DNA of 64,000 nt, taken from assembly GCF_031157835.1 (NCBI RefSeq), contig NZ_JAVIDR010000001.1:186001-250000 (forward strand), in the 5' to 3' direction. Within the stretch, counting starts at the first letter, position 1; every line of letters starts with the position of its first letter. The translations under genes were made by a program, and so were the position numbers. Source of the stretch: Acinetobacter rudis (GTDB lineage Bacteria > Pseudomonadota > Gammaproteobacteria > Pseudomonadales > Moraxellaceae). The notes below the pieces were generated by a model. The model saw only the letters and a program-made list of their open reading frames with translations. It did no database searches and was not told where the DNA came from. Positions 1 to 64,000 of the stretch are shown piece after piece.

Positions 1-915
1 ACTCCCCCAAACACAGTAGATGAATTGAATAAGCAAGCAGAAAATTTTTCAAGATACCTATCTCTCTTGTTTAAGCTAGGCACATTTTTAGGCGCACTTT
101 GCTTCACACTCTATTGTCATAACTTGAATTATTTCCCAATGGGAGTAACCATCAGCGACAGCTTGCTTTTTATTATTTTTGCTGGAAGCTTTTGTTTAAT
201 CTATGGTTTCATGATCATGTGCTTATTGTCACTTGGTGTATGTGTTACTTATGTTTTGAAACCACTGTTTAAAATTATCCACAAATATTATAAACAGTAT
301 AAATTGAACAAAGGAGTCTTAGTGGTTTCTGATCCTATTGAGTTTGTTAAACCTGACATGATTCATATTCTGTTAGCCGCCTTAGGTGTCCTGTTTATTT
401 ATATCATGCATAAAACTGACTCTGATCCGACTGTTCTATTGAGCTTATTAGCAACTACATTTTTTCTTTCGGTTATATGGGCGGGTTATCATGATAATCG
501 CTTGAAACAAAACAATATTACTCAAGAAGAGAATGCTCCCGCCATTACCCAACAACATGAAAATGCTAAAAAAAACAAATGGACATTATTGGTACTTATT
601 TTGATTATCCCGCTACTTTTCAGTGGTGTATCAGGTAGAGTTTTGGATGCAGGAATGCGGTTTTCTAATCTAAATATTGGAATTTCATCGGTATTAGTTA
701 AACCACCTTATGACAAAGCTATACCTGAAAAATATAAAGATCAGCATCCTCTATACACTGAAGAGGGATTCATAGCGTTTAAAGATATTGATGTAAAGCT
801 ATCAGGGATAGGGCAAAAAACTGTTATTCAATTTATGCCCCTAACTGCAACAAAGCCCCAAAACTTAGCAATCCCAAATGATAGAATTATCGTTCTTCCG
901 CCAACACCGCAATAA
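1..915 (+). CDS. Multi-pass membrane protein of unknown function, 5' end outside window
   Basis: I do not recognise this protein. The frame is open to the left edge, so the TTG at 25 need not be the start and the gene is probably cut by the window. About five hydrophobic segments are visible: one near the N-terminus, a long one around residues 45-80, two between residues 110 and 150, and one around 185-205. A charged stretch precedes the last segment. The C-terminal roughly 90 residues are soluble and rich in proline and lysine, probably lying outside the membrane. It converges with the element genes transcribed from the right. No enzyme motif is seen. Confidence 0.6.
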   Translation, partial: TPPNTVDELNKQAENFSRYLSLLFKLGTFLGALCFTLYCHNLNYFPMGVTISDSLLFIIFAGSFCLIYGFMIMCLLSLGVCVTYVLKPLFKIIHKYYKQYKLNKGVLVVSDPIEFVKPDMIHILLAALGVLFIYIMHKTDSDPTVLLSLLATTFFLSVIWAGYHDNRLKQNNITQEENAPAITQQHENAKKNKWTLLVLILIIPLLFSGVSGRVLDAGMRFSNLNIGISSVLVKPPYDKAIPEKYKDQHPLYTEEGFIAFKDIDVKLSGIGQKTVIQFMPLTATKPQNLAIPNDRIIVLPPTPQ

Positions 916-953
916 GTATGATTCAATGGAGACACTAAGCCTCCATTGAAATT

Positions 954-1883
954 CTAATTCAAAGCTTGAACAGACCTCTGTAGACCTTGCTGAATATCCT
1001 GTACAAAATCCTCTCCATGATTAGATTTAGGTCGATTTTTTCCTTTCGAATTAGGCTGTATTTGTTCAAATTCAGAATTCTCACTCACATAAAATTCCTC
1101 CACCAAATCTAATCCCTCCTCAGCATTCACCTCAAACCGTGCATTGCCATAGCCTTGCCGTGCTACCTGATCCAAAGCAGCCTGATTAAAACCACACAAT
1201 TTACTTTTCTGATCAATCTCCTTGGCAGTTTGAATCGCCTCTTGTAAATGAATGCCTTCACGTAAAGTCAGATCCACGTAATAGACTGGGATTCGATAGC
1301 TTTGTGTCGTAGACTTACCTCTAAGCATGAGTTGAAGCGGTAAACAGGACAACAAACCATTCGATGCCGCATGGTAATAACTTAAACGTGCAGCCAAAGT
1401 GCGGATACTGTTGTAGCCTGTGGTTCTAAAGATAAATGTACCGAGTTCATCACTGTCATCCAGATTGACATGCAAACGACCATAGGGCTTACATTGTCCA
1501 CCCTGTGCCAATAGGCAGATATCAGGCGATGGACAGGGTAATTGTTCTACACCCTGTTGGGTAAGCCGTTGGCAGGTCTCACCATTACCCACACAGACAG
1601 GTCTACCCGTTTGTCGGTCAAATAAGCTGTACTCAGCACGTAAGTTCAGTTCAGGATCATTGAAGATCATGCGGACTGGTATGGTTCTGAGTTTTTGATT
1701 CGGTGCTTTGGTACGTAATTGTTCATCGAGTGGATGTTTGATCCAACCATCTTTTCCTTGAATTTGACTGGTAATGGTGAACTGGTCATCCTTTTCAGGC
1801 AGTCTCTTGCCATTCTTTTCGACCACTTTACCAATGCTGATTCGTCCGAGTATCGGTGGTGTAATGGCTAAACCTTTAATCAT
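954..1883 (-). CDS. Gp3-like recombination directionality factor / 'hydrolase or metal-binding' family protein
   Basis: This 309-aa protein resembles a family found in integrative elements and plasmids beside YqaJ and DUF932 genes. Databases label it either recombination directionality factor-like (Gp3) or 'hydrolase or metal-binding protein'. A cysteine-rich middle (CVGNGETC, then CPSPDIC and GGQCKPYGR) suggests a bound metal. The C-terminal 50 residues are polar and look disordered. A good Shine-Dalgarno (GAGG) lies 8 bases before the ATG. It is the third member of a leftward set with the YqaJ and DUF932 genes, separated from YqaJ by a terminator-like hairpin. The family name rests on recall and context; a directionality role is unproven. 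Confidence 0.55.
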   Translation of the reverse strand: MIKGLAITPPILGRISIGKVVEKNGKRLPEKDDQFTITSQIQGKDGWIKHPLDEQLRTKAPNQKLRTIPVRMIFNDPELNLRAEYSLFDRQTGRPVCVGNGETCQRLTQQGVEQLPCPSPDICLLAQGGQCKPYGRLHVNLDDSDELGTFIFRTTGYNSIRTLAARLSYYHAASNGLLSCLPLQLMLRGKSTTQSYRIPVYYVDLTLREGIHLQEAIQTAKEIDQKSKLCGFNQAALDQVARQGYGNARFEVNAEEGLDLVEEFYVSENSEFEQIQPNSKGKNRPKSNHGEDFVQDIQQGLQRSVQALN

Positions 1884-1925
1884 GGTGATTTCCTCTGTTC
1901 ATGTTTGAATTAAAATAAAGTTTGC

Positions 1926-1957
1926 ATAAAAAAATCCCATGCGCTGAGGCATGGGAT
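1926..1957 (-). terminator. Terminator-like hairpin between YqaJ gene and Gp3-like gene
   Basis: A 9-bp perfect stem (ATCCCATGC with GCATGGGAT, 6-base loop) is followed on the minus strand by a T-run. It ends the YqaJ transcript or attenuates the downstream gene. The T-run passes into TTTTTATGC, a tail shared with the hairpins at 3098 and 4720. Confidence 0.75.
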
Positions 1958-2020
1958 GTTTATGTTGGTTTGATGTTTTAATGTTGAGTGGTTAAATGTT
2001 CTGCTTAGGCTAAACTTGTT

Positions 2021-3064
2021 TCAATCGTCATTGCTATAGATGTTGAAACGCCGTGAACCTATTTTGCTTTGTGGAAATTGATTCAGATATTCAGGGTGTT
2101 GTTTCAGTAAAGCCTTACTGTCTAAGATGATCGAGTCTTTGGACTTTTTCCACGTGACGGAGCCTGCTTTAAAGGTTGCCCGTTCAGCATCCTGCATCTT
2201 GGCTTGCAGCTGGTGCTTCAGCAGATCGAATTGCTCCTGATGCTTTTCAATATGATTGCGCGCTTGAATCAATTGTTCAAACTGTTGATTGGCTTGCATA
2301 TCTTCGGATAAGTCTGTAGTACTGAGTGGCACATGTTCTGGATATAAAAGCTGTAAGGCTTTGGCTGCTGATTCACTGGCATCGGCTTCAGGTGGCATAT
2401 CCTTTTCCACACATTCCCAGAAGTAACGCTCGGCATTGACGATATGTTGAATCACGGATTCAGAACGCGTCACTTTAAAAATGCGCATTTCATGCCCACA
2501 GATCAGCACACAAATATGTGCGGCTTGTTTTCCTGTGACTGCCAATTGGTGTTGCACTTGGCAAAGCACGTATAACGGCACACCATCTCGCCAAAGCTTG
2601 GCCCCATATTCCCCTGCGGTTTTGCATTCCAGAATTTGCACCTCTGCGTTGCCCACCACGGAATAGTCTAAGTTAGCCAACATGAAATGTTTGTCTGGAT
2701 CAGGATGTTGCAGCACTGCATTCACACGTCGGACTTTATGCTGAGTGTGCATGCTGTAATATTCAGCAACCAAGGGTTCTAATTGCTTGCCCCAATACAG
2801 AGGTGCATGGCCTTCGCTTTCATCCTCAATATTTTGTTGAATCCGTCCTGTTTTGATCATCCATAGTTCTAGCATCGACATATAGGGATTAAGTCCACAA
2901 GCTGCTGCACAGTCACTACTTCCAATGCCCTTGCGTCTGACTTCTAACCATTCAGCTTGGGTCATATGTTTGGTTTCTGCTAAGCGTTTTGGCTGGATCA
3001 GTTTAGTGCGATGGACATGAATATTTGTTCTAGCTGGATTAGGTTGAATTAATGCTGAGTTCAT
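2021..3064 (-). CDS. YqaJ-family viral recombinase (lambda-exonuclease-like)
   Basis: This 347-aa protein is a YqaJ/lambda Exo-type nuclease that resects double-stranded DNA ends for phage-style recombination. The RKGIGSSD motif near residue 48, a later central acidic residue and the ECKTA motif near residue 147 fit the metal-binding active site of the PD-(D/E)XK fold. The last 100 residues form a helical, glutamine-rich tail. The ATG is preceded by GAGG. Exonucleases of this family usually work with a single-strand annealing protein; none of the Beta or RecT type is seen in the window, unless the neighbouring DUF932 protein fills that role. Confidence 0.85.
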   Translation of the reverse strand: MNSALIQPNPARTNIHVHRTKLIQPKRLAETKHMTQAEWLEVRRKGIGSSDCAAACGLNPYMSMLELWMIKTGRIQQNIEDESEGHAPLYWGKQLEPLVAEYYSMHTQHKVRRVNAVLQHPDPDKHFMLANLDYSVVGNAEVQILECKTAGEYGAKLWRDGVPLYVLCQVQHQLAVTGKQAAHICVLICGHEMRIFKVTRSESVIQHIVNAERYFWECVEKDMPPEADASESAAKALQLLYPEHVPLSTTDLSEDMQANQQFEQLIQARNHIEKHQEQFDLLKHQLQAKMQDAERATFKAGSVTWKKSKDSIILDSKALLKQHPEYLNQFPQSKIGSRRFNIYSNDD

Positions 3065-3097
3065 AGAAATTTCCTCTGATTATTAAATTTTAGGCAT

Positions 3098-3124
3098 AAA
3101 AAAAGCCACATCTGGAGATGTGGC
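3098..3124 (-). terminator. Terminator-like hairpin between DUF932 gene and YqaJ gene
   Basis: GCCACATC pairs with GATGTGGC around a 4-base loop (3105-3124), followed on the minus strand by seven T and the tail ATGCCTAAAATTT. It sits about 40 bases upstream of the YqaJ start, so YqaJ needs readthrough or its own promoter. Confidence 0.75.
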
Positions 3125-3207
3125 AAAGAGGTATTTGGATTCAAGGAGATTTTCAGGATCGTATTGATCTCATGGGATCATCTTAGTTCCCAAACCTGAA
3201 TCTAAAC

Positions 3208-4254
3208 TTAAACAATCAATCGTAATGCTTGTTCGAGTCCACGTTGCTTAAGCCCTGCGCCTGCACCGAACCAAGCGGAATCAAGACGGTGATCCTGACT
3301 CATGGCACGACGTTCGTGATCCGCAAACTCAGTGATTGAGCACAGCAAACCATAAGCCGTGTCTTTAGCTGAGCTGAGTTCTGCCCCACGACCATGCCCA
3401 TTAAACATGGTCATGACTTTGGACATGGCACGTCCATTCGGTTCAGTCTTGTTTTCAGCTTTCGTGGCTGAGTTGGCTTGTGTGGCGACATTACGATAGA
3501 ACTGAATAATGCCTTCGTCCTGCTCAATTGGACTTAAGCTGGTATTGTTAAACACGGCATCAAAATACGCTACCGCTTCGGTTTGTGTCACTTTACGTTG
3601 ACTGAGTTGCTTCATTTCATACATGTGTTCCTCCCACGCACGGACTGAAATCCCCAGTTGCTGTTTGATCTTCTGCGCATCAAACTTAGTGCTGTGTGGG
3701 ACTTTGACCACACCTGCACTTGCGTTCTGACCTTTTAAGGCAATAGCTAGAGTGTTGTTACACACCACGCGGATTGAGGTGAATTGTGCAGTGGTTGCCA
3801 ATGTACCATCGCAAGCAGTGGCTAAGAGAATATAGCCATTACTGACATCTTTACCCTTTAAAGCAGAAGTCTGCCCTGTTTTGGCTAAAGCCCAGAATTT
3901 CTTCCCTCCTTTCAGTACCCCAGCGGTTTCTAATTCAAAGCCCGATTGTTCAGTCAGGTCTTTGTAGAAATGTAGAATTTCTTTAGGTTGAACTTCCTGA
4001 TAACGTTGACTCACTACCGATAATGGCGCATGGGTATCAGATCGATAAAGAACACGCTGTTCTTCATAAGGCATGATGATGCTTTGTCCACGTTCATTTT
4101 GAGCCATATAGCTGACATCTGAAGATTCAATTCGCCAATCCATGCCTGCCTGCTGTGCCCAGACTTCAATCGGTTGGTTTTGGCTGAGTTGGTTGCCTAA
4201 GCCATGCCAAGGGGTTTGACCGACATAAGCCATTTTTTCAATTTGATGTGCCAT
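3208..4254 (-). CDS. DUF932 domain protein (phage/plasmid-like TIGR03299 type)
   Basis: This 348-aa protein matches the DUF932 family found on phages, plasmids and integrative elements. Visible hallmarks are the N-terminal region with TPWHGLG near residue 15, VLYRSDTHAPLSVVS near residue 70, a central CDGTLATTAQFTS segment, RVVCNNTL, and the C-terminal HGRGAEL and TAYGLLCSITEF stretches. Biochemical function is not established. Its repeated co-occurrence with YqaJ nucleases suggests a part in recombination or replication. Spacing to the upstream zinc-ribbon gene is about 80 bases with no hairpin, so those two may be cotranscribed. Confidence 0.85.
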   Translation of the reverse strand: MAHQIEKMAYVGQTPWHGLGNQLSQNQPIEVWAQQAGMDWRIESSDVSYMAQNERGQSIIMPYEEQRVLYRSDTHAPLSVVSQRYQEVQPKEILHFYKDLTEQSGFELETAGVLKGGKKFWALAKTGQTSALKGKDVSNGYILLATACDGTLATTAQFTSIRVVCNNTLAIALKGQNASAGVVKVPHSTKFDAQKIKQQLGISVRAWEEHMYEMKQLSQRKVTQTEAVAYFDAVFNNTSLSPIEQDEGIIQFYRNVATQANSATKAENKTEPNGRAMSKVMTMFNGHGRGAELSSAKDTAYGLLCSITEFADHERRAMSQDHRLDSAWFGAGAGLKQRGLEQALRLIV

Positions 4255-4335
4255 AGTTCTTTTTCCTATTCAATGTAAATTTTGGGTTTTGTAAGTTTTA
4301 ACGTTTGTAGGGTTGTCTGTGATGCTTTTGTACAA

Positions 4336-4692
4336 CTAAGCTCGATCTGCAAAGTGATGACCACATTCCAGACATTCATACAGAATTTGGGCTTGTGCGG
4401 TTTCTTTCAGCATAGGGTTCGGTTGCTGTTCTTGGACATAATTGAGAAAACATGCAGCACATCCGACTGCTCCGCCAATCACAGCACCGACCACATAGAC
4501 CATCGGACGTTGCCCTTTGATCAGGCGTGCACCTGAAATACCCATTGCGGCATAGTTCACGATATATTGCATCAGGCTCTGCATCGGCGGTTTAAGCAGG
4601 GTTTGACCCAATGAAGGATTGGGATTGGATAGATGCGGTTCAGCGATTTCAATCTCATCGCTGGCACACATCGGACAATAAATTCGAGGCAT
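4336..4692 (-). CDS. Small zinc-ribbon protein with central membrane segment
   Basis: This 118-aa protein is not a family I recognise. Two CxxC pairs, CPMC at residues 5-8 and CLEC near residues 107-110, would form one split zinc ribbon joining the two ends. Between them is a glycine-rich hydrophobic segment (about residues 68-86, VVGAVIGGAVGCAACFL) that could span or dip into the membrane. The ATG has a GGAG Shine-Dalgarno 9 bases upstream. It precedes the DUF932 gene on the same strand and has a terminator-like hairpin directly upstream. Confidence 0.65.
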   Translation of the reverse strand: MPRIYCPMCASDEIEIAEPHLSNPNPSLGQTLLKPPMQSLMQYIVNYAAMGISGARLIKGQRPMVYVVGAVIGGAVGCAACFLNYVQEQQPNPMLKETAQAQILYECLECGHHFADRA

Positions 4693-4719
4693 ATCGATAA
4701 CTCCATAAAATTTCAGGCA

Positions 4720-4754
4720 TAAAAAAAACCATGCCCTTAAAGGGCATGGTTTTT
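4720..4754 (-). terminator. Bidirectional terminator downstream of small lipoprotein gene
   Basis: ACCATGCCC pairs with GGGCATGGT (4728-4750) around a 5-base loop, with T-runs on both strands. On the minus strand eight T are followed by ATGCCTGAAATTTT, nearly the same tail as at 3098 and 1926, although the stem sequences differ. Confidence 0.8.
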
Positions 4755-4811
4755 GATGAGCTTATCTTTGATTCAGCACTTAGAAACTGAGATACAGTTC
4801 AAGCTTCAGCA

Positions 4812-5183
4812 TTAATTGAACTGATAACTTACACTACCTTTGGTAGTTTCTATATCCACTTGTACGACGTTAGAGAAACTACATTTATCCAGTCGAAATC
4901 GAGCTATTTGCCCCATCTGAAAATGTAGTGGGAAATTAAATCTTTTATCAGATCCCATATAGGTACATTGTCCGTTGTTCACAGTGACATTGGTCACTTC
5001 TATCGGTTCTGCTGTATTTGAACGGATCGTAATCACTGCAGGACGGTTCCATGTCCCATAAACCATTTCATTCAATTCGACCGAAAAAGTATCTGGTTCC
5101 AGCCCTGAACTGCATCCTTGTAAAGCCAATGCAGATAACGAGAGTAATGCGGTAAAGCCCAAAGTTTTCATTAAGTTGTTCAT
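4812..5183 (-). CDS. Small lipoprotein of unknown function
   Basis: This 123-aa protein has a clear lipoprotein signal: a short basic start, a hydrophobic core and the lipobox ALQGC with the acylated Cys at about residue 24. The mature part is about 100 residues and predicted mostly beta, with two further cysteines that could form a disulfide. It is preceded by an AGGAG Shine-Dalgarno. The position inside a mobile element, next to a second lipoprotein, suggests cargo acting at the envelope, for example phage exclusion; that is inference only. Confidence 0.7.
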   Translation of the reverse strand: MNNLMKTLGFTALLSLSALALQGCSSGLEPDTFSVELNEMVYGTWNRPAVITIRSNTAEPIEVTNVTVNNGQCTYMGSDKRFNFPLHFQMGQIARFRLDKCSFSNVVQVDIETTKGSVSYQFN

Positions 5184-5334
5184 TCTGGATTGCTCCTAAA
5201 TATTGTATTCAGATGTAGAGATATGAATGCTTTCCCTCAATTAGCGTTGAGGAGAGAATGCTCTTACATCGTGGTAATATGTATTTGAAATTTCTTTATT
5301 TTTAAAAAGTACTCAACAGCAGATTTGGTCACTG

Positions 5335-6474
5335 TCATCCATCCCCCAGATAATCAAATTTTTCAGGTTCTACAGGGACGACTTTCTTGGGATATTTCTG
5401 CAAGAGGGTTTCTGGGGAAAGATAATTTTCTAGACCAAATTTGAAATTCCATACAGGCGCATGTGAGACATCTTTAAATGGCATGGTTTTCAGTTGTTCT
5501 ATTGCGTTATCAACAAAGTGCCATTCCAGTTCAACTGCTGATCTTTGCTTAAAGCTTAGTGGTTTGAATACAGGCGAAACATACATCACGTCTATAATAT
5601 TGTTGCGACGCCGATCTAGATTGCCCGGTTTATTGAAATAGAAAAAGATGCCATTTGGGCTCAGTTGATTATTTTTGAAATTGAATACATACCCTAATTT
5701 GATTTGTCCAAAATATTCAGCGATTTGTTTGGCTAATTCAGGTTGAACTTTTATCAGTACTTCTGATTCCAGAAAAACTCTAGACCCAATATCTTGTCCA
5801 TATCGAACCGTCATCTGTTCATGATCTGCATCATAAGTATAGGACGCATAAGAGGAGTTCAACCTAATACCTCGAACACTTCGGTTTAACGCTTGTTCCA
5901 GTAATGTCAGATCATAGTCCTTAACCTTGCTTTCCGCATTTTGCTTTTCCCGTTGCACTCGTGCTTCATAGTCCTGTGTTTTTTCAAATTCCTGCTTCGG
6001 CTCAATGTGAGGGGCTTTCATATAACGGATATGATTGATCGCCAAATTATTGCTATATTTGAAATATTCATCGTTGGTCAAATCAATCAACAAATAATTG
6101 TCTTGAGGATCATGATTTTGATTACCGATCACAAAAATTTGATCTGGACCTAGATTGAGCTGTGGGTGAATCAGATCATAATTTTCATAAAGTGAAGAAT
6201 CTCCGATCCGCTCTATTTCCCAACTGGTTGGGTATCGAATTTTTTGATGTTCGGGAATATCCGAAAGTTCTAATTCTTGCAGACTTTGATCAGGGCTGAT
6301 CTGCGCCTTCGGCACAATTACGGTTGGTTTTTCGGTGATATTCTGCAAAGCTTCACTGCTTTCTGTGGTTTGACCTTCTACAGCGGGATCACTTTTAGGC
6401 TGATCTTTACTGGAACAGGCATTCAGTCCCATCAATAAAATACATAAAGACAGACACTTTAATTTAGTTGTCAT
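5335..6474 (-). CDS. Large lipoprotein of unknown function
   Basis: This 379-aa protein begins with a lipoprotein signal ending in GLNAC (acylated Cys near residue 20), then a polar serine- and lysine-rich linker to about residue 75. The rest looks like one globular domain of mixed structure. The segment KTQDYEARVQREKQNAESKV around residue 165 looks helical and coiled-coil-like. I see no known family motif. It lies upstream of the smaller lipoprotein on the same strand, about 150 bases away. Both may be element cargo exported to the outer membrane. Confidence 0.65.
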   Translation of the reverse strand: MTTKLKCLSLCILLMGLNACSSKDQPKSDPAVEGQTTESSEALQNITEKPTVIVPKAQISPDQSLQELELSDIPEHQKIRYPTSWEIERIGDSSLYENYDLIHPQLNLGPDQIFVIGNQNHDPQDNYLLIDLTNDEYFKYSNNLAINHIRYMKAPHIEPKQEFEKTQDYEARVQREKQNAESKVKDYDLTLLEQALNRSVRGIRLNSSYASYTYDADHEQMTVRYGQDIGSRVFLESEVLIKVQPELAKQIAEYFGQIKLGYVFNFKNNQLSPNGIFFYFNKPGNLDRRRNNIIDVMYVSPVFKPLSFKQRSAVELEWHFVDNAIEQLKTMPFKDVSHAPVWNFKFGLENYLSPETLLQKYPKKVVPVEPEKFDYLGDG

Positions 6475-6703
6475 CGTGCATCATTCTCTTTCATTGTCCA
6501 TAAGCACTTCTCAGCAATCGCCAAGCTGGACTTATGGTGATTTGATGTTCTTCTTGGAGTTCTGCCTTTTCTTCTGATGTGACTGTTCCGTAGAATGAGT
6601 AGATCTACAAATCAGCGATAAAATGATTCAGATGTGCAGGCCAACAAAGGAACAAGCGCCTTCATTGAGCGTTCCCCAAATGCTAAATTTTTAAAATATC
6701 GGT
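6475..6703. other. Intergenic, with hairpin behind the Ash-like frame
   Basis: No gene is seen. An inverted repeat at 6649-6675 (GGAAC with GTTCC, inner GC pairs and a small bulge) lies just past the stop of the Ash-like frame and could end that transcript. Another weak inverted repeat (CCATAAG with CTTATGG) lies near 6498-6536. Confidence 0.4.
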
Positions 6704-6997
6704 TTATCTGACGTCGACAACGCCATAGAGAGTACTGGGGTAAAAAAGAGAATGTGTATTTAAGAATGTAGTACGCATGGCGGACTCCTTGTGTGTATTA
6801 AAGAGCTCTACCAAATTACTGTCAAATAATGGTGGCAGAACGAGAGAGGGTTGACAGACTGACACACAAGAATCAGCACGCACAAGGCGTCCCTCCCTCG
6901 CCCTACCGCAACGGAGGAGGAACGAACGAGTTCGCCACCAAAAAATTACTCTTTTGATGTGCTTGTGTGTAAATGGTCTGTCAAAACCAACTGACAA
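6704..6997 (-). CDS. Ash/Icd-like phage reading frame overlapping C4-like RNA
   Basis: The full frame is 97 aa from a TTG start and carries features I associate with Ash-family or Icd-like phage proteins: SVGFDRP at the start, WRTRSFLLRCGRAREG in the middle and LFNTHKESAMRTTFLN near the end. Much of the middle is the translated shadow of the structured RNA at 6851-6984, so the protein conservation may reflect the RNA. A strong internal start exists: an ATG at 6778 with AAGGAG nine bases before it would give a 24-aa peptide ending at the same stop. In phage P1 the C4 RNA blocks such a site. Which product is made is unresolved. Confidence 0.45.
   Translation of the reverse strand: MSVGFDRPFTHKHIKRVIFWWRTRSFLLRCGRAREGRLVRADSCVSVCQPSLVLPPLFDSNLVELFNTHKESAMRTTFLNTHSLFYPSTLYGVVDVR
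6851..6984 (-). ncRNA. Candidate C4/CI-type antisense immunity RNA
   Basis: On the minus strand the ends of this segment pair to form a basal stem: TTGACAGAC and ACACACAAG (6984-6962) with CTTGTGTGT and GTCTGTCAA (6870-6851). Inside, CGTTCCTCC (6924-6916) pairs with GGGAGGGACG (6897-6888). Between the stems, TGGCGAACTCGTT (6937-6925) is complementary at 11 of 13 positions to AAGGAGTCCGCCA (6790-6778), the ribosome binding site of the ATG at 6778. A second segment, CCTTGTG (6887-6881), pairs perfectly with CACAAGG at 6793-6787. A promoter lies just upstream. This is the architecture of P1 C4 and P4 CI RNAs, which are cut from the leader of the transcript they repress. Confidence 0.75.
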
Positions 6998-7014
6998 TGT
7001 AGGTCAGCAAGTCA

Positions 7015-7043
7015 AGGATAATTGGCAGGATTTAAAGTGTCAA
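7015..7043 (-). promoter_or_regulatory. Sigma70 promoter for the C4-like RNA transcript
   Basis: Reading the minus strand, TTGACA (7043-7038) is followed by a 17-base spacer and TATCCT (7020-7015). The predicted start falls near 7007, about 20 bases before the basal stem of the structured RNA. Confidence 0.7.
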
Positions 7044-7155
7044 CGTTGTATTTTTACTGGAACAATCAATTGAGTGTTTTCGCTATGCTTCTGATTCAGA
7101 ATGACTATTGAATAATCAACATCATCTAAACTTCAACTGAAGCTATAATTTCAAC

Positions 7156-7184
7156 CTGAATTAAACAGCACACTCAATTATAAT
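7156..7184 (+). promoter_or_regulatory. Possible promoter for small gene at 7215
   Basis: CTGAAT (7156-7161), a 17-base spacer and a perfect TATAAT (7179-7184) sit upstream of the 74-aa gene. It diverges from the promoter of the C4-like transcript, so the two share a roughly 110-base control region. Confidence 0.5.
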
Positions 7185-7214
7185 GGTGCTTAGTGTTATT
7201 AAAGGAATCTGTGC

Positions 7215-7439
7215 ATGCAGCGATTGAAGTGTATTGGAGGCCCACTGTATGGGCTCGAATATTCACATTCGCAGGATAAGTTTAAATTCTTTGATAAACA
7301 AAAAGGCAAAGATACCCTTTATTACAAACAAGTCTTAGACTTTACCCCACCTCAGTCATTCTTCATTGCAGAATCAATTTCTCCTGATTTTGCTTATGCA
7401 CTGGCATTACAACTGATGGGGCAAAAATCTCATTTATAG
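7215..7439 (+). CDS. Small protein of unknown function
   Basis: This 74-aa protein starts at an ATG with AAGGA nine bases upstream. The N-terminus contains CIGGPLYGLEY, a pattern seen in some small phage or element proteins, but I cannot name a family. It has no signal peptide or membrane segment. It is the only rightward gene between the C4-like locus and alpA and has a plausible promoter, which argues it is real. Confidence 0.5.
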   Translation: MQRLKCIGGPLYGLEYSHSQDKFKFFDKQKGKDTLYYKQVLDFTPPQSFFIAESISPDFAYALALQLMGQKSHL

Positions 7440-7453
7440 CTTTGAATTTTATC

Positions 7454-7696
7454 TCAATTTGTGATCATTCTACGTTCACTGATCTTTTGAGCAATCCATG
7501 CATTGACCTCATGTGCAATCCAACCGACTCGATTGCTGGTTAAATTGATCTGCTGAGGAAAACTGGCATCATAATACTTGGATTTAGGATCTAGCAGTGA
7601 ATAAATGGTGGCACGACTCAATCCGGTGATTTCAACCAATTGCTTGATGTTTAAGATTTGGTTGATCTGAAATGTTTGTGAATTTAGCGCATTCAT
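7454..7696 (-). CDS. AlpA-family transcriptional regulator
   Basis: This 80-aa protein is an AlpA-type winged-helix DNA-binding regulator, common in P4-like satellites and CP4-type cryptic prophages, where such proteins control integrase or excision genes. The diagnostic stretch is LVEITGLSRATIYSLLD, followed by FPQQINLTSNRVGWIAHEVNAW near the C-terminus. The frame extends upstream to a GTG at 7753, but the ATG at 7696 has a GGAG Shine-Dalgarno eight bases before it and gives the usual family length. An inverted repeat about 90 bases upstream may be its operator. Confidence 0.85.
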   Translation of the reverse strand: MNALNSQTFQINQILNIKQLVEITGLSRATIYSLLDPKSKYYDASFPQQINLTSNRVGWIAHEVNAWIAQKISERRMITN

Positions 7697-7786
7697 CTGA
7701 TGAACTCCGATGTGGTATGAAGGCGTGCGTTCTGCACATATCATGTCCATCACCGTAAAAAAATAGGTACGCCTCGAAAGCCCACC

Positions 7787-7806
7787 GTATCCATTGGATT
7801 GGATAC
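7787..7806. promoter_or_regulatory. Inverted repeat upstream of alpA
   Basis: GTATCCA and TGGATAC form a perfect 7-bp inverted repeat with a 6-base spacer, in the leader or promoter zone of alpA. It could be an operator for AlpA or another element regulator. Confidence 0.45.
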
Positions 7807-7846
7807 AGGAGACGCTCTATTTCGATTTACTTTAATGGGATTAGAA

Positions 7847-8806
7847 TCACCATTTCTTGCCATTAAAGATTTTAAAGCCACGTGTTGCGATGCAAATCTT
7901 ATTCATCTGCTCATTTACACTCGTCACCGTATCTGGCAAGTCACCAAGATCATCCAATGGGTTTTTAGGCTCAGGAAAGTTAAAAAGCCCATCTGGGTCA
8001 AATCCGAATGGATTGCCATTTGAGTGCTGTGTTTCTTCATCTGGAATTTGCAATAAAATACCCATGCCATAAGTGGCATCCTGCCACAGTCTTAATAGGT
8101 CAACTGAATAGTCAATATCATTGCAATAAAAGACTTTTTGAAAGGTCAGGTAGAATCTAATCACGTAACAGTTTCGGGTACTGTCACGAATTAAGTGATA
8201 ATAGCTAAATATAACTTGTGCACGGAACCAAGGTAAGGATGTTAGCTTCTTTTCAAATACCCGAAATGATTGAATCACTTGATCGACTGATTGCAACAGT
8301 TCAGTACCCACTGGATAACTCAGATAGAATTTTAAATCAGGCGCATCTACACTCAATTTGCTGACTTCTGAATAAAGCTCACGCAAATGATCAACTCTCT
8401 TCTCGTATTGCTCATTACTTTGATGTAAAGCCTCATGAAAACCCGTCGTTGCAAATAACTGTTTCAGTTTATTTAATACATGCTCCGCCAGCCATTTTGC
8501 AGTATGTTTGGCAGTTGGATTAAAATAATGCTGACGTGAGTCGAATTGCTGTAAGACGGTAAAATAGGCGTTTCTGAATTGTGTCACCCAGAAGCTGCAA
8601 TCTGAATCTCGATGATGAAACATTAGCTCATTCCACTCTCGAAAATACACCAGCAAAACTTGAGCCGTTTGTTCAATGATTTTCTGAATATGTTCATCAT
8701 GAGTCATGGGCGGGATGGGTGAACCAAATCGCACTTGAGTAAAGAAGTTGTGTATATCTTGCTCTAAACGTGGTGCAGTCTGATGTTCAATGTGTGTAAT
8801 GTCCAT
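7847..8806 (-). CDS. Element protein of unknown function, 319 aa
   Basis: I do not recognise this protein. It is predicted soluble and largely helical, with many aromatic residues and no signal peptide. The open frame reaches upstream to 8896, overlapping the next gene, but the ATG at 8806 has AGGA eight bases upstream and avoids the overlap, so I place the start there. It lies 58 bases downstream of the Gp2-like gene on the same strand and is probably cotranscribed with it, which hints at a part in element replication or maintenance. Confidence 0.6.
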   Translation of the reverse strand: MDITHIEHQTAPRLEQDIHNFFTQVRFGSPIPPMTHDEHIQKIIEQTAQVLLVYFREWNELMFHHRDSDCSFWVTQFRNAYFTVLQQFDSRQHYFNPTAKHTAKWLAEHVLNKLKQLFATTGFHEALHQSNEQYEKRVDHLRELYSEVSKLSVDAPDLKFYLSYPVGTELLQSVDQVIQSFRVFEKKLTSLPWFRAQVIFSYYHLIRDSTRNCYVIRFYLTFQKVFYCNDIDYSVDLLRLWQDATYGMGILLQIPDEETQHSNGNPFGFDPDGLFNFPEPKNPLDDLGDLPDTVTSVNEQMNKICIATRGFKIFNGKKW

Positions 8807-8864
8807 GGAAAGTCCTATGAAGTGAAATTTTTCATAGAACTGTCCACTCCATATTTTTTTACAG

Positions 8865-9860
8865 TTAATTGACGATTTGCTCATCCAATAAGTCATCTAC
8901 ATCTTGTTCAGACCAAATTCCTGCTTCTGCTGATATTGGGTGATTGATCTTATACTTACGCCCATGCTCGTGGTAAATTCCTTTAAAGAAAGTTCTTTTA
9001 CCCAATGGCTTAATCAACATCCGCTGTAAATACTTTTCAGGCTGAGTCAGATAACTGGCTACATTCAAAGCATTCTGCATTTCTAAGGGCTGATTGCGAT
9101 GGATCATGCCTATCCCCAATAAACCTCGATCAGCGTATTGTTTTTTCTTTTCAGGGGTATTGTTATTGAGTCCGTAACCTAAATCCTGAGTTATCTCATG
9201 CCACTTCTGAATCACTTCATTAGCTAAGTACCAGTCCTGACAACGCTCAGAACCGTTGTAGATCAGCATCAGATGCGCATGGTAGCCTTTTGTTGCACCC
9301 TGCTCTAATGCTAACCCATAACCTAATAAATGCTTAAAACAGCCATTCTTGTCTTTCAATAGATGACGAATTGATTCAATATGGTTATAGAAATCCTGCA
9401 CCGTAATATTCGGCATAAGCTCTTTCAAATACCCCAAATCAACACGCACAACCAAAATCTTATAATGATCGTTAAGAATCCTCTGCACATATTCTAAAAA
9501 GCGGTCTTGATTCTCTTCCTCTTGCTGTTTAAACAAACGAATTTCAGCCAAGTGCTGTGACCTATGACTTCGTAATAGATTTCGAAGATTGGATATTTCT
9601 ATAGATGATAACTGTGTCAGATATTCTTCAATCCCTAAATCACCTCGATGAGCTTCAACTAATTGCACCACGTCTTTAAACGTAGCAAGCAAAGTACAGT
9701 ATTCAATACCCTCTTGGTCAAAAACCTGAAATGCAGGAATCAATACACAAAGGTGAGTAATAAAGTCTGTCTGGTTAAAACCATCATTTAGTTGGTAATC
9801 AACAAAGTTATTCACTGCGGTCATTACAGCAGCTTGATGAGAGAGATCGTATTGCAACAT
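8865..9860 (-). CDS. Inovirus Gp2 / YagK-YfjJ family replication-type protein
   Basis: This 331-aa protein matches the YagK/YfjJ C-terminal domain family, related to inovirus Gp2 and rolling-circle-type initiators. Visible features are the YKILVVRVDLGYLKEL strand around residue 135, the HUH-like GYHAHLMLIYNGSE around residue 195, and a conserved NVASYLTQPEKYLQ near residue 270. Relatives occur in CP4-57-type elements beside alpA, as here. A candidate catalytic tyrosine is not assigned. The ATG has AAGGA upstream, and that Shine-Dalgarno lies in the arm of a perfect inverted repeat. Confidence 0.75.
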   Translation of the reverse strand: MLQYDLSHQAAVMTAVNNFVDYQLNDGFNQTDFITHLCVLIPAFQVFDQEGIEYCTLLATFKDVVQLVEAHRGDLGIEEYLTQLSSIEISNLRNLLRSHRSQHLAEIRLFKQQEEENQDRFLEYVQRILNDHYKILVVRVDLGYLKELMPNITVQDFYNHIESIRHLLKDKNGCFKHLLGYGLALEQGATKGYHAHLMLIYNGSERCQDWYLANEVIQKWHEITQDLGYGLNNNTPEKKKQYADRGLLGIGMIHRNQPLEMQNALNVASYLTQPEKYLQRMLIKPLGKRTFFKGIYHEHGRKYKINHPISAEAGIWSEQDVDDLLDEQIVN

Positions 9861-9869
9861 GTCGATATT

Positions 9870-9898
9870 CCTTAGTTATGTTTGATGCATAACTAAGG
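9870..9898. promoter_or_regulatory. Perfect inverted repeat burying the Gp2-like gene's ribosome binding site
   Basis: CCTTAGTTAT and ATAACTAAGG form a 10-bp perfect inverted repeat with a 9-base loop. On the minus-strand mRNA the distal arm contains the AAGG of the Shine-Dalgarno of the gene starting at 9860. It may be an operator, an RNA hairpin limiting translation, or both. Confidence 0.6.
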
Positions 9899-10120
9899 AG
9901 GAAGAGTTATTTATTATGTATACGTGATCTACTTTGTAGATATCTATGATCTGTATGAGTGAATAGATTTATAATTAGTTAATTAATAATATTATTTACC
10001 GACTTAGTCTGCAGGCTAAGGGTAACAAAACTGACCTGTATATAAGATAGTCTACTTTTCGCTCTCACTGCATTCATGCATTTTTACTCAAATATCCATT
10101 TACGAGAGTTAAGGCAGAAA

Positions 10121-11824
10121 TTAGCTTTTATTGTTATTTTTAAGATTGAACAGCTCATACCGCTTCTGATCCTCTAAGCTTAAATTCAACTCTTTGCAGT
10201 TAAGCGCATACTCTACAGGATCAACTGATATTTGCTCAAACTCAAGCATATGAAAGGCATCTTGTTCTTTTTTCTGCTTTATCTCTTCAGCATCATAACG
10301 ACAAAAATAAACTCGGTCACAGAGGTCCGAATTTTGTAATGGTAATACTGCATGATCAAAGTAAACTTTTGAATTCTCCAACTTGCGTACCTCTTTAATG
10401 AAAGGCTTCATTTCACTACGGAATAATGCTTGGCAAATGGCAAATAAGATTTTTGCTCTTGATTCTTCAACGAGCTGCTTTTTCAAAGACATTTGGGTTT
10501 TCTGGCTATTTCCTTTATTAGATTTAACATTTGTATTGACTTCAGGTAATTTAATTTTAGTTAAATACTGATCAAACCGTCCTATCAAAGACATTGGCAT
10601 TGGCGAGCTTAGCCATATTTCTGCCTGGCCTAAATTGGAAATCATTAACTGAATAGAATAGTTGAGTAAAAAATCAATTCGTGCAACATTCGCTTGATCC
10701 GTATTCAATAATGATTTCCCCATACGAAAGCGGGGTATCACAAGTTGTATATACTGACCAAAATTCTCTTCAGATTTGCTCACAAAATTGAATTCCTCTC
10801 GAATCGCATTACCCAGTTTACTTTGAATAGTTTGATCAATAACTTCATCGAATACTTTGGCAAGTTCATACACAATACTATTGCAAGAAGATGATGCTTT
10901 TTTTGCTTGATCCAGTGCAGCCAGATATTGAATAAAATTAAATGCTTGTTCTACGATAGATGTATATTCATTGGGGAATTTCAAAAAGTAATAATGTCCA
11001 AATATCCGCTTTTCACCCCAAATGGCAGCTGAAAGATTTAAGCAATACACAGGAGCAACTGAATTAAGTAAATTATTGTTCAATGTTCCATCTAGTTTGG
11101 AGCGAAGAATTCCCATATCAAATAAGTCAGCAATTGCTCGTTGCAATGCATTACGGCTCATTCCAGTCCATTTAGATAATTCATACGTTCCAACATCAAA
11201 AACGATTCCATTAGCGTCACTAGACAGCACCATGTTCACTAAAACAAGCCACTGCTTATAATTGAGTTCCATCAACTCGTCAGCATTTTTTTGCTTATGG
11301 CTAATTTTGACATCAAACATTAAGCCAAATAAAATTTCCAAAAAATCATATCGTGGATAACTAGCGACAAGCTCAGAAGCAGTTTTTTTAAACCTTATTT
11401 TTTTTATACTTTGTTTAGCTGATTTATTCTCTTTTAACCCTACTGCGGGTTGATTGCCCTCTTTTGCTTTATCCAAAGCAATAATCAACTGATCAGATGG
11501 TTTCCAGCTCCATCGATAATCTACTTGTCTCGGTAGTAGTAGTACTTTATTCAACTTTATAACTTTTTCTTCTAGCTGCTCGCATAATCCTTTTTCAACC
11601 AATACATCTAATGATTTTTTTAATGTTAACCAATTCACCTTCACTTCTTTAGCCAAAGCTTTTAGGTCCGATATTGAAATTCTACGACCTCCATAACAGA
11701 TCAATAATCTTAGAAAAATAATTCGATCAATCGGCGATAAAGTAATTTCCATATGCCTTAGCATAAGTATAGATATTGCCCTTAGTTCCCATTGTCTATT
11801 TAGCAATTTTTCGGAATTTTTCAT
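10121..11824 (-). CDS. Putative winged-helix DNA-binding protein, 567 aa
   Basis: I cannot name the family. Two segments look like helix-turn-helix units: residues about 50-85 (RRISISDLKALAKEVKVNW then LKKSLDVLVEKGL) and about 205-240 (YELSKWTGMSRNALQRAIAD then LFDMGILRS). Both have the shape of a winged helix choosing between small sets of sites. The remainder is helical, with polar linkers near residues 140 and 430. There is no clear Shine-Dalgarno before the ATG at 11824. It is divergent from the coiled-coil gene at 11964 across an A+T-rich region containing an inverted repeat. Confidence 0.6.
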   Translation of the reverse strand: MKNSEKLLNRQWELRAISILMLRHMEITLSPIDRIIFLRLLICYGGRRISISDLKALAKEVKVNWLTLKKSLDVLVEKGLCEQLEEKVIKLNKVLLLPRQVDYRWSWKPSDQLIIALDKAKEGNQPAVGLKENKSAKQSIKKIRFKKTASELVASYPRYDFLEILFGLMFDVKISHKQKNADELMELNYKQWLVLVNMVLSSDANGIVFDVGTYELSKWTGMSRNALQRAIADLFDMGILRSKLDGTLNNNLLNSVAPVYCLNLSAAIWGEKRIFGHYYFLKFPNEYTSIVEQAFNFIQYLAALDQAKKASSSCNSIVYELAKVFDEVIDQTIQSKLGNAIREEFNFVSKSEENFGQYIQLVIPRFRMGKSLLNTDQANVARIDFLLNYSIQLMISNLGQAEIWLSSPMPMSLIGRFDQYLTKIKLPEVNTNVKSNKGNSQKTQMSLKKQLVEESRAKILFAICQALFRSEMKPFIKEVRKLENSKVYFDHAVLPLQNSDLCDRVYFCRYDAEEIKQKKEQDAFHMLEFEQISVDPVEYALNCKELNLSLEDQKRYELFNLKNNNKS

Positions 11825-11900
11825 AAAAACAACTATTATTGATTAATAACCATTATTTTAATTTAATATATAATGTTTATTAACATAAATAATTTAATAT

Positions 11901-11933
11901 CGATTTAACCATCATTTTTATGATTTAAAATCG
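11901..11933. promoter_or_regulatory. Inverted repeat in divergent control region
   Basis: CGATTT and AAATCG form outer arms and ATCAT and ATGAT inner arms around TTTT, between the divergent genes at 11824 and 11964. The motif AACCATTATTTT near 11847 recurs as AACCATCATTTT at 11907. These are candidate operators. Confidence 0.45.
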
Positions 11934-11963
11934 TTTAATTAGATATAACAATTGGAGCTAAAA

Positions 11964-12602
11964 ATGGGACGCCCTCAAATTTACTTAAAAGATTGGTGTT
12001 TAGAAGACAGCCTACTTAAAGCTGAATTTCTGAAAAAGGAATCGGAAAATCCGAGAGGTCTTGTTGTTATAACATCCCATCAAGGCTACTTACCTAATAT
12101 CAATATCTATCCTCATTTTCAGTCAGGCAATTTTGACATCGGAAGATTGAGTAATGGTTTATCAATCCAAGTCACTCCCAGCTGTTATGAAAAATTAAAA
12201 GCCAAATTCCGCACTTTTAAGAAAAATGACAACGACAAAAATAAAGTTAAAAAGCAGTATCATTTTGAGAAAGAACTATCAGCTCGAATTCAATATCTCA
12301 AAAATGAGAATGGCTGGGCAAAAGAAGAAATAGTCATTGAACATGTAATTAATGCATATACTAATTCCATGGCTTACAACAAATCTAAAGCAAAAGTAGA
12401 TACAAAAATAATCAAACTTCAAGTTCTTAATGAAGAAATCAATAAAAATCTTTTAGAAATCCAACAGCTCAAAACTGAAGTTTTTGAATTAAAACAAAAA
12501 CTTTTAAAAGAATCATCCGCAAAAGAACATTATGAAAATCTTTGCAAAGAACATGGTATTGATGGAGAAAACTTTCAACTCACAGAAAACTCTCCATCTT
12601 AA
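11964..12602 (+). CDS. Coiled-coil protein of unknown function, 212 aa
   Basis: This protein begins MGRPQIYLKDW and has a lysine-rich centre (about residues 85-110) followed by a long C-terminal coiled coil from about residue 145 to 190 with heptad-like leucine and isoleucine spacing. An in-frame TTG at 11952 exists, but the GGAG at 11955 fits the ATG at 11964. The layout, a basic region followed by a coiled coil and divergent from a DNA-binding protein, would suit a partition or regulatory partner; that is speculation. It is the last clear gene of the accessory region. Confidence 0.6.
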   Translation: MGRPQIYLKDWCLEDSLLKAEFLKKESENPRGLVVITSHQGYLPNINIYPHFQSGNFDIGRLSNGLSIQVTPSCYEKLKAKFRTFKKNDNDKNKVKKQYHFEKELSARIQYLKNENGWAKEEIVIEHVINAYTNSMAYNKSKAKVDTKIIKLQVLNEEINKNLLEIQQLKTEVFELKQKLLKESSAKEHYENLCKEHGIDGENFQLTENSPS

Positions 12603-12942
12603 CTAATCTCTTTGTTAATGATCTCTAGGAGTAGATCTGGGAGTTTCCTACATGGTTAATGATCATTTGAATTGAAGGCAAATTTCTTATGTAAAACATC
12701 CGTAACATTTTAAGCCTTAAGACCCAAATCATCGAATAGCTTGAATTGAAAAAGATTAAAGTAGCATAAGAAACAGCCTGTCATAGACAGGTTGTTTCTT
12801 TCATATTAAATTAGCGCATGGCATTTCACATAAAATGTTTTTTGTTAATTTCAGAAACATGAAATAGTCTAGAGTAATACAAAAAGTAGCAACCTAAAAA
12901 TTTAGGTTAGGAGAGTTACTTTTTTCATAACATGGAGTTGTT
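12603..12942. other. Intergenic with terminator and palindrome
   Basis: A 13-bp stem (12770-12782 with 12786-12798, one G-U pair) followed by TTT ends the coiled-coil gene's transcript. Further right, AACCTAAA and TTTAGGTT form an inverted repeat at 12891-12908, about 40 bases before the AraC gene. Otherwise nothing is seen. Confidence 0.6.
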
Positions 12943-12945
12943 GTG

Positions 12946-13953
12946 ATGTTGCAAGACAGTTTAATTCAAGATTGTCGTGGAGAAATTATTCCTCAGGCAC
13001 ATAAAAATATCTCAATGGATTGGGATGAAATTAAGAATTGGTCTGATCAAGTCTATATGCCCTACAATGCACAACCTGTAGGTAAGGGACTATTGCCAAA
13101 TTCAAGTATGCACTCTGTATCTGTGGCAGATATGATTGTGACTCGTTTTAAATATGGCATCCCCGTTTATCTTGATCAATGGAATCAAGATAAAGGTCAT
13201 ATTATTCTTCTGACTACTATAGAGGGGCATGGAAAACATGCAATTACTCCCAACAACTGGCAGACAACCAGCGTCGGTGAATCTTTTATTGTAGATTGTA
13301 GCCAAACAGATGATTATGCTGTGCACTTCGATCCACAGCATTTACAGTTGAATTTGACGATCCCACATGATGTCTTAGCCCGTCTGGTACTTGCAAATTT
13401 TGGACATGAAGCCCCTATTCACATGTGGCAGTTTAAAACTTTTTTCGGGGGAAGTGATTCAAGCTGGCTATCCTTGCTGAACTATCTAAGTAAAAGTATT
13501 TCGGAAATCCCATTAGCACAATTAAAAAAGAAAGCAGGTGAACATTTACAACAAATGATTGGTCTGCATATTCTCAATGAATGGTCAATTCGTGCAAATA
13601 TAGATTTAAATCAAAAAATATGGATCACACCTAAATTTATCGAACGCGCCGAGCAATATATGCGTGAAAATTTACGTGATAGTCCTACGATTGCTGAAAT
13701 TGCACAAGCGATTGGAATCAGTATTCGAAGCTTGTCCAGTGGTTTTAAAAAATATCGACAGTCTAGCCCAGCTCAAGTTATGCGAAATATGCGTATGACT
13801 TTAGTAAGACAAGAATTATTAGAAGCATCACCAGAACAGACAGTAACTGAAATTGCTTTGGCTTGTGGTTATCTCAATTTGGGTGATTTTGCACGTAACT
13901 ATTATCAGATATACAATGAATTACCCTCACAGACATTAAAAAATAGATATTAA
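12946..13953 (+). CDS. AraC-family transcriptional regulator
   Basis: This 335-aa regulator has an AraC_binding_2-type N-terminal sensing domain (about residues 40-215) and a C-terminal double helix-turn-helix from about residue 230. The second motif, TVTEIALACGYLNLGDFARNY, is the classic AraC signature. ATG 12946 has GGAG eight bases upstream; a GTG one codon earlier is the alternative. It stands just upstream of, and in the same direction as, a serine hydrolase and an outer-membrane channel gene and most likely activates them in response to an aromatic or ester compound. Confidence 0.9.
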   Translation: MLQDSLIQDCRGEIIPQAHKNISMDWDEIKNWSDQVYMPYNAQPVGKGLLPNSSMHSVSVADMIVTRFKYGIPVYLDQWNQDKGHIILLTTIEGHGKHAITPNNWQTTSVGESFIVDCSQTDDYAVHFDPQHLQLNLTIPHDVLARLVLANFGHEAPIHMWQFKTFFGGSDSSWLSLLNYLSKSISEIPLAQLKKKAGEHLQQMIGLHILNEWSIRANIDLNQKIWITPKFIERAEQYMRENLRDSPTIAEIAQAIGISIRSLSSGFKKYRQSSPAQVMRNMRMTLVRQELLEASPEQTVTEIALACGYLNLGDFARNYYQIYNELPSQTLKNRY

Positions 13954-14088
13954 TTATCAAATAATTGCCGTTTTTCGATAAAGCTTGCCTATTTGCGGTA
14001 GAACCGCTGAAACATTCCTTTTTAGACTAAAGATGTTGTCATATGACATCAATTAAGTAATAACTCAAATGGAATGGAGTGTTTCTTC

Positions 14089-15270
14089 ATGAAACAGCAA
14101 TTACAGCAAATTCTCGATCCTATCTTAGATCAGGTTGTTAACAGCATTCATCCTGTTGCAGGAGTTGTAGCAGGGGTTACAAATAGAGATGAAACCCTGT
14201 ATTTAAATCATGCAGGTGAGCGGGATATTTCAACACATACGGCAATGACGGATGACAGTGTATTCGCAATTTTTTCAACAACGAAAGCAATTACAACGAC
14301 TGTGGCTTTGCAACAATACGAAAAAGGACTACTTGATTTAGACGCCCCTGCTAAAGAGTATATTCCTGAAATCGGTCAACTTCAGGTTCTTCATGGCTTT
14401 GATACTCAAGGAAAACCAATTCTTCAAGCCCCGAAAATAGATGTAACTACTCGAATGCTGTTATTACATACAGCTGGTATGGGTTATGATTTTTTTAATC
14501 CTGAGTATCAGAAGCTAACTTCTGAACATGGTTATCCAAGTGTCATCACTTCATCAAAAGCATCTTTAAAAACGCCTTTATTGTTTGAACCAGGAACACA
14601 ATGGGAATACGGTTCAAACATCGATTGGGCTGGATTAGTCACAGAAAAAGTTGGGGGCAAACGCCTTGGTCAACTCATGCAGGAACAAATTTTTAACCCT
14701 TTAGAAATGAATGACACTGCATTTACCTTAACATCCTCTATGCTTGAACGTCGTGCGAGTATGCACCATCGTCAAGCAGATGGCAGCCTAATTGCCGACC
14801 CTGATTTCATATTGCCACAAGAGCCAGAAGTACATATGGGTGGGCATGGTCTTTATTCTACTGTCTGTGATTATTTAAAATTTATTCGTCTTTGGCTAAA
14901 TCGTGGCGAAGTCAACGGTCACCGTTTACTACAAGAAAGCACTCTTGAACTGGCTCTTAATAATGGCTTGGCAGATATTGCCATGAAAAATTTACCAGGC
15001 TCGATTCCTACTTTGTCCAATGACGTCAATATCTATCCTGAAGCTGAAAAAGGCTGGACACTTGGTTTTATGGTCAATGAACAAGTGACTGACTCAGGAC
15101 GTCCAGCAGGTACTATCGGCTGGTGTGGTTTAGCAAATCTCTATTATTGGATTGATATCAAAAATAACATCGGCGGGTATTGGGCAACTCAGACACTCCC
15201 ATTTGTTGATCCTACAGCCTATAACGGATTCCTTTCTTTTGAGAAAGCGGTCAATTCTCTAACCCATTAA
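14089..15270 (+). CDS. Beta-lactamase-fold serine hydrolase / esterase
   Basis: This 393-aa protein belongs to the class C beta-lactamase-related (EstB-type) family of esterases. The SxxK motif is STTK with the nucleophile Ser63 and Lys66. The second motif is around WEYGSNIDWAG near residue 180, where the tyrosine would be the general base. A late HxG-like element is less clear. No signal peptide is seen, so it is likely cytoplasmic. An ATG at 14074 is possible, but the GGAG at 14076 fits the ATG at 14089. With the AraC regulator and the porin-like gene it forms an apparent ester-utilisation unit. Confidence 0.85.
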   Translation: MKQQLQQILDPILDQVVNSIHPVAGVVAGVTNRDETLYLNHAGERDISTHTAMTDDSVFAIFSTTKAITTTVALQQYEKGLLDLDAPAKEYIPEIGQLQVLHGFDTQGKPILQAPKIDVTTRMLLLHTAGMGYDFFNPEYQKLTSEHGYPSVITSSKASLKTPLLFEPGTQWEYGSNIDWAGLVTEKVGGKRLGQLMQEQIFNPLEMNDTAFTLTSSMLERRASMHHRQADGSLIADPDFILPQEPEVHMGGHGLYSTVCDYLKFIRLWLNRGEVNGHRLLQESTLELALNNGLADIAMKNLPGSIPTLSNDVNIYPEAEKGWTLGFMVNEQVTDSGRPAGTIGWCGLANLYYWIDIKNNIGGYWATQTLPFVDPTAYNGFLSFEKAVNSLTH

Positions 15271-15373
15271 AAATTCAAATTATTCCTAAGCCAAAATCTG
15301 GCTTAGGTCATCATGCTAATTGAATTTACTCAGTCAATAACATCATAATTTTGGTGTCCGACAAGGAACTGTT

Positions 15374-16237
15374 ATGAAAAAAATACACACGTTGGCAACC
15401 GGCTTTCTTGGATTATTATTTCTACAAAATGTATATGCTGTCGATCTAGATGCTGGTGATTATGACTATGCACCTAGTGGTACAAATTTAGCTATGCTCT
15501 ACTACCAACATGCTTCCAGAGATTCGCTTTATAATGGAAATAATCGAGTATCAGATAACGTTGAACTTAAATCCGATATTGGTATTGCACGTTATGTACA
15601 CTATATGGATGTTGCTGGGCTTCACATCGCACCTCAAATTCTAGTGCCATTTGGACGTCTAGATGCTGGAAAAGATATCGCTTCTTTAGGAAGTAGCAGT
15701 GGTTTAGGCGATATTATTTTAGCAAATACTTTCTTTATTTATCATGATAAAGATACAAAATCGACATTTGGTATTACCCCCTATCTCTATTTGCCAACAG
15801 GAAAATATTCAAAATATGATGATTTGAATCTCGGTGAGAATAGAGTCAAACTAACTGTTCAAGGGGCTTATACAACCCAGCTTATAGATCGTCTAAACTG
15901 GGATATCGCTGGAGATTTTACAATTTATCGTAAGAATGATGATGTTATAAATGGAAGCTTAAAACAAGATTTAGGCTTTCAAGTTCAAACTAATGCCAGA
16001 TATCGTTTAACTGATATTGCTGATTTGCGTGCTGGATTCTCATACAGTGATGCTGGAGATACAAAACAAGATGGTGTAACGACAGATTCAAATAAACAAA
16101 CTAAATTTTGGATTGGTACTGGAATTTCACCCACAGCAACAACACAGGTTATTTTAAATTATGGTCGTGATCTCAAGGTGGAAAATGGTTTTAAAGAGGA
16201 CAATCGTATCAACCTTAGACTTATGAAAGTATTTTAA
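15374..16237 (+). CDS. Outer-membrane channel, phenol-degradation MetA/SphA-like
   Basis: This 287-aa protein has a cleavable signal peptide (MKKIHTLATG start, cleavage likely after VYA) and then alternating beta strands ending in an aromatic residue (RLMKVF), typical of an outer-membrane barrel. It resembles the Phenol_MetA_deg family of channels found with aromatic-degradation genes. AAGGA precedes the ATG. It follows the esterase by about 100 bases and probably imports its substrate. A hairpin at 16248-16270 follows the stop. Confidence 0.75.
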   Translation: MKKIHTLATGFLGLLFLQNVYAVDLDAGDYDYAPSGTNLAMLYYQHASRDSLYNGNNRVSDNVELKSDIGIARYVHYMDVAGLHIAPQILVPFGRLDAGKDIASLGSSSGLGDIILANTFFIYHDKDTKSTFGITPYLYLPTGKYSKYDDLNLGENRVKLTVQGAYTTQLIDRLNWDIAGDFTIYRKNDDVINGSLKQDLGFQVQTNARYRLTDIADLRAGFSYSDAGDTKQDGVTTDSNKQTKFWIGTGISPTATTQVILNYGRDLKVENGFKEDNRINLRLMKVF

Positions 16238-16247
16238 TATCAAAAAT

Positions 16248-16270
16248 GATACTAGCTTTTTGCTAGTATC
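16248..16270 (+). terminator. Hairpin after MetA-like gene
   Basis: GATACTAGC pairs with GCTAGTATC around five T. There is no T-run after the stem, so termination strength is uncertain. Confidence 0.5.
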
Positions 16271-16484
16271 AACCATTCAATTTAACTTAAGTTTACCTGA
16301 AGTCTGAATTAAAAGAATCCAAAGGATTAAACTATTTTTTATTGTGTCTGTCAGTTTATTTTCAGCCCTTCTTATTAGAAACTCATTAGACTCCCCCACA
16401 ATCTTTATCCAATAAAGTCTATTTCGGTATATTCCAATCCAAAATTTTATGTGGGTTTTTATGTGGGACAAAAGCATAGGTAAG

Positions 16485-16512
16485 AAAAAAGCCCTTGCGA
16501 AAACAAGGGCTT
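16485..16512 (-). terminator. Terminator of tRNA-Ser
   Basis: On the minus strand GCCCTTG pairs with CAAGGGC, followed by TTTTTT, about 14 bases beyond the 3' end of the tRNA. To its left, 16271-16484 shows no supportable gene. Confidence 0.8.
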
Positions 16513-16523
16513 AATTCAAAATT

Positions 16524-16613
16524 TGGCGGAAGCGGTGAGATTCGAACTCACGGAGGACTCGCGCCCTCGTCGGTTTTCAAGACCGGTGCATTAAACCACT
16601 CTGCCACGCTTCC
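16524..16613 (-). tRNA. tRNA-Ser (anticodon TGA)
   Basis: The minus strand reads a complete 90-nt class II tRNA: GGAAGCG acceptor arm pairing with CGCTTCC, D arm, anticodon loop CTTGAAA with TGA, a long variable arm and TTCGAAT in the T arm. The discriminator is G and the CCA end is encoded. Its 3' end faces the accessory region to the left, so it is a possible integration site. Confidence 0.97.
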
Positions 16614-16623
16614 AATGGCGGCT

Positions 16624-16652
16624 ATCATATAAATAAAAATTAATCTTGGCAA
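16624..16652 (-). promoter_or_regulatory. Promoter of tRNA-Ser
   Basis: On the minus strand TTGCCA (16652-16647), a 17-base spacer and TATGAT (16629-16624) stand 10 bases upstream of the tRNA. Confidence 0.75.
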
Positions 16653-16792
16653 ATGTTTTTTTAAATATTCTCACTCGACCGATCAAAATAAAATCAAAAC
16701 ACACATAATTGCTGTATTTTCAATCATTTCAAGAAAAATTCCCCAACATAAATCTGTAAATATACAAATTGGTTTGAATATCTACACCCGAT

Positions 16793-16821
16793 TTGACATG
16801 ATTCTTATTGTTTCATACACA
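16793..16821 (+). promoter_or_regulatory. Possible promoter for greB
   Basis: A perfect TTGACA is followed by 17 bases and TACACA, giving a leader of about 115 bases before greB. The -10 match is only moderate. The rest of 16614-16942 holds nothing else I can support. Confidence 0.4.
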
Positions 16822-16942
16822 CTCAACCCATTCACATTTCTCTGTATAGATGCATATGATATGCTGAATGCACTTTTCGGATTGAAAGCCGAGTCATCTG
16901 TGTATTATCACTGTTATAAATGAATGTATTGGAGTATTTCAC

Positions 16943-17425
16943 TTGAATCGCAAATTACTAACTGCTGAGGGCTATCAACGCTTGCAAGATGAGCTCAATG
17001 ACTTGGTTAGGAAAGAACGTCCTGAAATTACTAAAATTGTCTCATGGGCGGCAAGCCTTGGTGATCGTTCAGAGAACGCTGATTATCATTACAATAAAAG
17101 AAAGCTACGTGAAATAGACCGAAGAATTAGATACTTAACCAAACTTTTTGAGGTAGCACACAAAGTAGAATATAGTCCTGAACAAGATGGCAAGGCCTAT
17201 TTTGGTGCTTGGGTTGAACTTGAAAATGATGATGGTGAAACCATTAAGTTTCGTATTGTAGGTGACGAAGAAATTTATGGCCGAAACGACTATATTTCAC
17301 TTAAGTCACCTATAGCAAAAGCCTGTTTGGGTAAATCTATAGATGATGAGATTCAAGTACAGACACCGAATGGTTTAAAAAACTGGTATATCATAAAAAT
17401 AAGCTACATTAACTCTGATCATTAA
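16943..17425 (+). CDS. greB: Transcription elongation factor GreB
   Basis: This 160-aa protein is a Gre factor that rescues backtracked RNA polymerase by stimulating transcript cleavage in the secondary channel. The N-terminal coiled coil carries the acidic tip LGDRSENADYHYNK, with the catalytic Asp and Glu, and the C-terminal FKBP-like domain ends with SPIAKACLGK. Basic residues in the coiled coil (KRKLREIDRRIRYL) are the GreB type rather than GreA. Translation starts at TTG, with TGGAG nine bases upstream. A greA paralogue lies at 53870. Confidence 0.92.
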   Translation: MNRKLLTAEGYQRLQDELNDLVRKERPEITKIVSWAASLGDRSENADYHYNKRKLREIDRRIRYLTKLFEVAHKVEYSPEQDGKAYFGAWVELENDDGETIKFRIVGDEEIYGRNDYISLKSPIAKACLGKSIDDEIQVQTPNGLKNWYIIKISYINSDH

Positions 17426-18254
17426 TTCAAATTTAACAGTTAAGTTTAAATTTTCATGATCATAAAATACACCACCAAGCCATTTAAGTTGTTTTTTTTC
17501 AGCTTAAAACAGCAAACCACATTGTTTAATTTTTATAAAAAATACTCAATCAAACAGTATTAATCATTTGATTAAATCCAAAATTTAACAAAAATATAAA
17601 TTAAGACTAAATAATATATTATAAATACATATTTCCAATTAAAATTCAAATAGAAAAAAGAGGAGGTTTTTCCATCTTCAATAAGAGCTATCTTAGTATC
17701 AATTCTCATAATATATATTACAATTCAATCCTTTTATATTTCTTAAAAACATATAAGAGACTTTCTAAATTATTCATTTTTAAAAATGTCGGAATGGTCG
17801 GTCTTACGAGGCCTATTCAAATTTTAAAGTGATGAGCCCAAGTGTATTTGTAATTAATTCATTATATTTATCTTCCCTCTATTCCAAGCAATTTAGTCAG
17901 TTTTTTCTCTCCTTGATTTGCTCATTATTTCAATTTTACAAAAGAAAATATATTTGCATTATTTTCATATAATCAAAAATTAAATTCAAAAAAACAAAAT
18001 AATAAGTAATATTTTACCGCTTTTTTCACATAAAATTGCAATTTATCAATTTGACAAAAATATCTTAGCTCATTATGATTTGCTCAATTTTTAACACCTG
18101 AGCTTATTTTCTCTTCCACCACCACCCTAGTTTGTCATTTTTATGGCGTTCATTACTTTCCCAATTAATTCTACAAACTCAACAATAGAGCTCATTTTTA
18201 GTTGAACTCGTTTTGATTATTTGGCAGACATTATTTTCAAGTAGCGGAGACGAC
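17426..18254. other. Long A+T-rich intergenic region
   Basis: I find no gene on either strand in these roughly 830 bases. The sequence is strongly A+T-rich with many homopolymer runs, apart from a G+C-richer patch around 17785-17835. The last 12 bases contain the GGAGA Shine-Dalgarno of the next gene. It may hold distant promoter elements or an unrecognised small RNA. Confidence 0.6.
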
Positions 18255-19364
18255 ATGCAAAGTAATTCTAAGTCTGGGTCGAGGCGTAGCCTTAACTCAT
18301 TAGTGTCTTTTTATTCCTCAAAAATATTGCTAATTAGCACACTGTTTATTCCATTTCACAGTATTAGTGCATCTAAATCTAATCAACAATCAATGCCAAA
18401 TAGCCAAAAGCTAACGGTTGTTGCTGTAGATAATCCAAGTGCTGTTTTTAGCAATGACCAATTCCAATATGGCTTTGGATACGATCTCGTAAAAACATAT
18501 GCTCAAAATCTAAATGTTGAGCTTGATTTTAAGACTGTTCCAGATAATGCCACAGCATTGAAATTAGTCGCACAAGGTAAAGTCGACTTTGCTATGACAA
18601 CAGCAAAGCAAACAATGGTTGAAGAAAAGAAGTTAACCGCTTTCTCAGTGGGTTGTGGTAATTTCAATGCATTAAGTAACAATGCACTCGATACAGATTT
18701 AAATTGGGTTTTTAAAAATGCTGAGGATCCAAAAACCTCACGAGCAAGCGGTTTTATTTGTGAAAGTAAAAATAATGGACGCTTGAATCAATTATCCTCA
18801 TTTTATAATCGTAACATGGTAGATGAAAATGAGTGGGATCGCGTACAAGACAACCTAACTCAACGTATGCCTATCTATAAAGCCAACTTCAAGCAGTCAG
18901 CAAAGCGCTATGACATTGATTGGCATTTATTGGCAGCGATTGGTTACCAAGAGTCTTACTTAAAACCTGACTCTGTTTCACCTACAGGTGTTCGTGGCCT
19001 CATGATGCTCACCAGTGATACTGCGCAAGCAATGGGTGTAAATAACCGAACAGACCCAGCACAAAGCATTCAAGGTGGGGCTAAATATTTTGACATGATG
19101 TTAAAAAAATATGAAAAAATCCCACAGCCTGATCGTCATTGGTTTGCCCTTGCCGCCTATAACATGGGTCCTGGTGCATTAGATAGTATTCAAAACAAAG
19201 TTAAAAAGTCAGGGAAAAACCCCAATCAATGGCTTAATGTTTTTGATTATTTAAGAAACCACCAAAGCAGTAATTCACGTTATAAACAAACTGTGACTTA
19301 TGTAACACGTATTAGAGCTTATTTGGAACATATTAAAACTACACCACAGTTGCTCAATATTTAA
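18255..19364 (+). CDS. MltF-like membrane-bound lytic transglycosylase with shortened sensor domain
   Basis: This 369-aa protein cleaves peptidoglycan between MurNAc and GlcNAc. Residues about 30-50 form the signal or anchor, about 55-135 resemble one lobe of a solute-binding (SBP_bac_3) domain, and about 205-340 form the SLT domain. Catalytic Glu233 lies in GYQESY; GVRGLMMLT and AYNMGPG are the other family motifs. E. coli MltF is over 500 aa with a full binding domain, so here a large part of that domain is missing. The ATG at 18255 has GGAGA upstream; the open frame reaches back to a TTG at 18213. Confidence 0.85.
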   Translation: MQSNSKSGSRRSLNSLVSFYSSKILLISTLFIPFHSISASKSNQQSMPNSQKLTVVAVDNPSAVFSNDQFQYGFGYDLVKTYAQNLNVELDFKTVPDNATALKLVAQGKVDFAMTTAKQTMVEEKKLTAFSVGCGNFNALSNNALDTDLNWVFKNAEDPKTSRASGFICESKNNGRLNQLSSFYNRNMVDENEWDRVQDNLTQRMPIYKANFKQSAKRYDIDWHLLAAIGYQESYLKPDSVSPTGVRGLMMLTSDTAQAMGVNNRTDPAQSIQGGAKYFDMMLKKYEKIPQPDRHWFALAAYNMGPGALDSIQNKVKKSGKNPNQWLNVFDYLRNHQSSNSRYKQTVTYVTRIRAYLEHIKTTPQLLNI

Positions 19365-19422
19365 AGCTGGTCAAATAAACATTGTACTTTATGCGTGTTT
19401 ATTTAATTTTTCGTTCTTTAAA

Positions 19423-19454
19423 ACAAAGGCCCAATACGATATTGGGCCTTTGTT
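19423..19454. terminator. Bidirectional terminator between transglycosylase and SCP2 gene
   Basis: AACAAAGGCCCAATA pairs with TATTGGGCCTTTGTT around a 2-base centre, between convergent genes. Confidence 0.75.
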
Positions 19455-19492
19455 GATTCATTTAATGTCACTTAGAATTTTTTAAATCTAGA

Positions 19493-19876
19493 CTAAGATG
19501 TATGTTCTAAAATTTGTTTAAACAATGATTTTTGCTCTTGACTCGGTTTGGCTGTTTGAAGAGCCATCAATTGAGACATATCACCTTGCACTTTAATTTT
19601 ACCTGTCATGAATGCTTGCATTGCAGCAGCCATATCAAACTCTAGGAATACTTTACGTAAAGTCTCGGCATCCAAGTTTAAAGTTGTTTTCGCATTTGAT
19701 GAAAGACCTTTAACAATTTTGCCTCCATCTAAAGCCAATTCTGTATCACCAGATTGATCTGATACCACAATATTAATGGCCAAATTTGCAAGTGCTGGAG
19801 CTAAGTTTAAATCACCAGCTGCTGAAGTTAGTTTTTCTACAGTTGCAAACCAATCATCCGTTAAAAATGCAGGCAT
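19493..19876 (-). CDS. SCP2 sterol-binding domain protein
   Basis: This 127-aa protein consists of one SCP2 domain, a fold with a hydrophobic tunnel for lipids. Family features are TELALDGGKIVKGLS in the middle and AFMTGKIKVQGDMSQLM near residue 100. It has no signal peptide and is cytoplasmic. The ligand is unknown; bacterial stand-alone SCP2 proteins have been linked to fatty-acid or ubiquinone metabolism. It is convergent with the MltF-like gene and followed upstream by ttcA on the same strand. Confidence 0.85.
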   Translation of the reverse strand: MPAFLTDDWFATVEKLTSAAGDLNLAPALANLAINIVVSDQSGDTELALDGGKIVKGLSSNAKTTLNLDAETLRKVFLEFDMAAAMQAFMTGKIKVQGDMSQLMALQTAKPSQEQKSLFKQILEHTS

Positions 19877-20082
19877 AGTTTTTCCTCAGTGTTATCATTT
19901 GTTTCTGTGATCATTCACACCCAAAGTAGGATGGGCTATCAAAGTATGGTCCATGTTATAGCATGAAGTTTTCCATACCAGTTAAATTTTTTTGACGAAA
20001 CAGTTCACGTTTTTGCCTATTGGCGCTTTTTGTAATAAAAAAAGCATCCAGTACAGACTGAATGCTTAAAATATATATTAAA

Positions 20083-20991
20083 TTATTCTGCCATAAAACC
20101 TAAGTTAACAACATCTAAACGTTTTTTCATTTCTTCACTATCACACTTCAAATCAAACTCTCGCTGTTCGTCAAGTGCTTCAAAGTCAAATAAATCACGA
20201 TCTGCTAACTGTGATGGCGAAACATTTTGCAAGGCACCGAAAATGCTATGTAGACGTTTTGGATATTGCTTATCCCACTCACGTAACATGTCATTTAACA
20301 TTGCACGTTGTAAGTTTTCTTGAGAGCCACATAAATTACATGGAATAATCGGAAACTTACGTAAGTCCGCATATTTGATAATATCTTTTTCTTCAACATA
20401 AGCTAAAGGACGAATCAAAATATTCTTTTTATCAGTTGATAATAATTTAGGAGGCATTGCCTTTAAACTACCACCATGAAATAAGTTCAAGAAAAACGTT
20501 GCCAAAATATCATCACGGTGATGACCTAAAGCCACTTTAGTTGCACCAATTTCTTGTGCAAAACCATACAATGAGCCACGGCGTAATCGTGAACAAACTG
20601 CACAATAAGTTTTGCCTTCTGGTGTTAAACGCTTAGTAATACTGTAGGTATCTTTTTCTAAGATATAATATGGAATATTATTTTCTTCCATATAACGTGG
20701 TAACACATCTTCTGGGAAGCCGGGTTGCTTTTGGTCTAAATTTACTGCAACCACATCAAAATTGATTGGTGCAATACGTTTAAACTGCAAGAGAATATCC
20801 AGCAAGGTATAACTGTCCTTACCACCAGACACACATACCATTACTTTGTCGCCATCCTCAATCATTTTAAAATCACGGATAGCATGCCCAACTTGACGAC
20901 GTAATTTCTTCAATAGGCGATAATAGGCTGAACTGGTTGGTAACTCTGGCTTAAAATTAAACCCTTGTTCGGACTCAACTGGCAAATACAT
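20083..20991 (-). CDS. ttcA: tRNA 2-thiocytidine(32) synthetase TtcA
   Basis: This 302-aa enzyme thiolates cytidine 32 of tRNA using ATP and a labile [4Fe-4S] cluster. The PP-loop SGGKDS lies near residue 58. The cluster cysteines are the CAVC pair near residue 133 and the cysteine of IPCNLCGSQ further on. [16 protein letters not shown] is a further family motif. The frame extends to a GTG at 21048, but [13 protein letters not shown] at 20991 is the usual Acinetobacter start. It has no obvious operon partner. Confidence 0.95.
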
Positions 20992-21172
20992 AGACGATGA
21001 TAACCCAAAAAAAATACCGCATAATTTTAGCCGATTCGGCTGGCCCACGCACCTAATGTTTTTTTATTTTTAAAAATTCATCAAGACATCACAATGTATT
21101 GCTTTAATAAAGTTTAGATTAACTTTTCTTGCCAAGTGTTAATTATTTGTTCGAAATGATCAGAGAATGGAC

Positions 21173-21217
21173 TTTTCCACAGTTTTCCACAAATGCTGTG
21201 GATAAAATTGTGGATTC
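21173..21217. promoter_or_regulatory. Cluster of four DnaA-box-like sites
   Basis: TTTTCCACA occurs at 21173-21181 and 21183-21191. TGTGGATAA, the reverse of the perfect box TTATCCACA, is at 21197-21205, and TGTGGATTC is at 21209-21217. The first two and last two point toward each other. The site lies between divergent ttcA and a lytic transglycosylase. The rest of 20992-21490 is A+T-rich with no gene seen. Confidence 0.6.
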
Positions 21218-21490
21218 TTGAGGGCTTGACAATCAAATCTACCGATACACTGGGGGCTTTGTTTAAATTGATCACTTTTTAACCAATTAAAATTATCATT
21301 ATTTTTCATGCGGTTACATATGTCAAGGCACATGGTTGAAAAAAAAAATTATATTTTTTTTGACTACTATGCCAACAATTTAGGCTTGCAATTTTCTATG
21401 CGACTTGATAAAAACATATGCGTATATCAGCAAAGCTCGCTACATTTATAACGCCATCAGGTGTACAACAGTTGAAAACCAATTACTAAA

Positions 21491-22321
21491 ATGAATACCT
21501 TATTAAAGATTTTTAGCTTGACTTTCTTGGGTGTTAGTTATTTTTCTACCTCAACGTCTATTCACGCAGGTCAAATGTATGTTTACCAAGACAAAGATGG
21601 TGGAACTTTATTAACCAATCGCAGGGATCAATCTTTAAGAAGTATCAAAGTAACTTATTATCCAGATAGCAACATACATAATTATAGTAATTGGGGTACA
21701 AATGAAGCTGCTGTACTACCGAGTTACAGTAAAGGCCGTAATAGTTATGATCAGATTATTCAACGCGCTGCACAAACACACCGCGTATCTGCCGGCCTAA
21801 TTAAAGCAGTCATGCACACTGAATCGGGCTTTAATCCTAGCGCACGCTCCCCTGTTGGTGCTCAAGGTCTCATGCAACTTATGCCTGCAACAGCAAAACG
21901 ATTTAATGTAAGTAATGCTTATGATCCAGAACAAAATATTTTAGCGGGTACTAAATATTTAAGCATCTTACTTAACCGCTTTCAGGGTAACACCCATCTT
22001 GCTTTAGCTGCCTATAATGCTGGTGAAGGAAATGTAAACAAATACGGTGGTATTCCACCATTTAAAGAAACCCGAGATTATGTACAAAGAGTAACGAGCC
22101 GCTATCAAAATCTTTATTCTCAAGATAGCTTACAATCTAATATAACAACTCAATATATTTCAGATCGATCTACAGATACAGGAAGCACTAATCAGCTCTC
22201 CAATAATAATTACTCAGCTACCCCCATTCGTGCTGTAGCTGAAGGAAGTTTTTCTAACCAGGGACGTTCGTTTTCAACTACGAATGCGACTGCCACAGCA
22301 AAAATTTCCATAAGTCATTAA
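21491..22321 (+). CDS. SLT-domain lytic transglycosylase
   Basis: This 276-aa protein has a signal peptide of about 26 residues, a short beta region (QMYVYQDKDGGTLLTNR, a DUF4124-like start), then a transglycosylase SLT domain from about residue 90 to 205. Catalytic Glu111 lies in HTESGFNP; GAQGLMQLMPATA and ALAAYNAGEGNV are the other hallmark motifs. The C-terminal 65 residues are serine- and threonine-rich and probably unstructured. It should act on peptidoglycan in the periplasm. Four DnaA-box-like sites lie about 280 bases upstream. Confidence 0.9.
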   Translation: MNTLLKIFSLTFLGVSYFSTSTSIHAGQMYVYQDKDGGTLLTNRRDQSLRSIKVTYYPDSNIHNYSNWGTNEAAVLPSYSKGRNSYDQIIQRAAQTHRVSAGLIKAVMHTESGFNPSARSPVGAQGLMQLMPATAKRFNVSNAYDPEQNILAGTKYLSILLNRFQGNTHLALAAYNAGEGNVNKYGGIPPFKETRDYVQRVTSRYQNLYSQDSLQSNITTQYISDRSTDTGSTNQLSNNNYSATPIRAVAEGSFSNQGRSFSTTNATATAKISISH

Positions 22322-22452
22322 TTTTTTCATATTTATTCATCTTAATGCTTGAGTTTTGCTTGATTTTTGTCAAGTGCAACTCAATATAGAGACGATATGG
22401 TTTATCCTTGATAAATCACCTTTATTTATTGTTTACAAGAGGATTTAACATC

Positions 22453-23358
22453 ATGATGCGGATTGGTTTGTTTTTGCTTACCAACCTCGCTGTACTTGTT
22501 GTAGCTGGCATTATCCTATCTTTATTAGGAGTTGGAAGTTACCGCAGCGCTGGCGGTCTCAATTTAGGTAACCTGATGGTGATCTGTTTGGTATTTGGTA
22601 TGGCGGGATCGTTGATTTCGTTATTTCTATCCAAATGGATGGCGCTGAAGACCACTGGGACTGAGCTTATTGATCCAAATGCACCACGTAGTCAGGCTGA
22701 AGTTTGGTTACTGCAAGAGGTTGCCCAACTTTCGCAAAGAGCTGGAATTAAAATGCCTGATGTAGGTATTTTCCCCTCTTACCAATCCAATGCCTTTGCA
22801 ACAGGTTGGAATAAAAATGATGCGCTTGTATCCGTATCTAGTGGTTTATTAGAAAATATGAACCAAGATGAATTGCGTGCAGTACTTGCGCATGAAATTG
22901 GCCACGTTGCAAATGGCGATATGGTGACATTGTCATTAATTCAAGGTGTAGTGAACGCCTTCGTTATGTTCTTTGCACGTGTTGTTGGCGATTTCATTGA
23001 CCGTAATGTGTTTGGCCGTGAAGATGGTGAAGCACCTGGACTTGCATTCTTTGCAATAACTATCGTACTTGATATTGTCTTTGGTATTTTAGCGTCAGCA
23101 ATTGTTATGTGGTTCTCTCGTTATCGTGAGTTCCGTGCAGATGAAGCTGGTGCACGACTTGCTGGTAAAGATGCAATGATCAGTGCCTTACTTCGCCTAC
23201 AAGCTGAATCAGAATTACCTGATCAAATGCCAAAAGAAATGAAAGCATTTGCTATTACAGAAGGCAAATCTGAAGGATTTAGCTTAGCAGCACTATTTCA
23301 AACTCATCCAACGATTGAACAACGTGTTGCTGCACTACAACAGCTTAACCTACATTAA
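22453..23358 (+). CDS. htpX: Membrane protease HtpX
   Basis: This 301-aa zinc metalloprotease of the inner membrane takes part in quality control of membrane proteins, alongside FtsH. Four hydrophobic segments are visible, two before and two after the HEIGH motif (His147, Glu148, His151). The third zinc ligand is the Glu of [11 protein letters not shown]. The frame opens at 22408, but MMRIGLFLL at 22453 with AAGAGG about 11 bases upstream is the family start. A strong terminator follows. Confidence 0.96.
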
Positions 23359-23381
23359 TTATATTCCCTAAATTTACATTT

Positions 23382-23413
23382 TCGCCCCAGTACATACTGG
23401 GGCGATTTTTTTA
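23382..23413. terminator. Bidirectional terminator between htpX and mgtE
   Basis: TCGCCCCAGTA pairs with a TACTGGGGCGA-type arm and is followed by seven T on the plus strand. It separates the convergent genes. Confidence 0.85.
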
Positions 23414-23429
23414 ATTGTATTTTCTAACA

Positions 23430-24770
23430 CTAAATAGGCAAAAACTGTGCTGCTATAAATAAGTAAACTAATACTCCTGTTGCATCACAAATAGAGGTGA
23501 CCAAAGGTGCTGAAGCACTGGCTGGATCAAGTCCCATGCGATTTAATATAAATGGCAAACTCATACCGATCAAACAACCAATCAATACAATACCAAGCAT
23601 ACTTAAGGCTAATACCAGCGATACCATTTCATCTCCACGGAAATAACCCAACAGAGACACCGCAATGGCCATAGTACCCCCCAAACATAAGGCAACCAAA
23701 AGTTCACGACCAAGCAAATAAAACCAATCTTTAAACTGCACATCCCCAGTTGCCAATGCTCGAACCATTAATGTTGCTGATTGAGAACCTGCATTACCTC
23801 CACTTCCTACTAAGAGTGGTAAAAAGAAAACAAGTACAATATGTGCGGCAATAATATCCTCAAAATGAGCAATACCTATACCTGATAACAGACTGCCAAA
23901 AACGAGGAATACCAACCAAAATACACGCTTACGGTATAACAGCATAATGGGTGCAGATTTTAAACTAAATTTAGAGTCTGCATGTACAGCCCCTGATTTT
24001 AAAAAATCTTCTGTTGCTTCTTCACTGGCAACATCCATCGCATCATCATAAGTGACAATCCCTACCATTTCCCCACTTTCTGTAACGATGGGCAATGCCA
24101 GTAGATCATAACGGGCAATATTTTTAACGACTTTAACTTGATCATCTGTGACTTTTGCAGAAATAACGTCCTTAGTCATTATGTTTTCAATGCGTTGTTC
24201 TTCTTGCGCCAAAATTAACTCACGTAATGACACCACGCCAATTAATCTTCGAGTATCGTCTACGACATAGGACAAATAAATTGTTTCTGTATCAGGAGCT
24301 TCTAACCGAATTGCTCTGAATGCTTCTGCGACTGTCATTTCTGGTTTTAAGGTCGCATATTCGGAACTCATGATTGCCCCAGCAGTTCCCTCTGTATAAG
24401 CTGCCAGTTGTCGAATATCTTCACGTTCCGCCTGTGCTAAAGCTGGTAATAGCGCATTTTGATGTTGCTCATCCAAATGTTTATATAAATCTACACGTTT
24501 GTCTGAAGGCATTTCCCCAATAATTTCAGCCAAAGTAGATCGTGGTAAAGCATTTGCAAAACTAATCTGTTGTTCTGCTGTCAGATATGAAAATACATAA
24601 GCACGCTCTGGCAATGCCAGCAATAAGGTTAGACTATTATTCATTGGTAATTGTGCTAGCACATCAGCTAAGTCTGCCGCTTGAAAAGTTGCTACAGCTT
24701 CCAGTGCACGTTGCATATAACCATTTTGAATAGAGTCGTTCAATAAAAAAATAAAATTGTTATAACGCAT
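23430..24770 (-). CDS. mgtE: Magnesium transporter MgtE
   Basis: This 446-aa protein is an Mg2+ channel of the MgtE family. The N-terminal superhelical domain (about residues 20-125) is followed by two CBS domains (about 130-250), which sense cytosolic Mg2+, and a membrane domain with five helices from about 280 to the end. The pore motif region LLVGSGGNAGSQSATLMVRA is typical of the family. The start is the ATG at 24770. No M-box riboswitch was recognised in the 220 bases upstream. Confidence 0.93.
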   Translation of the reverse strand: MRYNNFIFLLNDSIQNGYMQRALEAVATFQAADLADVLAQLPMNNSLTLLLALPERAYVFSYLTAEQQISFANALPRSTLAEIIGEMPSDKRVDLYKHLDEQHQNALLPALAQAEREDIRQLAAYTEGTAGAIMSSEYATLKPEMTVAEAFRAIRLEAPDTETIYLSYVVDDTRRLIGVVSLRELILAQEEQRIENIMTKDVISAKVTDDQVKVVKNIARYDLLALPIVTESGEMVGIVTYDDAMDVASEEATEDFLKSGAVHADSKFSLKSAPIMLLYRKRVFWLVFLVFGSLLSGIGIAHFEDIIAAHIVLVFFLPLLVGSGGNAGSQSATLMVRALATGDVQFKDWFYLLGRELLVALCLGGTMAIAVSLLGYFRGDEMVSLVLALSMLGIVLIGCLIGMSLPFILNRMGLDPASASAPLVTSICDATGVLVYLFIAAQFLPI

Positions 24771-24945
24771 AACACCTCCCTTATTGTTGACTCAATTGAA
24801 CTCACAGCTTAGAACAAGGCACATTAAAGCCTTTAAAAAGAGATCTGTTCGAACAGCCGAAGTATTTTATTTTTTAACCGGTTCATTACTATTGTCTCAT
24901 GATCTGATGCGATATTTAAATAACTAAAGTTATCGTAACTACCTT

Positions 24946-24979
24946 AAACCCTAAATTCATTCAGAAATTTAGGGTTAAT
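24946..24979 (-). terminator. Terminator-like hairpin after RND pump gene
   Basis: AACCCTAAATT pairs with AATTTAGGGTT around a short loop, just beyond the stop of the RND gene. Confidence 0.65.
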
Positions 24980-24994
24980 CACCAAAAGTCATAT

Positions 24995-27900
24995 TCAGTT
25001 TGGCAGTTTAGTTTTAAATAATGACCGAATAAGGACATACATAAAAGGAATAAAGATCAAAACTAGAACCGTAGCAAAAATTACCCCACCTAATACACTC
25101 ACACCAATCTCTTGACGACTTGCAGAACCTGCACCTGTAGCAAAAACCAGAGGTACAACTCCTGCCCCAAAAGCAAGCGATGTCATAAGAATTGGGCGTA
25201 AACGTAATTGTGCCCCCTCTCTTGCGGCAGCTATAATCGTAGCTCCTTTCTCTTGAGCTAATGCAGCGAACTCCACAATTAAAATCGCATTTTTACAAGA
25301 CAAACCAATGGTTGTGAGTAATGCAATTTGAAAATAAATATCGTTAGGAAACCCTGATACATAACTAAAGATTATATTGCCACCAATTCCCAATGGAATT
25401 GCAGCCATCACGGCGCTTGGAATACTCCAACTTTCATATAATGCTGCCAAGCAAAGAAATATAAATCCAATTGAAACCAAATACAGCCAAATAGCTTGAC
25501 TACTCGACTTTTGTTCCTGATAGGATAAACCACTCCAAGCTACGCCTATACCTGGAGATTTCTGAACCATCTTCGCCACATCTTGCATAGCCTGACCCGT
25601 ACTATAATTTGCAGCGGAGTTCGCTTCCATTTGAATCGCACTATACCCTTGGAAACGATTAACGACATCGGGGCCACCAGCCCAATTAATTGTGGCAAAA
25701 TTACTGTAGGGGATCATTTGATTATTTTCATTACGTACTGACCAACGATATAAATCTTCAGGTTTACTTCGATATTCAGCATCACCTTGCATAATAACGC
25801 GCTTAACCTTTCCTCGATCGATAAAGTCATTAATATACGTTCCAGCCCAAGCAGCGGATAATGTGCTATTAATGGCTGTTTGATTCAGATTATTTGCAGC
25901 CACCAAGTTTTGATCAATTTGGATATTAAGTTTTGATTTATCTGGATTAGAACGTTTATCAAACTTATTAAATGATTGAAAATTTAATGCTTCCCCTTGT
26001 AGCTCGGTAAACTGTTTTTCTAAAAACTGACGTCCCTGCCCATTAATATCTTGTAGCCAAAACTCCAATGCATCTGAGTCACCTAGACCACTCACAGAAG
26101 ACGGTAAACTCACAGTGATACGTGCATTAGGATTATTCTTAAAAAATTGATCAGCACGATCACGAATGGCTTGGGCTGTTTGATCTTTTGCCTGACGTTG
26201 ATTCCAATTTTTTAAAGCAATAAAACCCGTTCCTAAATTTTGTCCTGTAGAGCTAAAATTTCGACCATAACGAATCATAGCCAACTCTACGTTTTGTTTC
26301 TCATTTTGTAAAAAATAACGGCGAATTTCTTCGCCAACTTCAATCCCTTTACTAATTGGGGCACCATCAACCAAGCGGAACTGCACGCTAATCATGCCTT
26401 GGTCTTCACTCGGAATAAAGCTCGTTGGTAACTGATGATAAATTAAGGCAAATACTGATAATAACCCAACAAAACATACCAATATGGTACGACGCAAGTG
26501 AATTGTTTTATCAACAAGTTTTAAATAAATATGCTTCAATTTTTCGAGTTGTTGATTGAAATAATTTGCCCATTTCGCAGGTTTAACATTTGGTTTTAAA
26601 ATAATGGCACATAAAGCAGGTGTTAAAATCAAAGCGGCAAGTAAAGATAATGCCATCGCTGCAACTAATGTGACTGAGAACTGACGATAGATTACGCCTG
26701 TAGAACCTGTGAAAAACGCCATGGGAATAAACACAGCAGTTAAAACCAATGTAATCCCAATCAACGCCCCACCTAAATCTTGCATAGATTCAATTGAAGC
26801 TTGTTTAGCTGTTAATTTCTTTTCATGCATCAAACGCTCAACATTCTCTACAACGACAATAGCATCATCAACCAATAGGCCAATTGCCAATACCATTGCA
26901 AACAAAGTCAATGTATTAATGCTCATACCTAAAGCATAAAGAATGGCAAAGGTGCCCATGATTACAACGGGTACTGTAAGTGCGGGAATAAGTGTTGCAC
27001 GCCAGCTTTGTAAAAAAATAAACATAACAACGATAACCAGCAATATGGCCTCGAATAATGTTTCCACCACCCCTTTTATTGATTCTTGCACAAAAGGTGT
27101 ATTATCCCGTGGATAGACTATTTTATATCCTGCTGGTAATTGGGAAGATATATTCTTAATTACTTCTTTAATACGTGCAGATGTAGCTAAAGCATTTGCA
27201 CCTGATGATAATGAAATCGCTAATCCTGCTGATGGATGACCATTAATCGTGTTAAAACTTTGATAATTTTCCGCACCAAGTTCAATGCGTGCCACATCTT
27301 TTAAATATACAATTCGACCGTCTGGGTGAGACTTCACAATGATCTTTTCAAATTCTGGTACAGTTTTAAGTTTCGAACCTGCTGTAACTTTTGCATTTAA
27401 ATATTGCTGATCAACAGTTGGTAAATCCCCAATCCCTCCCGCAGCAACTTGTGTATTTTGTGCTTCAACTGCAGCACGAATATCACTGGGTATTAAGTTA
27501 TATTGTTTAAGTGCATCAGCATTTAGCCAAATCCTCATCGCATATTGCGAACCGAAAACATCTACCTCTCCCACTCCCTCTATACGAGATAATTCAGCTT
27601 CAATATGTGTGCTCAGATAATCTGATAGTTCTATATTACTTACTTGACCACTTTCATCATATAAACCTAATACCATAAAGGTATCGCCTAAAGATTTATA
27701 AACATTCACTCCCTGACGTTTAACGTCATCAGGCAATCTGTTAATTGCACTATTAATACTATTTTGTACTTGGACTTGTGCAGTATCAGGGTTAGTTCCA
27801 GTATCGAAACTCATGCTAATTCGACTACGACCAGAAGAGTCACTACTCGAATTAAAATATAAAAGATGATCAATTCCTTTAATTTGTTGTTCTAATACTT

Positions 27901-28090
27901 GCGTAACACTCTGCTCAACAGTTTCAGCATCAGCCCCAGTATAGCTCGCAGATACAGTAATACGAGGAGGTGCAATATCAGGATAGCGCTCAACCGATAG
28001 ATTAAATAATGCAAACAAACCTAAAGCAAGCACTATGATTGCTAACACACCTGCAAAAATAGGTCTATGAATAAAAAACTTAGAGAGCAT
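24995..28090 (-). CDS. RND multidrug efflux permease (HAE-1, AcrB/AdeB type)
   Basis: This 1031-aa inner-membrane pump uses proton flow to export hydrophobic compounds. It starts MLSKFFIHRPIFAGV; twelve membrane helices and two large periplasmic loops follow. The GLLVDDAIVVVENVER motif carries the paired aspartates of the proton relay. The second half has the family stretch RLRPILMTSLAFGAG. The open frame starts at a TTG upstream, but the ATG at 28090 is the family start. No membrane-fusion protein or outer-membrane factor gene adjoins it, so it must borrow partners encoded elsewhere. Confidence 0.92.
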   Translation of the reverse strand: MLSKFFIHRPIFAGVLAIIVLALGLFALFNLSVERYPDIAPPRITVSASYTGADAETVEQSVTQVLEQQIKGIDHLLYFNSSSDSSGRSRISMSFDTGTNPDTAQVQVQNSINSAINRLPDDVKRQGVNVYKSLGDTFMVLGLYDESGQVSNIELSDYLSTHIEAELSRIEGVGEVDVFGSQYAMRIWLNADALKQYNLIPSDIRAAVEAQNTQVAAGGIGDLPTVDQQYLNAKVTAGSKLKTVPEFEKIIVKSHPDGRIVYLKDVARIELGAENYQSFNTINGHPSAGLAISLSSGANALATSARIKEVIKNISSQLPAGYKIVYPRDNTPFVQESIKGVVETLFEAILLVIVVMFIFLQSWRATLIPALTVPVVIMGTFAILYALGMSINTLTLFAMVLAIGLLVDDAIVVVENVERLMHEKKLTAKQASIESMQDLGGALIGITLVLTAVFIPMAFFTGSTGVIYRQFSVTLVAAMALSLLAALILTPALCAIILKPNVKPAKWANYFNQQLEKLKHIYLKLVDKTIHLRRTILVCFVGLLSVFALIYHQLPTSFIPSEDQGMISVQFRLVDGAPISKGIEVGEEIRRYFLQNEKQNVELAMIRYGRNFSSTGQNLGTGFIALKNWNQRQAKDQTAQAIRDRADQFFKNNPNARITVSLPSSVSGLGDSDALEFWLQDINGQGRQFLEKQFTELQGEALNFQSFNKFDKRSNPDKSKLNIQIDQNLVAANNLNQTAINSTLSAAWAGTYINDFIDRGKVKRVIMQGDAEYRSKPEDLYRWSVRNENNQMIPYSNFATINWAGGPDVVNRFQGYSAIQMEANSAANYSTGQAMQDVAKMVQKSPGIGVAWSGLSYQEQKSSSQAIWLYLVSIGFIFLCLAALYESWSIPSAVMAAIPLGIGGNIIFSYVSGFPNDIYFQIALLTTIGLSCKNAILIVEFAALAQEKGATIIAAAREGAQLRLRPILMTSLAFGAGVVPLVFATGAGSASRQEIGVSVLGGVIFATVLVLIFIPFMYVLIRSLFKTKLPN

Positions 28091-28337
28091 TGGGAATTCT
28101 TTAAAATAAATTGTTATCAAGGACGAGTGGATTAGACTATCTTAGCAAGATTACTTTATGATGCTGTTAAATATATGGAGAAGTTCAGGTTTTTTTGTAT
28201 AAAACCTGCTATCAACACAAACCATAAACGTTATAAATTACGATATAAAATATGAATGTGAAAATGTAATATTCACAAAGTAAGACATTATTCACAAACA
28301 TAAGTTAAGTATTATTTGATTAAAAAGTTAGCGAATA

Positions 28338-29465
28338 ATGAAAATGTTAAAAAAGACTCTACTAATAGCAGGTATATTCACAATGACTGGATGTAATGAA
28401 CAAGACAATAACACCACACCATTAAGTGAAACGATCATTATTGCGCATCGTGGTGCAAGCGCTTTACGCCCAGAGCATACTTTAGCTGCTTATCAAAAAG
28501 CGATAGATGATGGTGCTGATTTTATAGAGCCTGATTTAGTTTCAACTAAAGATGGTGTATTAATTGCCAGACATGAAAATGAGATTAGCACAACCACCAA
28601 TATTGCCACTTTGCCACAATTCGCTCAGCGTAAAACGAATAAAGTCATTGATAATGAAAACATGACAGGTTGGTTTACTGAAGACTTTAGTTTTGCTGAA
28701 ATTAACCAATTAAAAGCAAGAGAGCGCATTCCTGATATTCGGCCAGAAAATGTCAAATACAATGACCAAGAAGATATTCCTAGCTTAGAACAAATCATCG
28801 AACTCGCAGAAAAGCATTATAAAAAAACAGGTAGAATTATCGGGCTATATATTGAAACCAAGCATCCAAGTTATTTTCAAAATATTAATTTAAACCTTGA
28901 AGATCCCCTATTAAAAACACTAGCCAAATACCAATATACCCGTGAAATCGCCCCTATCTATTTACAATCATTTGAGGTGAATAATCTCAAATACATGAAA
29001 GATCAGCTAAAGCTCCATAAATCGCTGAAAAATGCCTATATTATCCAGCTCTACGCAGAGAAACAAAGTCAACCTATGGATTATATTTTGTCTGGTGACA
29101 AGACAACTTATGCCGATATGGCAACTAAAGTCGGACTAAAAAATGTTGCCAGATATGCTGATGGAGTTGGTCCTAGCAAAGATTATATTGTGGAATACAA
29201 ACCAAATGCGACCATCACTCGATTTGTCTATAATGCACATATTGCAGGTCTTAAAGTACATCCCTATACCTTTCGTCCAGAAAATAATTTTCTAGCAAAA
29301 CAATTTCAATGCCGTGGTGACTTAAAACAGCGTTGCAAAACAGGTCTAAAACAAGAACTTGAATTATTCTTCAAAGCCGGCGTAGATGGTGTTTTTATTG
29401 ATGATCCCTTCATTGGCCGTGAAGCATTAAACGAATATGATCCAGCAAAAACCAAGCTCAAGTAA
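28338..29465 (+). CDS. Glycerophosphodiester phosphodiesterase, lipoprotein (GlpQ-like)
   Basis: This 375-aa protein hydrolyses glycerophosphodiesters to glycerol-3-phosphate and an alcohol. It has a lipoprotein signal with lipobox TMTGC (Cys near residue 19). The catalytic region shows AHRGASALRPEHT, then FIEPDLVSTKDGVLIARHE, containing the acid-base histidines and the calcium-binding Glu and Asp. C-terminal GVFIDDPF completes the TIM-barrel signature. It is probably periplasmic and membrane-anchored. It is divergent from the RND gene and ends at a terminator. Product glycerol-3-phosphate could feed glpD at 37201. Confidence 0.92.
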   Translation: MKMLKKTLLIAGIFTMTGCNEQDNNTTPLSETIIIAHRGASALRPEHTLAAYQKAIDDGADFIEPDLVSTKDGVLIARHENEISTTTNIATLPQFAQRKTNKVIDNENMTGWFTEDFSFAEINQLKARERIPDIRPENVKYNDQEDIPSLEQIIELAEKHYKKTGRIIGLYIETKHPSYFQNINLNLEDPLLKTLAKYQYTREIAPIYLQSFEVNNLKYMKDQLKLHKSLKNAYIIQLYAEKQSQPMDYILSGDKTTYADMATKVGLKNVARYADGVGPSKDYIVEYKPNATITRFVYNAHIAGLKVHPYTFRPENNFLAKQFQCRGDLKQRCKTGLKQELELFFKAGVDGVFIDDPFIGREALNEYDPAKTKLK

Positions 29466-29520
29466 TATATCACCACGAATTCAAACGGCTATTCTCTAAG
29501 TGGTTACACATATAAAACAA

Positions 29521-29548
29521 ATGCTCCAATACATTGGAGCATTTTACT
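29521..29548 (+). terminator. Terminator after GlpQ-like gene
   Basis: ATGCTCCAA pairs with TTGGAGCAT around a 4-base loop, followed by TTTACTC. Confidence 0.7.
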
Positions 29549-29652
29549 CATTATGCAATATACATTGACTATCACTTTGCTGTAAATTAATAGCATCTTA
29601 AGTTTACTATGCTATCTACTCATATTAATTTAGCCCTCTTATTTTGAACACT

Positions 29653-30039
29653 ATGAATGAAGATCCGATTTACAATAAAGGCGCTAGCCCTAAAAAAGGC
29701 TTGAAGCGTATCGTCTATGCAGCAGGCTACTCAATTTCAGGTTTTAAAGCTGCAATTCAACATGAAGCTGCTTTTAGGCAAATTCTATGTTTAAACCTCA
29801 TCCTCATTCCCATCACCTTTTTTCTTGATGTATCAGCAGTTGAGCAAGCATTAATGATTGTAGTGTGTTTATTAGCTATTATCGTTGAGCTCTTTAACTC
29901 TGCAATTGAAGCAGTGGTCGATAGAGTATCTTTGGAGCGTCATCAACTCTCAAAAAATGCAAAGGATATGGGAAGTGCTGCTCAATTTGTTGCTATGACC
30001 ATTATTGCTGCAACATGGTTAATTATTTTAGTCCGTTAG
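29653..30039 (+). CDS. dgkA: Diacylglycerol kinase DgkA
   Basis: This 128-aa inner-membrane enzyme phosphorylates diacylglycerol to phosphatidate, recycling lipid left by envelope glycan synthesis. Three membrane helices are visible (about residues 45-65, 68-90 and 108-128). The catalytic signature ELFNSAIEAVVDR lies at the end of the second helix and an amphipathic helix precedes the first. A TTG at 29644 is possible; the ATG at 29653 gives a length near the usual 122. No strong Shine-Dalgarno is seen. Confidence 0.93.
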   Translation: MNEDPIYNKGASPKKGLKRIVYAAGYSISGFKAAIQHEAAFRQILCLNLILIPITFFLDVSAVEQALMIVVCLLAIIVELFNSAIEAVVDRVSLERHQLSKNAKDMGSAAQFVAMTIIAATWLIILVR

Positions 30040-30089
30040 ATTTACGCTATTTCCCCCTAGCTTCCTCTCATTTTCAAAAATAATCTCTA

Positions 30090-30128
30090 CACAAGGTTGT
30101 TGTTCATACCTTCAACCTTGTGCTTTTT
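30090..30128 (+). terminator. Terminator after dgkA
   Basis: CACAAGGTTG pairs with CAACCTTGTG around a 13-base loop, followed by CTTTTT. Confidence 0.75.
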
Positions 30129-30181
30129 CTAGGTATTCTCAAATAACCTAATCTAAGACAATACAAATATCCAATAACACT

Positions 30182-30796
30182 TCAATTCGGCTGTTGACTG
30201 CCCATTCTTGTATTTTCAGTTTGCTCTAACAACCATTCTATAAACAGACGAATTTCCTCCCGTTGCTGAGTCTTTGCATGAGTCACAATATAATAAGCAA
30301 AACGTGCAGGCCAAGGTATATCTAATACTTGCACTAAACGCCCAGCTTTAATTTCGGTTTGTGCATATTCAAGAGGCACCAAAGCTAAACCCTGTCCAGC
30401 CTCGGCAGCGCGAATTAATAAGAAATCATCTTCAAAACATGACCCACGCTGTAGCTGTAAATTTGGTTCTACACCATGTGCAGACAACCATAAAGACCAA
30501 TCACTACGATCAATATCATGTAACAATGGGAAGTTTAGACAATCTTCTACACAATTCAGTCTTTTCCCTGTTGCGAATAACTGTGGGCTTGCAACAGGAA
30601 CCAAAACGGGTGTCATAAGAAGAATACTCTTTAAATGAGCATAATGACCAAGCCCATGGCGAATTGCAATATCAACACGGTCACGCCCCAGGTCGACCAA
30701 TTGTGATGTTGCCTCAACGCGAATTTCAATCTCAGGATATCGTTGATTAAATGCTCCCAATCTAGGGACTAACCAAGATGCTGCAAAAGTAGCCAT
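30182..30796 (-). pseudogene. LysR-family regulator remnant, DNA-binding domain lost
   Basis: The 204 readable residues match the substrate-binding half of a GcvA-like LysR regulator (ATFAASWLVPRLGAFNQRYP at the start, then GLALVPLEYAQTEIKAGRLV near residue 150). The N-terminal winged helix, normally about 90 residues, is absent. Upstream in frame are five copies of a 9-bp repeat encoding Ile-Ile-Thr, then about 20 codons unlike any LysR, then a stop. The breakpoint therefore falls exactly at the repeat. Without the helix-turn-helix it cannot act as a normal regulator. Confidence 0.8.
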
Positions 30797-30842
30797 CGTA
30801 ATAATCGTAATAATCGTAATAATCGTAATAATCGTAATAATT
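30795..30842. repeat. Tandem repeat of a 9-bp unit at the LysR truncation point
   Basis: Five tandem copies of ATCGTAATA are followed by a partial copy. Read leftward the unit is ATTATTACG and stays in frame with the LysR remnant, encoding repeated Ile-Ile-Thr. Copy number would be expected to vary between isolates. Confidence 0.9.
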
Positions 30843-30977
30843 AGACAGCGTTGTTTGTTGGCAAACCAGTTATCGTGTTGATAGACAACTCGCGATACAT
30901 TTAATTATACAACGGTATATTATGGCCTCAAGATATCATAGTGCATTCGCTTGCTCAGTATAATGCTTAGGATGCTT

Positions 30978-31478
30978 TTATAGATTCTTACTAAAGAAAA
31001 TCACATCCATATTTAAAAAATTAGAAGCAAAGGTTTTAACAAATCCCAACTTATTCAAAAGGTTATGAGCAGGCTCATTTTGTTCTTCAGAAAAGGCTAT
31101 TACTTTTTTAAATTCTCTACTTTTCATATCTTCCAGCAATCTTGTAGCAGCCTCAATAACATACCCTTGTCCCCGTTCGCTTTTAATTAATCTAAAACCC
31201 AATTCTGCTTCATCCACTCCATCTAAGGTACATATTTCAAAACCACAATAACCAATAATCTTATTGTTATTTTTCAAGATAATCGCTAATTTTCCAAACC
31301 CGTATCTTTCATAATGTCCTACAATTTCATAAAAACGATTCGTTGCATCTTCAACATTTAATGTTCCGTTGGGTGAAAAAGCCATAAAGTCTTTATCTTG
31401 GAATAGGCAGATGGCCTCATTTAGGTTTTCTTGAGCAAATGGTTTTAATAATAAGTTTTTCGTTTCAAATACAGTCAT
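30978..31478 (-). CDS. GNAT acetyltransferase (RimJ/RimL type)
   Basis: This 166-aa protein is an acetyl-CoA-dependent N-acetyltransferase of the GNAT_3 type. The first strand ETKNLLLKPFAQENL is typical of the RimJ-like group, IIGYCGFEI forms the central strand, and the acetyl-CoA loop is around SERGQGYVIEAA, although the canonical Q/RxxGxG/A is only partly kept (RGQGYV). The substrate could be a protein N-terminus or small amine and cannot be told. It stands alone downstream of the groESL terminator. Confidence 0.8.
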   Translation of the reverse strand: MTVFETKNLLLKPFAQENLNEAICLFQDKDFMAFSPNGTLNVEDATNRFYEIVGHYERYGFGKLAIILKNNNKIIGYCGFEICTLDGVDEAELGFRLIKSERGQGYVIEAATRLLEDMKSREFKKVIAFSEEQNEPAHNLLNKLGFVKTFASNFLNMDVIFFSKNL

Positions 31479-31566
31479 TTTTCAAATTACCTAAAATTAA
31501 AGCGCTCATGTGTATCACAAATACTGTTAATAATACTCAAGCCAATGGTCAGCATAAAGTGCAAAT

Positions 31567-31599
31567 AAAAAGGCCACATTAAAAAATGTGGCCCTTTTT
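31567..31599 (-). terminator. Terminator of groESL
   Basis: GGCCACATT pairs with AATGTGGCC around four bases, followed on the minus strand by five T. T-runs exist on both strands. Confidence 0.85.
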
Positions 31600-31693
31600 A
31601 CAGTCGAAACAAAACGAGTAAGACTGTAGTAAATATCAAGTTAATTTAAATATAGTTTATATATTTTAACTACTTAAATATTCAATGGTTGGC

Positions 31694-33331
<1,638 letters not shown>

Positions 33332-33396
33332 TTACTCCGAATATCTTAATTTTGATGTACTTAAATTTTTTTGAGAAGCTAGATTATTAAAATCTA

Positions 33397-33687
33397 TTAA
33401 CCTTCGAGTACAGCGAGGATGTCTGATTCTTTCATAATAAGTAATTCTTCAGCATTTACTTTTACTGTAGTACCAGCGTAAGTACCAAATAACACTTTGT
33501 CACCAACTTTAACGTCAAGCGCACGTACGCCTTGTTCAGTAATTTGACCATTCCCCACAGCGATCACTTCACCTTGAGCTGGTTTTTCAGCAGCTGAACC
33601 AGGCAATAAAATACCACCAGCAGTTTTAGTTTCTTCTTCAACACGACGGATAACTACGCGATCATGTAGTGGACGAATATTGCTCAT
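33397..33687 (-). CDS. groES: Co-chaperonin GroES (Hsp10)
   Basis: This 96-aa subunit forms the heptameric lid of GroEL. It begins [15 protein letters not shown]; the mobile loop is around [12 protein letters not shown], which binds GroEL, and the end reads [10 protein letters not shown]. An upstream in-frame start gives four more residues, but the ATG at 33687 has a GGAG Shine-Dalgarno at the right distance. It is the first gene of the groESL operon. Confidence 0.99.
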
Positions 33688-33777
33688 AAATAACTCCATC
33701 AGACTTAGTCTATTTAGTGCTTTAATAATGGCTTCTTTTATCCAATGACCATTATCAAAATATTTTCATGACACAGT

Positions 33778-33806
33778 TGTGGGGGTTGAAAAGACAGCTT
33801 CAAGGG
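33778..33806 (-). promoter_or_regulatory. Sigma32-type heat-shock promoter of groESL
   Basis: On the minus strand CCCTTGAA (33806-33799) is followed by a 12-base gap and AACCCCCACAA (33788-33778), close to the sigma32 consensus CTTGAA with CCCCAT. No CIRCE element is seen, as expected in gammaproteobacteria. Confidence 0.8.
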
Positions 33807-33877
33807 CTAATCAATTTTTTTTTGCATCTTTTGCACTTTTTTTACACACTTATTCTATTTGTATGAAAATCCATGTC

Positions 33878-34648
33878 TTAACCAATCGATGTCCGTAATA
33901 TAAATTCCTGCTCTTGATCAGAAAAGTCATAATGCTCAACGGTAGCGTCTGGATAAATAACGTTAAAAGAATTAGTTAATTGTTTATAAAGACGATTTGA
34001 ACAACCTGTACCAGCATGAACCTCATATACTCCATGCGTTAAGCCTAATTGGTAGTGCTGATTAAAATCATAAACTGCACTTAAATGGAAATGGCCATGT
34101 AATAAAACCTTAAGGCCATGATGTCCCCACTGCTTTATGGCTTGCTCAGCCAAAGCTGGGCAATCCGAACGATGGTGATGCTCATGTTCTGCTGTGTAAA
34201 ATGGTTGATGACTAACCAAAGTCAATAGTTTATTCGCAGGTGCTTGTTGCAATTGCACTTCAACCTGCCCTATTTGTTGCTTTGAAATCACAGCCTTCGT
34301 ATGAAAATAAGGCCGTACGGTATTCACGCCGACTAAATAGTAATGCTCTGTTTCTAGTTGTTGCTCTAAGTCACCAAAAAATAATTCATAATAATGAAAT
34401 GGACGAAAGGCACGATTAAGCAAATGATAGAGTGGAATATCATGATTTCCAGGCACCACAAAATATGGAATACCCAATAATTGCAGAAACTGCTTACACT
34501 GATAAAACTCATGAAAACGTGCACGCTGAGTTAAATCGCCACTGATTACAATTACTTCAGGTTGATACTGCTGACAAAAGCGTTGTATAGCATCCAAACA
34601 TTCTTGACGCTGAGTACCAAAATGTAAGTCAGATAAATGAAGCAGCAT
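33878..34648 (-). CDS. Calcineurin-like metallophosphoesterase
   Basis: This 256-aa protein has the full metal-binding set of the family: SDLHFG, GDLTQR, GNHD, a later SHQPFY and HGHFH. It should bind two metals and cleave a phosphoester. The family includes cyclic-nucleotide phosphodiesterases (CpdA type) and others, so the substrate is open. The frame extends to a GTG at 34684; MLLHLSDLHF at 34648 is the more natural start because the first strand begins there. No signal peptide is seen. Confidence 0.85.
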   Translation of the reverse strand: MLLHLSDLHFGTQRQECLDAIQRFCQQYQPEVIVISGDLTQRARFHEFYQCKQFLQLLGIPYFVVPGNHDIPLYHLLNRAFRPFHYYELFFGDLEQQLETEHYYLVGVNTVRPYFHTKAVISKQQIGQVEVQLQQAPANKLLTLVSHQPFYTAEHEHHHRSDCPALAEQAIKQWGHHGLKVLLHGHFHLSAVYDFNQHYQLGLTHGVYEVHAGTGCSNRLYKQLTNSFNVIYPDATVEHYDFSDQEQEFILRTSIG

Positions 34649-35286
34649 AGACCACCGTAGTTTACGAGCGTTTTTCAACACCACAGTTAAAAAGAAGAGT
34701 AGTAATACTTAACAGCGCGTATCACTAAAATAATATGTGAATTATTACATTATCATTTTAACAGGACTGATAATGCCGCTTACTTATACAGAAAAAAATC
34801 ATAGTTATACAATTATTCTATCCAGACATTACGTTTTTTAACATGCAAGCAGGCCAGATCATAACTTTGCTACATTCGAATCATTTACCCATCAATAATG
34901 ATATATATAAGCCAAGGGATTTTTACAACTTTCGTATACCCTATCTATATAATTTTTTGTGTCACAGTAGAATGAATGTATCCTATTATTTTTATTTAAG
35001 TAAATTTAACAAACAAAGGAGCGACATTCAGCATTAAGAATTAAACAAAGTTATCATAAAAATAAATAGTAAACATTTACCATAACATATAAACATTAGG
35101 TGGATTACTCTACAGGACGTTTATTAAACAAAATTAGGGTGTTTATTCGTCGTCAAGCCTTATTTTTTTTTAATATATATGCTTTAATAACGCCACTTTT
35201 TTTTCATACTTGAATCTAAACTTACTACCCTAAGTTTATGATTGTTATTTGTGCATAAACTGCACACCTTTAAGATAGGCCTCACC
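34649..35286. other. Long A+T-rich region upstream of pckG
   Basis: No gene is supported. A 64-codon rightward frame at 34843 lacks a ribosome binding site and family features. A good Shine-Dalgarno-like AAAGGAG at 35018 is followed by no plausible start. The region probably holds the pckG promoter and regulatory sites. Confidence 0.55.
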
Positions 35287-37125
35287 ATGACTCAAGTGAA
35301 CGCACCAGCATTCGTTCGTCATCCCAAACTCATTGCATGGGTTGAAGAAATTGCAAAATTAACGAAACCAGCAAAAATTGAATGGTGTGACGGTAGCCCA
35401 GAAGAATATCAACGTCTTATTGACTTGATGATCGCTAACGGCACCATGCAAGCACTCAATCAAGAAAAACACCCTGGTTCTTACTTAGCAAATTCTGACC
35501 CATCTGACGTTGCCCGCGTTGAAGGTCGTACTTTCATCTGTTCAGAACACAAAGAAGATGCCGGTGCAACCAATAACTGGGAAGCTCCAGCAGAAATGCG
35601 TGCTCGCCTCAACGGTTTATTTGATGGCGCAATGAAAGGTCGTACAATGTACGTTGTTCCTTTCTCTATGGGCCCACTCGGCAGCCACATTGCACAAATC
35701 GGTATCGAAATTACTGACTCACCTTACGTTGCAGTTAGCATGGCTAAAATGGCACGTATGGGCAAAGCTGTTTATGACGTATTAGGTACTGATGGCGAAT
35801 TCGTTCCTTGCGTACACACCGTTGGCGCTCCGCTTGAACAAGGTGCTAAAGATGTTGCTTGGCCTTGCAACGCTGAAAAATACATCGTTCACTATCCAGA
35901 GACTCGTGAAATCTGGTCATTCGGTTCTGGTTACGGCGGTAATGCATTGTTAGGTAAAAAATGCTTAGCATTACGTATCGCATCTTCAATGGGTCGTGCA
36001 CAAGGCTGGTTAGCAGAGCACATGCTCATTTTAGGTGTAACTAATCCTCAAGGTGAGAAGCACTATATTGCTGCAGCATTCCCTTCTGCATGTGGTAAAA
36101 CAAACTTTGCAATGCTCATCCCACCAGCAGCTTATGCTGATGCAGGTTGGAAAATCGAAACTGTAGGTGACGATATTGCATGGATCAAACCAGGTGAAGA
36201 TGGTCGTTTATACGCAATCAACCCTGAAGCTGGCTTCTTTGGTGTTGCTCCTGGTACAAACACAAAAACTAACCCGAACTGTATGGCGACTTTAGCTAAA
36301 GATGTAATCTTTACAAACGTTGCAGTAACAGACAATGGCGAAGTTTGGTGGGAAGGTCTTACAAAAGAAGCTCCTGCAAACCTAACAAACTGGAAAGGTC
36401 AGCCTCATACTGGTGCTGAAAAAGCAGCGCATCCTAATGCTCGCTTTACAGTAGCTGCTGGTCAATGCCCTTCTATTGATGCTGACTGGGAAAATCCAGC
36501 TGGTGTACCAATCTCTGCATTCATCTTTGGTGGTCGTCGCGCAGATACAGTACCTTTAGTATCAGAAGCATTTGACTGGGTAGATGGTGTTTATAAAGCA
36601 GCAACTATGGGTTCTGAAACAACTGCTGCTGCAGTTGGTCAACAAGGTATTGTACGCCGTGACCCATTCGCAATGCTTCCATTTACTGGCTACAACATGG
36701 CTGACTACTTTGACCATTGGTTACAAATGGGTGAAAAAGTAGGTGCTAAAGCTGAAGCAGCTGGCAACAAACTACCAAAAATCTTTAATGTAAACTGGTT
36801 CCGTCGTGATGCTGAAGGCAACTTCGTATGGCCTGGTTTTGGTCAAAACATGCGTGTTCTTGAGTGGATTATTGATCGTTGTGAAGGCCGCGCTAGCGCA
36901 GTTGAAACACCAATCGGTCTTGTTCCAACTTATGAACAACTCAATTGGACTGGCTTAGATTTTAGCAAAGAACAATTTGACACTGTAACTCGTCAAGACA
37001 AAGCACAGTGGATCAAAGAAATTGAAAGCCACACTGAGCTATTTAATAAGCTTGGTGAGCGCTTACCTGCAGCACTTAAAGCACGCCAAGCAGAATTACT
37101 TGCAGCAGTTCAAAACGCAGAATAA
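35287..37125 (+). CDS. pckG: Phosphoenolpyruvate carboxykinase (GTP)
   Basis: This 612-aa enzyme converts oxaloacetate and GTP to phosphoenolpyruvate, the entry step of gluconeogenesis from acids such as acetate and succinate. The kinase-1a P-loop is SACGKTN with the reactive Cys269; [11 protein letters not shown] and the nearby SMGPLGS substrate loop are also present. The length is that of GTP-type enzymes rather than the ATP type. The frame opens at a TTG at 35242; [13 protein letters not shown] at 35287 is the family start. A strong terminator follows. Confidence 0.97.
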
Positions 37126-37151
37126 TCTATTTGAACTCATGTAAGTCATTT

Positions 37152-37179
37152 AAAAGACCGCTTCGGCGGTCTTTTTTTA
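37152..37179 (+). terminator. Terminator of pckG
   Basis: AAGACCGC pairs with GCGGTCTT around a TTCG tetraloop, followed by seven T. Confidence 0.9.
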
Positions 37180-37200
37180 CTCAATATACTCAGCAGTAAG

Positions 37201-38724
37201 CTAGTTTTGCTCTGTTTCACTACTCAAGCTTGCCAAATAATGATCCAAACGCGCAATTTCTACAGGACCAAATTGCAAGCCTAGTTTAGTCCGTCGCCAT
37301 AGAATATCTTCGCTGTTTTTTGCCCATTCATAGGCAACCAAATAATCAACTTCTGCCGCATATAAATCAGGTGCCAGCATAGCACCCAACTCTATACTAT
37401 TACTCGCACCATGTAGAATCTGCCAAATACGCGTACCGTAAGACAACGCCCAACGTTTGGCTAATTGAGGTGAAATTTGCGGTAATTGTTGACAAATTTG
37501 ATAGACAAGATCTTCAACACCATTCCACTGTTCTGCACCTGGCAAGACTTGATGCTCAGTCCAACTAGGGCCCATTTGAGGGAAGAACTCCCCTAATTGA
37601 GTCAGTACTTGTTCCGATAATTTACGATAAGTCGTTAATTTACCGCCAAATACAGAAAATAAAGGTAATTGCCTGTCCTGATCAATTGATAATGTAATTT
37701 TATAATCACGTGTAATTGTTGAAGGCTGAAGGTGTGCATCATCAGCCAATGCACGAAGACCCGAAAAACTATGAATGACTTGATCAGCCTCATGTTGCTT
37801 TCTAAAATACCTATTACTTACATCAAGTAAGTAAAGTGTCTCATCTTTATGAATCTCAACATGATCAGGGTCAGCAAAATATTCTCGGTCAGTAGTACCA
37901 ATGAGGGTATATTTATTCAGATAAGGAATAGCAAAAATTACACGTTGGTCAATATTTTGAAAAATAAAAGCATGATTTTCTGTGTATATTTGAGGCAATA
38001 TGATATGACTTCCCTGAACCAACCGTAACGAATATGGGCTATTCTCCTTAATTTGGTCTTCAATGACTTTTGCCACCCACGGCCCAGCAGCATTGATTAA
38101 CGCCTTACATTTAACTTCAACAATCTGTTTTTTATTATTTTCCAAACGTACCAACCAGTACCCTGCTTTGCGCTCCGCTGCAATACATTTTGTTGCTGTG
38201 AGGATATCTGCACCATTTTCTCGTGCTTGAACTGCATTCAATATCACCAATCGTGCATCATCTACACAACAATCCGCATATTCAAAACCTTGTACAATTT
38301 CAGCTTTCAGTGGATTAGTTTTAGGATCAAAACGAATAAACCTCGATTTAGCTAACGTCTTTCTTCTTGATAAATAATCATAACAAAATAAACCAATCCT
38401 AATCAGCCAAGCTGGTCTCAAATGCGGTTGGTGTGGTAAAACAAAGCGCATAGGATGCACAAGATGAGGCGCTTTCATGAGTAAAACCTCTCTCTCAGCT
38501 AAACTCTCATGAACCAGCCGAAATGCCCCCTGCTCTAAGTACCGTAACCCACCATGAATTAACTTACTACTGGATGAGGAAGTGTGTTGAGCCAAATCAT
38601 CTTTTTCACACAATAAGACCCGCAGACCACGCCCAGAGGCATCAGTTGCAATCCCAACACCATTAATTCCACCACCAATTACAACAACATCATATTTTTC
38701 TACAACCCCATGTTCTTCAAGCAT
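37201..38724 (-). CDS. glpD: Aerobic glycerol-3-phosphate dehydrogenase
   Basis: This 507-aa membrane-associated flavoprotein oxidises glycerol-3-phosphate to dihydroxyacetone phosphate and passes electrons to quinone. The FAD-binding GGGINGVGIATDASGRG lies near residue 18, followed by SSSSSKLIHGGLRYLEQ and the C-terminal helical domain. Length is normal. It is convergent with pckG. The 261 bases upstream (38725-38985) show no gene. No glpF or glpK is in the window. Confidence 0.96.
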   Translation of the reverse strand: MLEEHGVVEKYDVVVIGGGINGVGIATDASGRGLRVLLCEKDDLAQHTSSSSSKLIHGGLRYLEQGAFRLVHESLAEREVLLMKAPHLVHPMRFVLPHQPHLRPAWLIRIGLFCYDYLSRRKTLAKSRFIRFDPKTNPLKAEIVQGFEYADCCVDDARLVILNAVQARENGADILTATKCIAAERKAGYWLVRLENNKKQIVEVKCKALINAAGPWVAKVIEDQIKENSPYSLRLVQGSHIILPQIYTENHAFIFQNIDQRVIFAIPYLNKYTLIGTTDREYFADPDHVEIHKDETLYLLDVSNRYFRKQHEADQVIHSFSGLRALADDAHLQPSTITRDYKITLSIDQDRQLPLFSVFGGKLTTYRKLSEQVLTQLGEFFPQMGPSWTEHQVLPGAEQWNGVEDLVYQICQQLPQISPQLAKRWALSYGTRIWQILHGASNSIELGAMLAPDLYAAEVDYLVAYEWAKNSEDILWRRTKLGLQFGPVEIARLDHYLASLSSETEQN

Positions 38725-38985
38725 ATCTTCATCGCTTCTTATCTAATTCATTTTACATTTTTTATTTTAAGACGCAGTGAAATGACATCATCCCACTTTA
38801 GTCACTTAAGCCCTTCATGATATTAATCATAAAAGCGAATAAAACTCAAACAAACAATCCAAGTGAAACGCTATCATTTTGTCTTGATTGCCCACAGAAT
38901 AATCCCACTTTTTTAAGTGCTTAACATCGTTTATTTACGATTGCTATGGCATACTTTAACCAGCACTTTACAGGAACTTTCAATA

Positions 38986-39414
38986 ATGAAAAATTTGGGT
39001 TTATTAAGCTTGAGCTTTATCACACTTGCGCTCGCAGCCTGCCAATCTGTACCACAACAATATAATGGTGCCACAGGTTATCAAGTCGAAACAAAGAACG
39101 CCGATAGTGCAATTTTAGCTTATACATTAGCAGGACGCGCAGACCGTAAACTTGATGAAAACAAGCTACAACGTGCTTGTCAAAAGGTACTTGCTAGCAA
39201 TAAGACTTATAAACTACAAGTATTAAGTATTAATGAAATCCCAAACCCTGCTGTAAACTCTAAAAATGCACAAAGTATCCAACTTGGACACTCAAGAACA
39301 TCGTTTAGCCTTTCTGAGACACCAAGTCTGAATAATGGGGAAAATTATGCGACACGCCAAGCACTTGACACACGTCCAAGTACATTACGTGTAGTACGCT
39401 ATAGTTGTTCTTAA
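38986..39414 (+). CDS. Small lipoprotein of unknown function
   Basis: This 142-aa protein begins MKNLGLLSLSF and has lipobox LAAC with the acylated Cys near residue 19. The mature part has a helical middle (KLDENKLQRACQKVL) and two further cysteines, one near the C-terminus. I cannot name a family; it looks like a conserved Acinetobacter envelope protein. An AGGA Shine-Dalgarno precedes the ATG at 38986, which I prefer over the upstream in-frame start at 38917. Confidence 0.75.
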   Translation: MKNLGLLSLSFITLALAACQSVPQQYNGATGYQVETKNADSAILAYTLAGRADRKLDENKLQRACQKVLASNKTYKLQVLSINEIPNPAVNSKNAQSIQLGHSRTSFSLSETPSLNNGENYATRQALDTRPSTLRVVRYSCS

Positions 39415-39432
39415 ATATTACGACATACCGCG

Positions 39433-39463
39433 AATTGACCGATCAACTATCGGTCAATTTTTT
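39433..39463. terminator. Terminator between convergent lipoprotein and methyltransferase genes
   Basis: AATTGACCGAT pairs with ATCGGTCAATT around 5 bases, with TTTT following on the plus strand. Confidence 0.85.
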
Positions 39464-40145
39464 ACAGAGGACTTACGACTGTATTTTTTGTTGCGTAAAA
39501 ACTAACATTTCTAAACTCTTGAGACTCATCCAGATCAGGCCAAGTTGTTGCACTTCGCTCATCTATTTTACAGTATTGAGGATGACTAAAATTTTTGACA
39601 CGACTGTCTGCCACCCAGACATGTGGTGAAAACTTTAAAAACTCATCTAAGAAAAAGCGGTTTTCAAGATCATAAAGTACATCCGCCGCCAACAGCACAT
39701 CGACTTGTTCTGCCTGATATAAATCTTCTAAGTATTCTAAATCCACTTGATTCAAGCGTGCATTTTCACGACAAGCCTGCAAACTTATTGGGTCAATATC
39801 ACAACAAATCACGCGTTTTGCACCTGCAAGTTTCGCAGCAATCGCAACTACGCCCGATCCAGACCCAAAATCTAATACAACCTTATCTTTAACATGAATA
39901 GGTTCAGACAAAATCCATTGAGCCATAGCCAGTCCCGATGCCCAGCAAAAAATCCAGTACGGCGTATCCTGCCAAATTCGACAAACAACCTCATCATCTA
40001 GCCTCTCGGTAGGTAAAACAGGGGGAATTAACCACAACCGTATAGGTGTATCGGGTAACAGTTGTGCTTGTAATTCACAGCCTGGAATAATGGCTTGTAA
40101 TGCATCAGATAAATGCTGAGGTACTGAACTTGATAAATCAGACAT
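39462..40145 (-). CDS. Class I SAM-dependent methyltransferase (ETFB-lysine-methyltransferase-like)
   Basis: This 227-aa protein has the SAM-binding motif LDFGSGSGVVAIAA near residue 92, the acidic ribose-binding ICCDIDP and the later VDVLLAADVLYD. The overall pattern resembles the methyltransferase-16 group that includes ETF-beta lysine methyltransferases, so a protein lysine is the likely substrate. Its stop overlaps the terminator at 39433. It lies downstream of folD on the same strand with a hairpin between them. Confidence 0.8.
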   Translation of the reverse strand: MSDLSSSVPQHLSDALQAIIPGCELQAQLLPDTPIRLWLIPPVLPTERLDDEVVCRIWQDTPYWIFCWASGLAMAQWILSEPIHVKDKVVLDFGSGSGVVAIAAKLAGAKRVICCDIDPISLQACRENARLNQVDLEYLEDLYQAEQVDVLLAADVLYDLENRFFLDEFLKFSPHVWVADSRVKNFSHPQYCKIDERSATTWPDLDESQEFRNVSFYATKNTVVSPL

Positions 40146-40171
40146 AAAATAATCCGTTTAGGCAAATAAAC

Positions 40172-40206
40172 AACAAGCGTTTAAATCACTTTAAACGCTT
40201 GTAATT
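40172..40206 (-). terminator. Hairpin between folD and methyltransferase
   Basis: ACAAGCGTTTAAA pairs with TTTAAACGCTTGT around a 4-base loop. There is only a weak T-run on the minus strand, so it may be a partial terminator. Confidence 0.65.
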
Positions 40207-40232
40207 TTCAGTTTATTACAGTTAAAACGCAA

Positions 40233-41081
40233 TTATGCCAAAGCTTTTTCAGCAGCTTCCACAGTTTGACGAATTAATGTTGTAATGGTCATAGGACCTA
40301 CACCACCAGGTACAGGTGTATATGCCGATGCAATATCTTCAATTCCTTGTAATTGAATATCACCCACTCCACCACCATCACGTGGATGGAAGCCAGCATC
40401 AACAACTACAGCACCAGCCTTAATCCAATCTTTTTGAATAAGCTCTGCTTTACCAACTGCACCAACAATAATATCTGCCTGTTTCACTAAGTCAGCTAAA
40501 TTCTGTGTACGAGAATGACAAATTGTCACTGTTGCATTGGCTTGCAACAACATCATTGCCATTGGTTTACCCAAAATAGCAGAGCGACCAACAACAACAG
40601 CATGTTTACCAGCAATATCAATATTATTTTCTTGTAATATTGTCATAATTCCTGCAGGAGTCGCAGAACCATAAGCCGCTTCACCCATCGCCATACGACC
40701 AAAACCTAAACAAGTCACCCCATCTACATCTTTATCTAATGCAATCGCATCGAAACAAGCACGTTCATCAATTTGAGCAGGAACAGGATGTTGAAGCAAA
40801 ATACCGTGTACATCAGGGTTTGCATTAAGCTTTTCAATTTCAGCAAGCAATTCCGCAGTTGTCGTTGTTGCTGGTAATTCTACTTTTAATGAATCCATGC
40901 CCACACGTCGACAAGCATTACCTTTCATACGAACATAAGTTGCAGAAGCACCATCATCACCAACAAGGATGGTCGCTAAAATTGGGGTACGACCAGATTT
41001 GGTTTTTAAAACTTCAACTCGTTGTAATAAGTCAGCTTCAATTTTTTTCGCTAATGCACGACCATCTAAAAGCAACGCCAC
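40233..41081 (-). CDS. folD: Bifunctional methylenetetrahydrofolate dehydrogenase/cyclohydrolase FolD
   Basis: This 282-aa enzyme interconverts 5,10-methylene-THF and 10-formyl-THF using NADP. The active-site Lys lies in the [15 protein letters not shown] stretch near residue 55, with [14 protein letters not shown] and the NADP-binding [13 protein letters not shown] region. The end reads [19 protein letters not shown] at 41081 preceded by GGAG eight bases away matches the conserved start [11 protein letters not shown]; the longer frame is unlikely. The gene lies divergent from tRNA-Cys. Confidence 0.97.
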
Positions 41082-41188
41082 GGGACATCTCCAGCATAGA
41101 TACCAAGTAATTTTGCAAATCATACATGATAATTACCGCTTTTTTTATTTAGATGTTGCTTTTCTGTCCATCTTCACTGAATTATCTA

Positions 41189-41216
41189 TTGTTTTTTTTT
41201 CAAAGGTTGCTAATAT
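41189..41216 (+). promoter_or_regulatory. Promoter of tRNA-Cys and first tRNA-Leu
   Basis: TTGTTT, a 16-base spacer and TAATAT end 17 bases before tRNA-Cys. The first tRNA-Leu follows tRNA-Cys by 13 bases and should share this promoter. Confidence 0.6.
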
Positions 41217-41233
41217 GTGCATCACCAAGAGAT

Positions 41234-41307
41234 GGCGGGGTGGCAGAGTGGTCATGCAGCGGACTGCAACTCCGTGTACGCCGGTTCGATTCCGACCTCC
41301 GCCTCCA
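41234..41307 (+). tRNA. tRNA-Cys (anticodon GCA)
   Basis: A complete 74-nt cloverleaf: acceptor GGCGGGG with CTCCGCC, anticodon loop with GCA, GGTTCGATTCC T arm, discriminator T and encoded CCA. Confidence 0.97.
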
Positions 41308-41320
41308 ATCTTGGTTTAAC

Positions 41321-41406
41321 GCCCGGGTGGTGAAATAGGTAGACACAGGGGATTTAAAATCCCCCGCCCACAAAGCGTGCCGGTTCGAGTCCGGCCCCGG
41401 GCACCA
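41321..41406 (+). tRNA. tRNA-Leu (anticodon TAA), copy 1
   Basis: An 86-nt class II tRNA with acceptor GCCCGGG and CCCGGGC, TAA in the anticodon loop, long variable arm, discriminator A and encoded CCA. It is identical in sequence to the copy at 43531. Confidence 0.97.
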
Positions 41407-41460
41407 TTTTAATACTATTAAAATGGTGCACTAAAAGACCCAGCTTAGGCTGGTTTTTTT
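41401..41460 (+). terminator. Palindrome at tRNA 3' end plus terminator
   Basis: GCACCATTTTAATA and TATTAAAATGGTGC form a near-perfect palindrome that includes the tRNA's own ACCA end. Then CCAGC and GCTGG followed by seven T make the terminator at 41440-41460. Confidence 0.8.
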
Positions 41461-41562
41461 ATGTCTAAAATTTGCTTTTGTAAAGCTTTGGCATCCCTGC
41501 CACTCATCAAATTTAAAATCTGATTACACTTAACCTATCTCATCCGTGTATAGGCAATTTAT

Positions 41563-43305
41563 TTAAACTTTGAGTTCTTCTAATGTAGGTGTAAGACTCA
41601 GTTTTGCTGCTTGTTTTAAATCTACTTGATATTGCTTATTTTTGATGCTATCCACATATATCCATTGATTCTCTAGACTTTGCTGTGTAATACGCATCAA
41701 CATATAACCACGTAAACTTAAATTACAATATTTTAAATCATCTACCAAAATACTAAATGCCTGCTGTAGTGCTTGAATACTCTCCCCCTGTAAAGCAAGA
41801 TAACTCTCAATCCCTGGAGAAGAAACAGAACTTACAGCCAGCTCCACTGCAACTTCTTCTTGCTGCTGTGTTTTAATACGAGCAGACCAAGCATTATGCG
41901 TGTCACCTGCAAGTATTACTGCTTTTTTACTTAAAGATTTGAGACTCTGTAATACGCGCTCTCTTTCCGCTTCGTAGCCATCCCACGCATCTAAATTATA
42001 TGGTGCTACCACGCTTACACGTGCTTTCTCAGCCTCAGTTAATGTTGGATCACCTTTTAATAGTCGAACTTTAATCTCAACCAAAGCCTGTACTTGTGCA
42101 AAGATTGCATTCAAATCAGATGGCTGTGCACTACCAGACATAACTTTTTCCAAAGAAATCAGCAATTCGACTGGTACCCACATTCTAGCCATTAATACTT
42201 GCTGAGCAATGACTTGCCATGTAGCTTTAGATGCGGCTAATCGCCCTTTTAACCAATCATATTGGGTCTCCCCAATCATCTTACGTGTCGGACGAGTTAA
42301 ATCTTTCTGAAAGCGCATAAAATCAATTCCCTGCGCTGTAAAATAATCCTTATATTCAAGCTGCTGATCTCGATCCAAAATTCGCGTATCTAGCATTAAC
42401 AAATTGACTAAATTTCCAAATTCAAATTGGCGGTAGATATTAAAATGAGAATTGTTAGTGCCTGGTCGAATTGGCATCCATTCAAAATAGGCTTGTAAAG
42501 CAGCTAATTTACGTGCAAGAAAATCCCCTTCATCCTCTTGATGATTTTCAGCACCTTCACGCCAAGCATCATTTGCTAATTCATGATCATCCCAAATCAC
42601 TATAAATGGATGACGCTGATGAGCTTGTTGTAAATCTAAATCGGTTCGATACAACGCATAACGTTTACGATAATCATCTAATCGAATAATTTCTTTATTA
42701 TTATCAGCTGGTAATACTCGGCCTAGTTTCACAGCATCTTCAGTTGCATAACCGTCAGCACCATATTCATAAATATAGTCTCCTAAATGGATCACTGCAT
42801 CCACGTCTTGCTGTGCAATTTCTCTATAAACATAGAAATAGCCTGCTGGATAATTTGAACAAGAACATACTGCAAATTTTACTTCATTACATTCCTTTGC
42901 AAGTGTTTTCGTCATTCCCACTACGGAAGTTTGATCACCATAGCGAAAACGATAGAAATATCGCTGACCAGCCTGCAAATGATCTGCATCCACCTTGACA
43001 CAAAAATCCTGTGCTTGATTCGTACGCACACGTCCACTATTTACAAGCTGCTTAAACTGTTGATCAAGTGAAACTTCCCAGACCACCTCCAGCTGCGCAG
43101 TCCGATCATCTGTAGTCAATCTAGTCCAAAGAATAACCCGATCCTGAAGCGGATCTCCGCTAGCTACTCCATGTTTAAATTGAGCGTTAATGGTTGAAGA
43201 TTCATCATCGCTTCCACAGGCCGTTAATCCTACAGGTACTGACAACAAACCAAAGCTCGCGATTGTTTTTTGAATGAGCTCACGACGTGATAATTTTACA
43301 GACAT
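41563..43305 (-). CDS. phoD: PhoD-like alkaline phosphatase / phosphodiesterase, Tat lipoprotein
   Basis: This 580-aa protein belongs to the PhoD phosphoesterase family, iron- and calcium-dependent enzymes that release phosphate from mono- and diesters outside the cytoplasm. A Tat signal (SRRELIQKT) runs into a hydrophobic core ending at GLTACG, so it is probably exported folded and may be lipidated at that Cys. Catalytic stretches include GVASGDPLQDRVILWTRL, CSNYPAGYF, HLGDYIYEYG, WDDHELANDAW and the late GDTHNAW. It lies alone between two identical tRNA-Leu genes. Confidence 0.9.
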   Translation of the reverse strand: MSVKLSRRELIQKTIASFGLLSVPVGLTACGSDDESSTINAQFKHGVASGDPLQDRVILWTRLTTDDRTAQLEVVWEVSLDQQFKQLVNSGRVRTNQAQDFCVKVDADHLQAGQRYFYRFRYGDQTSVVGMTKTLAKECNEVKFAVCSCSNYPAGYFYVYREIAQQDVDAVIHLGDYIYEYGADGYATEDAVKLGRVLPADNNKEIIRLDDYRKRYALYRTDLDLQQAHQRHPFIVIWDDHELANDAWREGAENHQEDEGDFLARKLAALQAYFEWMPIRPGTNNSHFNIYRQFEFGNLVNLLMLDTRILDRDQQLEYKDYFTAQGIDFMRFQKDLTRPTRKMIGETQYDWLKGRLAASKATWQVIAQQVLMARMWVPVELLISLEKVMSGSAQPSDLNAIFAQVQALVEIKVRLLKGDPTLTEAEKARVSVVAPYNLDAWDGYEAERERVLQSLKSLSKKAVILAGDTHNAWSARIKTQQQEEVAVELAVSSVSSPGIESYLALQGESIQALQQAFSILVDDLKYCNLSLRGYMLMRITQQSLENQWIYVDSIKNKQYQVDLKQAAKLSLTPTLEELKV

Positions 43306-43492
43306 CTAATTCGCCTAATGTGATTAAATTTTCAACCTATAATTTAGAATTCTATTATTAAACCCACATATCAAATTGATGAAACTATGATGAAAATAAA
43401 TACAAAAATTAATTCATGCACAATATATAGCAATAAAATCCATTTTCTTTGTCTTTTTTGATTGAAAAGAGAGCAAACCAACAGTCTAGATA

Positions 43493-43521
43493 TTGCGTCA
43501 TTGAAAACACTGCTTTATCAT
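43493..43521 (+). promoter_or_regulatory. Promoter of second tRNA-Leu
   Basis: TTGCGT, a 17-base spacer and TATCAT end 9 bases before the tRNA. The copy at 41321 lacks a promoter of its own. Confidence 0.7.
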
Positions 43522-43530
43522 TGCGCTCAT

Positions 43531-43616
43531 GCCCGGGTGGTGAAATAGGTAGACACAGGGGATTTAAAATCCCCCGCCCACAAAGCGTGCCGGTTCGAGT
43601 CCGGCCCCGGGCACCA
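43531..43616 (+). tRNA. tRNA-Leu (anticodon TAA), copy 2
   Basis: Identical over 86 nt to the tRNA at 41321, including encoded CCA, and followed by similar flanking sequence. Confidence 0.97.
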
Positions 43617-43671
43617 TTTTAATTTTGTTAAAATGGTGTAATTAAAAAAACCAGCTTAAGCTGGTTTTTTT
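43611..43671 (+). terminator. Palindrome at tRNA 3' end plus terminator
   Basis: CACCATTTTAA and TTAAAATGGTG again involve the tRNA CCA end. AAACCAGCTT and AAGCTGGTTT followed by T form the terminator. It is a diverged copy of 41401-41460. Confidence 0.8.
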
Positions 43672-43684
43672 GTGTCTATTGCTT

Positions 43685-44548
43685 TTATCTTTGAACAGAT
43701 TGCACTTGCATTGCTTGCCAAACTTTTAATGCATCTGCCGTAGCCTTAACATCATGCACACGTAACATACATGCACCTTGTTGCACACAAATTAAATGAG
43801 CCACAACAGAACTTACCACACGCTGATCCGCAGCAAGCTCACCAATCACCTCACCTAAAAAACGTTTGCGAGATAGTGCAGACATTACGGGATAACCCAA
43901 TTGATGCAGTTGATCAAATTCATTTAATAACTGTAAATTTTGTTCTGTGTTTTTTGCAAAACCAAATCCAGGATCAACAATAATATGCTCAGCCTTTACA
44001 CCAGCTGCCAAAGCCTCTGTAATGCGTAATTTGAGCTCTTGAATCACCTCTGCTGTGACATTCTCATAATGTGCAAGGCTATTCATTGTATCGGGCTCAC
44101 CTCGCATATGCATTAGAATCACAGGAATATCCAGCTCAACAGCAGTTTCCAAAGCCCCTGCCCGTGTTAAACCTCTAACATCGTTCCAAATATGCGCTCC
44201 AGCAGCAACTGCTGCACGCATAACAGAGGGGGTAGAAGTATCAATAGAAATAACAACATCATGCTGAGCCAATGCCTCTACAACTGGGATTACTCGACGC
44301 ATTTCCTCAATCTCACTAACCACAGCAGCACCAGGTCGTGTAGATTCTCCACCAATATCAATTACGGTTGCCCCATCAGACATCATTTGTAGAGCATGTG
44401 CTAACGCTTGCTCAGTTGCCAAATACTTACCACCATCACTAAATGAATCTGGTGTAACATTTAAAATCCCCATAATATGAGGTACTGATAAATCAAGCTC
44501 TAAGCGACCACATTGCAGTTGATGTTCAGTTAAAGGCATTAACCGCAT
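43685..44548 (-). CDS. folP: Dihydropteroate synthase
   Basis: This 287-aa enzyme joins p-aminobenzoate and hydroxymethyl-dihydropterin pyrophosphate in folate synthesis and is the sulfonamide target. IMGILNVTPDSFSDGG near residue 25, then DIGGESTRPGA and the late SRKRFLGEVIGE are the family motifs. The length is standard. It is downstream of ftsH but separated by a terminator, so it may have its own promoter. Confidence 0.97.
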   Translation of the reverse strand: MRLMPLTEHQLQCGRLELDLSVPHIMGILNVTPDSFSDGGKYLATEQALAHALQMMSDGATVIDIGGESTRPGAAVVSEIEEMRRVIPVVEALAQHDVVISIDTSTPSVMRAAVAAGAHIWNDVRGLTRAGALETAVELDIPVILMHMRGEPDTMNSLAHYENVTAEVIQELKLRITEALAAGVKAEHIIVDPGFGFAKNTEQNLQLLNEFDQLHQLGYPVMSALSRKRFLGEVIGELAADQRVVSSVVAHLICVQQGACMLRVHDVKATADALKVWQAMQVQSVQR

Positions 44549-44634
44549 AATAAATTCTCTTTAAATCAAAATTATGTTCATAAGTTTAGCAAGTACATCT
44601 AACAGTGGCTAAATTAATTTACTGCCAGATATGC

Positions 44635-44663
44635 AAAAAAAAAGAGCCCTAAACTTAGGACTC
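44635..44663 (-). terminator. Terminator of ftsH
   Basis: On the minus strand GAGTCCTAA pairs with TTAGGGCTC (one G-U) and is followed by nine T. Confidence 0.85.
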
Positions 44664-44681
44664 CTTTTCATCTCAATTCAA

Positions 44682-46571
44682 TTAACTTGCTGGTAACGGT
44701 GGTGGAGTAGATGGACCTTCGCTAGCAACTAAGTCAGCCACTGGGTTCTCAGCAACATATACTTTAGGTGGGCGAGGTTCACGACCTTCCATAATGTCAC
44801 GAATTTGCTCACGATCAATAGTTTCCCATTCCATCAAAGCTTTCACCATCACATGAGCGATCTCTTTGTTATTTTCCAAAAGATCCCACGCAACTTTATA
44901 TTGCTCATCTAGAATGCGGCGTACCTCAGCATCAACTTGCTGTTGAGTAGCTTCAGAAATAGTACGGCTACCAATACTACCTAAGAATGATTGCTGCGAA
45001 TCTTCTTCGTAAACCATCACACCTAGTTTTTCAGACATACCGTATTTCGTTACCATTGCACGCGCCATTTTCGTTGCACGTTCAAAGTCATTCGATGCGC
45101 CTGTAGATTGTTGATTAACAAAAATCTCTTCTGCAATACGACCACCAAATAAAATTGAAATTTCTTTCAACATTTTATCTTTATAGTGACTTGTTTGATC
45201 ATGTTCTGGAAGCTGCCAAGTAACACCCAATGCCCAACCACGAGGCATAATAGTTACTTTATGCACAGGATCAGTACCAGGAAGTAATTCCGCAACAATA
45301 GCATGACCTGATTCATGATAAGCAGTTGCACGACGCTCTTCTTCACGGATAACCATAGACTTACGCTCTGGCCCCATGTAGATCTTGTCTTTTGCATCTT
45401 CAAAGTCATGCATATCAACAGTATTTTTATTACGACGAGCAGCAAACAAAGCAGCTTCATTCACCAAGTTAGCCAATTGTGCACCAGAAAAACCAGGTGT
45501 ACCTCGTGCTAGCACCTGCACATCTACGCCAGTTACCGAAGGCAACTTCTTCAAATGCACATTTAATATCTGCTCACGACCTTTAATATCTGGCAAACCA
45601 ACCATCACTTGACGATCGAAACGTCCTGGACGTAATAAAGCTTTATCTAGCACATCTGCACGGTTCGTAGCAGCAATAACGATAATACCTTCGTTACCCT
45701 CAAAACCATCCATCTCAACTAACATTTGGTTTAGTGTTTGTTCACGCTCATCATGACCACCGCCCGTACCTGAACCACGGTGACGACCAACAGCATCAAT
45801 CTCATCAATAAAGATAATACATGGCGCATGACGTTTAGCTTGTTCGAACATATCTCGGACACGAGATGCACCAACACCAACAAACATTTCAACAAAGTCA
45901 GAACCTGAAATACTAAAGAAAGGAACTTTTGCCTCACCTGCAATAGCTTTTGCAAGTAAAGTTTTACCTGTACCAGGAGGACCCACCATTAAAACACCTT
46001 TAGGAATTGTTGCCCCTAAACGTTTAAATTTTGATGGATCTTTCAAAAAGTCAACAATTTCTACTACTTCTTGTTTTGCTTCATCACAACCAGCAACATC
46101 AGTAAATGTTACTTTAATTTGGTCTTCAGAAAGCATTTTCGCTTTTGACTTACCAAAGCTCATTGGGCCATTTTTGCCGCCTGCACCACCACCCATGTTA
46201 CGCATAAAGAACATGAACAATAGAATAATCAACAATACAGGGAAGCTCGCAATAAGTAATTGCATCAACAAACCCTGACGTTGAGGAGCGGTACCTTCAA
46301 CAACGACATTATTTTTCGTTAAATTCGGCATAAGCTGAGGGTCTTCAATCTGAGGACGCACACTCTCAAACTTTGACCCATTGGTTTTTTCACCGCTGAT
46401 TTGCAAACCATCAATAGTCACTTGTTTGACTTGACCAGCATTCACCGCGGCAACGAATTGAGAATAATTCATTTCATCTGGTTTATTGCGGTCACTGATG
46501 TTGCTGAAAATTAAAATCAGCACACCGAGTATAATGAGCCACAACACGGCATTTTTGAAGAGATCGCTCAA
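44682..46571 (-). CDS. ftsH: ATP-dependent zinc metalloprotease FtsH
   Basis: This 629-aa inner-membrane AAA+ protease degrades misfolded membrane proteins and short-lived regulators such as LpxC and sigma32. Two membrane helices (about residues 6-22 and 105-122) flank the periplasmic domain. Walker A is GPPGTGKT, Walker B IIFIDEID, the SRH is [17 protein letters not shown] and the zinc site is HESGH. The C-terminus is proline-rich. It follows rlmE, as in many gammaproteobacteria, with about 140 bases between them. Confidence 0.98.
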
Positions 46572-46708
46572 AGCTTTATTCCCATATCAATCTAATTCTG
46601 ATCATGCCGAATTTGGATGACCTTTAACAAAAAAGCAATTATCACGTTTCGCAATAAATCACAAAAACCTACAAAATGCACGTTATTGAGCCTTTTGGCA
46701 AGTATTGT

Positions 46709-47359
46709 TTATTGCGATAACTTTTTACGCCCCTGCCCTATTAAGAACACCTCTTTAGAGCGAGCCCGAGAAGCTGCAGGTTTGGCTGTTTTTAACACAG
46801 TAAAACTATCTACAACTTGTTTTCTAAATTCGTCAAAACCAACACCTTGGAATACTTTTACCACAAATTGCCCTTTAGGGTCTAACACCTTATTGGCAAA
46901 ATCTAATGCAAGCTCACACAAATAAATTTGTCGGGGTTGATCAACGGCCTTATTACCTGATGTATTGGGGGCCATATCCGAAATTACAACGTCTACTCGA
47001 CGCCCATTTAAGATTTTTAACAATTCTTCAAAGACAGCTTCTTCTCGAAAGTCACCTTGTAAGAAGGTTACGTCAGGTAATGCATCCATTTCTAAAATGT
47101 CAGATGCAATCACCAATCCCTTATCACCCACTAACTTTCCAGCGATCTGAGACCAACTCCCAGGCGCTGCACCAAGATCTACCACAGTCATACCTGGTTT
47201 AATAAGTTTATATTTTTCCTGTATTTCAAGTAATTTGTACGCAGCGCGAGCACGATAGCCCTCTTTCTGTGCTTTTTTTACAAAAGGATCATCTAGATGC
47301 TCTCGCATCCACGCACGACTACTCTTTGACAACTTTTGATTGGTGATGCGTGTAGCCAT
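46709..47359 (-). CDS. rlmE: 23S rRNA (uridine(2552)-2'-O)-methyltransferase RlmE
   Basis: This 216-aa SAM-dependent enzyme methylates U2552 in the peptidyl-transferase A loop, a late step of 50S assembly. The SAM motif [12 protein letters not shown] lies near residue 60, [12 protein letters not shown] near residue 128 and the catalytic Lys in FVVKVFQG near residue 168. The length matches E. coli RrmJ. It is upstream of ftsH in the same direction and divergent from yhbY. Confidence 0.97.
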
Positions 47360-47559
47360 AACTCTCTATATTAACTAAAATGTACTCTTTTCCGATTGTA
47401 CGTGAAAATATAATGCATTGCAGCATCGTTCTGTATTTGTCCACTATGCTTGAATGAATATCATCTGCTTTAACTTATTTAGTTTTTTTATAGCAATATA
47501 GCAGCGTTTAAAGTCTTGCTTTGTTATAATAGGTCGTTTTTCTTTTCAGGTTATTTTTT

Positions 47560-47883
47560 ATGGCAGCTTTATCTATTCACGAACGTAAACGCTTACGCCA
47601 AATCGGACACGCACTAAACCCAGTAGTTATGATTGGTGGTCAAGGTTTAACTGAAGCTGTTATTGAAGAAACCAATCGCGCTTTAAACGACCACGAACTC
47701 ATTAAAGTGAAAATTGCTGGCGAAGATCGTGAGGCACGCCAAGCAGCTATTGCAGAAATTAGTCAAGCAACAGAATCTGAAGTAGTTCAAACCATTGGTA
47801 AAATTGCTCTTTTGTACAAAAAAGCTAAATCGCAAAATGCGAAACTTTCCAACTTGGTTCGTCACGCTCATCTTTCAAAATAA
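47560..47883 (+). CDS. yhbY: YhbY-family ribosome-assembly RNA-binding protein
   Basis: This 107-aa protein is a stand-alone CRM domain that binds pre-50S particles. The hallmark VMIGGQGLTEAVIEE is near residue 27, with HELIKVKIAGEDRE following. It is divergent from rlmE, a common arrangement that pairs two 50S assembly genes. The DOMON-like gene follows after 18 bases and is probably cotranscribed. Confidence 0.93.
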   Translation: MAALSIHERKRLRQIGHALNPVVMIGGQGLTEAVIEETNRALNDHELIKVKIAGEDREARQAAIAEISQATESEVVQTIGKIALLYKKAKSQNAKLSNLVRHAHLSK

Positions 47884-47901
47884 AAAGCTGGTAACTATAT
47901 T

Positions 47902-48441
47902 ATGGCTAGCTATGAACTCGTTGCTTTTGATCGTACATTTCGCGCTGTCAGTATTGTTACTGCACTAGAACAACAAGCAAACAATGTTCTTAACCTCGGG
48001 TTTTGGTTGAATGATCCTGAACAACGAGTTGTTTGGCCACCACTTGTAACAGCCCATCCTCGCCAAGACTCTCTCTGGGAAAATACTTGTTTTGAAGTTT
48101 TCTTGGGTGTTCAAGGTCGCGACGAATATAGAGAAGTAAACTTATCTGCTTCTCAGGCTTGGCAAGCCTATCAGTTTGAGGAGTATCGTTTTCCAGAACA
48201 GTCTCCTCCACCTGTTGCATATGACATTGATCTATTAAGCCTGAATAAAACGCATTATGGTCTTAATGCTAAAATTGACCTCAGTGCATGGTTAAATGCT
48301 GAAAATATTCGTTGGGATGAACTATATGTAGGTTTAAGTGCAGTAATTGTTACCCAACAACAACTACATTACTTTGCAATGCAACACAGTGCTAAACAAG
48401 CTGATTTCCATAACAAACATGATTGGTTACACCAATTTTAA
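47902..48441 (+). CDS. DOMON-like domain protein
   Basis: This 179-aa protein resembles the bacterial DOMON-like family, a beta-sandwich that may bind haem or sugar. Visible marks are the LWENTCFEVFLGVQG segment near residue 58, with REVNLSASQAWQAY and the later LNAKIDLSAWL. It has no signal peptide. Its function is unknown; the tight spacing behind yhbY suggests only shared transcription. A hairpin follows the stop. Confidence 0.8.
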   Translation: MASYELVAFDRTFRAVSIVTALEQQANNVLNLGFWLNDPEQRVVWPPLVTAHPRQDSLWENTCFEVFLGVQGRDEYREVNLSASQAWQAYQFEEYRFPEQSPPPVAYDIDLLSLNKTHYGLNAKIDLSAWLNAENIRWDELYVGLSAVIVTQQQLHYFAMQHSAKQADFHNKHDWLHQF

Positions 48442-48460
48442 ATCAAGCTTGGGTTTAAAA

Positions 48461-48492
48461 AACAAAGCCACCATTCAATGGTGGCTTTGTAC
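48461..48492. terminator. Terminator between convergent genes
   Basis: ACAAAGCCACCATT pairs with AATGGTGGCTTTGT around a very short loop; a weak T-run lies on both sides. Confidence 0.7.
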
Positions 48493-48530
48493 GTTATACA
48501 TATTAGTTTAGACTGGGACGATAAATATAT

Positions 48531-48956
48531 TTATTGTTTTACTCTATTCCATGCTTCCAATCCATTCTCTTTTGACCGCCTTAAGGTTTCAGCTAAATGC
48601 TCTTTATGTTTGTTCGAAACTTGAGAAACGTCTTCTTTCAACTCATTAACTAACTTTGTTAACTCTTGCATTAAGCCATTCACCTCTTTTTTTGCAAAAC
48701 TGCCTAACTCGGTCAACCCTTTCTGTGAATTTACTATTTGTAATTTAATTGAAGCCATACTCTGCATTAAGTCTTGCTTTAATTGACGCAATTGTTCAAC
48801 CATACCTGTTGCAAGCTCAGATTCAACAACCGGGGTTGATTCCTGCGTTGCACTAAGAGGTTGATCGACCTGCTCAATAACTGCATCTGATTGTTTTTTT
48901 TGTACATCAGATTTTAAGGTTCGGGCAGCTACCGCTTTTTTTTCTTGTTCAGCCAT
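48531..48956 (-). CDS. Coiled-coil protein of unknown function
   Basis: This 141-aa protein is highly charged. The first 50 residues are low-complexity and the rest is a continuous amphipathic helix (LRQLKQDLMQSMASIKLQ through LTKLVNELKEDVSQVSNK). It has no signal or membrane segment. The shape is reminiscent of phasin-like or other surface-binding helical proteins, but I see no firm family motif. It is oriented against yhbY and the DOMON-like gene, with a separate upstream region shared with carA. Confidence 0.65.
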   Translation of the reverse strand: MAEQEKKAVAARTLKSDVQKKQSDAVIEQVDQPLSATQESTPVVESELATGMVEQLRQLKQDLMQSMASIKLQIVNSQKGLTELGSFAKKEVNGLMQELTKLVNELKEDVSQVSNKHKEHLAETLRRSKENGLEAWNRVKQ

Positions 48957-49244
48957 TTTTCCACCTCTAGTTATAATAAAAATGAACGTTTAGCCTAACC
49001 GATTTCATGTTAAATAAAAGGATTCTAATCATAAATAAATATAGTTTTACACTTTGACTACACGCCAACATGATCACACTGCAAATCCATTGACATGACT
49101 TACTCAACATCTCTTTTAGCATTTACTTGGCAATTTATTCTTAATAAACAAGCATAAATAGCCATTACCTATTTCGTCGTTGAACAGAATATAATCTTGA
49201 AAAAGATATCTTTAATATTATTTGAACTAATACTTAAATCAGCA

Positions 49245-49272
49245 TGGACTTTGTATACTTTAGTGCGTATAA
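49245..49272 (+). promoter_or_regulatory. Promoter of carAB
   Basis: TGGACT, a 16-base spacer and a perfect TATAAT predict a start near 49279, giving a 116-base leader. The region 48957-49244 holds nothing else I can support. Confidence 0.6.
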
Positions 49273-49287
49273 TGCGCTGTTAAGTTC

Positions 49288-49357
49288 AAGCGAGCAGACA
49301 TAGGGAGGGTAGGTTTAAAACATAACCTTCCTTTTTTTTCGTCTACTCGCTTTTTTA
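49288..49357 (+). promoter_or_regulatory. carAB leader with nested terminator hairpins
   Basis: An inner hairpin (GGTAGGTT with AACCTTCC, one mismatch) is followed by eight T at 49332-49339. Around it, AGCGAGCAGAC (49288-49298) pairs with GTCTACTCGCT (49341-49351) with one mismatch, and that outer stem is itself followed by TTTTTT. Both resemble intrinsic terminators ahead of carA, suggesting attenuation of pyrimidine and arginine precursor synthesis. Confidence 0.65.
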
Positions 49358-49394
49358 CAGCCTAAATTTGTGGTTTTAGTTCAGGAGCTTTGGT

Positions 49395-50549
49395 TTGAGC
49401 ACCCCCGCCATTTTAGCCCTCGCAGATGGAACAATCTTTAAAGGTACATCCATCGGTGTTTCGGGTAGTACGACTGGTGAAGTCGTTTTTAATACAGCCA
49501 TGACTGGCTATCAAGAAATTTTGACTGATCCAAGTTATGCACAACAGCTTGTCACGTTAACCTATCCACATATCGGCAACACGGGTTGCAATGAAGAAGA
49601 TGTTGAGTCAGGTCGAATTCACAAAGTTTGGGCCAATGGCTTAATCATTCGTGATCTACCTTTATTACACAGCAACTTCCGTTCAACTCAATCTCTTTCT
49701 GACTATCTTACTCAGCATCAAGTTGTTGCAATTGCTGATATTGATACACGTAAATTAACACGTATCCTACGTGATAAAGGTGCTCAGAATGCGTGCATTC
49801 TTGCTGGTGATAATATTACTGAACAAGAAGCATTAGAAAAAGCACGTGCATTCGGTGGCCTAAATGGACTAGATCTTGCGAAAGTTTGCTGTGATCCTCA
49901 AGGTTTTGAATGGACTGAAGGCTCTTGGCAGCTTGGGCAAGGCTTTACTCAACCTGAATTAAAATTTCATGTTGTAGCATATGATTACGGTGTCAAAACC
50001 AACATCCTTCGTATGCTTGCAGATCGCGGATGTAAACTTACAGTTGTGCCTGCAGAAACCCCAGCGGCGAAAGTATTAGAACTTAATCCAGATGGTATTT
50101 TCCTTTCAAATGGTCCTGGCGATCCAGCTGCTTGTGACTATGCGATTGAAGCGGTTAAAACTATTGTCGACACCACAGATATTCCAGTATTTGGTATTTG
50201 CCTTGGTCATCAAATCTTAGCATTAGCTTCTGGTGCTAAAACAATCAAAATGAATCATGGTCACCATGGTGCAAACCATCCAGTACAAGATATCGAAGCG
50301 GGTACAGTGATGATTACATCTCAGAACCATGGTTTCGCTGTTGATGCAGATAGTTTACCAAACAACCTAAAAGCAACACATAAGTCATTGTTTGATAACA
50401 CCTTACAAGGTATTCATCGCACTGATAAAGCTGCATTTAGTTTCCAAGGTCACCCTGAAGCAAGCCCAGGCCCTCATGACTGTGCGCCTTTATTTGATCA
50501 TTTCATTGAGCTTATTGAAGCCTCTCAACACAATAAAGGAGCCAAATAA
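49395..50549 (+). CDS. carA: Carbamoyl-phosphate synthase small subunit
   Basis: This 384-aa glutaminase subunit supplies ammonia to CarB for carbamoyl phosphate, the precursor of pyrimidines and arginine. The class I amidotransferase domain has the nucleophile Cys269 in GICLGHQ and the catalytic histidine in [13 protein letters not shown]. Translation starts at TTG with CAGGAG upstream; this start matches the family N-terminus [11 protein letters not shown]. The stop overlaps the carB start by one base (TAATG), so translation is coupled. Confidence 0.97.
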
Positions 50550-53500
50550 TGCCTAAACGTACGGATATTAAAAGCATCCTTATTATTGGTGCTGGCCCAA
50601 TTGTGATTGGACAAGCATGTGAGTTTGACTACTCAGGTGCTCAAGCATGTAAAGCGCTTCGCGAAGAAGGTTTTCGTGTAATTTTGGTGAACTCTAACCC
50701 AGCCACCATTATGACCGACCCAACAATGGCTGATGCAACTTATATCGAGCCAATTACTTGGCAAACTGTTGCACAAATCATTGAAAAAGAACGTCCAGAT
50801 GCAATCCTCCCTACAATGGGTGGTCAAACTGCATTGAACTGTGCTTTAGCTTTAGATGAACATGGTATTTTAGAAAAATATAATGTTGAACTAATTGGTG
50901 CATCTAAAGAAGCAATTAACAAAGCAGAAGACCGTAAGCTTTTTGATGAAGCAATGCGTAAAATTGGTCTTGAATGCCCACGTGCCGCTGTTGCAGAAAC
51001 AATGGAAGAAGCATTACAGATCCAAGCAGGCTTTGGCTTCCCTGTTATTATTCGCCCATCATTTACAATGGGTGGTTCAGGTGGTGGTATTGCTTATAAC
51101 CGCGAAGAGTTCCTTGAAATCTGTGAACGTGGTTTTGACTTATCACCTACTCACCAACTACTCATTGATGAATCATTGATTGGTTGGAAAGAATATGAAA
51201 TGGAAGTTGTTCGTGACAAAAACGACAACTGTATCATTGTCTGTTCAATTGAAAACTTTGACCCGATGGGTGTACACACTGGTGACTCAATCACTGTTGC
51301 TCCAGCACAAACCTTAACGGACAAAGAATACCAATTGATGCGTAATGCTTCTTTAGCAGTACTTCGTGAAATTGGTGTGGAAACAGGTGGTTCAAACGTA
51401 CAGTTTGGTATTTGCCCAAATACTGGCCGTATGGTTGTGATTGAGATGAACCCACGTGTATCACGTTCATCTGCACTTGCATCAAAAGCTACAGGTTTCC
51501 CTATTGCTAAAGTTGCAGCAAAACTTGCTGTAGGTTATACCCTTGATGAGTTGAAAAATGATATTACTGGTGGTGTAACACCTGCTTCATTTGAACCATC
51601 AATTGACTATGTTGTTACTAAGATCCCTCGCTTTAACTTTGAGAAATTCCCACAAGCAGAAACTGTCCTCACAACACAGATGAAATCTGTAGGTGAAGTA
51701 ATGGCCATTGGTCGTAACTTCCAAGAGTCAGTACAGAAAGCACTACGTGGTTTAGAAGTTGGTGTATGTGGTTTTGATGAACAACTTGATGCTCATGAAA
51801 CTAAAGCTAAAGAGAAAATTTTAGTTGAACTTAAAGTTCCAGGCCCAGAGCGTATTTGGTATGTTGCAGATGCATTCCGCCATGGTATGAGCCTAGATGA
51901 AGTCTTTGAAGCAACTAAAATTGACCGTTGGTTCTTGATTCAAATTCAAGACATCATCAAAACTGAAGAGCAAATCAAAACTTTAGGTTTTGGTGATCTT
52001 ACTGCTGAAAATATCCGTTCATTTAAACGCAAAGGTTTATCTGACTTACGCATTAGTAACTTGATGGGTATTTCACAAAAACAATTCCGCAAGCATCGTT
52101 GGAATTTAGGTGTTTATCCTGTTTATAAACGCGTAGATACTTGTGCAGCTGAATTTGAGTCAGATACAGCTTATATGTATTCGACTTATGATGACGAATG
52201 TGAATCTAATCCTTCAAGCAAAGATAAGATCATGGTCATTGGCGGCGGTCCAAACCGTATTGGTCAAGGGATCGAGTTTGACTATTGCTGTGTACATGCA
52301 GCTTTAGCAATGCGTGAAGATGGTTACGAAACAATCATGGTTAACTGTAACCCTGAAACTGTTTCTACAGACTATGACACTTCTGATCGTTTGTATTTTG
52401 AACCAATTACGCTTGAAGATGTGCTTGAAATTGTGCGCAATGAAAAGCCAAAAGGCATCATTGTTCAATATGGTGGCCAAACACCATTAAAATTAGCACG
52501 TGCGCTTGAAGAAGCTGGTGCACCAATTATTGGTACATCACCAGACGCTATTGACCGTGCAGAAGACCGTGAACGTTTCCAACAAATGATTCAACGTCTT
52601 AACCTACGTCAGCCAAACAACAGTATTGTGAAATCGGCTGATGAAGGTATACGTGAAGCAGAAAAAGTTGGCTTCCCTCTCGTTGTTCGCCCATCTTATG
52701 TATTAGGTGGTCGTGCAATGGAAATCGTGTATAACGAAGAAGAGCTAAAGCGTTACCTACGTGATGCGGTACAAGCTTCTAATGAAGCCCCTGTACTTCT
52801 TGACCGATTCTTAGATGACGCAATTGAAGTTGACGTTGACTGTGTTTCAGACGGTAAAGACGTTGTCATTGGCGGTATCATGCAACACATTGAACAAGCT
52901 GGTATTCACTCAGGTGACTCTGCATGTTCAATTCCACCATATTCATTGTCTGATGACATCCAAAATGAAATGCGTCGTCAAACTGTTGCGATGGCAAAAG
53001 AACTTGGTGTTGTTGGCTTAATGAACGTACAGTTTGCAGTGAAAGGCAATGATGTTTACATTCTTGAAGTAAACCCACGTGCATCACGTACTGTACCATT
53101 TGTTTCTAAATGTATTGGTGAGTCTTTGGCCAAAGTTGCAGCACGTTGTATGGCTGGACAATCTCTAGCTTCTCAAGGCTTTACAAAAGAAATCATTCCA
53201 GCACACTACTCTGTTAAAGAAGCAGTCTTCCCTTTCAACAAGTTCCCTGGTGTAGACCCTATCCTTGGACCTGAAATGAAATCTACAGGTGAAGTCATGG
53301 GTGTTGGTAAATCATTTGGCGAGGCTTTCTACAAAGCTGTACTCGGTTCAAATGATCGACTTCCTGGTAAACCGACAGAAGGTGAAGTGAAACATGCCTT
53401 TATCTCAGTACGTGACTCTGACAAACAACGTGTTGTTGGTGTAGCATCGCAACTTGTTGATTTAGGCTTTAAAGTTATCGCTACTGGCGGTACATATGAT

Positions 53501-53782
53501 GTTATTCAAGCTGCTGGTATTGCTTGTGAGCGTGTAAACAAAGTTACAGAAGGCCGTCCAAATATTGTGGACCGCTTGAAAAATGGCGAAATTCACCTCA
53601 TTATCAATACAACTGAAGGTAAACAAGCGCAACAGGATTCATGCTATATCCGCCGCTCAGCATTACAAGCCAAAGTGTATTACACGACTACGCTTAATGG
53701 TGCAGAAGCAGTTTGCCAAGCACTTGCAATTCAATTGCCAATGGATGTATATCGTTTGCAAGACTTACAAGTTGTAGGTTAA
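50549..53782 (+). CDS. carB: Carbamoyl-phosphate synthase large subunit
   Basis: This 1077-aa enzyme makes carbamoyl phosphate from bicarbonate, ammonia and two ATP. It contains two homologous ATP-grasp halves: the first with [16 protein letters not shown] near residue 170, the second with [16 protein letters not shown] near residue 715. Each half also repeats a GxGPIxIGQ-type N-terminal motif. A C-terminal MGS-like domain (about residues 940-1070) binds allosteric ligands. The length is standard, and the gene is coupled to carA by a one-base overlap. Confidence 0.98.
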
Positions 53783-53796
53783 TTCTCTACCGATCA

Positions 53797-53830
53797 ATCC
53801 CGCCACTTGATCGGTGGCGGGATTTTTTAT
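53797..53830 (+). terminator. Terminator after carB
   Basis: AATCCCGCCAC pairs with GTGGCGGGATT followed by TTTT. An alternative pairing CCGATCAA with TTGATCGG (53790-53814) overlaps the left arm. Confidence 0.85.
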
Positions 53831-53869
53831 TTTTGAGTTATCAATTTTTCTTACTAACAGAGGGACAAC

Positions 53870-54346
53870 ATGCAACGTTATCCTATGACTCCCGAAGGCA
53901 AAGAAGCCCTAGAGAAAGAGTTACATCAATTAAAATCAGTAGACCGTCCACGTATTACCGCTGCAATCGCAGAGGCGCGTGAACATGGAGACCTCAAGGA
54001 AAATGCTGAGTATCATGCTGCTCGTGAACAGCAAGGCTTCTGTGAGGGACGCATTCAAGATATTGAAGGCAAATTAGGTGCAGCACAAGTTATCGATATT
54101 AAAGAACTTGAGCACAATGGTCGTGTTGTTTTTGGTGTAACAGTAACGATTGAAAACTTAGACACTGAAGAAAGAAAAACATATAAAATCGTTGGTGATG
54201 ATGAGGCTGATTTTAAAATTAATAAAATTTCAGTCAATTCACCAATTGCTCGCGGTCTATTGGGTAAGCATGAAGGTGATGATGCTAAAATCGTAACCCC
54301 TCAAGGTGAAGTTGAATACGAAGTCGTTTCTGTAGAATATATTTAA
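53870..54346 (+). CDS. greA: Transcription elongation factor GreA
   Basis: This 158-aa factor stimulates cleavage of backtracked transcripts by RNA polymerase. The coiled coil carries the acidic tip [20 protein letters not shown] near residue 40, and the FKBP-like C-terminal domain ends with [14 protein letters not shown]. It follows carB, a common neighbourhood in gammaproteobacteria, but is separated from it by a terminator. AGAGGGA lies before the ATG. Confidence 0.97.
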
Positions 54347-54371
54347 TCGGTTCCAATATACTTTTTTAAAT

Positions 54372-54397
54372 AAGCCAGCCCGTTTGCTGGCTTTTTA
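54372..54397 (+). terminator. Terminator of greA
   Basis: AAGCCAGC pairs with GCTGGCTT around 6 bases, followed by TTTAT. The remaining bases to 54647 are A+T-rich with no gene seen. Confidence 0.85.
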
Positions 54398-54647
54398 TAT
54401 TTTAAACATGTCCCGTCCTGAAATAAATTAATCTTCGCTTTTCGCATATCTATTTTTTTATTCATACAAATCAATCTCAATCATACAATTATTACCAACA
54501 GTAATTTATTATCCATAGGAATTTAATAGGTTTTATATTAGACAAATACCAGTTATGATCTAGATAGATGGTCAGATTCAATCATCATCAAAAAGCATAC
54601 CAACGGTTTATTTTTACGACTTGCAACAACAATAAGGAGAGACCCTA

Positions 54648-55088
54648 ATGACTTACCAAAATATTCTCGTTCCTGTAGACGGCTCAGAAACAGCAATGAC
54701 TGTGGTAAAACATGCAGCAGAATTAGCGAAAAAGTTTAACAGTAAAGTGACTGTTGTTCAGGTCATGACTTTAGATCCATATATTGCTTCAGAATATTTT
54801 GCTTATGGTCAATCAAATCAACTGATTGAACGTGCCCGTAACTTTATTAAGGAAAATATTGAAAAAGCACAACAGGCTTTTGCTGCAGAAGGCATTGAAG
54901 TTGAAACTCTTTTACTAGAAGGTGAAAATATTCATCAAACTATTTCAAAAGCAGTAGCTGATAATAATATTGATCTTGTTGTATTAAGTTCTCATGGTCG
55001 TACAGGAATCAAAAAACTTTTCTTAGGTAGTGTTGCTCAAAGCCTCATTACTGAATTAAATATTCCTGTGTTAGTTGTTAAAAACTAA
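54648..55088 (+). CDS. Universal stress protein UspA family
   Basis: This 146-aa single-domain protein has the nucleotide-binding end SSHGRTGIKKLFLGSVAQSLI, the G-2x-G-9x-G(S/T) motif of ATP-binding Usp proteins, and starts YQNILVPVDGSETA. It probably forms a dimer and helps survival in stationary phase or oxidative stress. AAGGAGAG precedes the ATG. It is a single gene ended by a palindrome. Confidence 0.92.
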   Translation: MTYQNILVPVDGSETAMTVVKHAAELAKKFNSKVTVVQVMTLDPYIASEYFAYGQSNQLIERARNFIKENIEKAQQAFAAEGIEVETLLLEGENIHQTISKAVADNNIDLVVLSSHGRTGIKKLFLGSVAQSLITELNIPVLVVKN

Positions 55089-55119
55089 TCCGACTATATC
55101 TGCAAACGGCATTACAAAT

Positions 55120-55148
55120 AATTAAGCCCTATACTATAGGGCTTAATT
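55120..55148. terminator. Perfect palindrome between uspA and atl
   Basis: AATTAAGCCCTATA and TATAGGGCTTAATT are perfect arms around one base, between convergent genes. It is a bidirectional terminator candidate. Confidence 0.65.
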
Positions 55149-55198
55149 ATATTTAAGATTTATATTTGCAAGCTAACTTTCATAGTGTATCAGTGTGA

Positions 55199-55519
55199 TT
55201 AGGGCTGCCATAGAAAAGTTTTCATATTCACTCTTCCATTCACCACAGTTACACCCTCTTGCATTAGTTTTAAGCACTGAATATTCTCACCTTGGGTATT
55301 ACATTTTTCCACACGAATCACCCCCTGACTATTCAGCACTCTATACCAAGGCAACTCGCTTTTAGCGTCTAGTCTAGACAAAACTCGACCAACTAAACGT
55401 GCATGTTTTGGCAACCCGGCAAGTTTAGCAATTTGCCCATAACTTGCCACCTTACCTTTAGGTACTAACTGTACTACTGCAAGAATTAAACATGCCAATT
55501 CATCGCCTTCTGTGCTCAT
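55199..55519 (-). CDS. Alkyltransferase-like protein (ATL, YbaZ type)
   Basis: This 106-aa protein is the DNA-binding domain of O6-methylguanine methyltransferase without a reactive cysteine. The expected PCHRV is replaced by PWYRV near residue 58, the substitution seen in ATL proteins. KVASYGQIAKLAGLP and ARLVGRVL form the helix-turn-helix and arginine finger. ATLs bind alkylated guanine and hand the lesion to nucleotide excision repair rather than repairing it. It lies 34 bases downstream of the antiporter gene. Confidence 0.9.
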   Translation of the reverse strand: MSTEGDELACLILAVVQLVPKGKVASYGQIAKLAGLPKHARLVGRVLSRLDAKSELPWYRVLNSQGVIRVEKCNTQGENIQCLKLMQEGVTVVNGRVNMKTFLWQP

Positions 55520-55553
55520 ATTTAATTAACGTCAATCTTTTCAAGCTACACAA

Positions 55554-57053
55554 CTAAAAATTACCTGGTTGTTCTAGACGTTTTAACTCCTCTGCTTTAT
55601 CAGGGCGGTGTAAAGTTGCTACACCATCTTCTGTTTTTTCATCCACAAAAGACTCTGGTTTATAAATCGTAATTGTTTCATTACCATGCTTATCTTCACC
55701 GACAATGTATTTATAGCCCTTACGATTAAGCTTATTACACATTCTCTGATACCAGCCTTTAAAACCGCTCTGGTTTTCATTTGGATTGTAATAGAAAGCA
55801 TTCATTACGGCAGGCAAACCTAAACCACAAACCACCCCAGAAAGCAAAACGCTAATAAACGTATAACCAATTAAAATACTGCTGTACTGACGTAATTCTG
55901 GAATATTTGCAACCGCCAAAATTAAGGCAAGTGAAATACCACCACGCACACCTCCCCAAGATAAAATAACTAAACTACCGTTATAACTTTTTTGTCTAAA
56001 ACTTGGGAAAAAAGCAAACGATAAAAAGTTTGCAGCAAAACGTGATAAATGTAATAAAACAAATGCAACAATACCACCAAAGATTAGGCTCGAATTTAAA
56101 TCTAAAATGAATATTTCAAGACCAATTAAAGTGAACAGGAAGGAATTAATAATCCCCTCAACCGTGTGCCAAAAATGATTGACCTCCCTTACTTCACGCT
56201 CAGCAATAATTTCTCCCCACTTATTACCTACAATCAATCCCCCAATTACACAAGCAATCGGAGCAGAAGCATGAGCAAATAAAGCAACCAAATAGGAACC
56301 ACATGCGAGTAATGCAGTCGTCAAAATAAGCGACTCCATTTCATGTTTACCCTTCAGTAATCTTAAAATACCCAAACCAAAAGCCCAACCAATTACCACT
56401 GCCACAACAATCTCATATAGCAGTGTTTGTAAGGTCGCAAGTAAACTAAAATGTTCACCTTCAAGCACATTCAGCAACGTCATAAAAATAGCAATACACA
56501 TCGCATCATTAAATAATGATTCACCCTCAAGCTTAATCATTAAATGATGTGGTGCACGTACAGAGCTTAGTACGCCTTTGATGCCAATAGGATCCGTCGC
56601 AACCAAAGCAGAACCCAATAGAAAAAGAACTAAAATTGGAACAGGTTCACCAATCAAATATTGAAAGGCATATAAAAGACCACCGTAAAAGACTGCACAC
56701 AAAACAAGTGCTATAGTTGCCAATATACCAATGGGCTTCCAAAAAGTTCTTAAGTCAGAAACTTTAAACTTAAGTGCTGAAGACGTTAAAATAAAGCAAA
56801 TAACACCGTTCACCAAAAAATCATAAAAATCAATTTTACGTACAGCGTCTTCAATACTATGAATATTAATGGAAATAAATTGATTACCGTTAAGTAGGCT
56901 TGCCCCCCACTGCAACAAAAAGACTAAAATTGCAGAAACAATGGGTACACCAATTGCTTGAGGGAAACCTAAAATACGTTTATTAAATATAGTGGTCACG
57001 ATAGATAACGCAAAAATTACCGTAAAAAACTGTAGTAGAAAATAATTACCCAT
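55554..57053 (-). CDS. CPA1-family Na+/H+ antiporter
   Basis: This 499-aa inner-membrane protein has about twelve hydrophobic helices up to residue 420 and a soluble C-terminal tail of 80 residues. The signature region LVATDPIGIKGVLSS near residue 150 and LEGESLFNDAMCIAIF near residue 175 carry the ion-binding acidic residues of CPA1 exchangers. GGVRGGISLALIL is a late conserved helix. It should swap cytosolic sodium or potassium for protons in pH and salt control. The ATL gene may be cotranscribed behind it. Confidence 0.92.
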   Translation of the reverse strand: MGNYFLLQFFTVIFALSIVTTIFNKRILGFPQAIGVPIVSAILVFLLQWGASLLNGNQFISINIHSIEDAVRKIDFYDFLVNGVICFILTSSALKFKVSDLRTFWKPIGILATIALVLCAVFYGGLLYAFQYLIGEPVPILVLFLLGSALVATDPIGIKGVLSSVRAPHHLMIKLEGESLFNDAMCIAIFMTLLNVLEGEHFSLLATLQTLLYEIVVAVVIGWAFGLGILRLLKGKHEMESLILTTALLACGSYLVALFAHASAPIACVIGGLIVGNKWGEIIAEREVREVNHFWHTVEGIINSFLFTLIGLEIFILDLNSSLIFGGIVAFVLLHLSRFAANFLSFAFFPSFRQKSYNGSLVILSWGGVRGGISLALILAVANIPELRQYSSILIGYTFISVLLSGVVCGLGLPAVMNAFYYNPNENQSGFKGWYQRMCNKLNRKGYKYIVGEDKHGNETITIYKPESFVDEKTEDGVATLHRPDKAEELKRLEQPGNF

Positions 57054-57328
57054 GTGACTCCTATCCGCTATTTTTTATTCAAAATCTGCTTATCAACACA
57101 TGTTGATGGACGTTACATTGTAGCTTGATAAAACCTGCAAAAAAATAAAAGTGTTCTTATCATTATTTTTTTTGACAAAATTTCAACCAAATCTTTAAAT
57201 AATCTCTTCAATAGAGAAATTCAATTACATGTTCCATTTTTATATATTGCAAAACATCTCTATGCTCATGAATCTGCATATTTCACTTATTTTTTTACTT
57301 TAGTTTTTAAATGAATTGATTTTTCTTA

Positions 57329-57358
57329 CTGACATAAAAAAAAATATTCCCGTACAAT
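57329..57358 (+). promoter_or_regulatory. Promoter of trpS
   Basis: CTGACA, an 18-base spacer and TACAAT predict a start near 57365, giving a leader of about 60 bases. The rest of 57054-57422 is A+T-rich with no gene. Confidence 0.65.
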
Positions 57359-57422
57359 GTAGCGATTCAACAAAGCACAAGTATTAATCAATGTGCATCA
57401 CACAGAAAGATTGGAATAGTTA

Positions 57423-58436
57423 ATGAGTAATCTAGATTCACGTCCTATTATTTTGACTGGAGACCGTCCTACAGGACAGTTACACTTAGGCCACTTCGTA
57501 GGTTCACTTCGTTCACGTGTTGGTCTACAAGACTCTCATCATCAACACTTACTATTAGCTGATGCACAAGCATTTACTGATAATGCTGACAACTTTGAGA
57601 AAGTACGTCGTAACATCTTAGAAGTTGCAACAGATTATTTAGCAGTAGGTATTGATCCAACTAAGACAACTATTTGTGTGCAATCTAGTTTACCTGCACT
57701 CAATGAGCTCACCATGCTTTACCTCAACTTCGTTAGTGTGGCACGTCTAGAACGCAATCCAACAATCAAAGCTGAAATTCAATTACGTGGTTTTGAACGT
57801 GACATTCCTGCCGGTTTCTTATGTTATCCAATTGCTCAAGCGGCAGATATTACTGCATTTAAAGCAACTGTCATCCCTGTTGGTGAAGATCAAATTCCAA
57901 TGATTGAGCAAACCAATGAAGTTGTACGTCGTGTTAACCGTCAAATTGGTCATGACTTACTTCCTGAGTGCAAAGCTTTACTTTCAAATATGAGCCGTTT
58001 ACCTGGTTTTGATGGCAAAGCAAAAATGTCAAAATCTTTAGGCAATACTATTGTTCTTGATGCGACAGATAAAGACATTAAAAAAGCAGTAAACGCGATG
58101 TATACTGACCCGAATCATCTTCGTATTGAAGATCCTGGTCAGGTTGAAGGTAATATCGTATTTACTTATCTAGATGCATTTGATCCAAATAAAGAAGAAG
58201 TAGAAGAACTAAAAGCACATTATCGCCGTGGTGGTCTTGGTGATGGTACAGTTAAAAAACGCCTTGAAACAGTACTTAAAGAGCTTATTGGACCTATTCG
58301 TGAGCGCCGTATGGAACTTGCAAAAGACCCAGATTACATCATGGATATTTTACGTACGGGCACAAATACCTGTCGTGATATTACCCAACAAACTTTGGAT
58401 GAAGTAAAAGCAGGTTTAGGTGTTTTCCATTTTTAA
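57423..58436 (+). CDS. trpS: Tryptophanyl-tRNA synthetase
   Basis: This 337-aa class I synthetase charges tRNA-Trp. GDRPTGQLHLGHFVGS near the N-terminus contains the HIGH-type motif as HLGH, and the second ATP motif is KMSKSLGN near residue 202. The length matches the family. It is probably monocistronic; a structured RNA with its own terminator follows. Confidence 0.97.
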   Translation: MSNLDSRPIILTGDRPTGQLHLGHFVGSLRSRVGLQDSHHQHLLLADAQAFTDNADNFEKVRRNILEVATDYLAVGIDPTKTTICVQSSLPALNELTMLYLNFVSVARLERNPTIKAEIQLRGFERDIPAGFLCYPIAQAADITAFKATVIPVGEDQIPMIEQTNEVVRRVNRQIGHDLLPECKALLSNMSRLPGFDGKAKMSKSLGNTIVLDATDKDIKKAVNAMYTDPNHLRIEDPGQVEGNIVFTYLDAFDPNKEEVEELKAHYRRGGLGDGTVKKRLETVLKELIGPIRERRMELAKDPDYIMDILRTGTNTCRDITQQTLDEVKAGLGVFHF

Positions 58437-58499
58437 TTAGATTTTTATATTAAATATCAATCTAGTTATTTATATCAGCCATATAAAGAAACGATGCTC

Positions 58500-58695
58500 T
58501 TTTGCGAAAACCTCATATAAATTAACGTGATATTACACTTAATTACGTGAATACCAATGAGTGAATCGCTAAAGTTAACTATTATTCTTACATGGCATGG
58601 ATTCATACGACTCCATATCCTCCAACTTAACCGAAGCTGTGAAAGCAGATTCGTTGTTCTACGCAATGATCACCCCAATCATTGCGTATTTTTTT
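58500..58695 (+). ncRNA. Candidate small RNA downstream of trpS (Aar-like)
   Basis: The segment ends in an intrinsic terminator: ACGCAATGAT pairs with ATCATTGCGT around a 7-base loop and is followed by seven T (58661-58695). Just before it, CGAAGCTG and CAGATTCG form a second hairpin with one mismatch (58632-58653). TGGA and TCCA arms lie near 58599-58615. The position behind trpS is where I recall the Acinetobacter baylyi sRNA Aar, linked to amino-acid metabolism, being described. The 5' end is not fixed; trpS readthrough is the alternative source. Confidence 0.55.
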
Positions 58696-59068
58696 ATCCA
58701 AATTTTAAGGTTGATATCATTTAACCTATTTCGTTATTACTAATACAAAAAGATATCCAAAATTAAACGCCATATGCATTGCTGCTCCTTATTTTACTGA
58801 ACAGCATTCTTGAGCATACACAGAAGCCCTATTTCAACTCATCGCAAACATGGTACAAAGCCTTATTCATTACAAGGCATAAAATAAAAAAGAGTCATAA
58901 ATTTAAAAACGAAAGCATTTTATTCATATTTATAGCAGCAATGACGAAGCCCTGCTTCGTCTAGATTTATTCGGTTTTAAAGTTCTATTTTATAATTTGA
59001 GCGATAAAACATAATAATAATTTTAATTTCTAATGATGAAGAATAGTAAAAATATAAAGGAGATAAAT
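58696..59068. other. A+T-rich intergenic region before aldehyde dehydrogenase
   Basis: No gene is supported. A strong short hairpin (GACGAAGC with GCTTCGTC, 58943-58961) lies about 110 bases before the next start, without a T-run. A good AAAGGAGAT Shine-Dalgarno is at 59056-59064. Confidence 0.55.
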
Positions 59069-60526
59069 ATGACCATAACAAATGAGACTGTAACAGCTGA
59101 GGCCAAAGTTAAAAAAATTTTTGATGCGCAACTCAACACCTCACTCATGCTAAGAAAGGGCAGCATCGAAAAACGAATTCAAAAATTAAAACAATTACAA
59201 AATGAATTAATTAATCGCAGAGAGGAGTTTTACAAAGCCTTTAAGACCGATTTTAACAAACCAAAGCTAGAAGTCGAATATACTGAAATTTTCACTGTTA
59301 TTGATGAAATTAAGTATACAACCTCTCATCTCAAACAATGGACCACACCAACTCAGGTTTCCTCATCAATTACTGCAATTGGGACATCAAGCTATATCAA
59401 ATTTGAGCCTAGAGGACGCTGTCTCATTTTAGGACCTTGGAACTACCCTTTAAATACGATTCTATGTCCCCTTGTTTCTGCAATAGCAGCAGGAAATACA
59501 GTCATTATAAAACCTTCGGAACATGTTCCAACTGTAAATAAGGTACTGATAGATTTAATTCATTCTGTCTTTGACAAAACCGAGGTTGCCGTTGTGCTTG
59601 GTGATGAATCGATTGCAAAAGAATTGTTATCATTACCCTTTAATCATGTTTATTTTACTGGCTCTCCGATTGTGGGCAAAAAAATCATGGCTGCAGCATC
59701 GCACCATCTCAGCTCAATCACACTAGAATTAGGAGGTAAATCACCCGTCATAGTAGATGAAAGTGCAGATATGGCCAATGTAGTCTCAACGATATGGTGG
59801 GGAAAACTCATTAATGCAGGCCAGTCTTGTGTTGCGCCAGATTACTGTTTTGTTCATCAAAGTGTTTATGACAAATTCTTACAAGAAAGTGTAAAGATAA
59901 TTAAAAAACGATATGGCGATGATGCTGAAGCCCGACAAAAAAGTCATGATCTTGCACGTATTATTACAGACCAGCACTTTTCTAGAGTCAATAATTTAAT
60001 CAAAGATGCAGTAGATCAAGGTGCTCAATTAATTATTGGTGGAGATAACCGAGCAGAAGATCGCTTTGTTGATACCACACTACTTGTGAATATTCCAACT
60101 GATGCAAAGATTCTACAAGAAGAAATTTTTGGTCCAGTGCTACCTGTCATTTCATATAACCATATTGAACAAGTCATTGAGTATATTAATCAAAGAGATA
60201 AACCATTGGCTTTATATGTATTTAGTACAAAACAGACTGTTATTGACAATATTATTCAAAATACAAGCTCTGGGAGCATCTGTGTGAATGAGTGCATGAC
60301 TCAATACTCTAATAGCAATCTTCCATTTGGAGGTGTCAATAATTCAGGTATAGGCAATGCACACGGTTTCTTTGGTTTTAGAGCCTTTTCACATGAACGA
60401 GCAGTTTTAACAAGTAAAATAAAATTAGCTCAATCGTTTGTTGTGCCCCCTTATCACCCAGTAAAACTAAAAACAGCGCGATTACTTTCTAGTTCAGTGA
60501 ATCGTTTAACATCATTCTATTCATAA
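59069..60526 (+). CDS. Aldehyde dehydrogenase, ALDH3-like
   Basis: This 485-aa enzyme oxidises aldehydes to acids with NAD(P). The catalytic Cys254 lies in NAGQSCVAPDY and the general base Glu220 in LELGGKSP; the cofactor loop is FTGSPIVGKKI. Length and layout, including the C-terminal hydrophobic tail, resemble class 3 fatty-aldehyde or coniferyl-aldehyde dehydrogenases, so a long-chain aldehyde from alkane or wax-ester metabolism is a fair guess. The frame opens at 59033; the ATG at 59069 has a strong AAAGGAG eight bases upstream. Confidence 0.92.
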   Translation: MTITNETVTAEAKVKKIFDAQLNTSLMLRKGSIEKRIQKLKQLQNELINRREEFYKAFKTDFNKPKLEVEYTEIFTVIDEIKYTTSHLKQWTTPTQVSSSITAIGTSSYIKFEPRGRCLILGPWNYPLNTILCPLVSAIAAGNTVIIKPSEHVPTVNKVLIDLIHSVFDKTEVAVVLGDESIAKELLSLPFNHVYFTGSPIVGKKIMAAASHHLSSITLELGGKSPVIVDESADMANVVSTIWWGKLINAGQSCVAPDYCFVHQSVYDKFLQESVKIIKKRYGDDAEARQKSHDLARIITDQHFSRVNNLIKDAVDQGAQLIIGGDNRAEDRFVDTTLLVNIPTDAKILQEEIFGPVLPVISYNHIEQVIEYINQRDKPLALYVFSTKQTVIDNIIQNTSSGSICVNECMTQYSNSNLPFGGVNNSGIGNAHGFFGFRAFSHERAVLTSKIKLAQSFVVPPYHPVKLKTARLLSSSVNRLTSFYS

Positions 60527-60536
60527 AACATATTGC

Positions 60537-60577
60537 AATAGCAGCTTTTAATATTTATCTATTAAAGCTGCTATTTT
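60537..60577 (+). terminator. Terminator after aldehyde dehydrogenase
   Basis: AATAGCAGCTTTTAATA pairs with TATTAAAGCTGCTATT (one bulge), followed by TTG. The bases to 60859 are otherwise without visible features. Confidence 0.65.
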
Positions 60578-60859
60578 GAATAAGCCACAAAAGTAAACAA
60601 AGTTCTTAGACTCACCATATACCCTCATCAAAATAAAATTAACCACTCATCTATCAATTAAAGAAATGAAATAATCCCAGTATGCTCATTAGTATGTAAA
60701 ATATTTTTAAAAAAGATGTCTTTCTTTTTCTTGCCAGCAAAAACTATAGCTTATAAAATAAACTGCCCCATTCTCATATAAATTTAACTTGTTCAATTAT
60801 CAAGTAATTATATTAAAAATCACGATATTTAACGTATCTAAAAAGGTAGTTTATATTTT

Positions 60860-61510
60860 ATGTTATGGCAATTATTTATAGAGCCTGCCAACTTACTTTT
60901 TAGCATCAGTTTGTGTTTGATGTTATTTCTTGGAGTAACAGAAACCTTTTTGCTGCTACTCGGTTCAAGTAGCCAAGGTCTATTAGAACAATTTCTACCA
61001 GATCAACTTGGTCATCAACAAACTCAATTCCAAACTGTAGAAAACAGTTCAGCCTTTATTAGCCTATTAGAATGGCTCTATTTAGGTAAAATACCATTAC
61101 TGATTTGGCTAATAATTTTCCTCACGGTTTATGCCTTAGTTGGCTATATCTGCCAATCCTTATTTTATCAATTTATTCATCACTACCTGTCCATATGGCT
61201 TGCAGCACCTGTAAGTTTTATTTTATGTATGCCACTGGTTCGTTTTAATGCAGCAATTATTTCAAAAATTTTACCTCAAGATCAAAGCTCAGCCATCCGT
61301 AGTGAAGAACTCATCGGAAGAACAGCAACAATCATACTAGGTGATGCAACACAAAACTCACCAGCACAAGCTAAAGTTAAAGATCAACACGGACTAACAC
61401 ATTATGTTTTAGTTGAACCTGAAATAGACACGATCTACAAACAAGGTCAACAAGTCGTTCTGAGTCAAAAAACAGCAATTGGGTTTAAAGCAACTACAGA
61501 TTTAACTTAA
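60860..61510 (+). CDS. YqiJ-like membrane protein with OB-fold domain
   Basis: This 216-aa protein has three or four hydrophobic segments in the first 130 residues and then a small beta domain (IGRTATIILGDATQNSPAQA) like the OB fold of NfeD and YqiJ proteins. Such proteins are encoded with flotillins and may recruit or anchor them. The flotillin gene starts 12 bases after the stop, so the pair is clearly an operon. Confidence 0.85.
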   Translation: MLWQLFIEPANLLFSISLCLMLFLGVTETFLLLLGSSSQGLLEQFLPDQLGHQQTQFQTVENSSAFISLLEWLYLGKIPLLIWLIIFLTVYALVGYICQSLFYQFIHHYLSIWLAAPVSFILCMPLVRFNAAIISKILPQDQSSAIRSEELIGRTATIILGDATQNSPAQAKVKDQHGLTHYVLVEPEIDTIYKQGQQVVLSQKTAIGFKATTDLT

Positions 61511-61522
61511 AAGAGAAAAGAA

Positions 61523-63229
61523 ATGTTTAATTCAACTTTTTATCAAATTATCACTATTGCTGGAATAATCTTAGCAGCGTTAATTTTTATTGGGATTATA
61601 ATCGCACGTTTATACAAACGCTCGAGCAAAGAGGTTTCTTTCGTTCGAACAGGTTTAGGCGGTGAAAAAGTCATTTTAGATGGTGGTGCAATCGTACTAC
61701 CCGTATTACATGAAGTTATTCCTGTAAATATGAATACATTACGTTTAGAAGTGAAACGTGCTGCTGATCAAGCACTGATTACTCGTGACCGTATGCGCGT
61801 TGATGTTATGGCTGAGTTTTATGTTCGTGTAAAGCCAACGGCTGAATCAATTGCAACTGCTGCACAAACTCTCGGTAAAAAAACAATGTCACCTCAAGAA
61901 CTTAAAGATCTAGTTGAGGGCAAGTTTGTCGACTCTTTACGTGCTGTTGCTGCTGAAATGGCAATGGAAGAATTACATGAAAAACGAGTGGACTTTGTAC
62001 AAAAAGTACAACAAGTTGTCTCTGAAGATTTATTCAAAAATGGCTTGGAACTTGAAACTGTCTCATTGACAGGTTTAGACCAAACCAGCTTTGAGTATTT
62101 TAATCCTCAAAACGCCTTTGATGCTGAAGGTCTCACTAAATTAACAGAAACTATCGAAGATCGTCGTAAAAAACGTAATGATATTGAACAAGATGCAGAT
62201 TTAGCAATCAAAGCAAAGAATTTGGAAACAGAGCAAGCTCGCTTACAAATTTTACGCGAAGAAGAATATGCCAAGCTCCAACAAGAACGAGAAATCGCTA
62301 TACGTCGAGCTGAACAATTAGCTGAAATTTCAAGTCAAGAAGCAGCAAAAAAACGTGAAGCTGAAGAAGCTCAAATTGCTGCAAATCGTGAAGTTGAATT
62401 GAAACGCATTGCATCAGCACGTGATGTTGAAAATGAAAATATTATTAAAGCACAGCAAATTCAGAAGGCACAGGTTGAACAAAAGAAAACCATTGAACTG
62501 GCTGAACAAGATCGTGCTATCGCAATTGCAGAAAAATCTCGTGCAGAATCCGAAGCTAAAGCACAAGCAGATTTAGCGCGTGCCCAAGCAGTAAAAGCTG
62601 AAGAAGAGGTACTTACAGTACGTGAAACCCAACGCGCAGAACGTGCCAAAGCTGTAGACTTGGTAGCAGCAAAACAAGAAGCTGAAAAAGATGCAATTGC
62701 GATTACTGTTGCAGCCGAAGCTGGGAAGAAAGCAGCAGTTGATGAAGCAGAAGCAATTCGTATTAGTGCTGAAGCTGATGCTGAAAAACAACGTCTTAAA
62801 GCTAAAGGTGAATCTGATGCAAAAATTTTACTTGCATTAGCACAAGAGAAACAATATCAGGTTGATGCCGAAGGTACACGTGCTGTCAATGAAGCAAATA
62901 ATATCTTGTCAACAGAACAAGTAGAAATGCAAGTACGTCTAGCACTTATCAAATATTTACCTGAGATTATTCGTGAAAGTGTTAAGCCTATGGAAAACAT
63001 TGATGATATTAAAATTCTTCAAGTAAATGGCTTAGGTGGAAATACAATGGTTACAGCGCAGAGTGAGAATGATTCTGGGCAAGTTGCATTGTCTGACCAA
63101 GTCGTAAATAGTGCGTTACGATACCGTTCTCAAGCTCCATTAATTGATAGCCTTATGAATGAACTTGGCATTCAAGGTGGTGACATTAATGGTTTAACTC
63201 AAAGTTTAAAAAAGAATATTGCACCATAA
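61523..63229 (+). CDS. Flotillin-family protein, YqiK-like
   Basis: This 568-aa protein has an N-terminal membrane helix (about residues 7-28), an SPFH domain (about 45-230, with LITRDRMRVDVMAEFYVRV) and a very long alanine- and glutamate-rich coiled coil (about 230-480), then a C-terminal tail. Flotillins form ring-like scaffolds in ordered membrane patches and affect signalling and envelope stress. Many EA repeats in the coiled coil explain the abundant shadow frames here. It is cotranscribed with the YqiJ-like gene. Confidence 0.93.
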   Translation: MFNSTFYQIITIAGIILAALIFIGIIIARLYKRSSKEVSFVRTGLGGEKVILDGGAIVLPVLHEVIPVNMNTLRLEVKRAADQALITRDRMRVDVMAEFYVRVKPTAESIATAAQTLGKKTMSPQELKDLVEGKFVDSLRAVAAEMAMEELHEKRVDFVQKVQQVVSEDLFKNGLELETVSLTGLDQTSFEYFNPQNAFDAEGLTKLTETIEDRRKKRNDIEQDADLAIKAKNLETEQARLQILREEEYAKLQQEREIAIRRAEQLAEISSQEAAKKREAEEAQIAANREVELKRIASARDVENENIIKAQQIQKAQVEQKKTIELAEQDRAIAIAEKSRAESEAKAQADLARAQAVKAEEEVLTVRETQRAERAKAVDLVAAKQEAEKDAIAITVAAEAGKKAAVDEAEAIRISAEADAEKQRLKAKGESDAKILLALAQEKQYQVDAEGTRAVNEANNILSTEQVEMQVRLALIKYLPEIIRESVKPMENIDDIKILQVNGLGGNTMVTAQSENDSGQVALSDQVVNSALRYRSQAPLIDSLMNELGIQGGDINGLTQSLKKNIAP

Positions 63230-63239
63230 ATCAGACTCC

Positions 63240-63270
63240 CCCCCTGCAGCTTTTTTCTCGTTGTAGGGGG
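63240..63270 (+). terminator. Stem-loop after flotillin gene
   Basis: CCCCCTGCAGC pairs with GTTGTAGGGGG (two G-U pairs) around a T-rich loop. No T-run follows, so it may protect the mRNA end or end transcription weakly. Confidence 0.55.
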
Positions 63271-63519
63271 CTGCCTCATGATTACAAAGCATGTAAAACT
63301 TTTCCAAAAATCACAAAAAATTGTTATTAAGCATTAAGTTACAACACAATAAAACTACGAAACATGACATAAAATACAATCTATAATAATATATATTTGT
63401 AGCAATATTTGAAAAAACCTTTGTTTTTTATAATATTACTTAAACGATTCACTGTAGCATCATGAAACAATCTAACTCAATTGCTATGCTCACTTTATTT
63501 ATATTAAACAGGAAATAAT

Positions 63520-64000
63520 ATGAAAAAAACGTTACTTGTTCTATCACTCAGCGCACTTGCCTTAGCAGCATGTTCAAAAACAAAACAAAATACTGCAGAT
63601 GCAAACAGCGTATCACAAACAGCTGAAGTAACTGCAAGTCAAGCAGCAACCGTTGAAACAGTTGCAAGTCAAGCACATGATGTAAATGCAACAAGTGAAA
63701 CTCCAGCAACTTCACCTGTTGAAGGTAATGCCCAGTTGAGTTTAGATTGGAATGGCAACTACAAGGGTGTTTTACCTTGTGCAAGCTGTGAAGGTATTGA
63801 AACTAAACTTACTTTAAATAATGACAAAACTTATGAATTATCTGAAACTTACCTTGGTAAAGGTGATGGTAAACCGCAAGTAACCAAAGGTAAATTTAGC
63901 TTTAACAAAGCCGGTGACACTGTTGTACTTGATGCTGCTGCAGATAAACGTCAGTATTTTGTAGGTGAAAATCATATTGTTGCACTTGACCAAGAAGGCA
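63520..64000 (+). CDS. NlpE-like lipoprotein, 3' end outside window
   Basis: The first 160 residues are visible. A lipoprotein signal ends at ALAAC (Cys near residue 19), followed by a linker rich in Ala, Thr and Ser, then an NlpE-type N-terminal domain starting WNGNYKGVLPCASCEGIETK. The CxxC (CASC) pair is the feature that in E. coli NlpE senses redox or copper and activates the Cpx response at the outer membrane. AGGAAA precedes the ATG. It is not an annotated frame of full length because the window ends. Confidence 0.88.
   Translation, partial: MKKTLLVLSLSALALAACSKTKQNTADANSVSQTAEVTASQAATVETVASQAHDVNATSETPATSPVEGNAQLSLDWNGNYKGVLPCASCEGIETKLTLNNDKTYELSETYLGKGDGKPQVTKGKFSFNKAGDTVVLDAAADKRQYFVGENHIVALDQEG

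What the first reader, a model, noticed from the sequence alone, without database searches (positions are those of the whole stretch)
6704..7043. C4/CI-type antisense immunity RNA locus in an Acinetobacter accessory region
Seen directly on the minus strand: a TTGACA-17-TATCCT promoter, a basal stem about 134 nt long overall, an inner 9-bp stem, and two segments complementary to one ribosome binding site on the same transcript (11 of 13 positions, and 7 of 7). Known: P1 C4 RNA and P4 CI RNA are cut from a leader and silence the downstream Icd/Ash-type gene this way. Inference: this element has an RNA-based immunity switch, and the 97-aa 'Ash' frame may mainly be the RNA's shadow, with the true product a 24-aa peptide.
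Basis: partly seen in the sequence, partly recalled or inferred. Interest (0 to 1): 0.85.

Follow-up and report, generated by a model that had tools for sequence, protein, structure and literature searches.

The report
C4 antisense RNA in Acinetobacter element
A mobile DNA element in an Acinetobacter chromosome carries a small antisense RNA of the known phage C4 family that matches its own leader and the translation start just downstream, and comparison within the genus shows that these matching sites change together.

Summary
Window 6913-6828 (-) matches Rfam C4 antisense RNA (RF01695) at 56.1 bits, cut-off 45. The order is promoter, leader sites a1+b1, C4, then a2+b2, where b2 overlaps the Shine-Dalgarno sequence of a 24-codon ORF.

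In 232 distinct C4s of the genus no leader held only a foreign a1 class. The loop b' matched its own b1 and b2 far better than those of other loci (0 of 2000 permutations each). The same element in genome G019 has b', b1 and b2 changed together.

The 97-aa frame is not Ash by profile and is broken in 2 of the 3 closest relatives; the short ORF is kept, its peptide poorly. Processing, silencing and immunity are inferred, not shown.

C4 RNAs in Acinetobacter were published in 2016, so this is a new member of a known kind. Less expected are C4s in relatives that match only their own leader, and tandem C4 arrays.

The parts
7015..7043 (-). sigma-70-like promoter TTGACA-17-TATCCT
   Evidence: pattern at the same position in 180 of 206 relatives with an a1 site and enough leader, shuffled mean 6.1
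6990..7008 (-). 5' leader hairpin with loop CUACAUU, as in 'Region 1' of A. baumannii Group 1 sRNAs
   Evidence: loop motif from PMC5320573 section 16
6976..6984 (-). a1: leader site complementary to a'
6962..6970 (-). b1: leader site complementary to C4 loop b'
6828..6913 (-). C4 antisense RNA (RF01695 match); predicted mature RNA 6907-6830, 78 nt, 5' GGU, 3' ACCA
   Evidence: 56.1 bits, cut-off 45; structure covariation; ends inferred from the GGW rule; 74-87 nt between such ends in 207 of 232 relatives
6862..6870 (-). b': P3 loop of C4, pairs with b1 and b2
6851..6859 (-). a': segment of the C4 multiloop, pairs with a1 and a2
6819..6825 (-). a2: first part of the downstream target
6788..6796 (-). 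b2: second part of the target, overlapping Shine-Dalgarno AAGGAG (6790-6785)
6704..6778 (-). 24-codon ORF just downstream of b2
5335..6474 (-). lipoprotein-like gene (by eye, no family over cut-off), first larger gene downstream
954..5183 (-). co-directional element genes: small lipoprotein-like (by eye), zinc-ribbon-like (weak matches only), DUF932, YqaJ/RecE-like exonuclease, Gp3-like recombination directionality factor
7454..7753 (-). AlpA-like regulator upstream of the C4 locus

Best explanation
This is a C4-type antisense control locus at the head of a mobile-element operon. One promoter makes a precursor. Its C4 part is cut out (inferred: RNase P, about 78 nt) and pairs through a' and b' with a2 and with the ribosome binding site b2 of a 24-codon ORF, blocking its translation (inferred from complementarity and coordinated change). 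Loss of that translation would keep the genes behind it low, among them an exonuclease and a recombination directionality factor (inferred, by analogy with P1 and P4). A second copy of the target, a1b1, lies in the leader. In cis it can pair with a'b' and compete with the C4 fold; bound by C4 in trans it would let the nascent C4 fold, a likely self-reinforcing switch (inferred). The outcome would be upkeep of the integrated state and exclusion of elements with the same a/b code.
For: Rfam match 56.1 bits, cut-off 45. C4 structure on 39 C4s that I picked: 96.0% of cells paired, 17 of 27 pairs with changes on both sides, 0 of 500 shuffles as high, slid versions 45-51%. Of 230 loci in eight a' classes, 189 hold the exact partner of their own class in the leader, 41 none, 0 only a foreign one. 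b' against own b1: 72 loops, mean run 7.56, others 3.90; against own b2 in loci with a2: 49 loops, 8.06 and 4.88; 0 of 2000 permutations each. Relatives L058 and L059 differ from the window in a1, a' and a2 together. G019 has the same element with b1, b' and b2 changed together. Own leaders pair with a' and b' in the MFE of 136 of 201 precursors; leaders from a non-cognate locus in 2 of 206.
Against: No expression, processing or phenotype data for this strain. The first larger gene starts about 230 bases after the short ORF and any effect on it is untested. 38 of 207 relatives with an a1 site lack a2, so silencing of a cis ribosome binding site is not what all members do. Specificity is not absolute: own b1 was the best of all sites by run in 46 of 72 loops and by duplex energy in 27 of 72; own b2 in 31 and 18 of 49; the window loop still pairs with the G019 b1 at -10.0 kcal/mol. 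For the window itself the locked and C4 folds are within about 1.2 kcal/mol on four of five precursor ends tried; on the fifth, which reaches above the promoter, C4 wins by 4.7. Two loci with the window's own b loop (L246, L247) lack the element genes. No integrase was identified near the window element, so it may be defective.
Confidence: 0.82

Rival explanations
1. The 97-aa frame (6997-6704) is a real Ash/Icd-like protein and the RNA resemblance is secondary.
For: The frame is open across C4 in the window and in 18 other complete loci of 153, L060 among them.
Against: No Pfam hit up to E 1 and no PHROG hit up to 0.01. Closed before C4 in 134 of 153. L058 and L059 have TAA in it exactly where a' differs together with a1 and a2. 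Base pairs of C4 covary.
Confidence: 0.04
2. The RNA acts mainly in trans on host mRNAs, as PMC5320573 thinks more likely for A. baumannii Group 1 sRNAs.
For: PMC5320573 (section 16 and passages) argues this from loop variability. Many relatives lack a cis RBS match.
Against: In the window and in all 153 of 232 loci called complete the target lies directly downstream with both a2 and b2.
Confidence: 0.08
3. A transcription-termination switch as in P4: pairing with a1b1 and a2b2 ends transcription, and translation of the ORF is not the main output.
For: The order a1-b1-C4-a2-b2 resembles P4 seqA-CI-seqC as summarised in a passage of PMC4825925. Some relatives with another leader type have, by eye, a terminator-like hairpin with a T-run after b1 (sequences).
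Against: The one terminator-like site found in 6400-7800 lies before a1, not after b1, and one is expected by chance.
Confidence: 0.3
4. A decayed remnant without function.
For: No integrase identified nearby; the only C4 in its genome.
Against: All four pairing sites are intact and relatives change them in step.
Confidence: 0.12

Closest known systems
Rfam C4 antisense RNA (RF01695); C4 of phages P1 and P7
   Same: Three-stem structure, a' and b' segments, a two-part target that overlaps a ribosome binding site; a target copy upstream of C4, as the motif name c4-a1b1 in PMC2864571 suggests (the meaning of that name is recalled)
   Different: The ORF behind it has 24 codons and precedes lipoprotein-like, DUF932, exonuclease and RDF genes; none of the 17 window proteins scanned was called an antirepressor
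A. baumannii AB5075 Group 1 sRNAs (21 members, PMC5320573)
   Same: Region 1 hairpin with CUACAUU loop, C4 in Regions 2 and 3, GGW start
   Different: In the section and passages I saw, no cis target is described and phage or host mRNAs are proposed; here leader and ORF sites are identified and tested by covariation
P4 CI RNA (seqA, seqC)
   Same: One RNA complementary to a site upstream and a site downstream on the same transcript
   Different: Termination not tested; in a scan of 6500-7200 up to E 1 only C4 matched
Ash / Icd-like proteins
   Same: The 97-aa frame overlaps the same stretch
   Different: No profile match

Membership tests
C4 antisense RNA (RF01695) | covariance-model score over the curated cut-off | tested here: met
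   56.1 against 45 bits, model 1-87 of 87
C4 antisense RNA (RF01695) | three stems P1, P2, P3 with compensatory changes | tested here: met
   39 sequences, structure taken from the Rfam match
C4 antisense RNA (RF01695) | a' and b' complementary to a target that includes a ribosome binding site | tested here: met
C4 antisense RNA (RF01695) | processing by RNase P to about 77 +/- 1 nt (as stated in PMC5320573) | not testable with these tools
   sequence fits: GGU at 6907, ACCA end at 6830, 78 nt; needs a northern blot
C4 antisense RNA (RF01695) | silences an antirepressor operon (P1/P7) | tested here: inconclusive
   other genes lie downstream; no expression data
A. baumannii Group 1 sRNAs | Region 1 hairpin with loop CACAUU or CUACAUU before C4 | tested here: met
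   7008-6990 against the definition
P4 CI RNA | premature transcription termination on pairing | not testable with these tools
   only the arrangement of sites was compared
Ash protein family (Pfam Phage_ASH, name recalled) | profile match of the 97-aa frame | tested here: not met
   0 families up to E 1 in Pfam, 0 up to 0.01 in PHROGs

The most novel reading that the evidence does not exclude
In Acinetobacter, C4 RNAs are a genus-wide set of largely orthogonal, self-recognising RNA switches. Working members are held first to their own leader; the ribosome-binding-site target is optional, and leader-only members and tandem C4 arrays have become compact multi-specificity immunity cassettes against incoming elements.
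Probability: 0.17. Interest if true: 0.75.

Novelty: new member of a known kind. Interest (0 to 1): 0.42.

Why it matters
C4-like RNAs were reported as abundant in A. baumannii in 2016 with targets unknown. The covariation here gives, for most loci of this sample, a concrete cis target and a code (a class plus b loop) from which one could predict which elements exclude each other. It also sets apart a class without an RBS target whose job is open. The window and G019 alleles are a ready natural pair for a specificity-swap test.

Tried and rejected
Ash protein: rejected. P2 hairpin as a second anti-RBS segment: present in the window, not supported across loci. Arrays as a memory of other elements: 25 loci without an own a1 site gave 18 distinct loops, 9 of them in arrays. 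Of the 9 array loops one fitted a b1 site elsewhere (10 nt, p 0.005) and another a b2 site (8 nt, p 0.040); two single-copy loops fitted a b1 site at p 0.02 or less; no correction for many tests: not supported. Leader-only loops against RBS sites of other loci: 5 of 34 with 8 nt or more, shuffled mean 1.6, maximum 4: weak. Selection for different codes within a genome: identical loops in 4 of 810 same-genome pairs and 25 of 2430 between four genomes; complete loci 0 of 65 and 8 of 211: same direction, not convincing, and orthologous loci may explain it. Phage records: the RDF protein found no match. Plasmid records by DNA with 5335-9860: 18 records, none covering 80%; the best listed match only the C4 part.

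Limits of the sample. The genus searches list only the best matches and I fetched part of them; 254 nhmmer hits became 232 after dropping identical -140/+120 stretches. At least two parses look wrong: L135 and L284 (one of 81). Loci are related by descent and the permutations do not remove that; sets thinned to loops at least 4 mismatches apart (40 and 24 loops) still gave 0 of 2000. The a'/a1 table is circular, since a1 was found by its match to a'; that is not. ORF lengths were cut at about 106 codons by the stretch used; one search gives the full lengths.

Papers: PMC5320573 section 16 and passages; PMC2864571, PMC12197685, PMC4825925, PMC8628076, PMC11472050 and PMC12802169 passages only; all others only as search listings. 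None of those listings pointed to a covariation study of Acinetobacter C4 targets; most subscription papers are not in the library.

Full report
What was checked. The window was read on the minus strand. Rfam places a C4 antisense RNA at 6913-6828 with 56.1 bits, cut-off 45, E 4e-8 for the whole window. The promoter, the 134-nt stem, the 9-bp stem and the match to the ribosome binding site are there. In 5000 dinucleotide shuffles a1 and b1 of this strength came together once, a2 and b2 never. The genus rests on the nearest DNA: all 18 plasmid records and all 24 phage-collection records with similar DNA are named Acinetobacter, the 24 being contigs of one project.

Anatomy, 5' to 3'. Promoter 7043-7015; hairpin 7008-6990; a1 6984-6976; b1 6970-6962; C4 with mature ends predicted at 6907 and 6830; in it b' 6870-6862 (loop P3) and a' 6859-6851; a2 6825-6819; b2 6796-6788; Shine-Dalgarno 6790-6785; ORF 6778-6704, 24 codons.

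Relatives. In the genus sample 145 of 175 genomes have a C4 over the cut-off, several 20 or more; G141 has 26, the window's genome one. In the order sample 61 of 390 genomes have one over the cut-off. The 229 loci held gave 232 distinct C4s, the window's included.

Site a. Of the 230 loci in eight a' classes, 189 have the exact 7-mer partner of their own class in the leader (9 of these hold a second class too), 41 have none of the eight, none has only a foreign one; the 12 CTGCGAA and 2 CCGCGAA loci are among the 41, though 5-base partners are present in all 14 (circular). For a2 the own class was found in 93 of 108 loci with CTGTCAA (8 only another class, 7 none), 61 of 88 with CTGCTAA (5 and 22), 0 of 12 with CTGCGAA (7 and 5), 11 of 11 with CGACCAA, 3 of 3 with CTGCCAA, 3 of 3 with CGGCCAA, 0 of 3 with CCGTCAA and 0 of 2 with CCGCGAA.

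Site b. Longest run with own b1 7.56, with others' 3.90 (72 loops); thinned set 7.22 and 3.76 (40 loops). With b2 in loci that have a2: 8.06 and 4.88 (49 loops); thinned 7.88 and 4.65 (24 loops). All 0 of 2000 permutations. In loci without a2 there is no fit to b2: 4.60 and 4.59, 994 of 2000 (42 loops). Both a2 and b2 are present in 153 of 232, neither in 56, a2 alone in 19, b2 alone in 4. Of 207 loci with an a1 site 38 lack a2; in these b1 still fits (26 loops, 6.92 against 3.67, 0 of 2000). In four genomes read in full (81 C4s) the own leader was the best or equal best of that genome for 58 of 65 loops that have one (20 of 21, 9 of 11, 17 of 20, 12 of 13). In 8 loci from four other genera of the order, a1 and a2 runs of 7 were found in 8 of 8, b1 runs of 8 or more in 4 and b2 runs of 8 or more in 6, without a shuffled control.

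Two natural comparisons. L058 and L059 (93% and 90% identical to the window over the aligned part) carry CTGCTAA in a' and TTAGCAG in a1 and a2, where the window has CTGTCAA and TTGACAG. In genome G019 the same element lies beside the same genes: the AraC, beta-lactamase-fold, Rep-like, Gp2-like and AlpA proteins are 99-100% identical, and 6283-16629 is 98.6% identical in DNA. Identity is 92-100% in 7001-7950, falls to 54% in 6851-6950, is 82-100% in 6301-6850, and the DNA beyond is diverged (37-88% in 5901-6300; 77.6% over 1089-6095). So the change is not a lone patch: one flank is near-identical, the other diverges. Sites a1, a' and a2 are equal in both; b', b1 and b2 are all of another code. 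Loop-to-b2 energies are -15.3 and -12.3 kcal/mol for the own pairs and -7.8 and -7.5 crossed; for b1 -13.6 and -11.0 own, -10.0 and -2.9 crossed.

Structure. C4 pairs covary in 39 sequences. The precursor has competing folds. Over 201 distinct precursors the leader sites pair with a' and b' in the MFE of 136, the C4 fold wins in 64, one is other; with the leader of a non-cognate locus 2 of 206 lock, 4 pair at a or b only, 194 fold as C4. For the window both folds are within about 1.2 kcal/mol on four precursor ends, and C4 wins by 4.7 on a fifth. With a1 and b1 blocked, as by a bound C4, the C4 core forms. A helix between leader and 5' strand of P1 shows some specificity (80 strands, -14.23 against -12.85 kcal/mol, 0 of 2000); relatedness may explain part of it.

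The protein question. The 97-aa frame has no Pfam or PHROG match. The frame is closed before C4 in 134 of 153 complete loci and open in 19. The ORF after b2 has 10-42 codons in 134 of 153, 52 in one, 88-187 in 18. The window peptide resembles those of L059 and L060, while L058 ends differently.

Element. Downstream on the same strand lie two lipoprotein-like genes, a zinc-ribbon-like gene, DUF932, a YqaJ/RecE-like exonuclease and a Gp3-like recombination directionality factor. I compared 19 neighbourhoods. Nine were taken for their likeness to the window locus: all six genes in 3 of 9 (L231, L233, L236), DUF932 and the small lipoprotein in 9 of 9, exonuclease and directionality factor in 8 of 9. 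The ten other C4 sites have none of the six, although two of them (L246, L247) carry the window's b loop. A tyrosine integrase lies about 6 kb from the C4 locus in L233. No integrase was identified beside the window element, but only ORFs of 90 aa or more in 40 kb were listed, and not all were profile-scanned. By protein, DUF932 relatives occur on plasmids of Acinetobacter, Psychrobacter and others, in the four records opened beside exonuclease or Gp2-like genes. None of this proves that C4 controls these genes.

Known work. PMC5320573 reported 21 C4-like Group 1 sRNAs in A. baumannii AB5075, with read coverage that suggests cutting at GGW; the authors proposed phage targets or, more likely in their view, bacterial transcripts. 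PMC2864571 lists c4 and c4-a1b1 motifs. The P4 comparison rests on a passage in PMC4825925; P1 details beyond the passages are recalled. The finding is a well-supported new member of a known kind.

Noticed in passing
L048 1500-1760 (G141:C1:232520-232775); also L003, L012, L071: Three C4 units head to tail with different loops, just before a complete C4 locus. The junction pattern occurs in 6 of 175 genus genomes. The second loop in L003 differs from that in L012, L013 and L071.
   Followed up: partly
L036, L040-L043, L045, L046, L049-L053 and others: C4 loci that match their own leader but not the downstream ribosome binding site. Anti-Shine-Dalgarno words occur in 2 of 34 distinct leader-only loops and 20 of 41 complete ones.
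   Followed up: partly
L097, L122, L130, L136 and others printed: A second leader type with, by eye, a terminator-like hairpin after b1, and target ORFs of 88-187 codons.
   Followed up: no
L178, L208: C4 locus whose target ORF has 110 codons and a signal-peptide-like start.
   Followed up: no
L147, L148, L149 (A. baumannii records): C4-like loci between ordinary genes, upstream of a TetR/AcrR regulator, no phage genes annotated in the stretches shown.
   Followed up: no
L251 (NZ_CP068198.1) about 9700-9975: DNA 73% like the window C4 locus, followed by DUF932 and exonuclease genes on an A. johnsonii plasmid record.
   Followed up: no
window 58521-58708: Aar sRNA (RF02375), 116 bits.
   Followed up: no
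window 41321-41406 and 43531-43616: Two tRNA-Leu (taa) genes about 2.2 kb apart with the same Rfam score.
   Followed up: no
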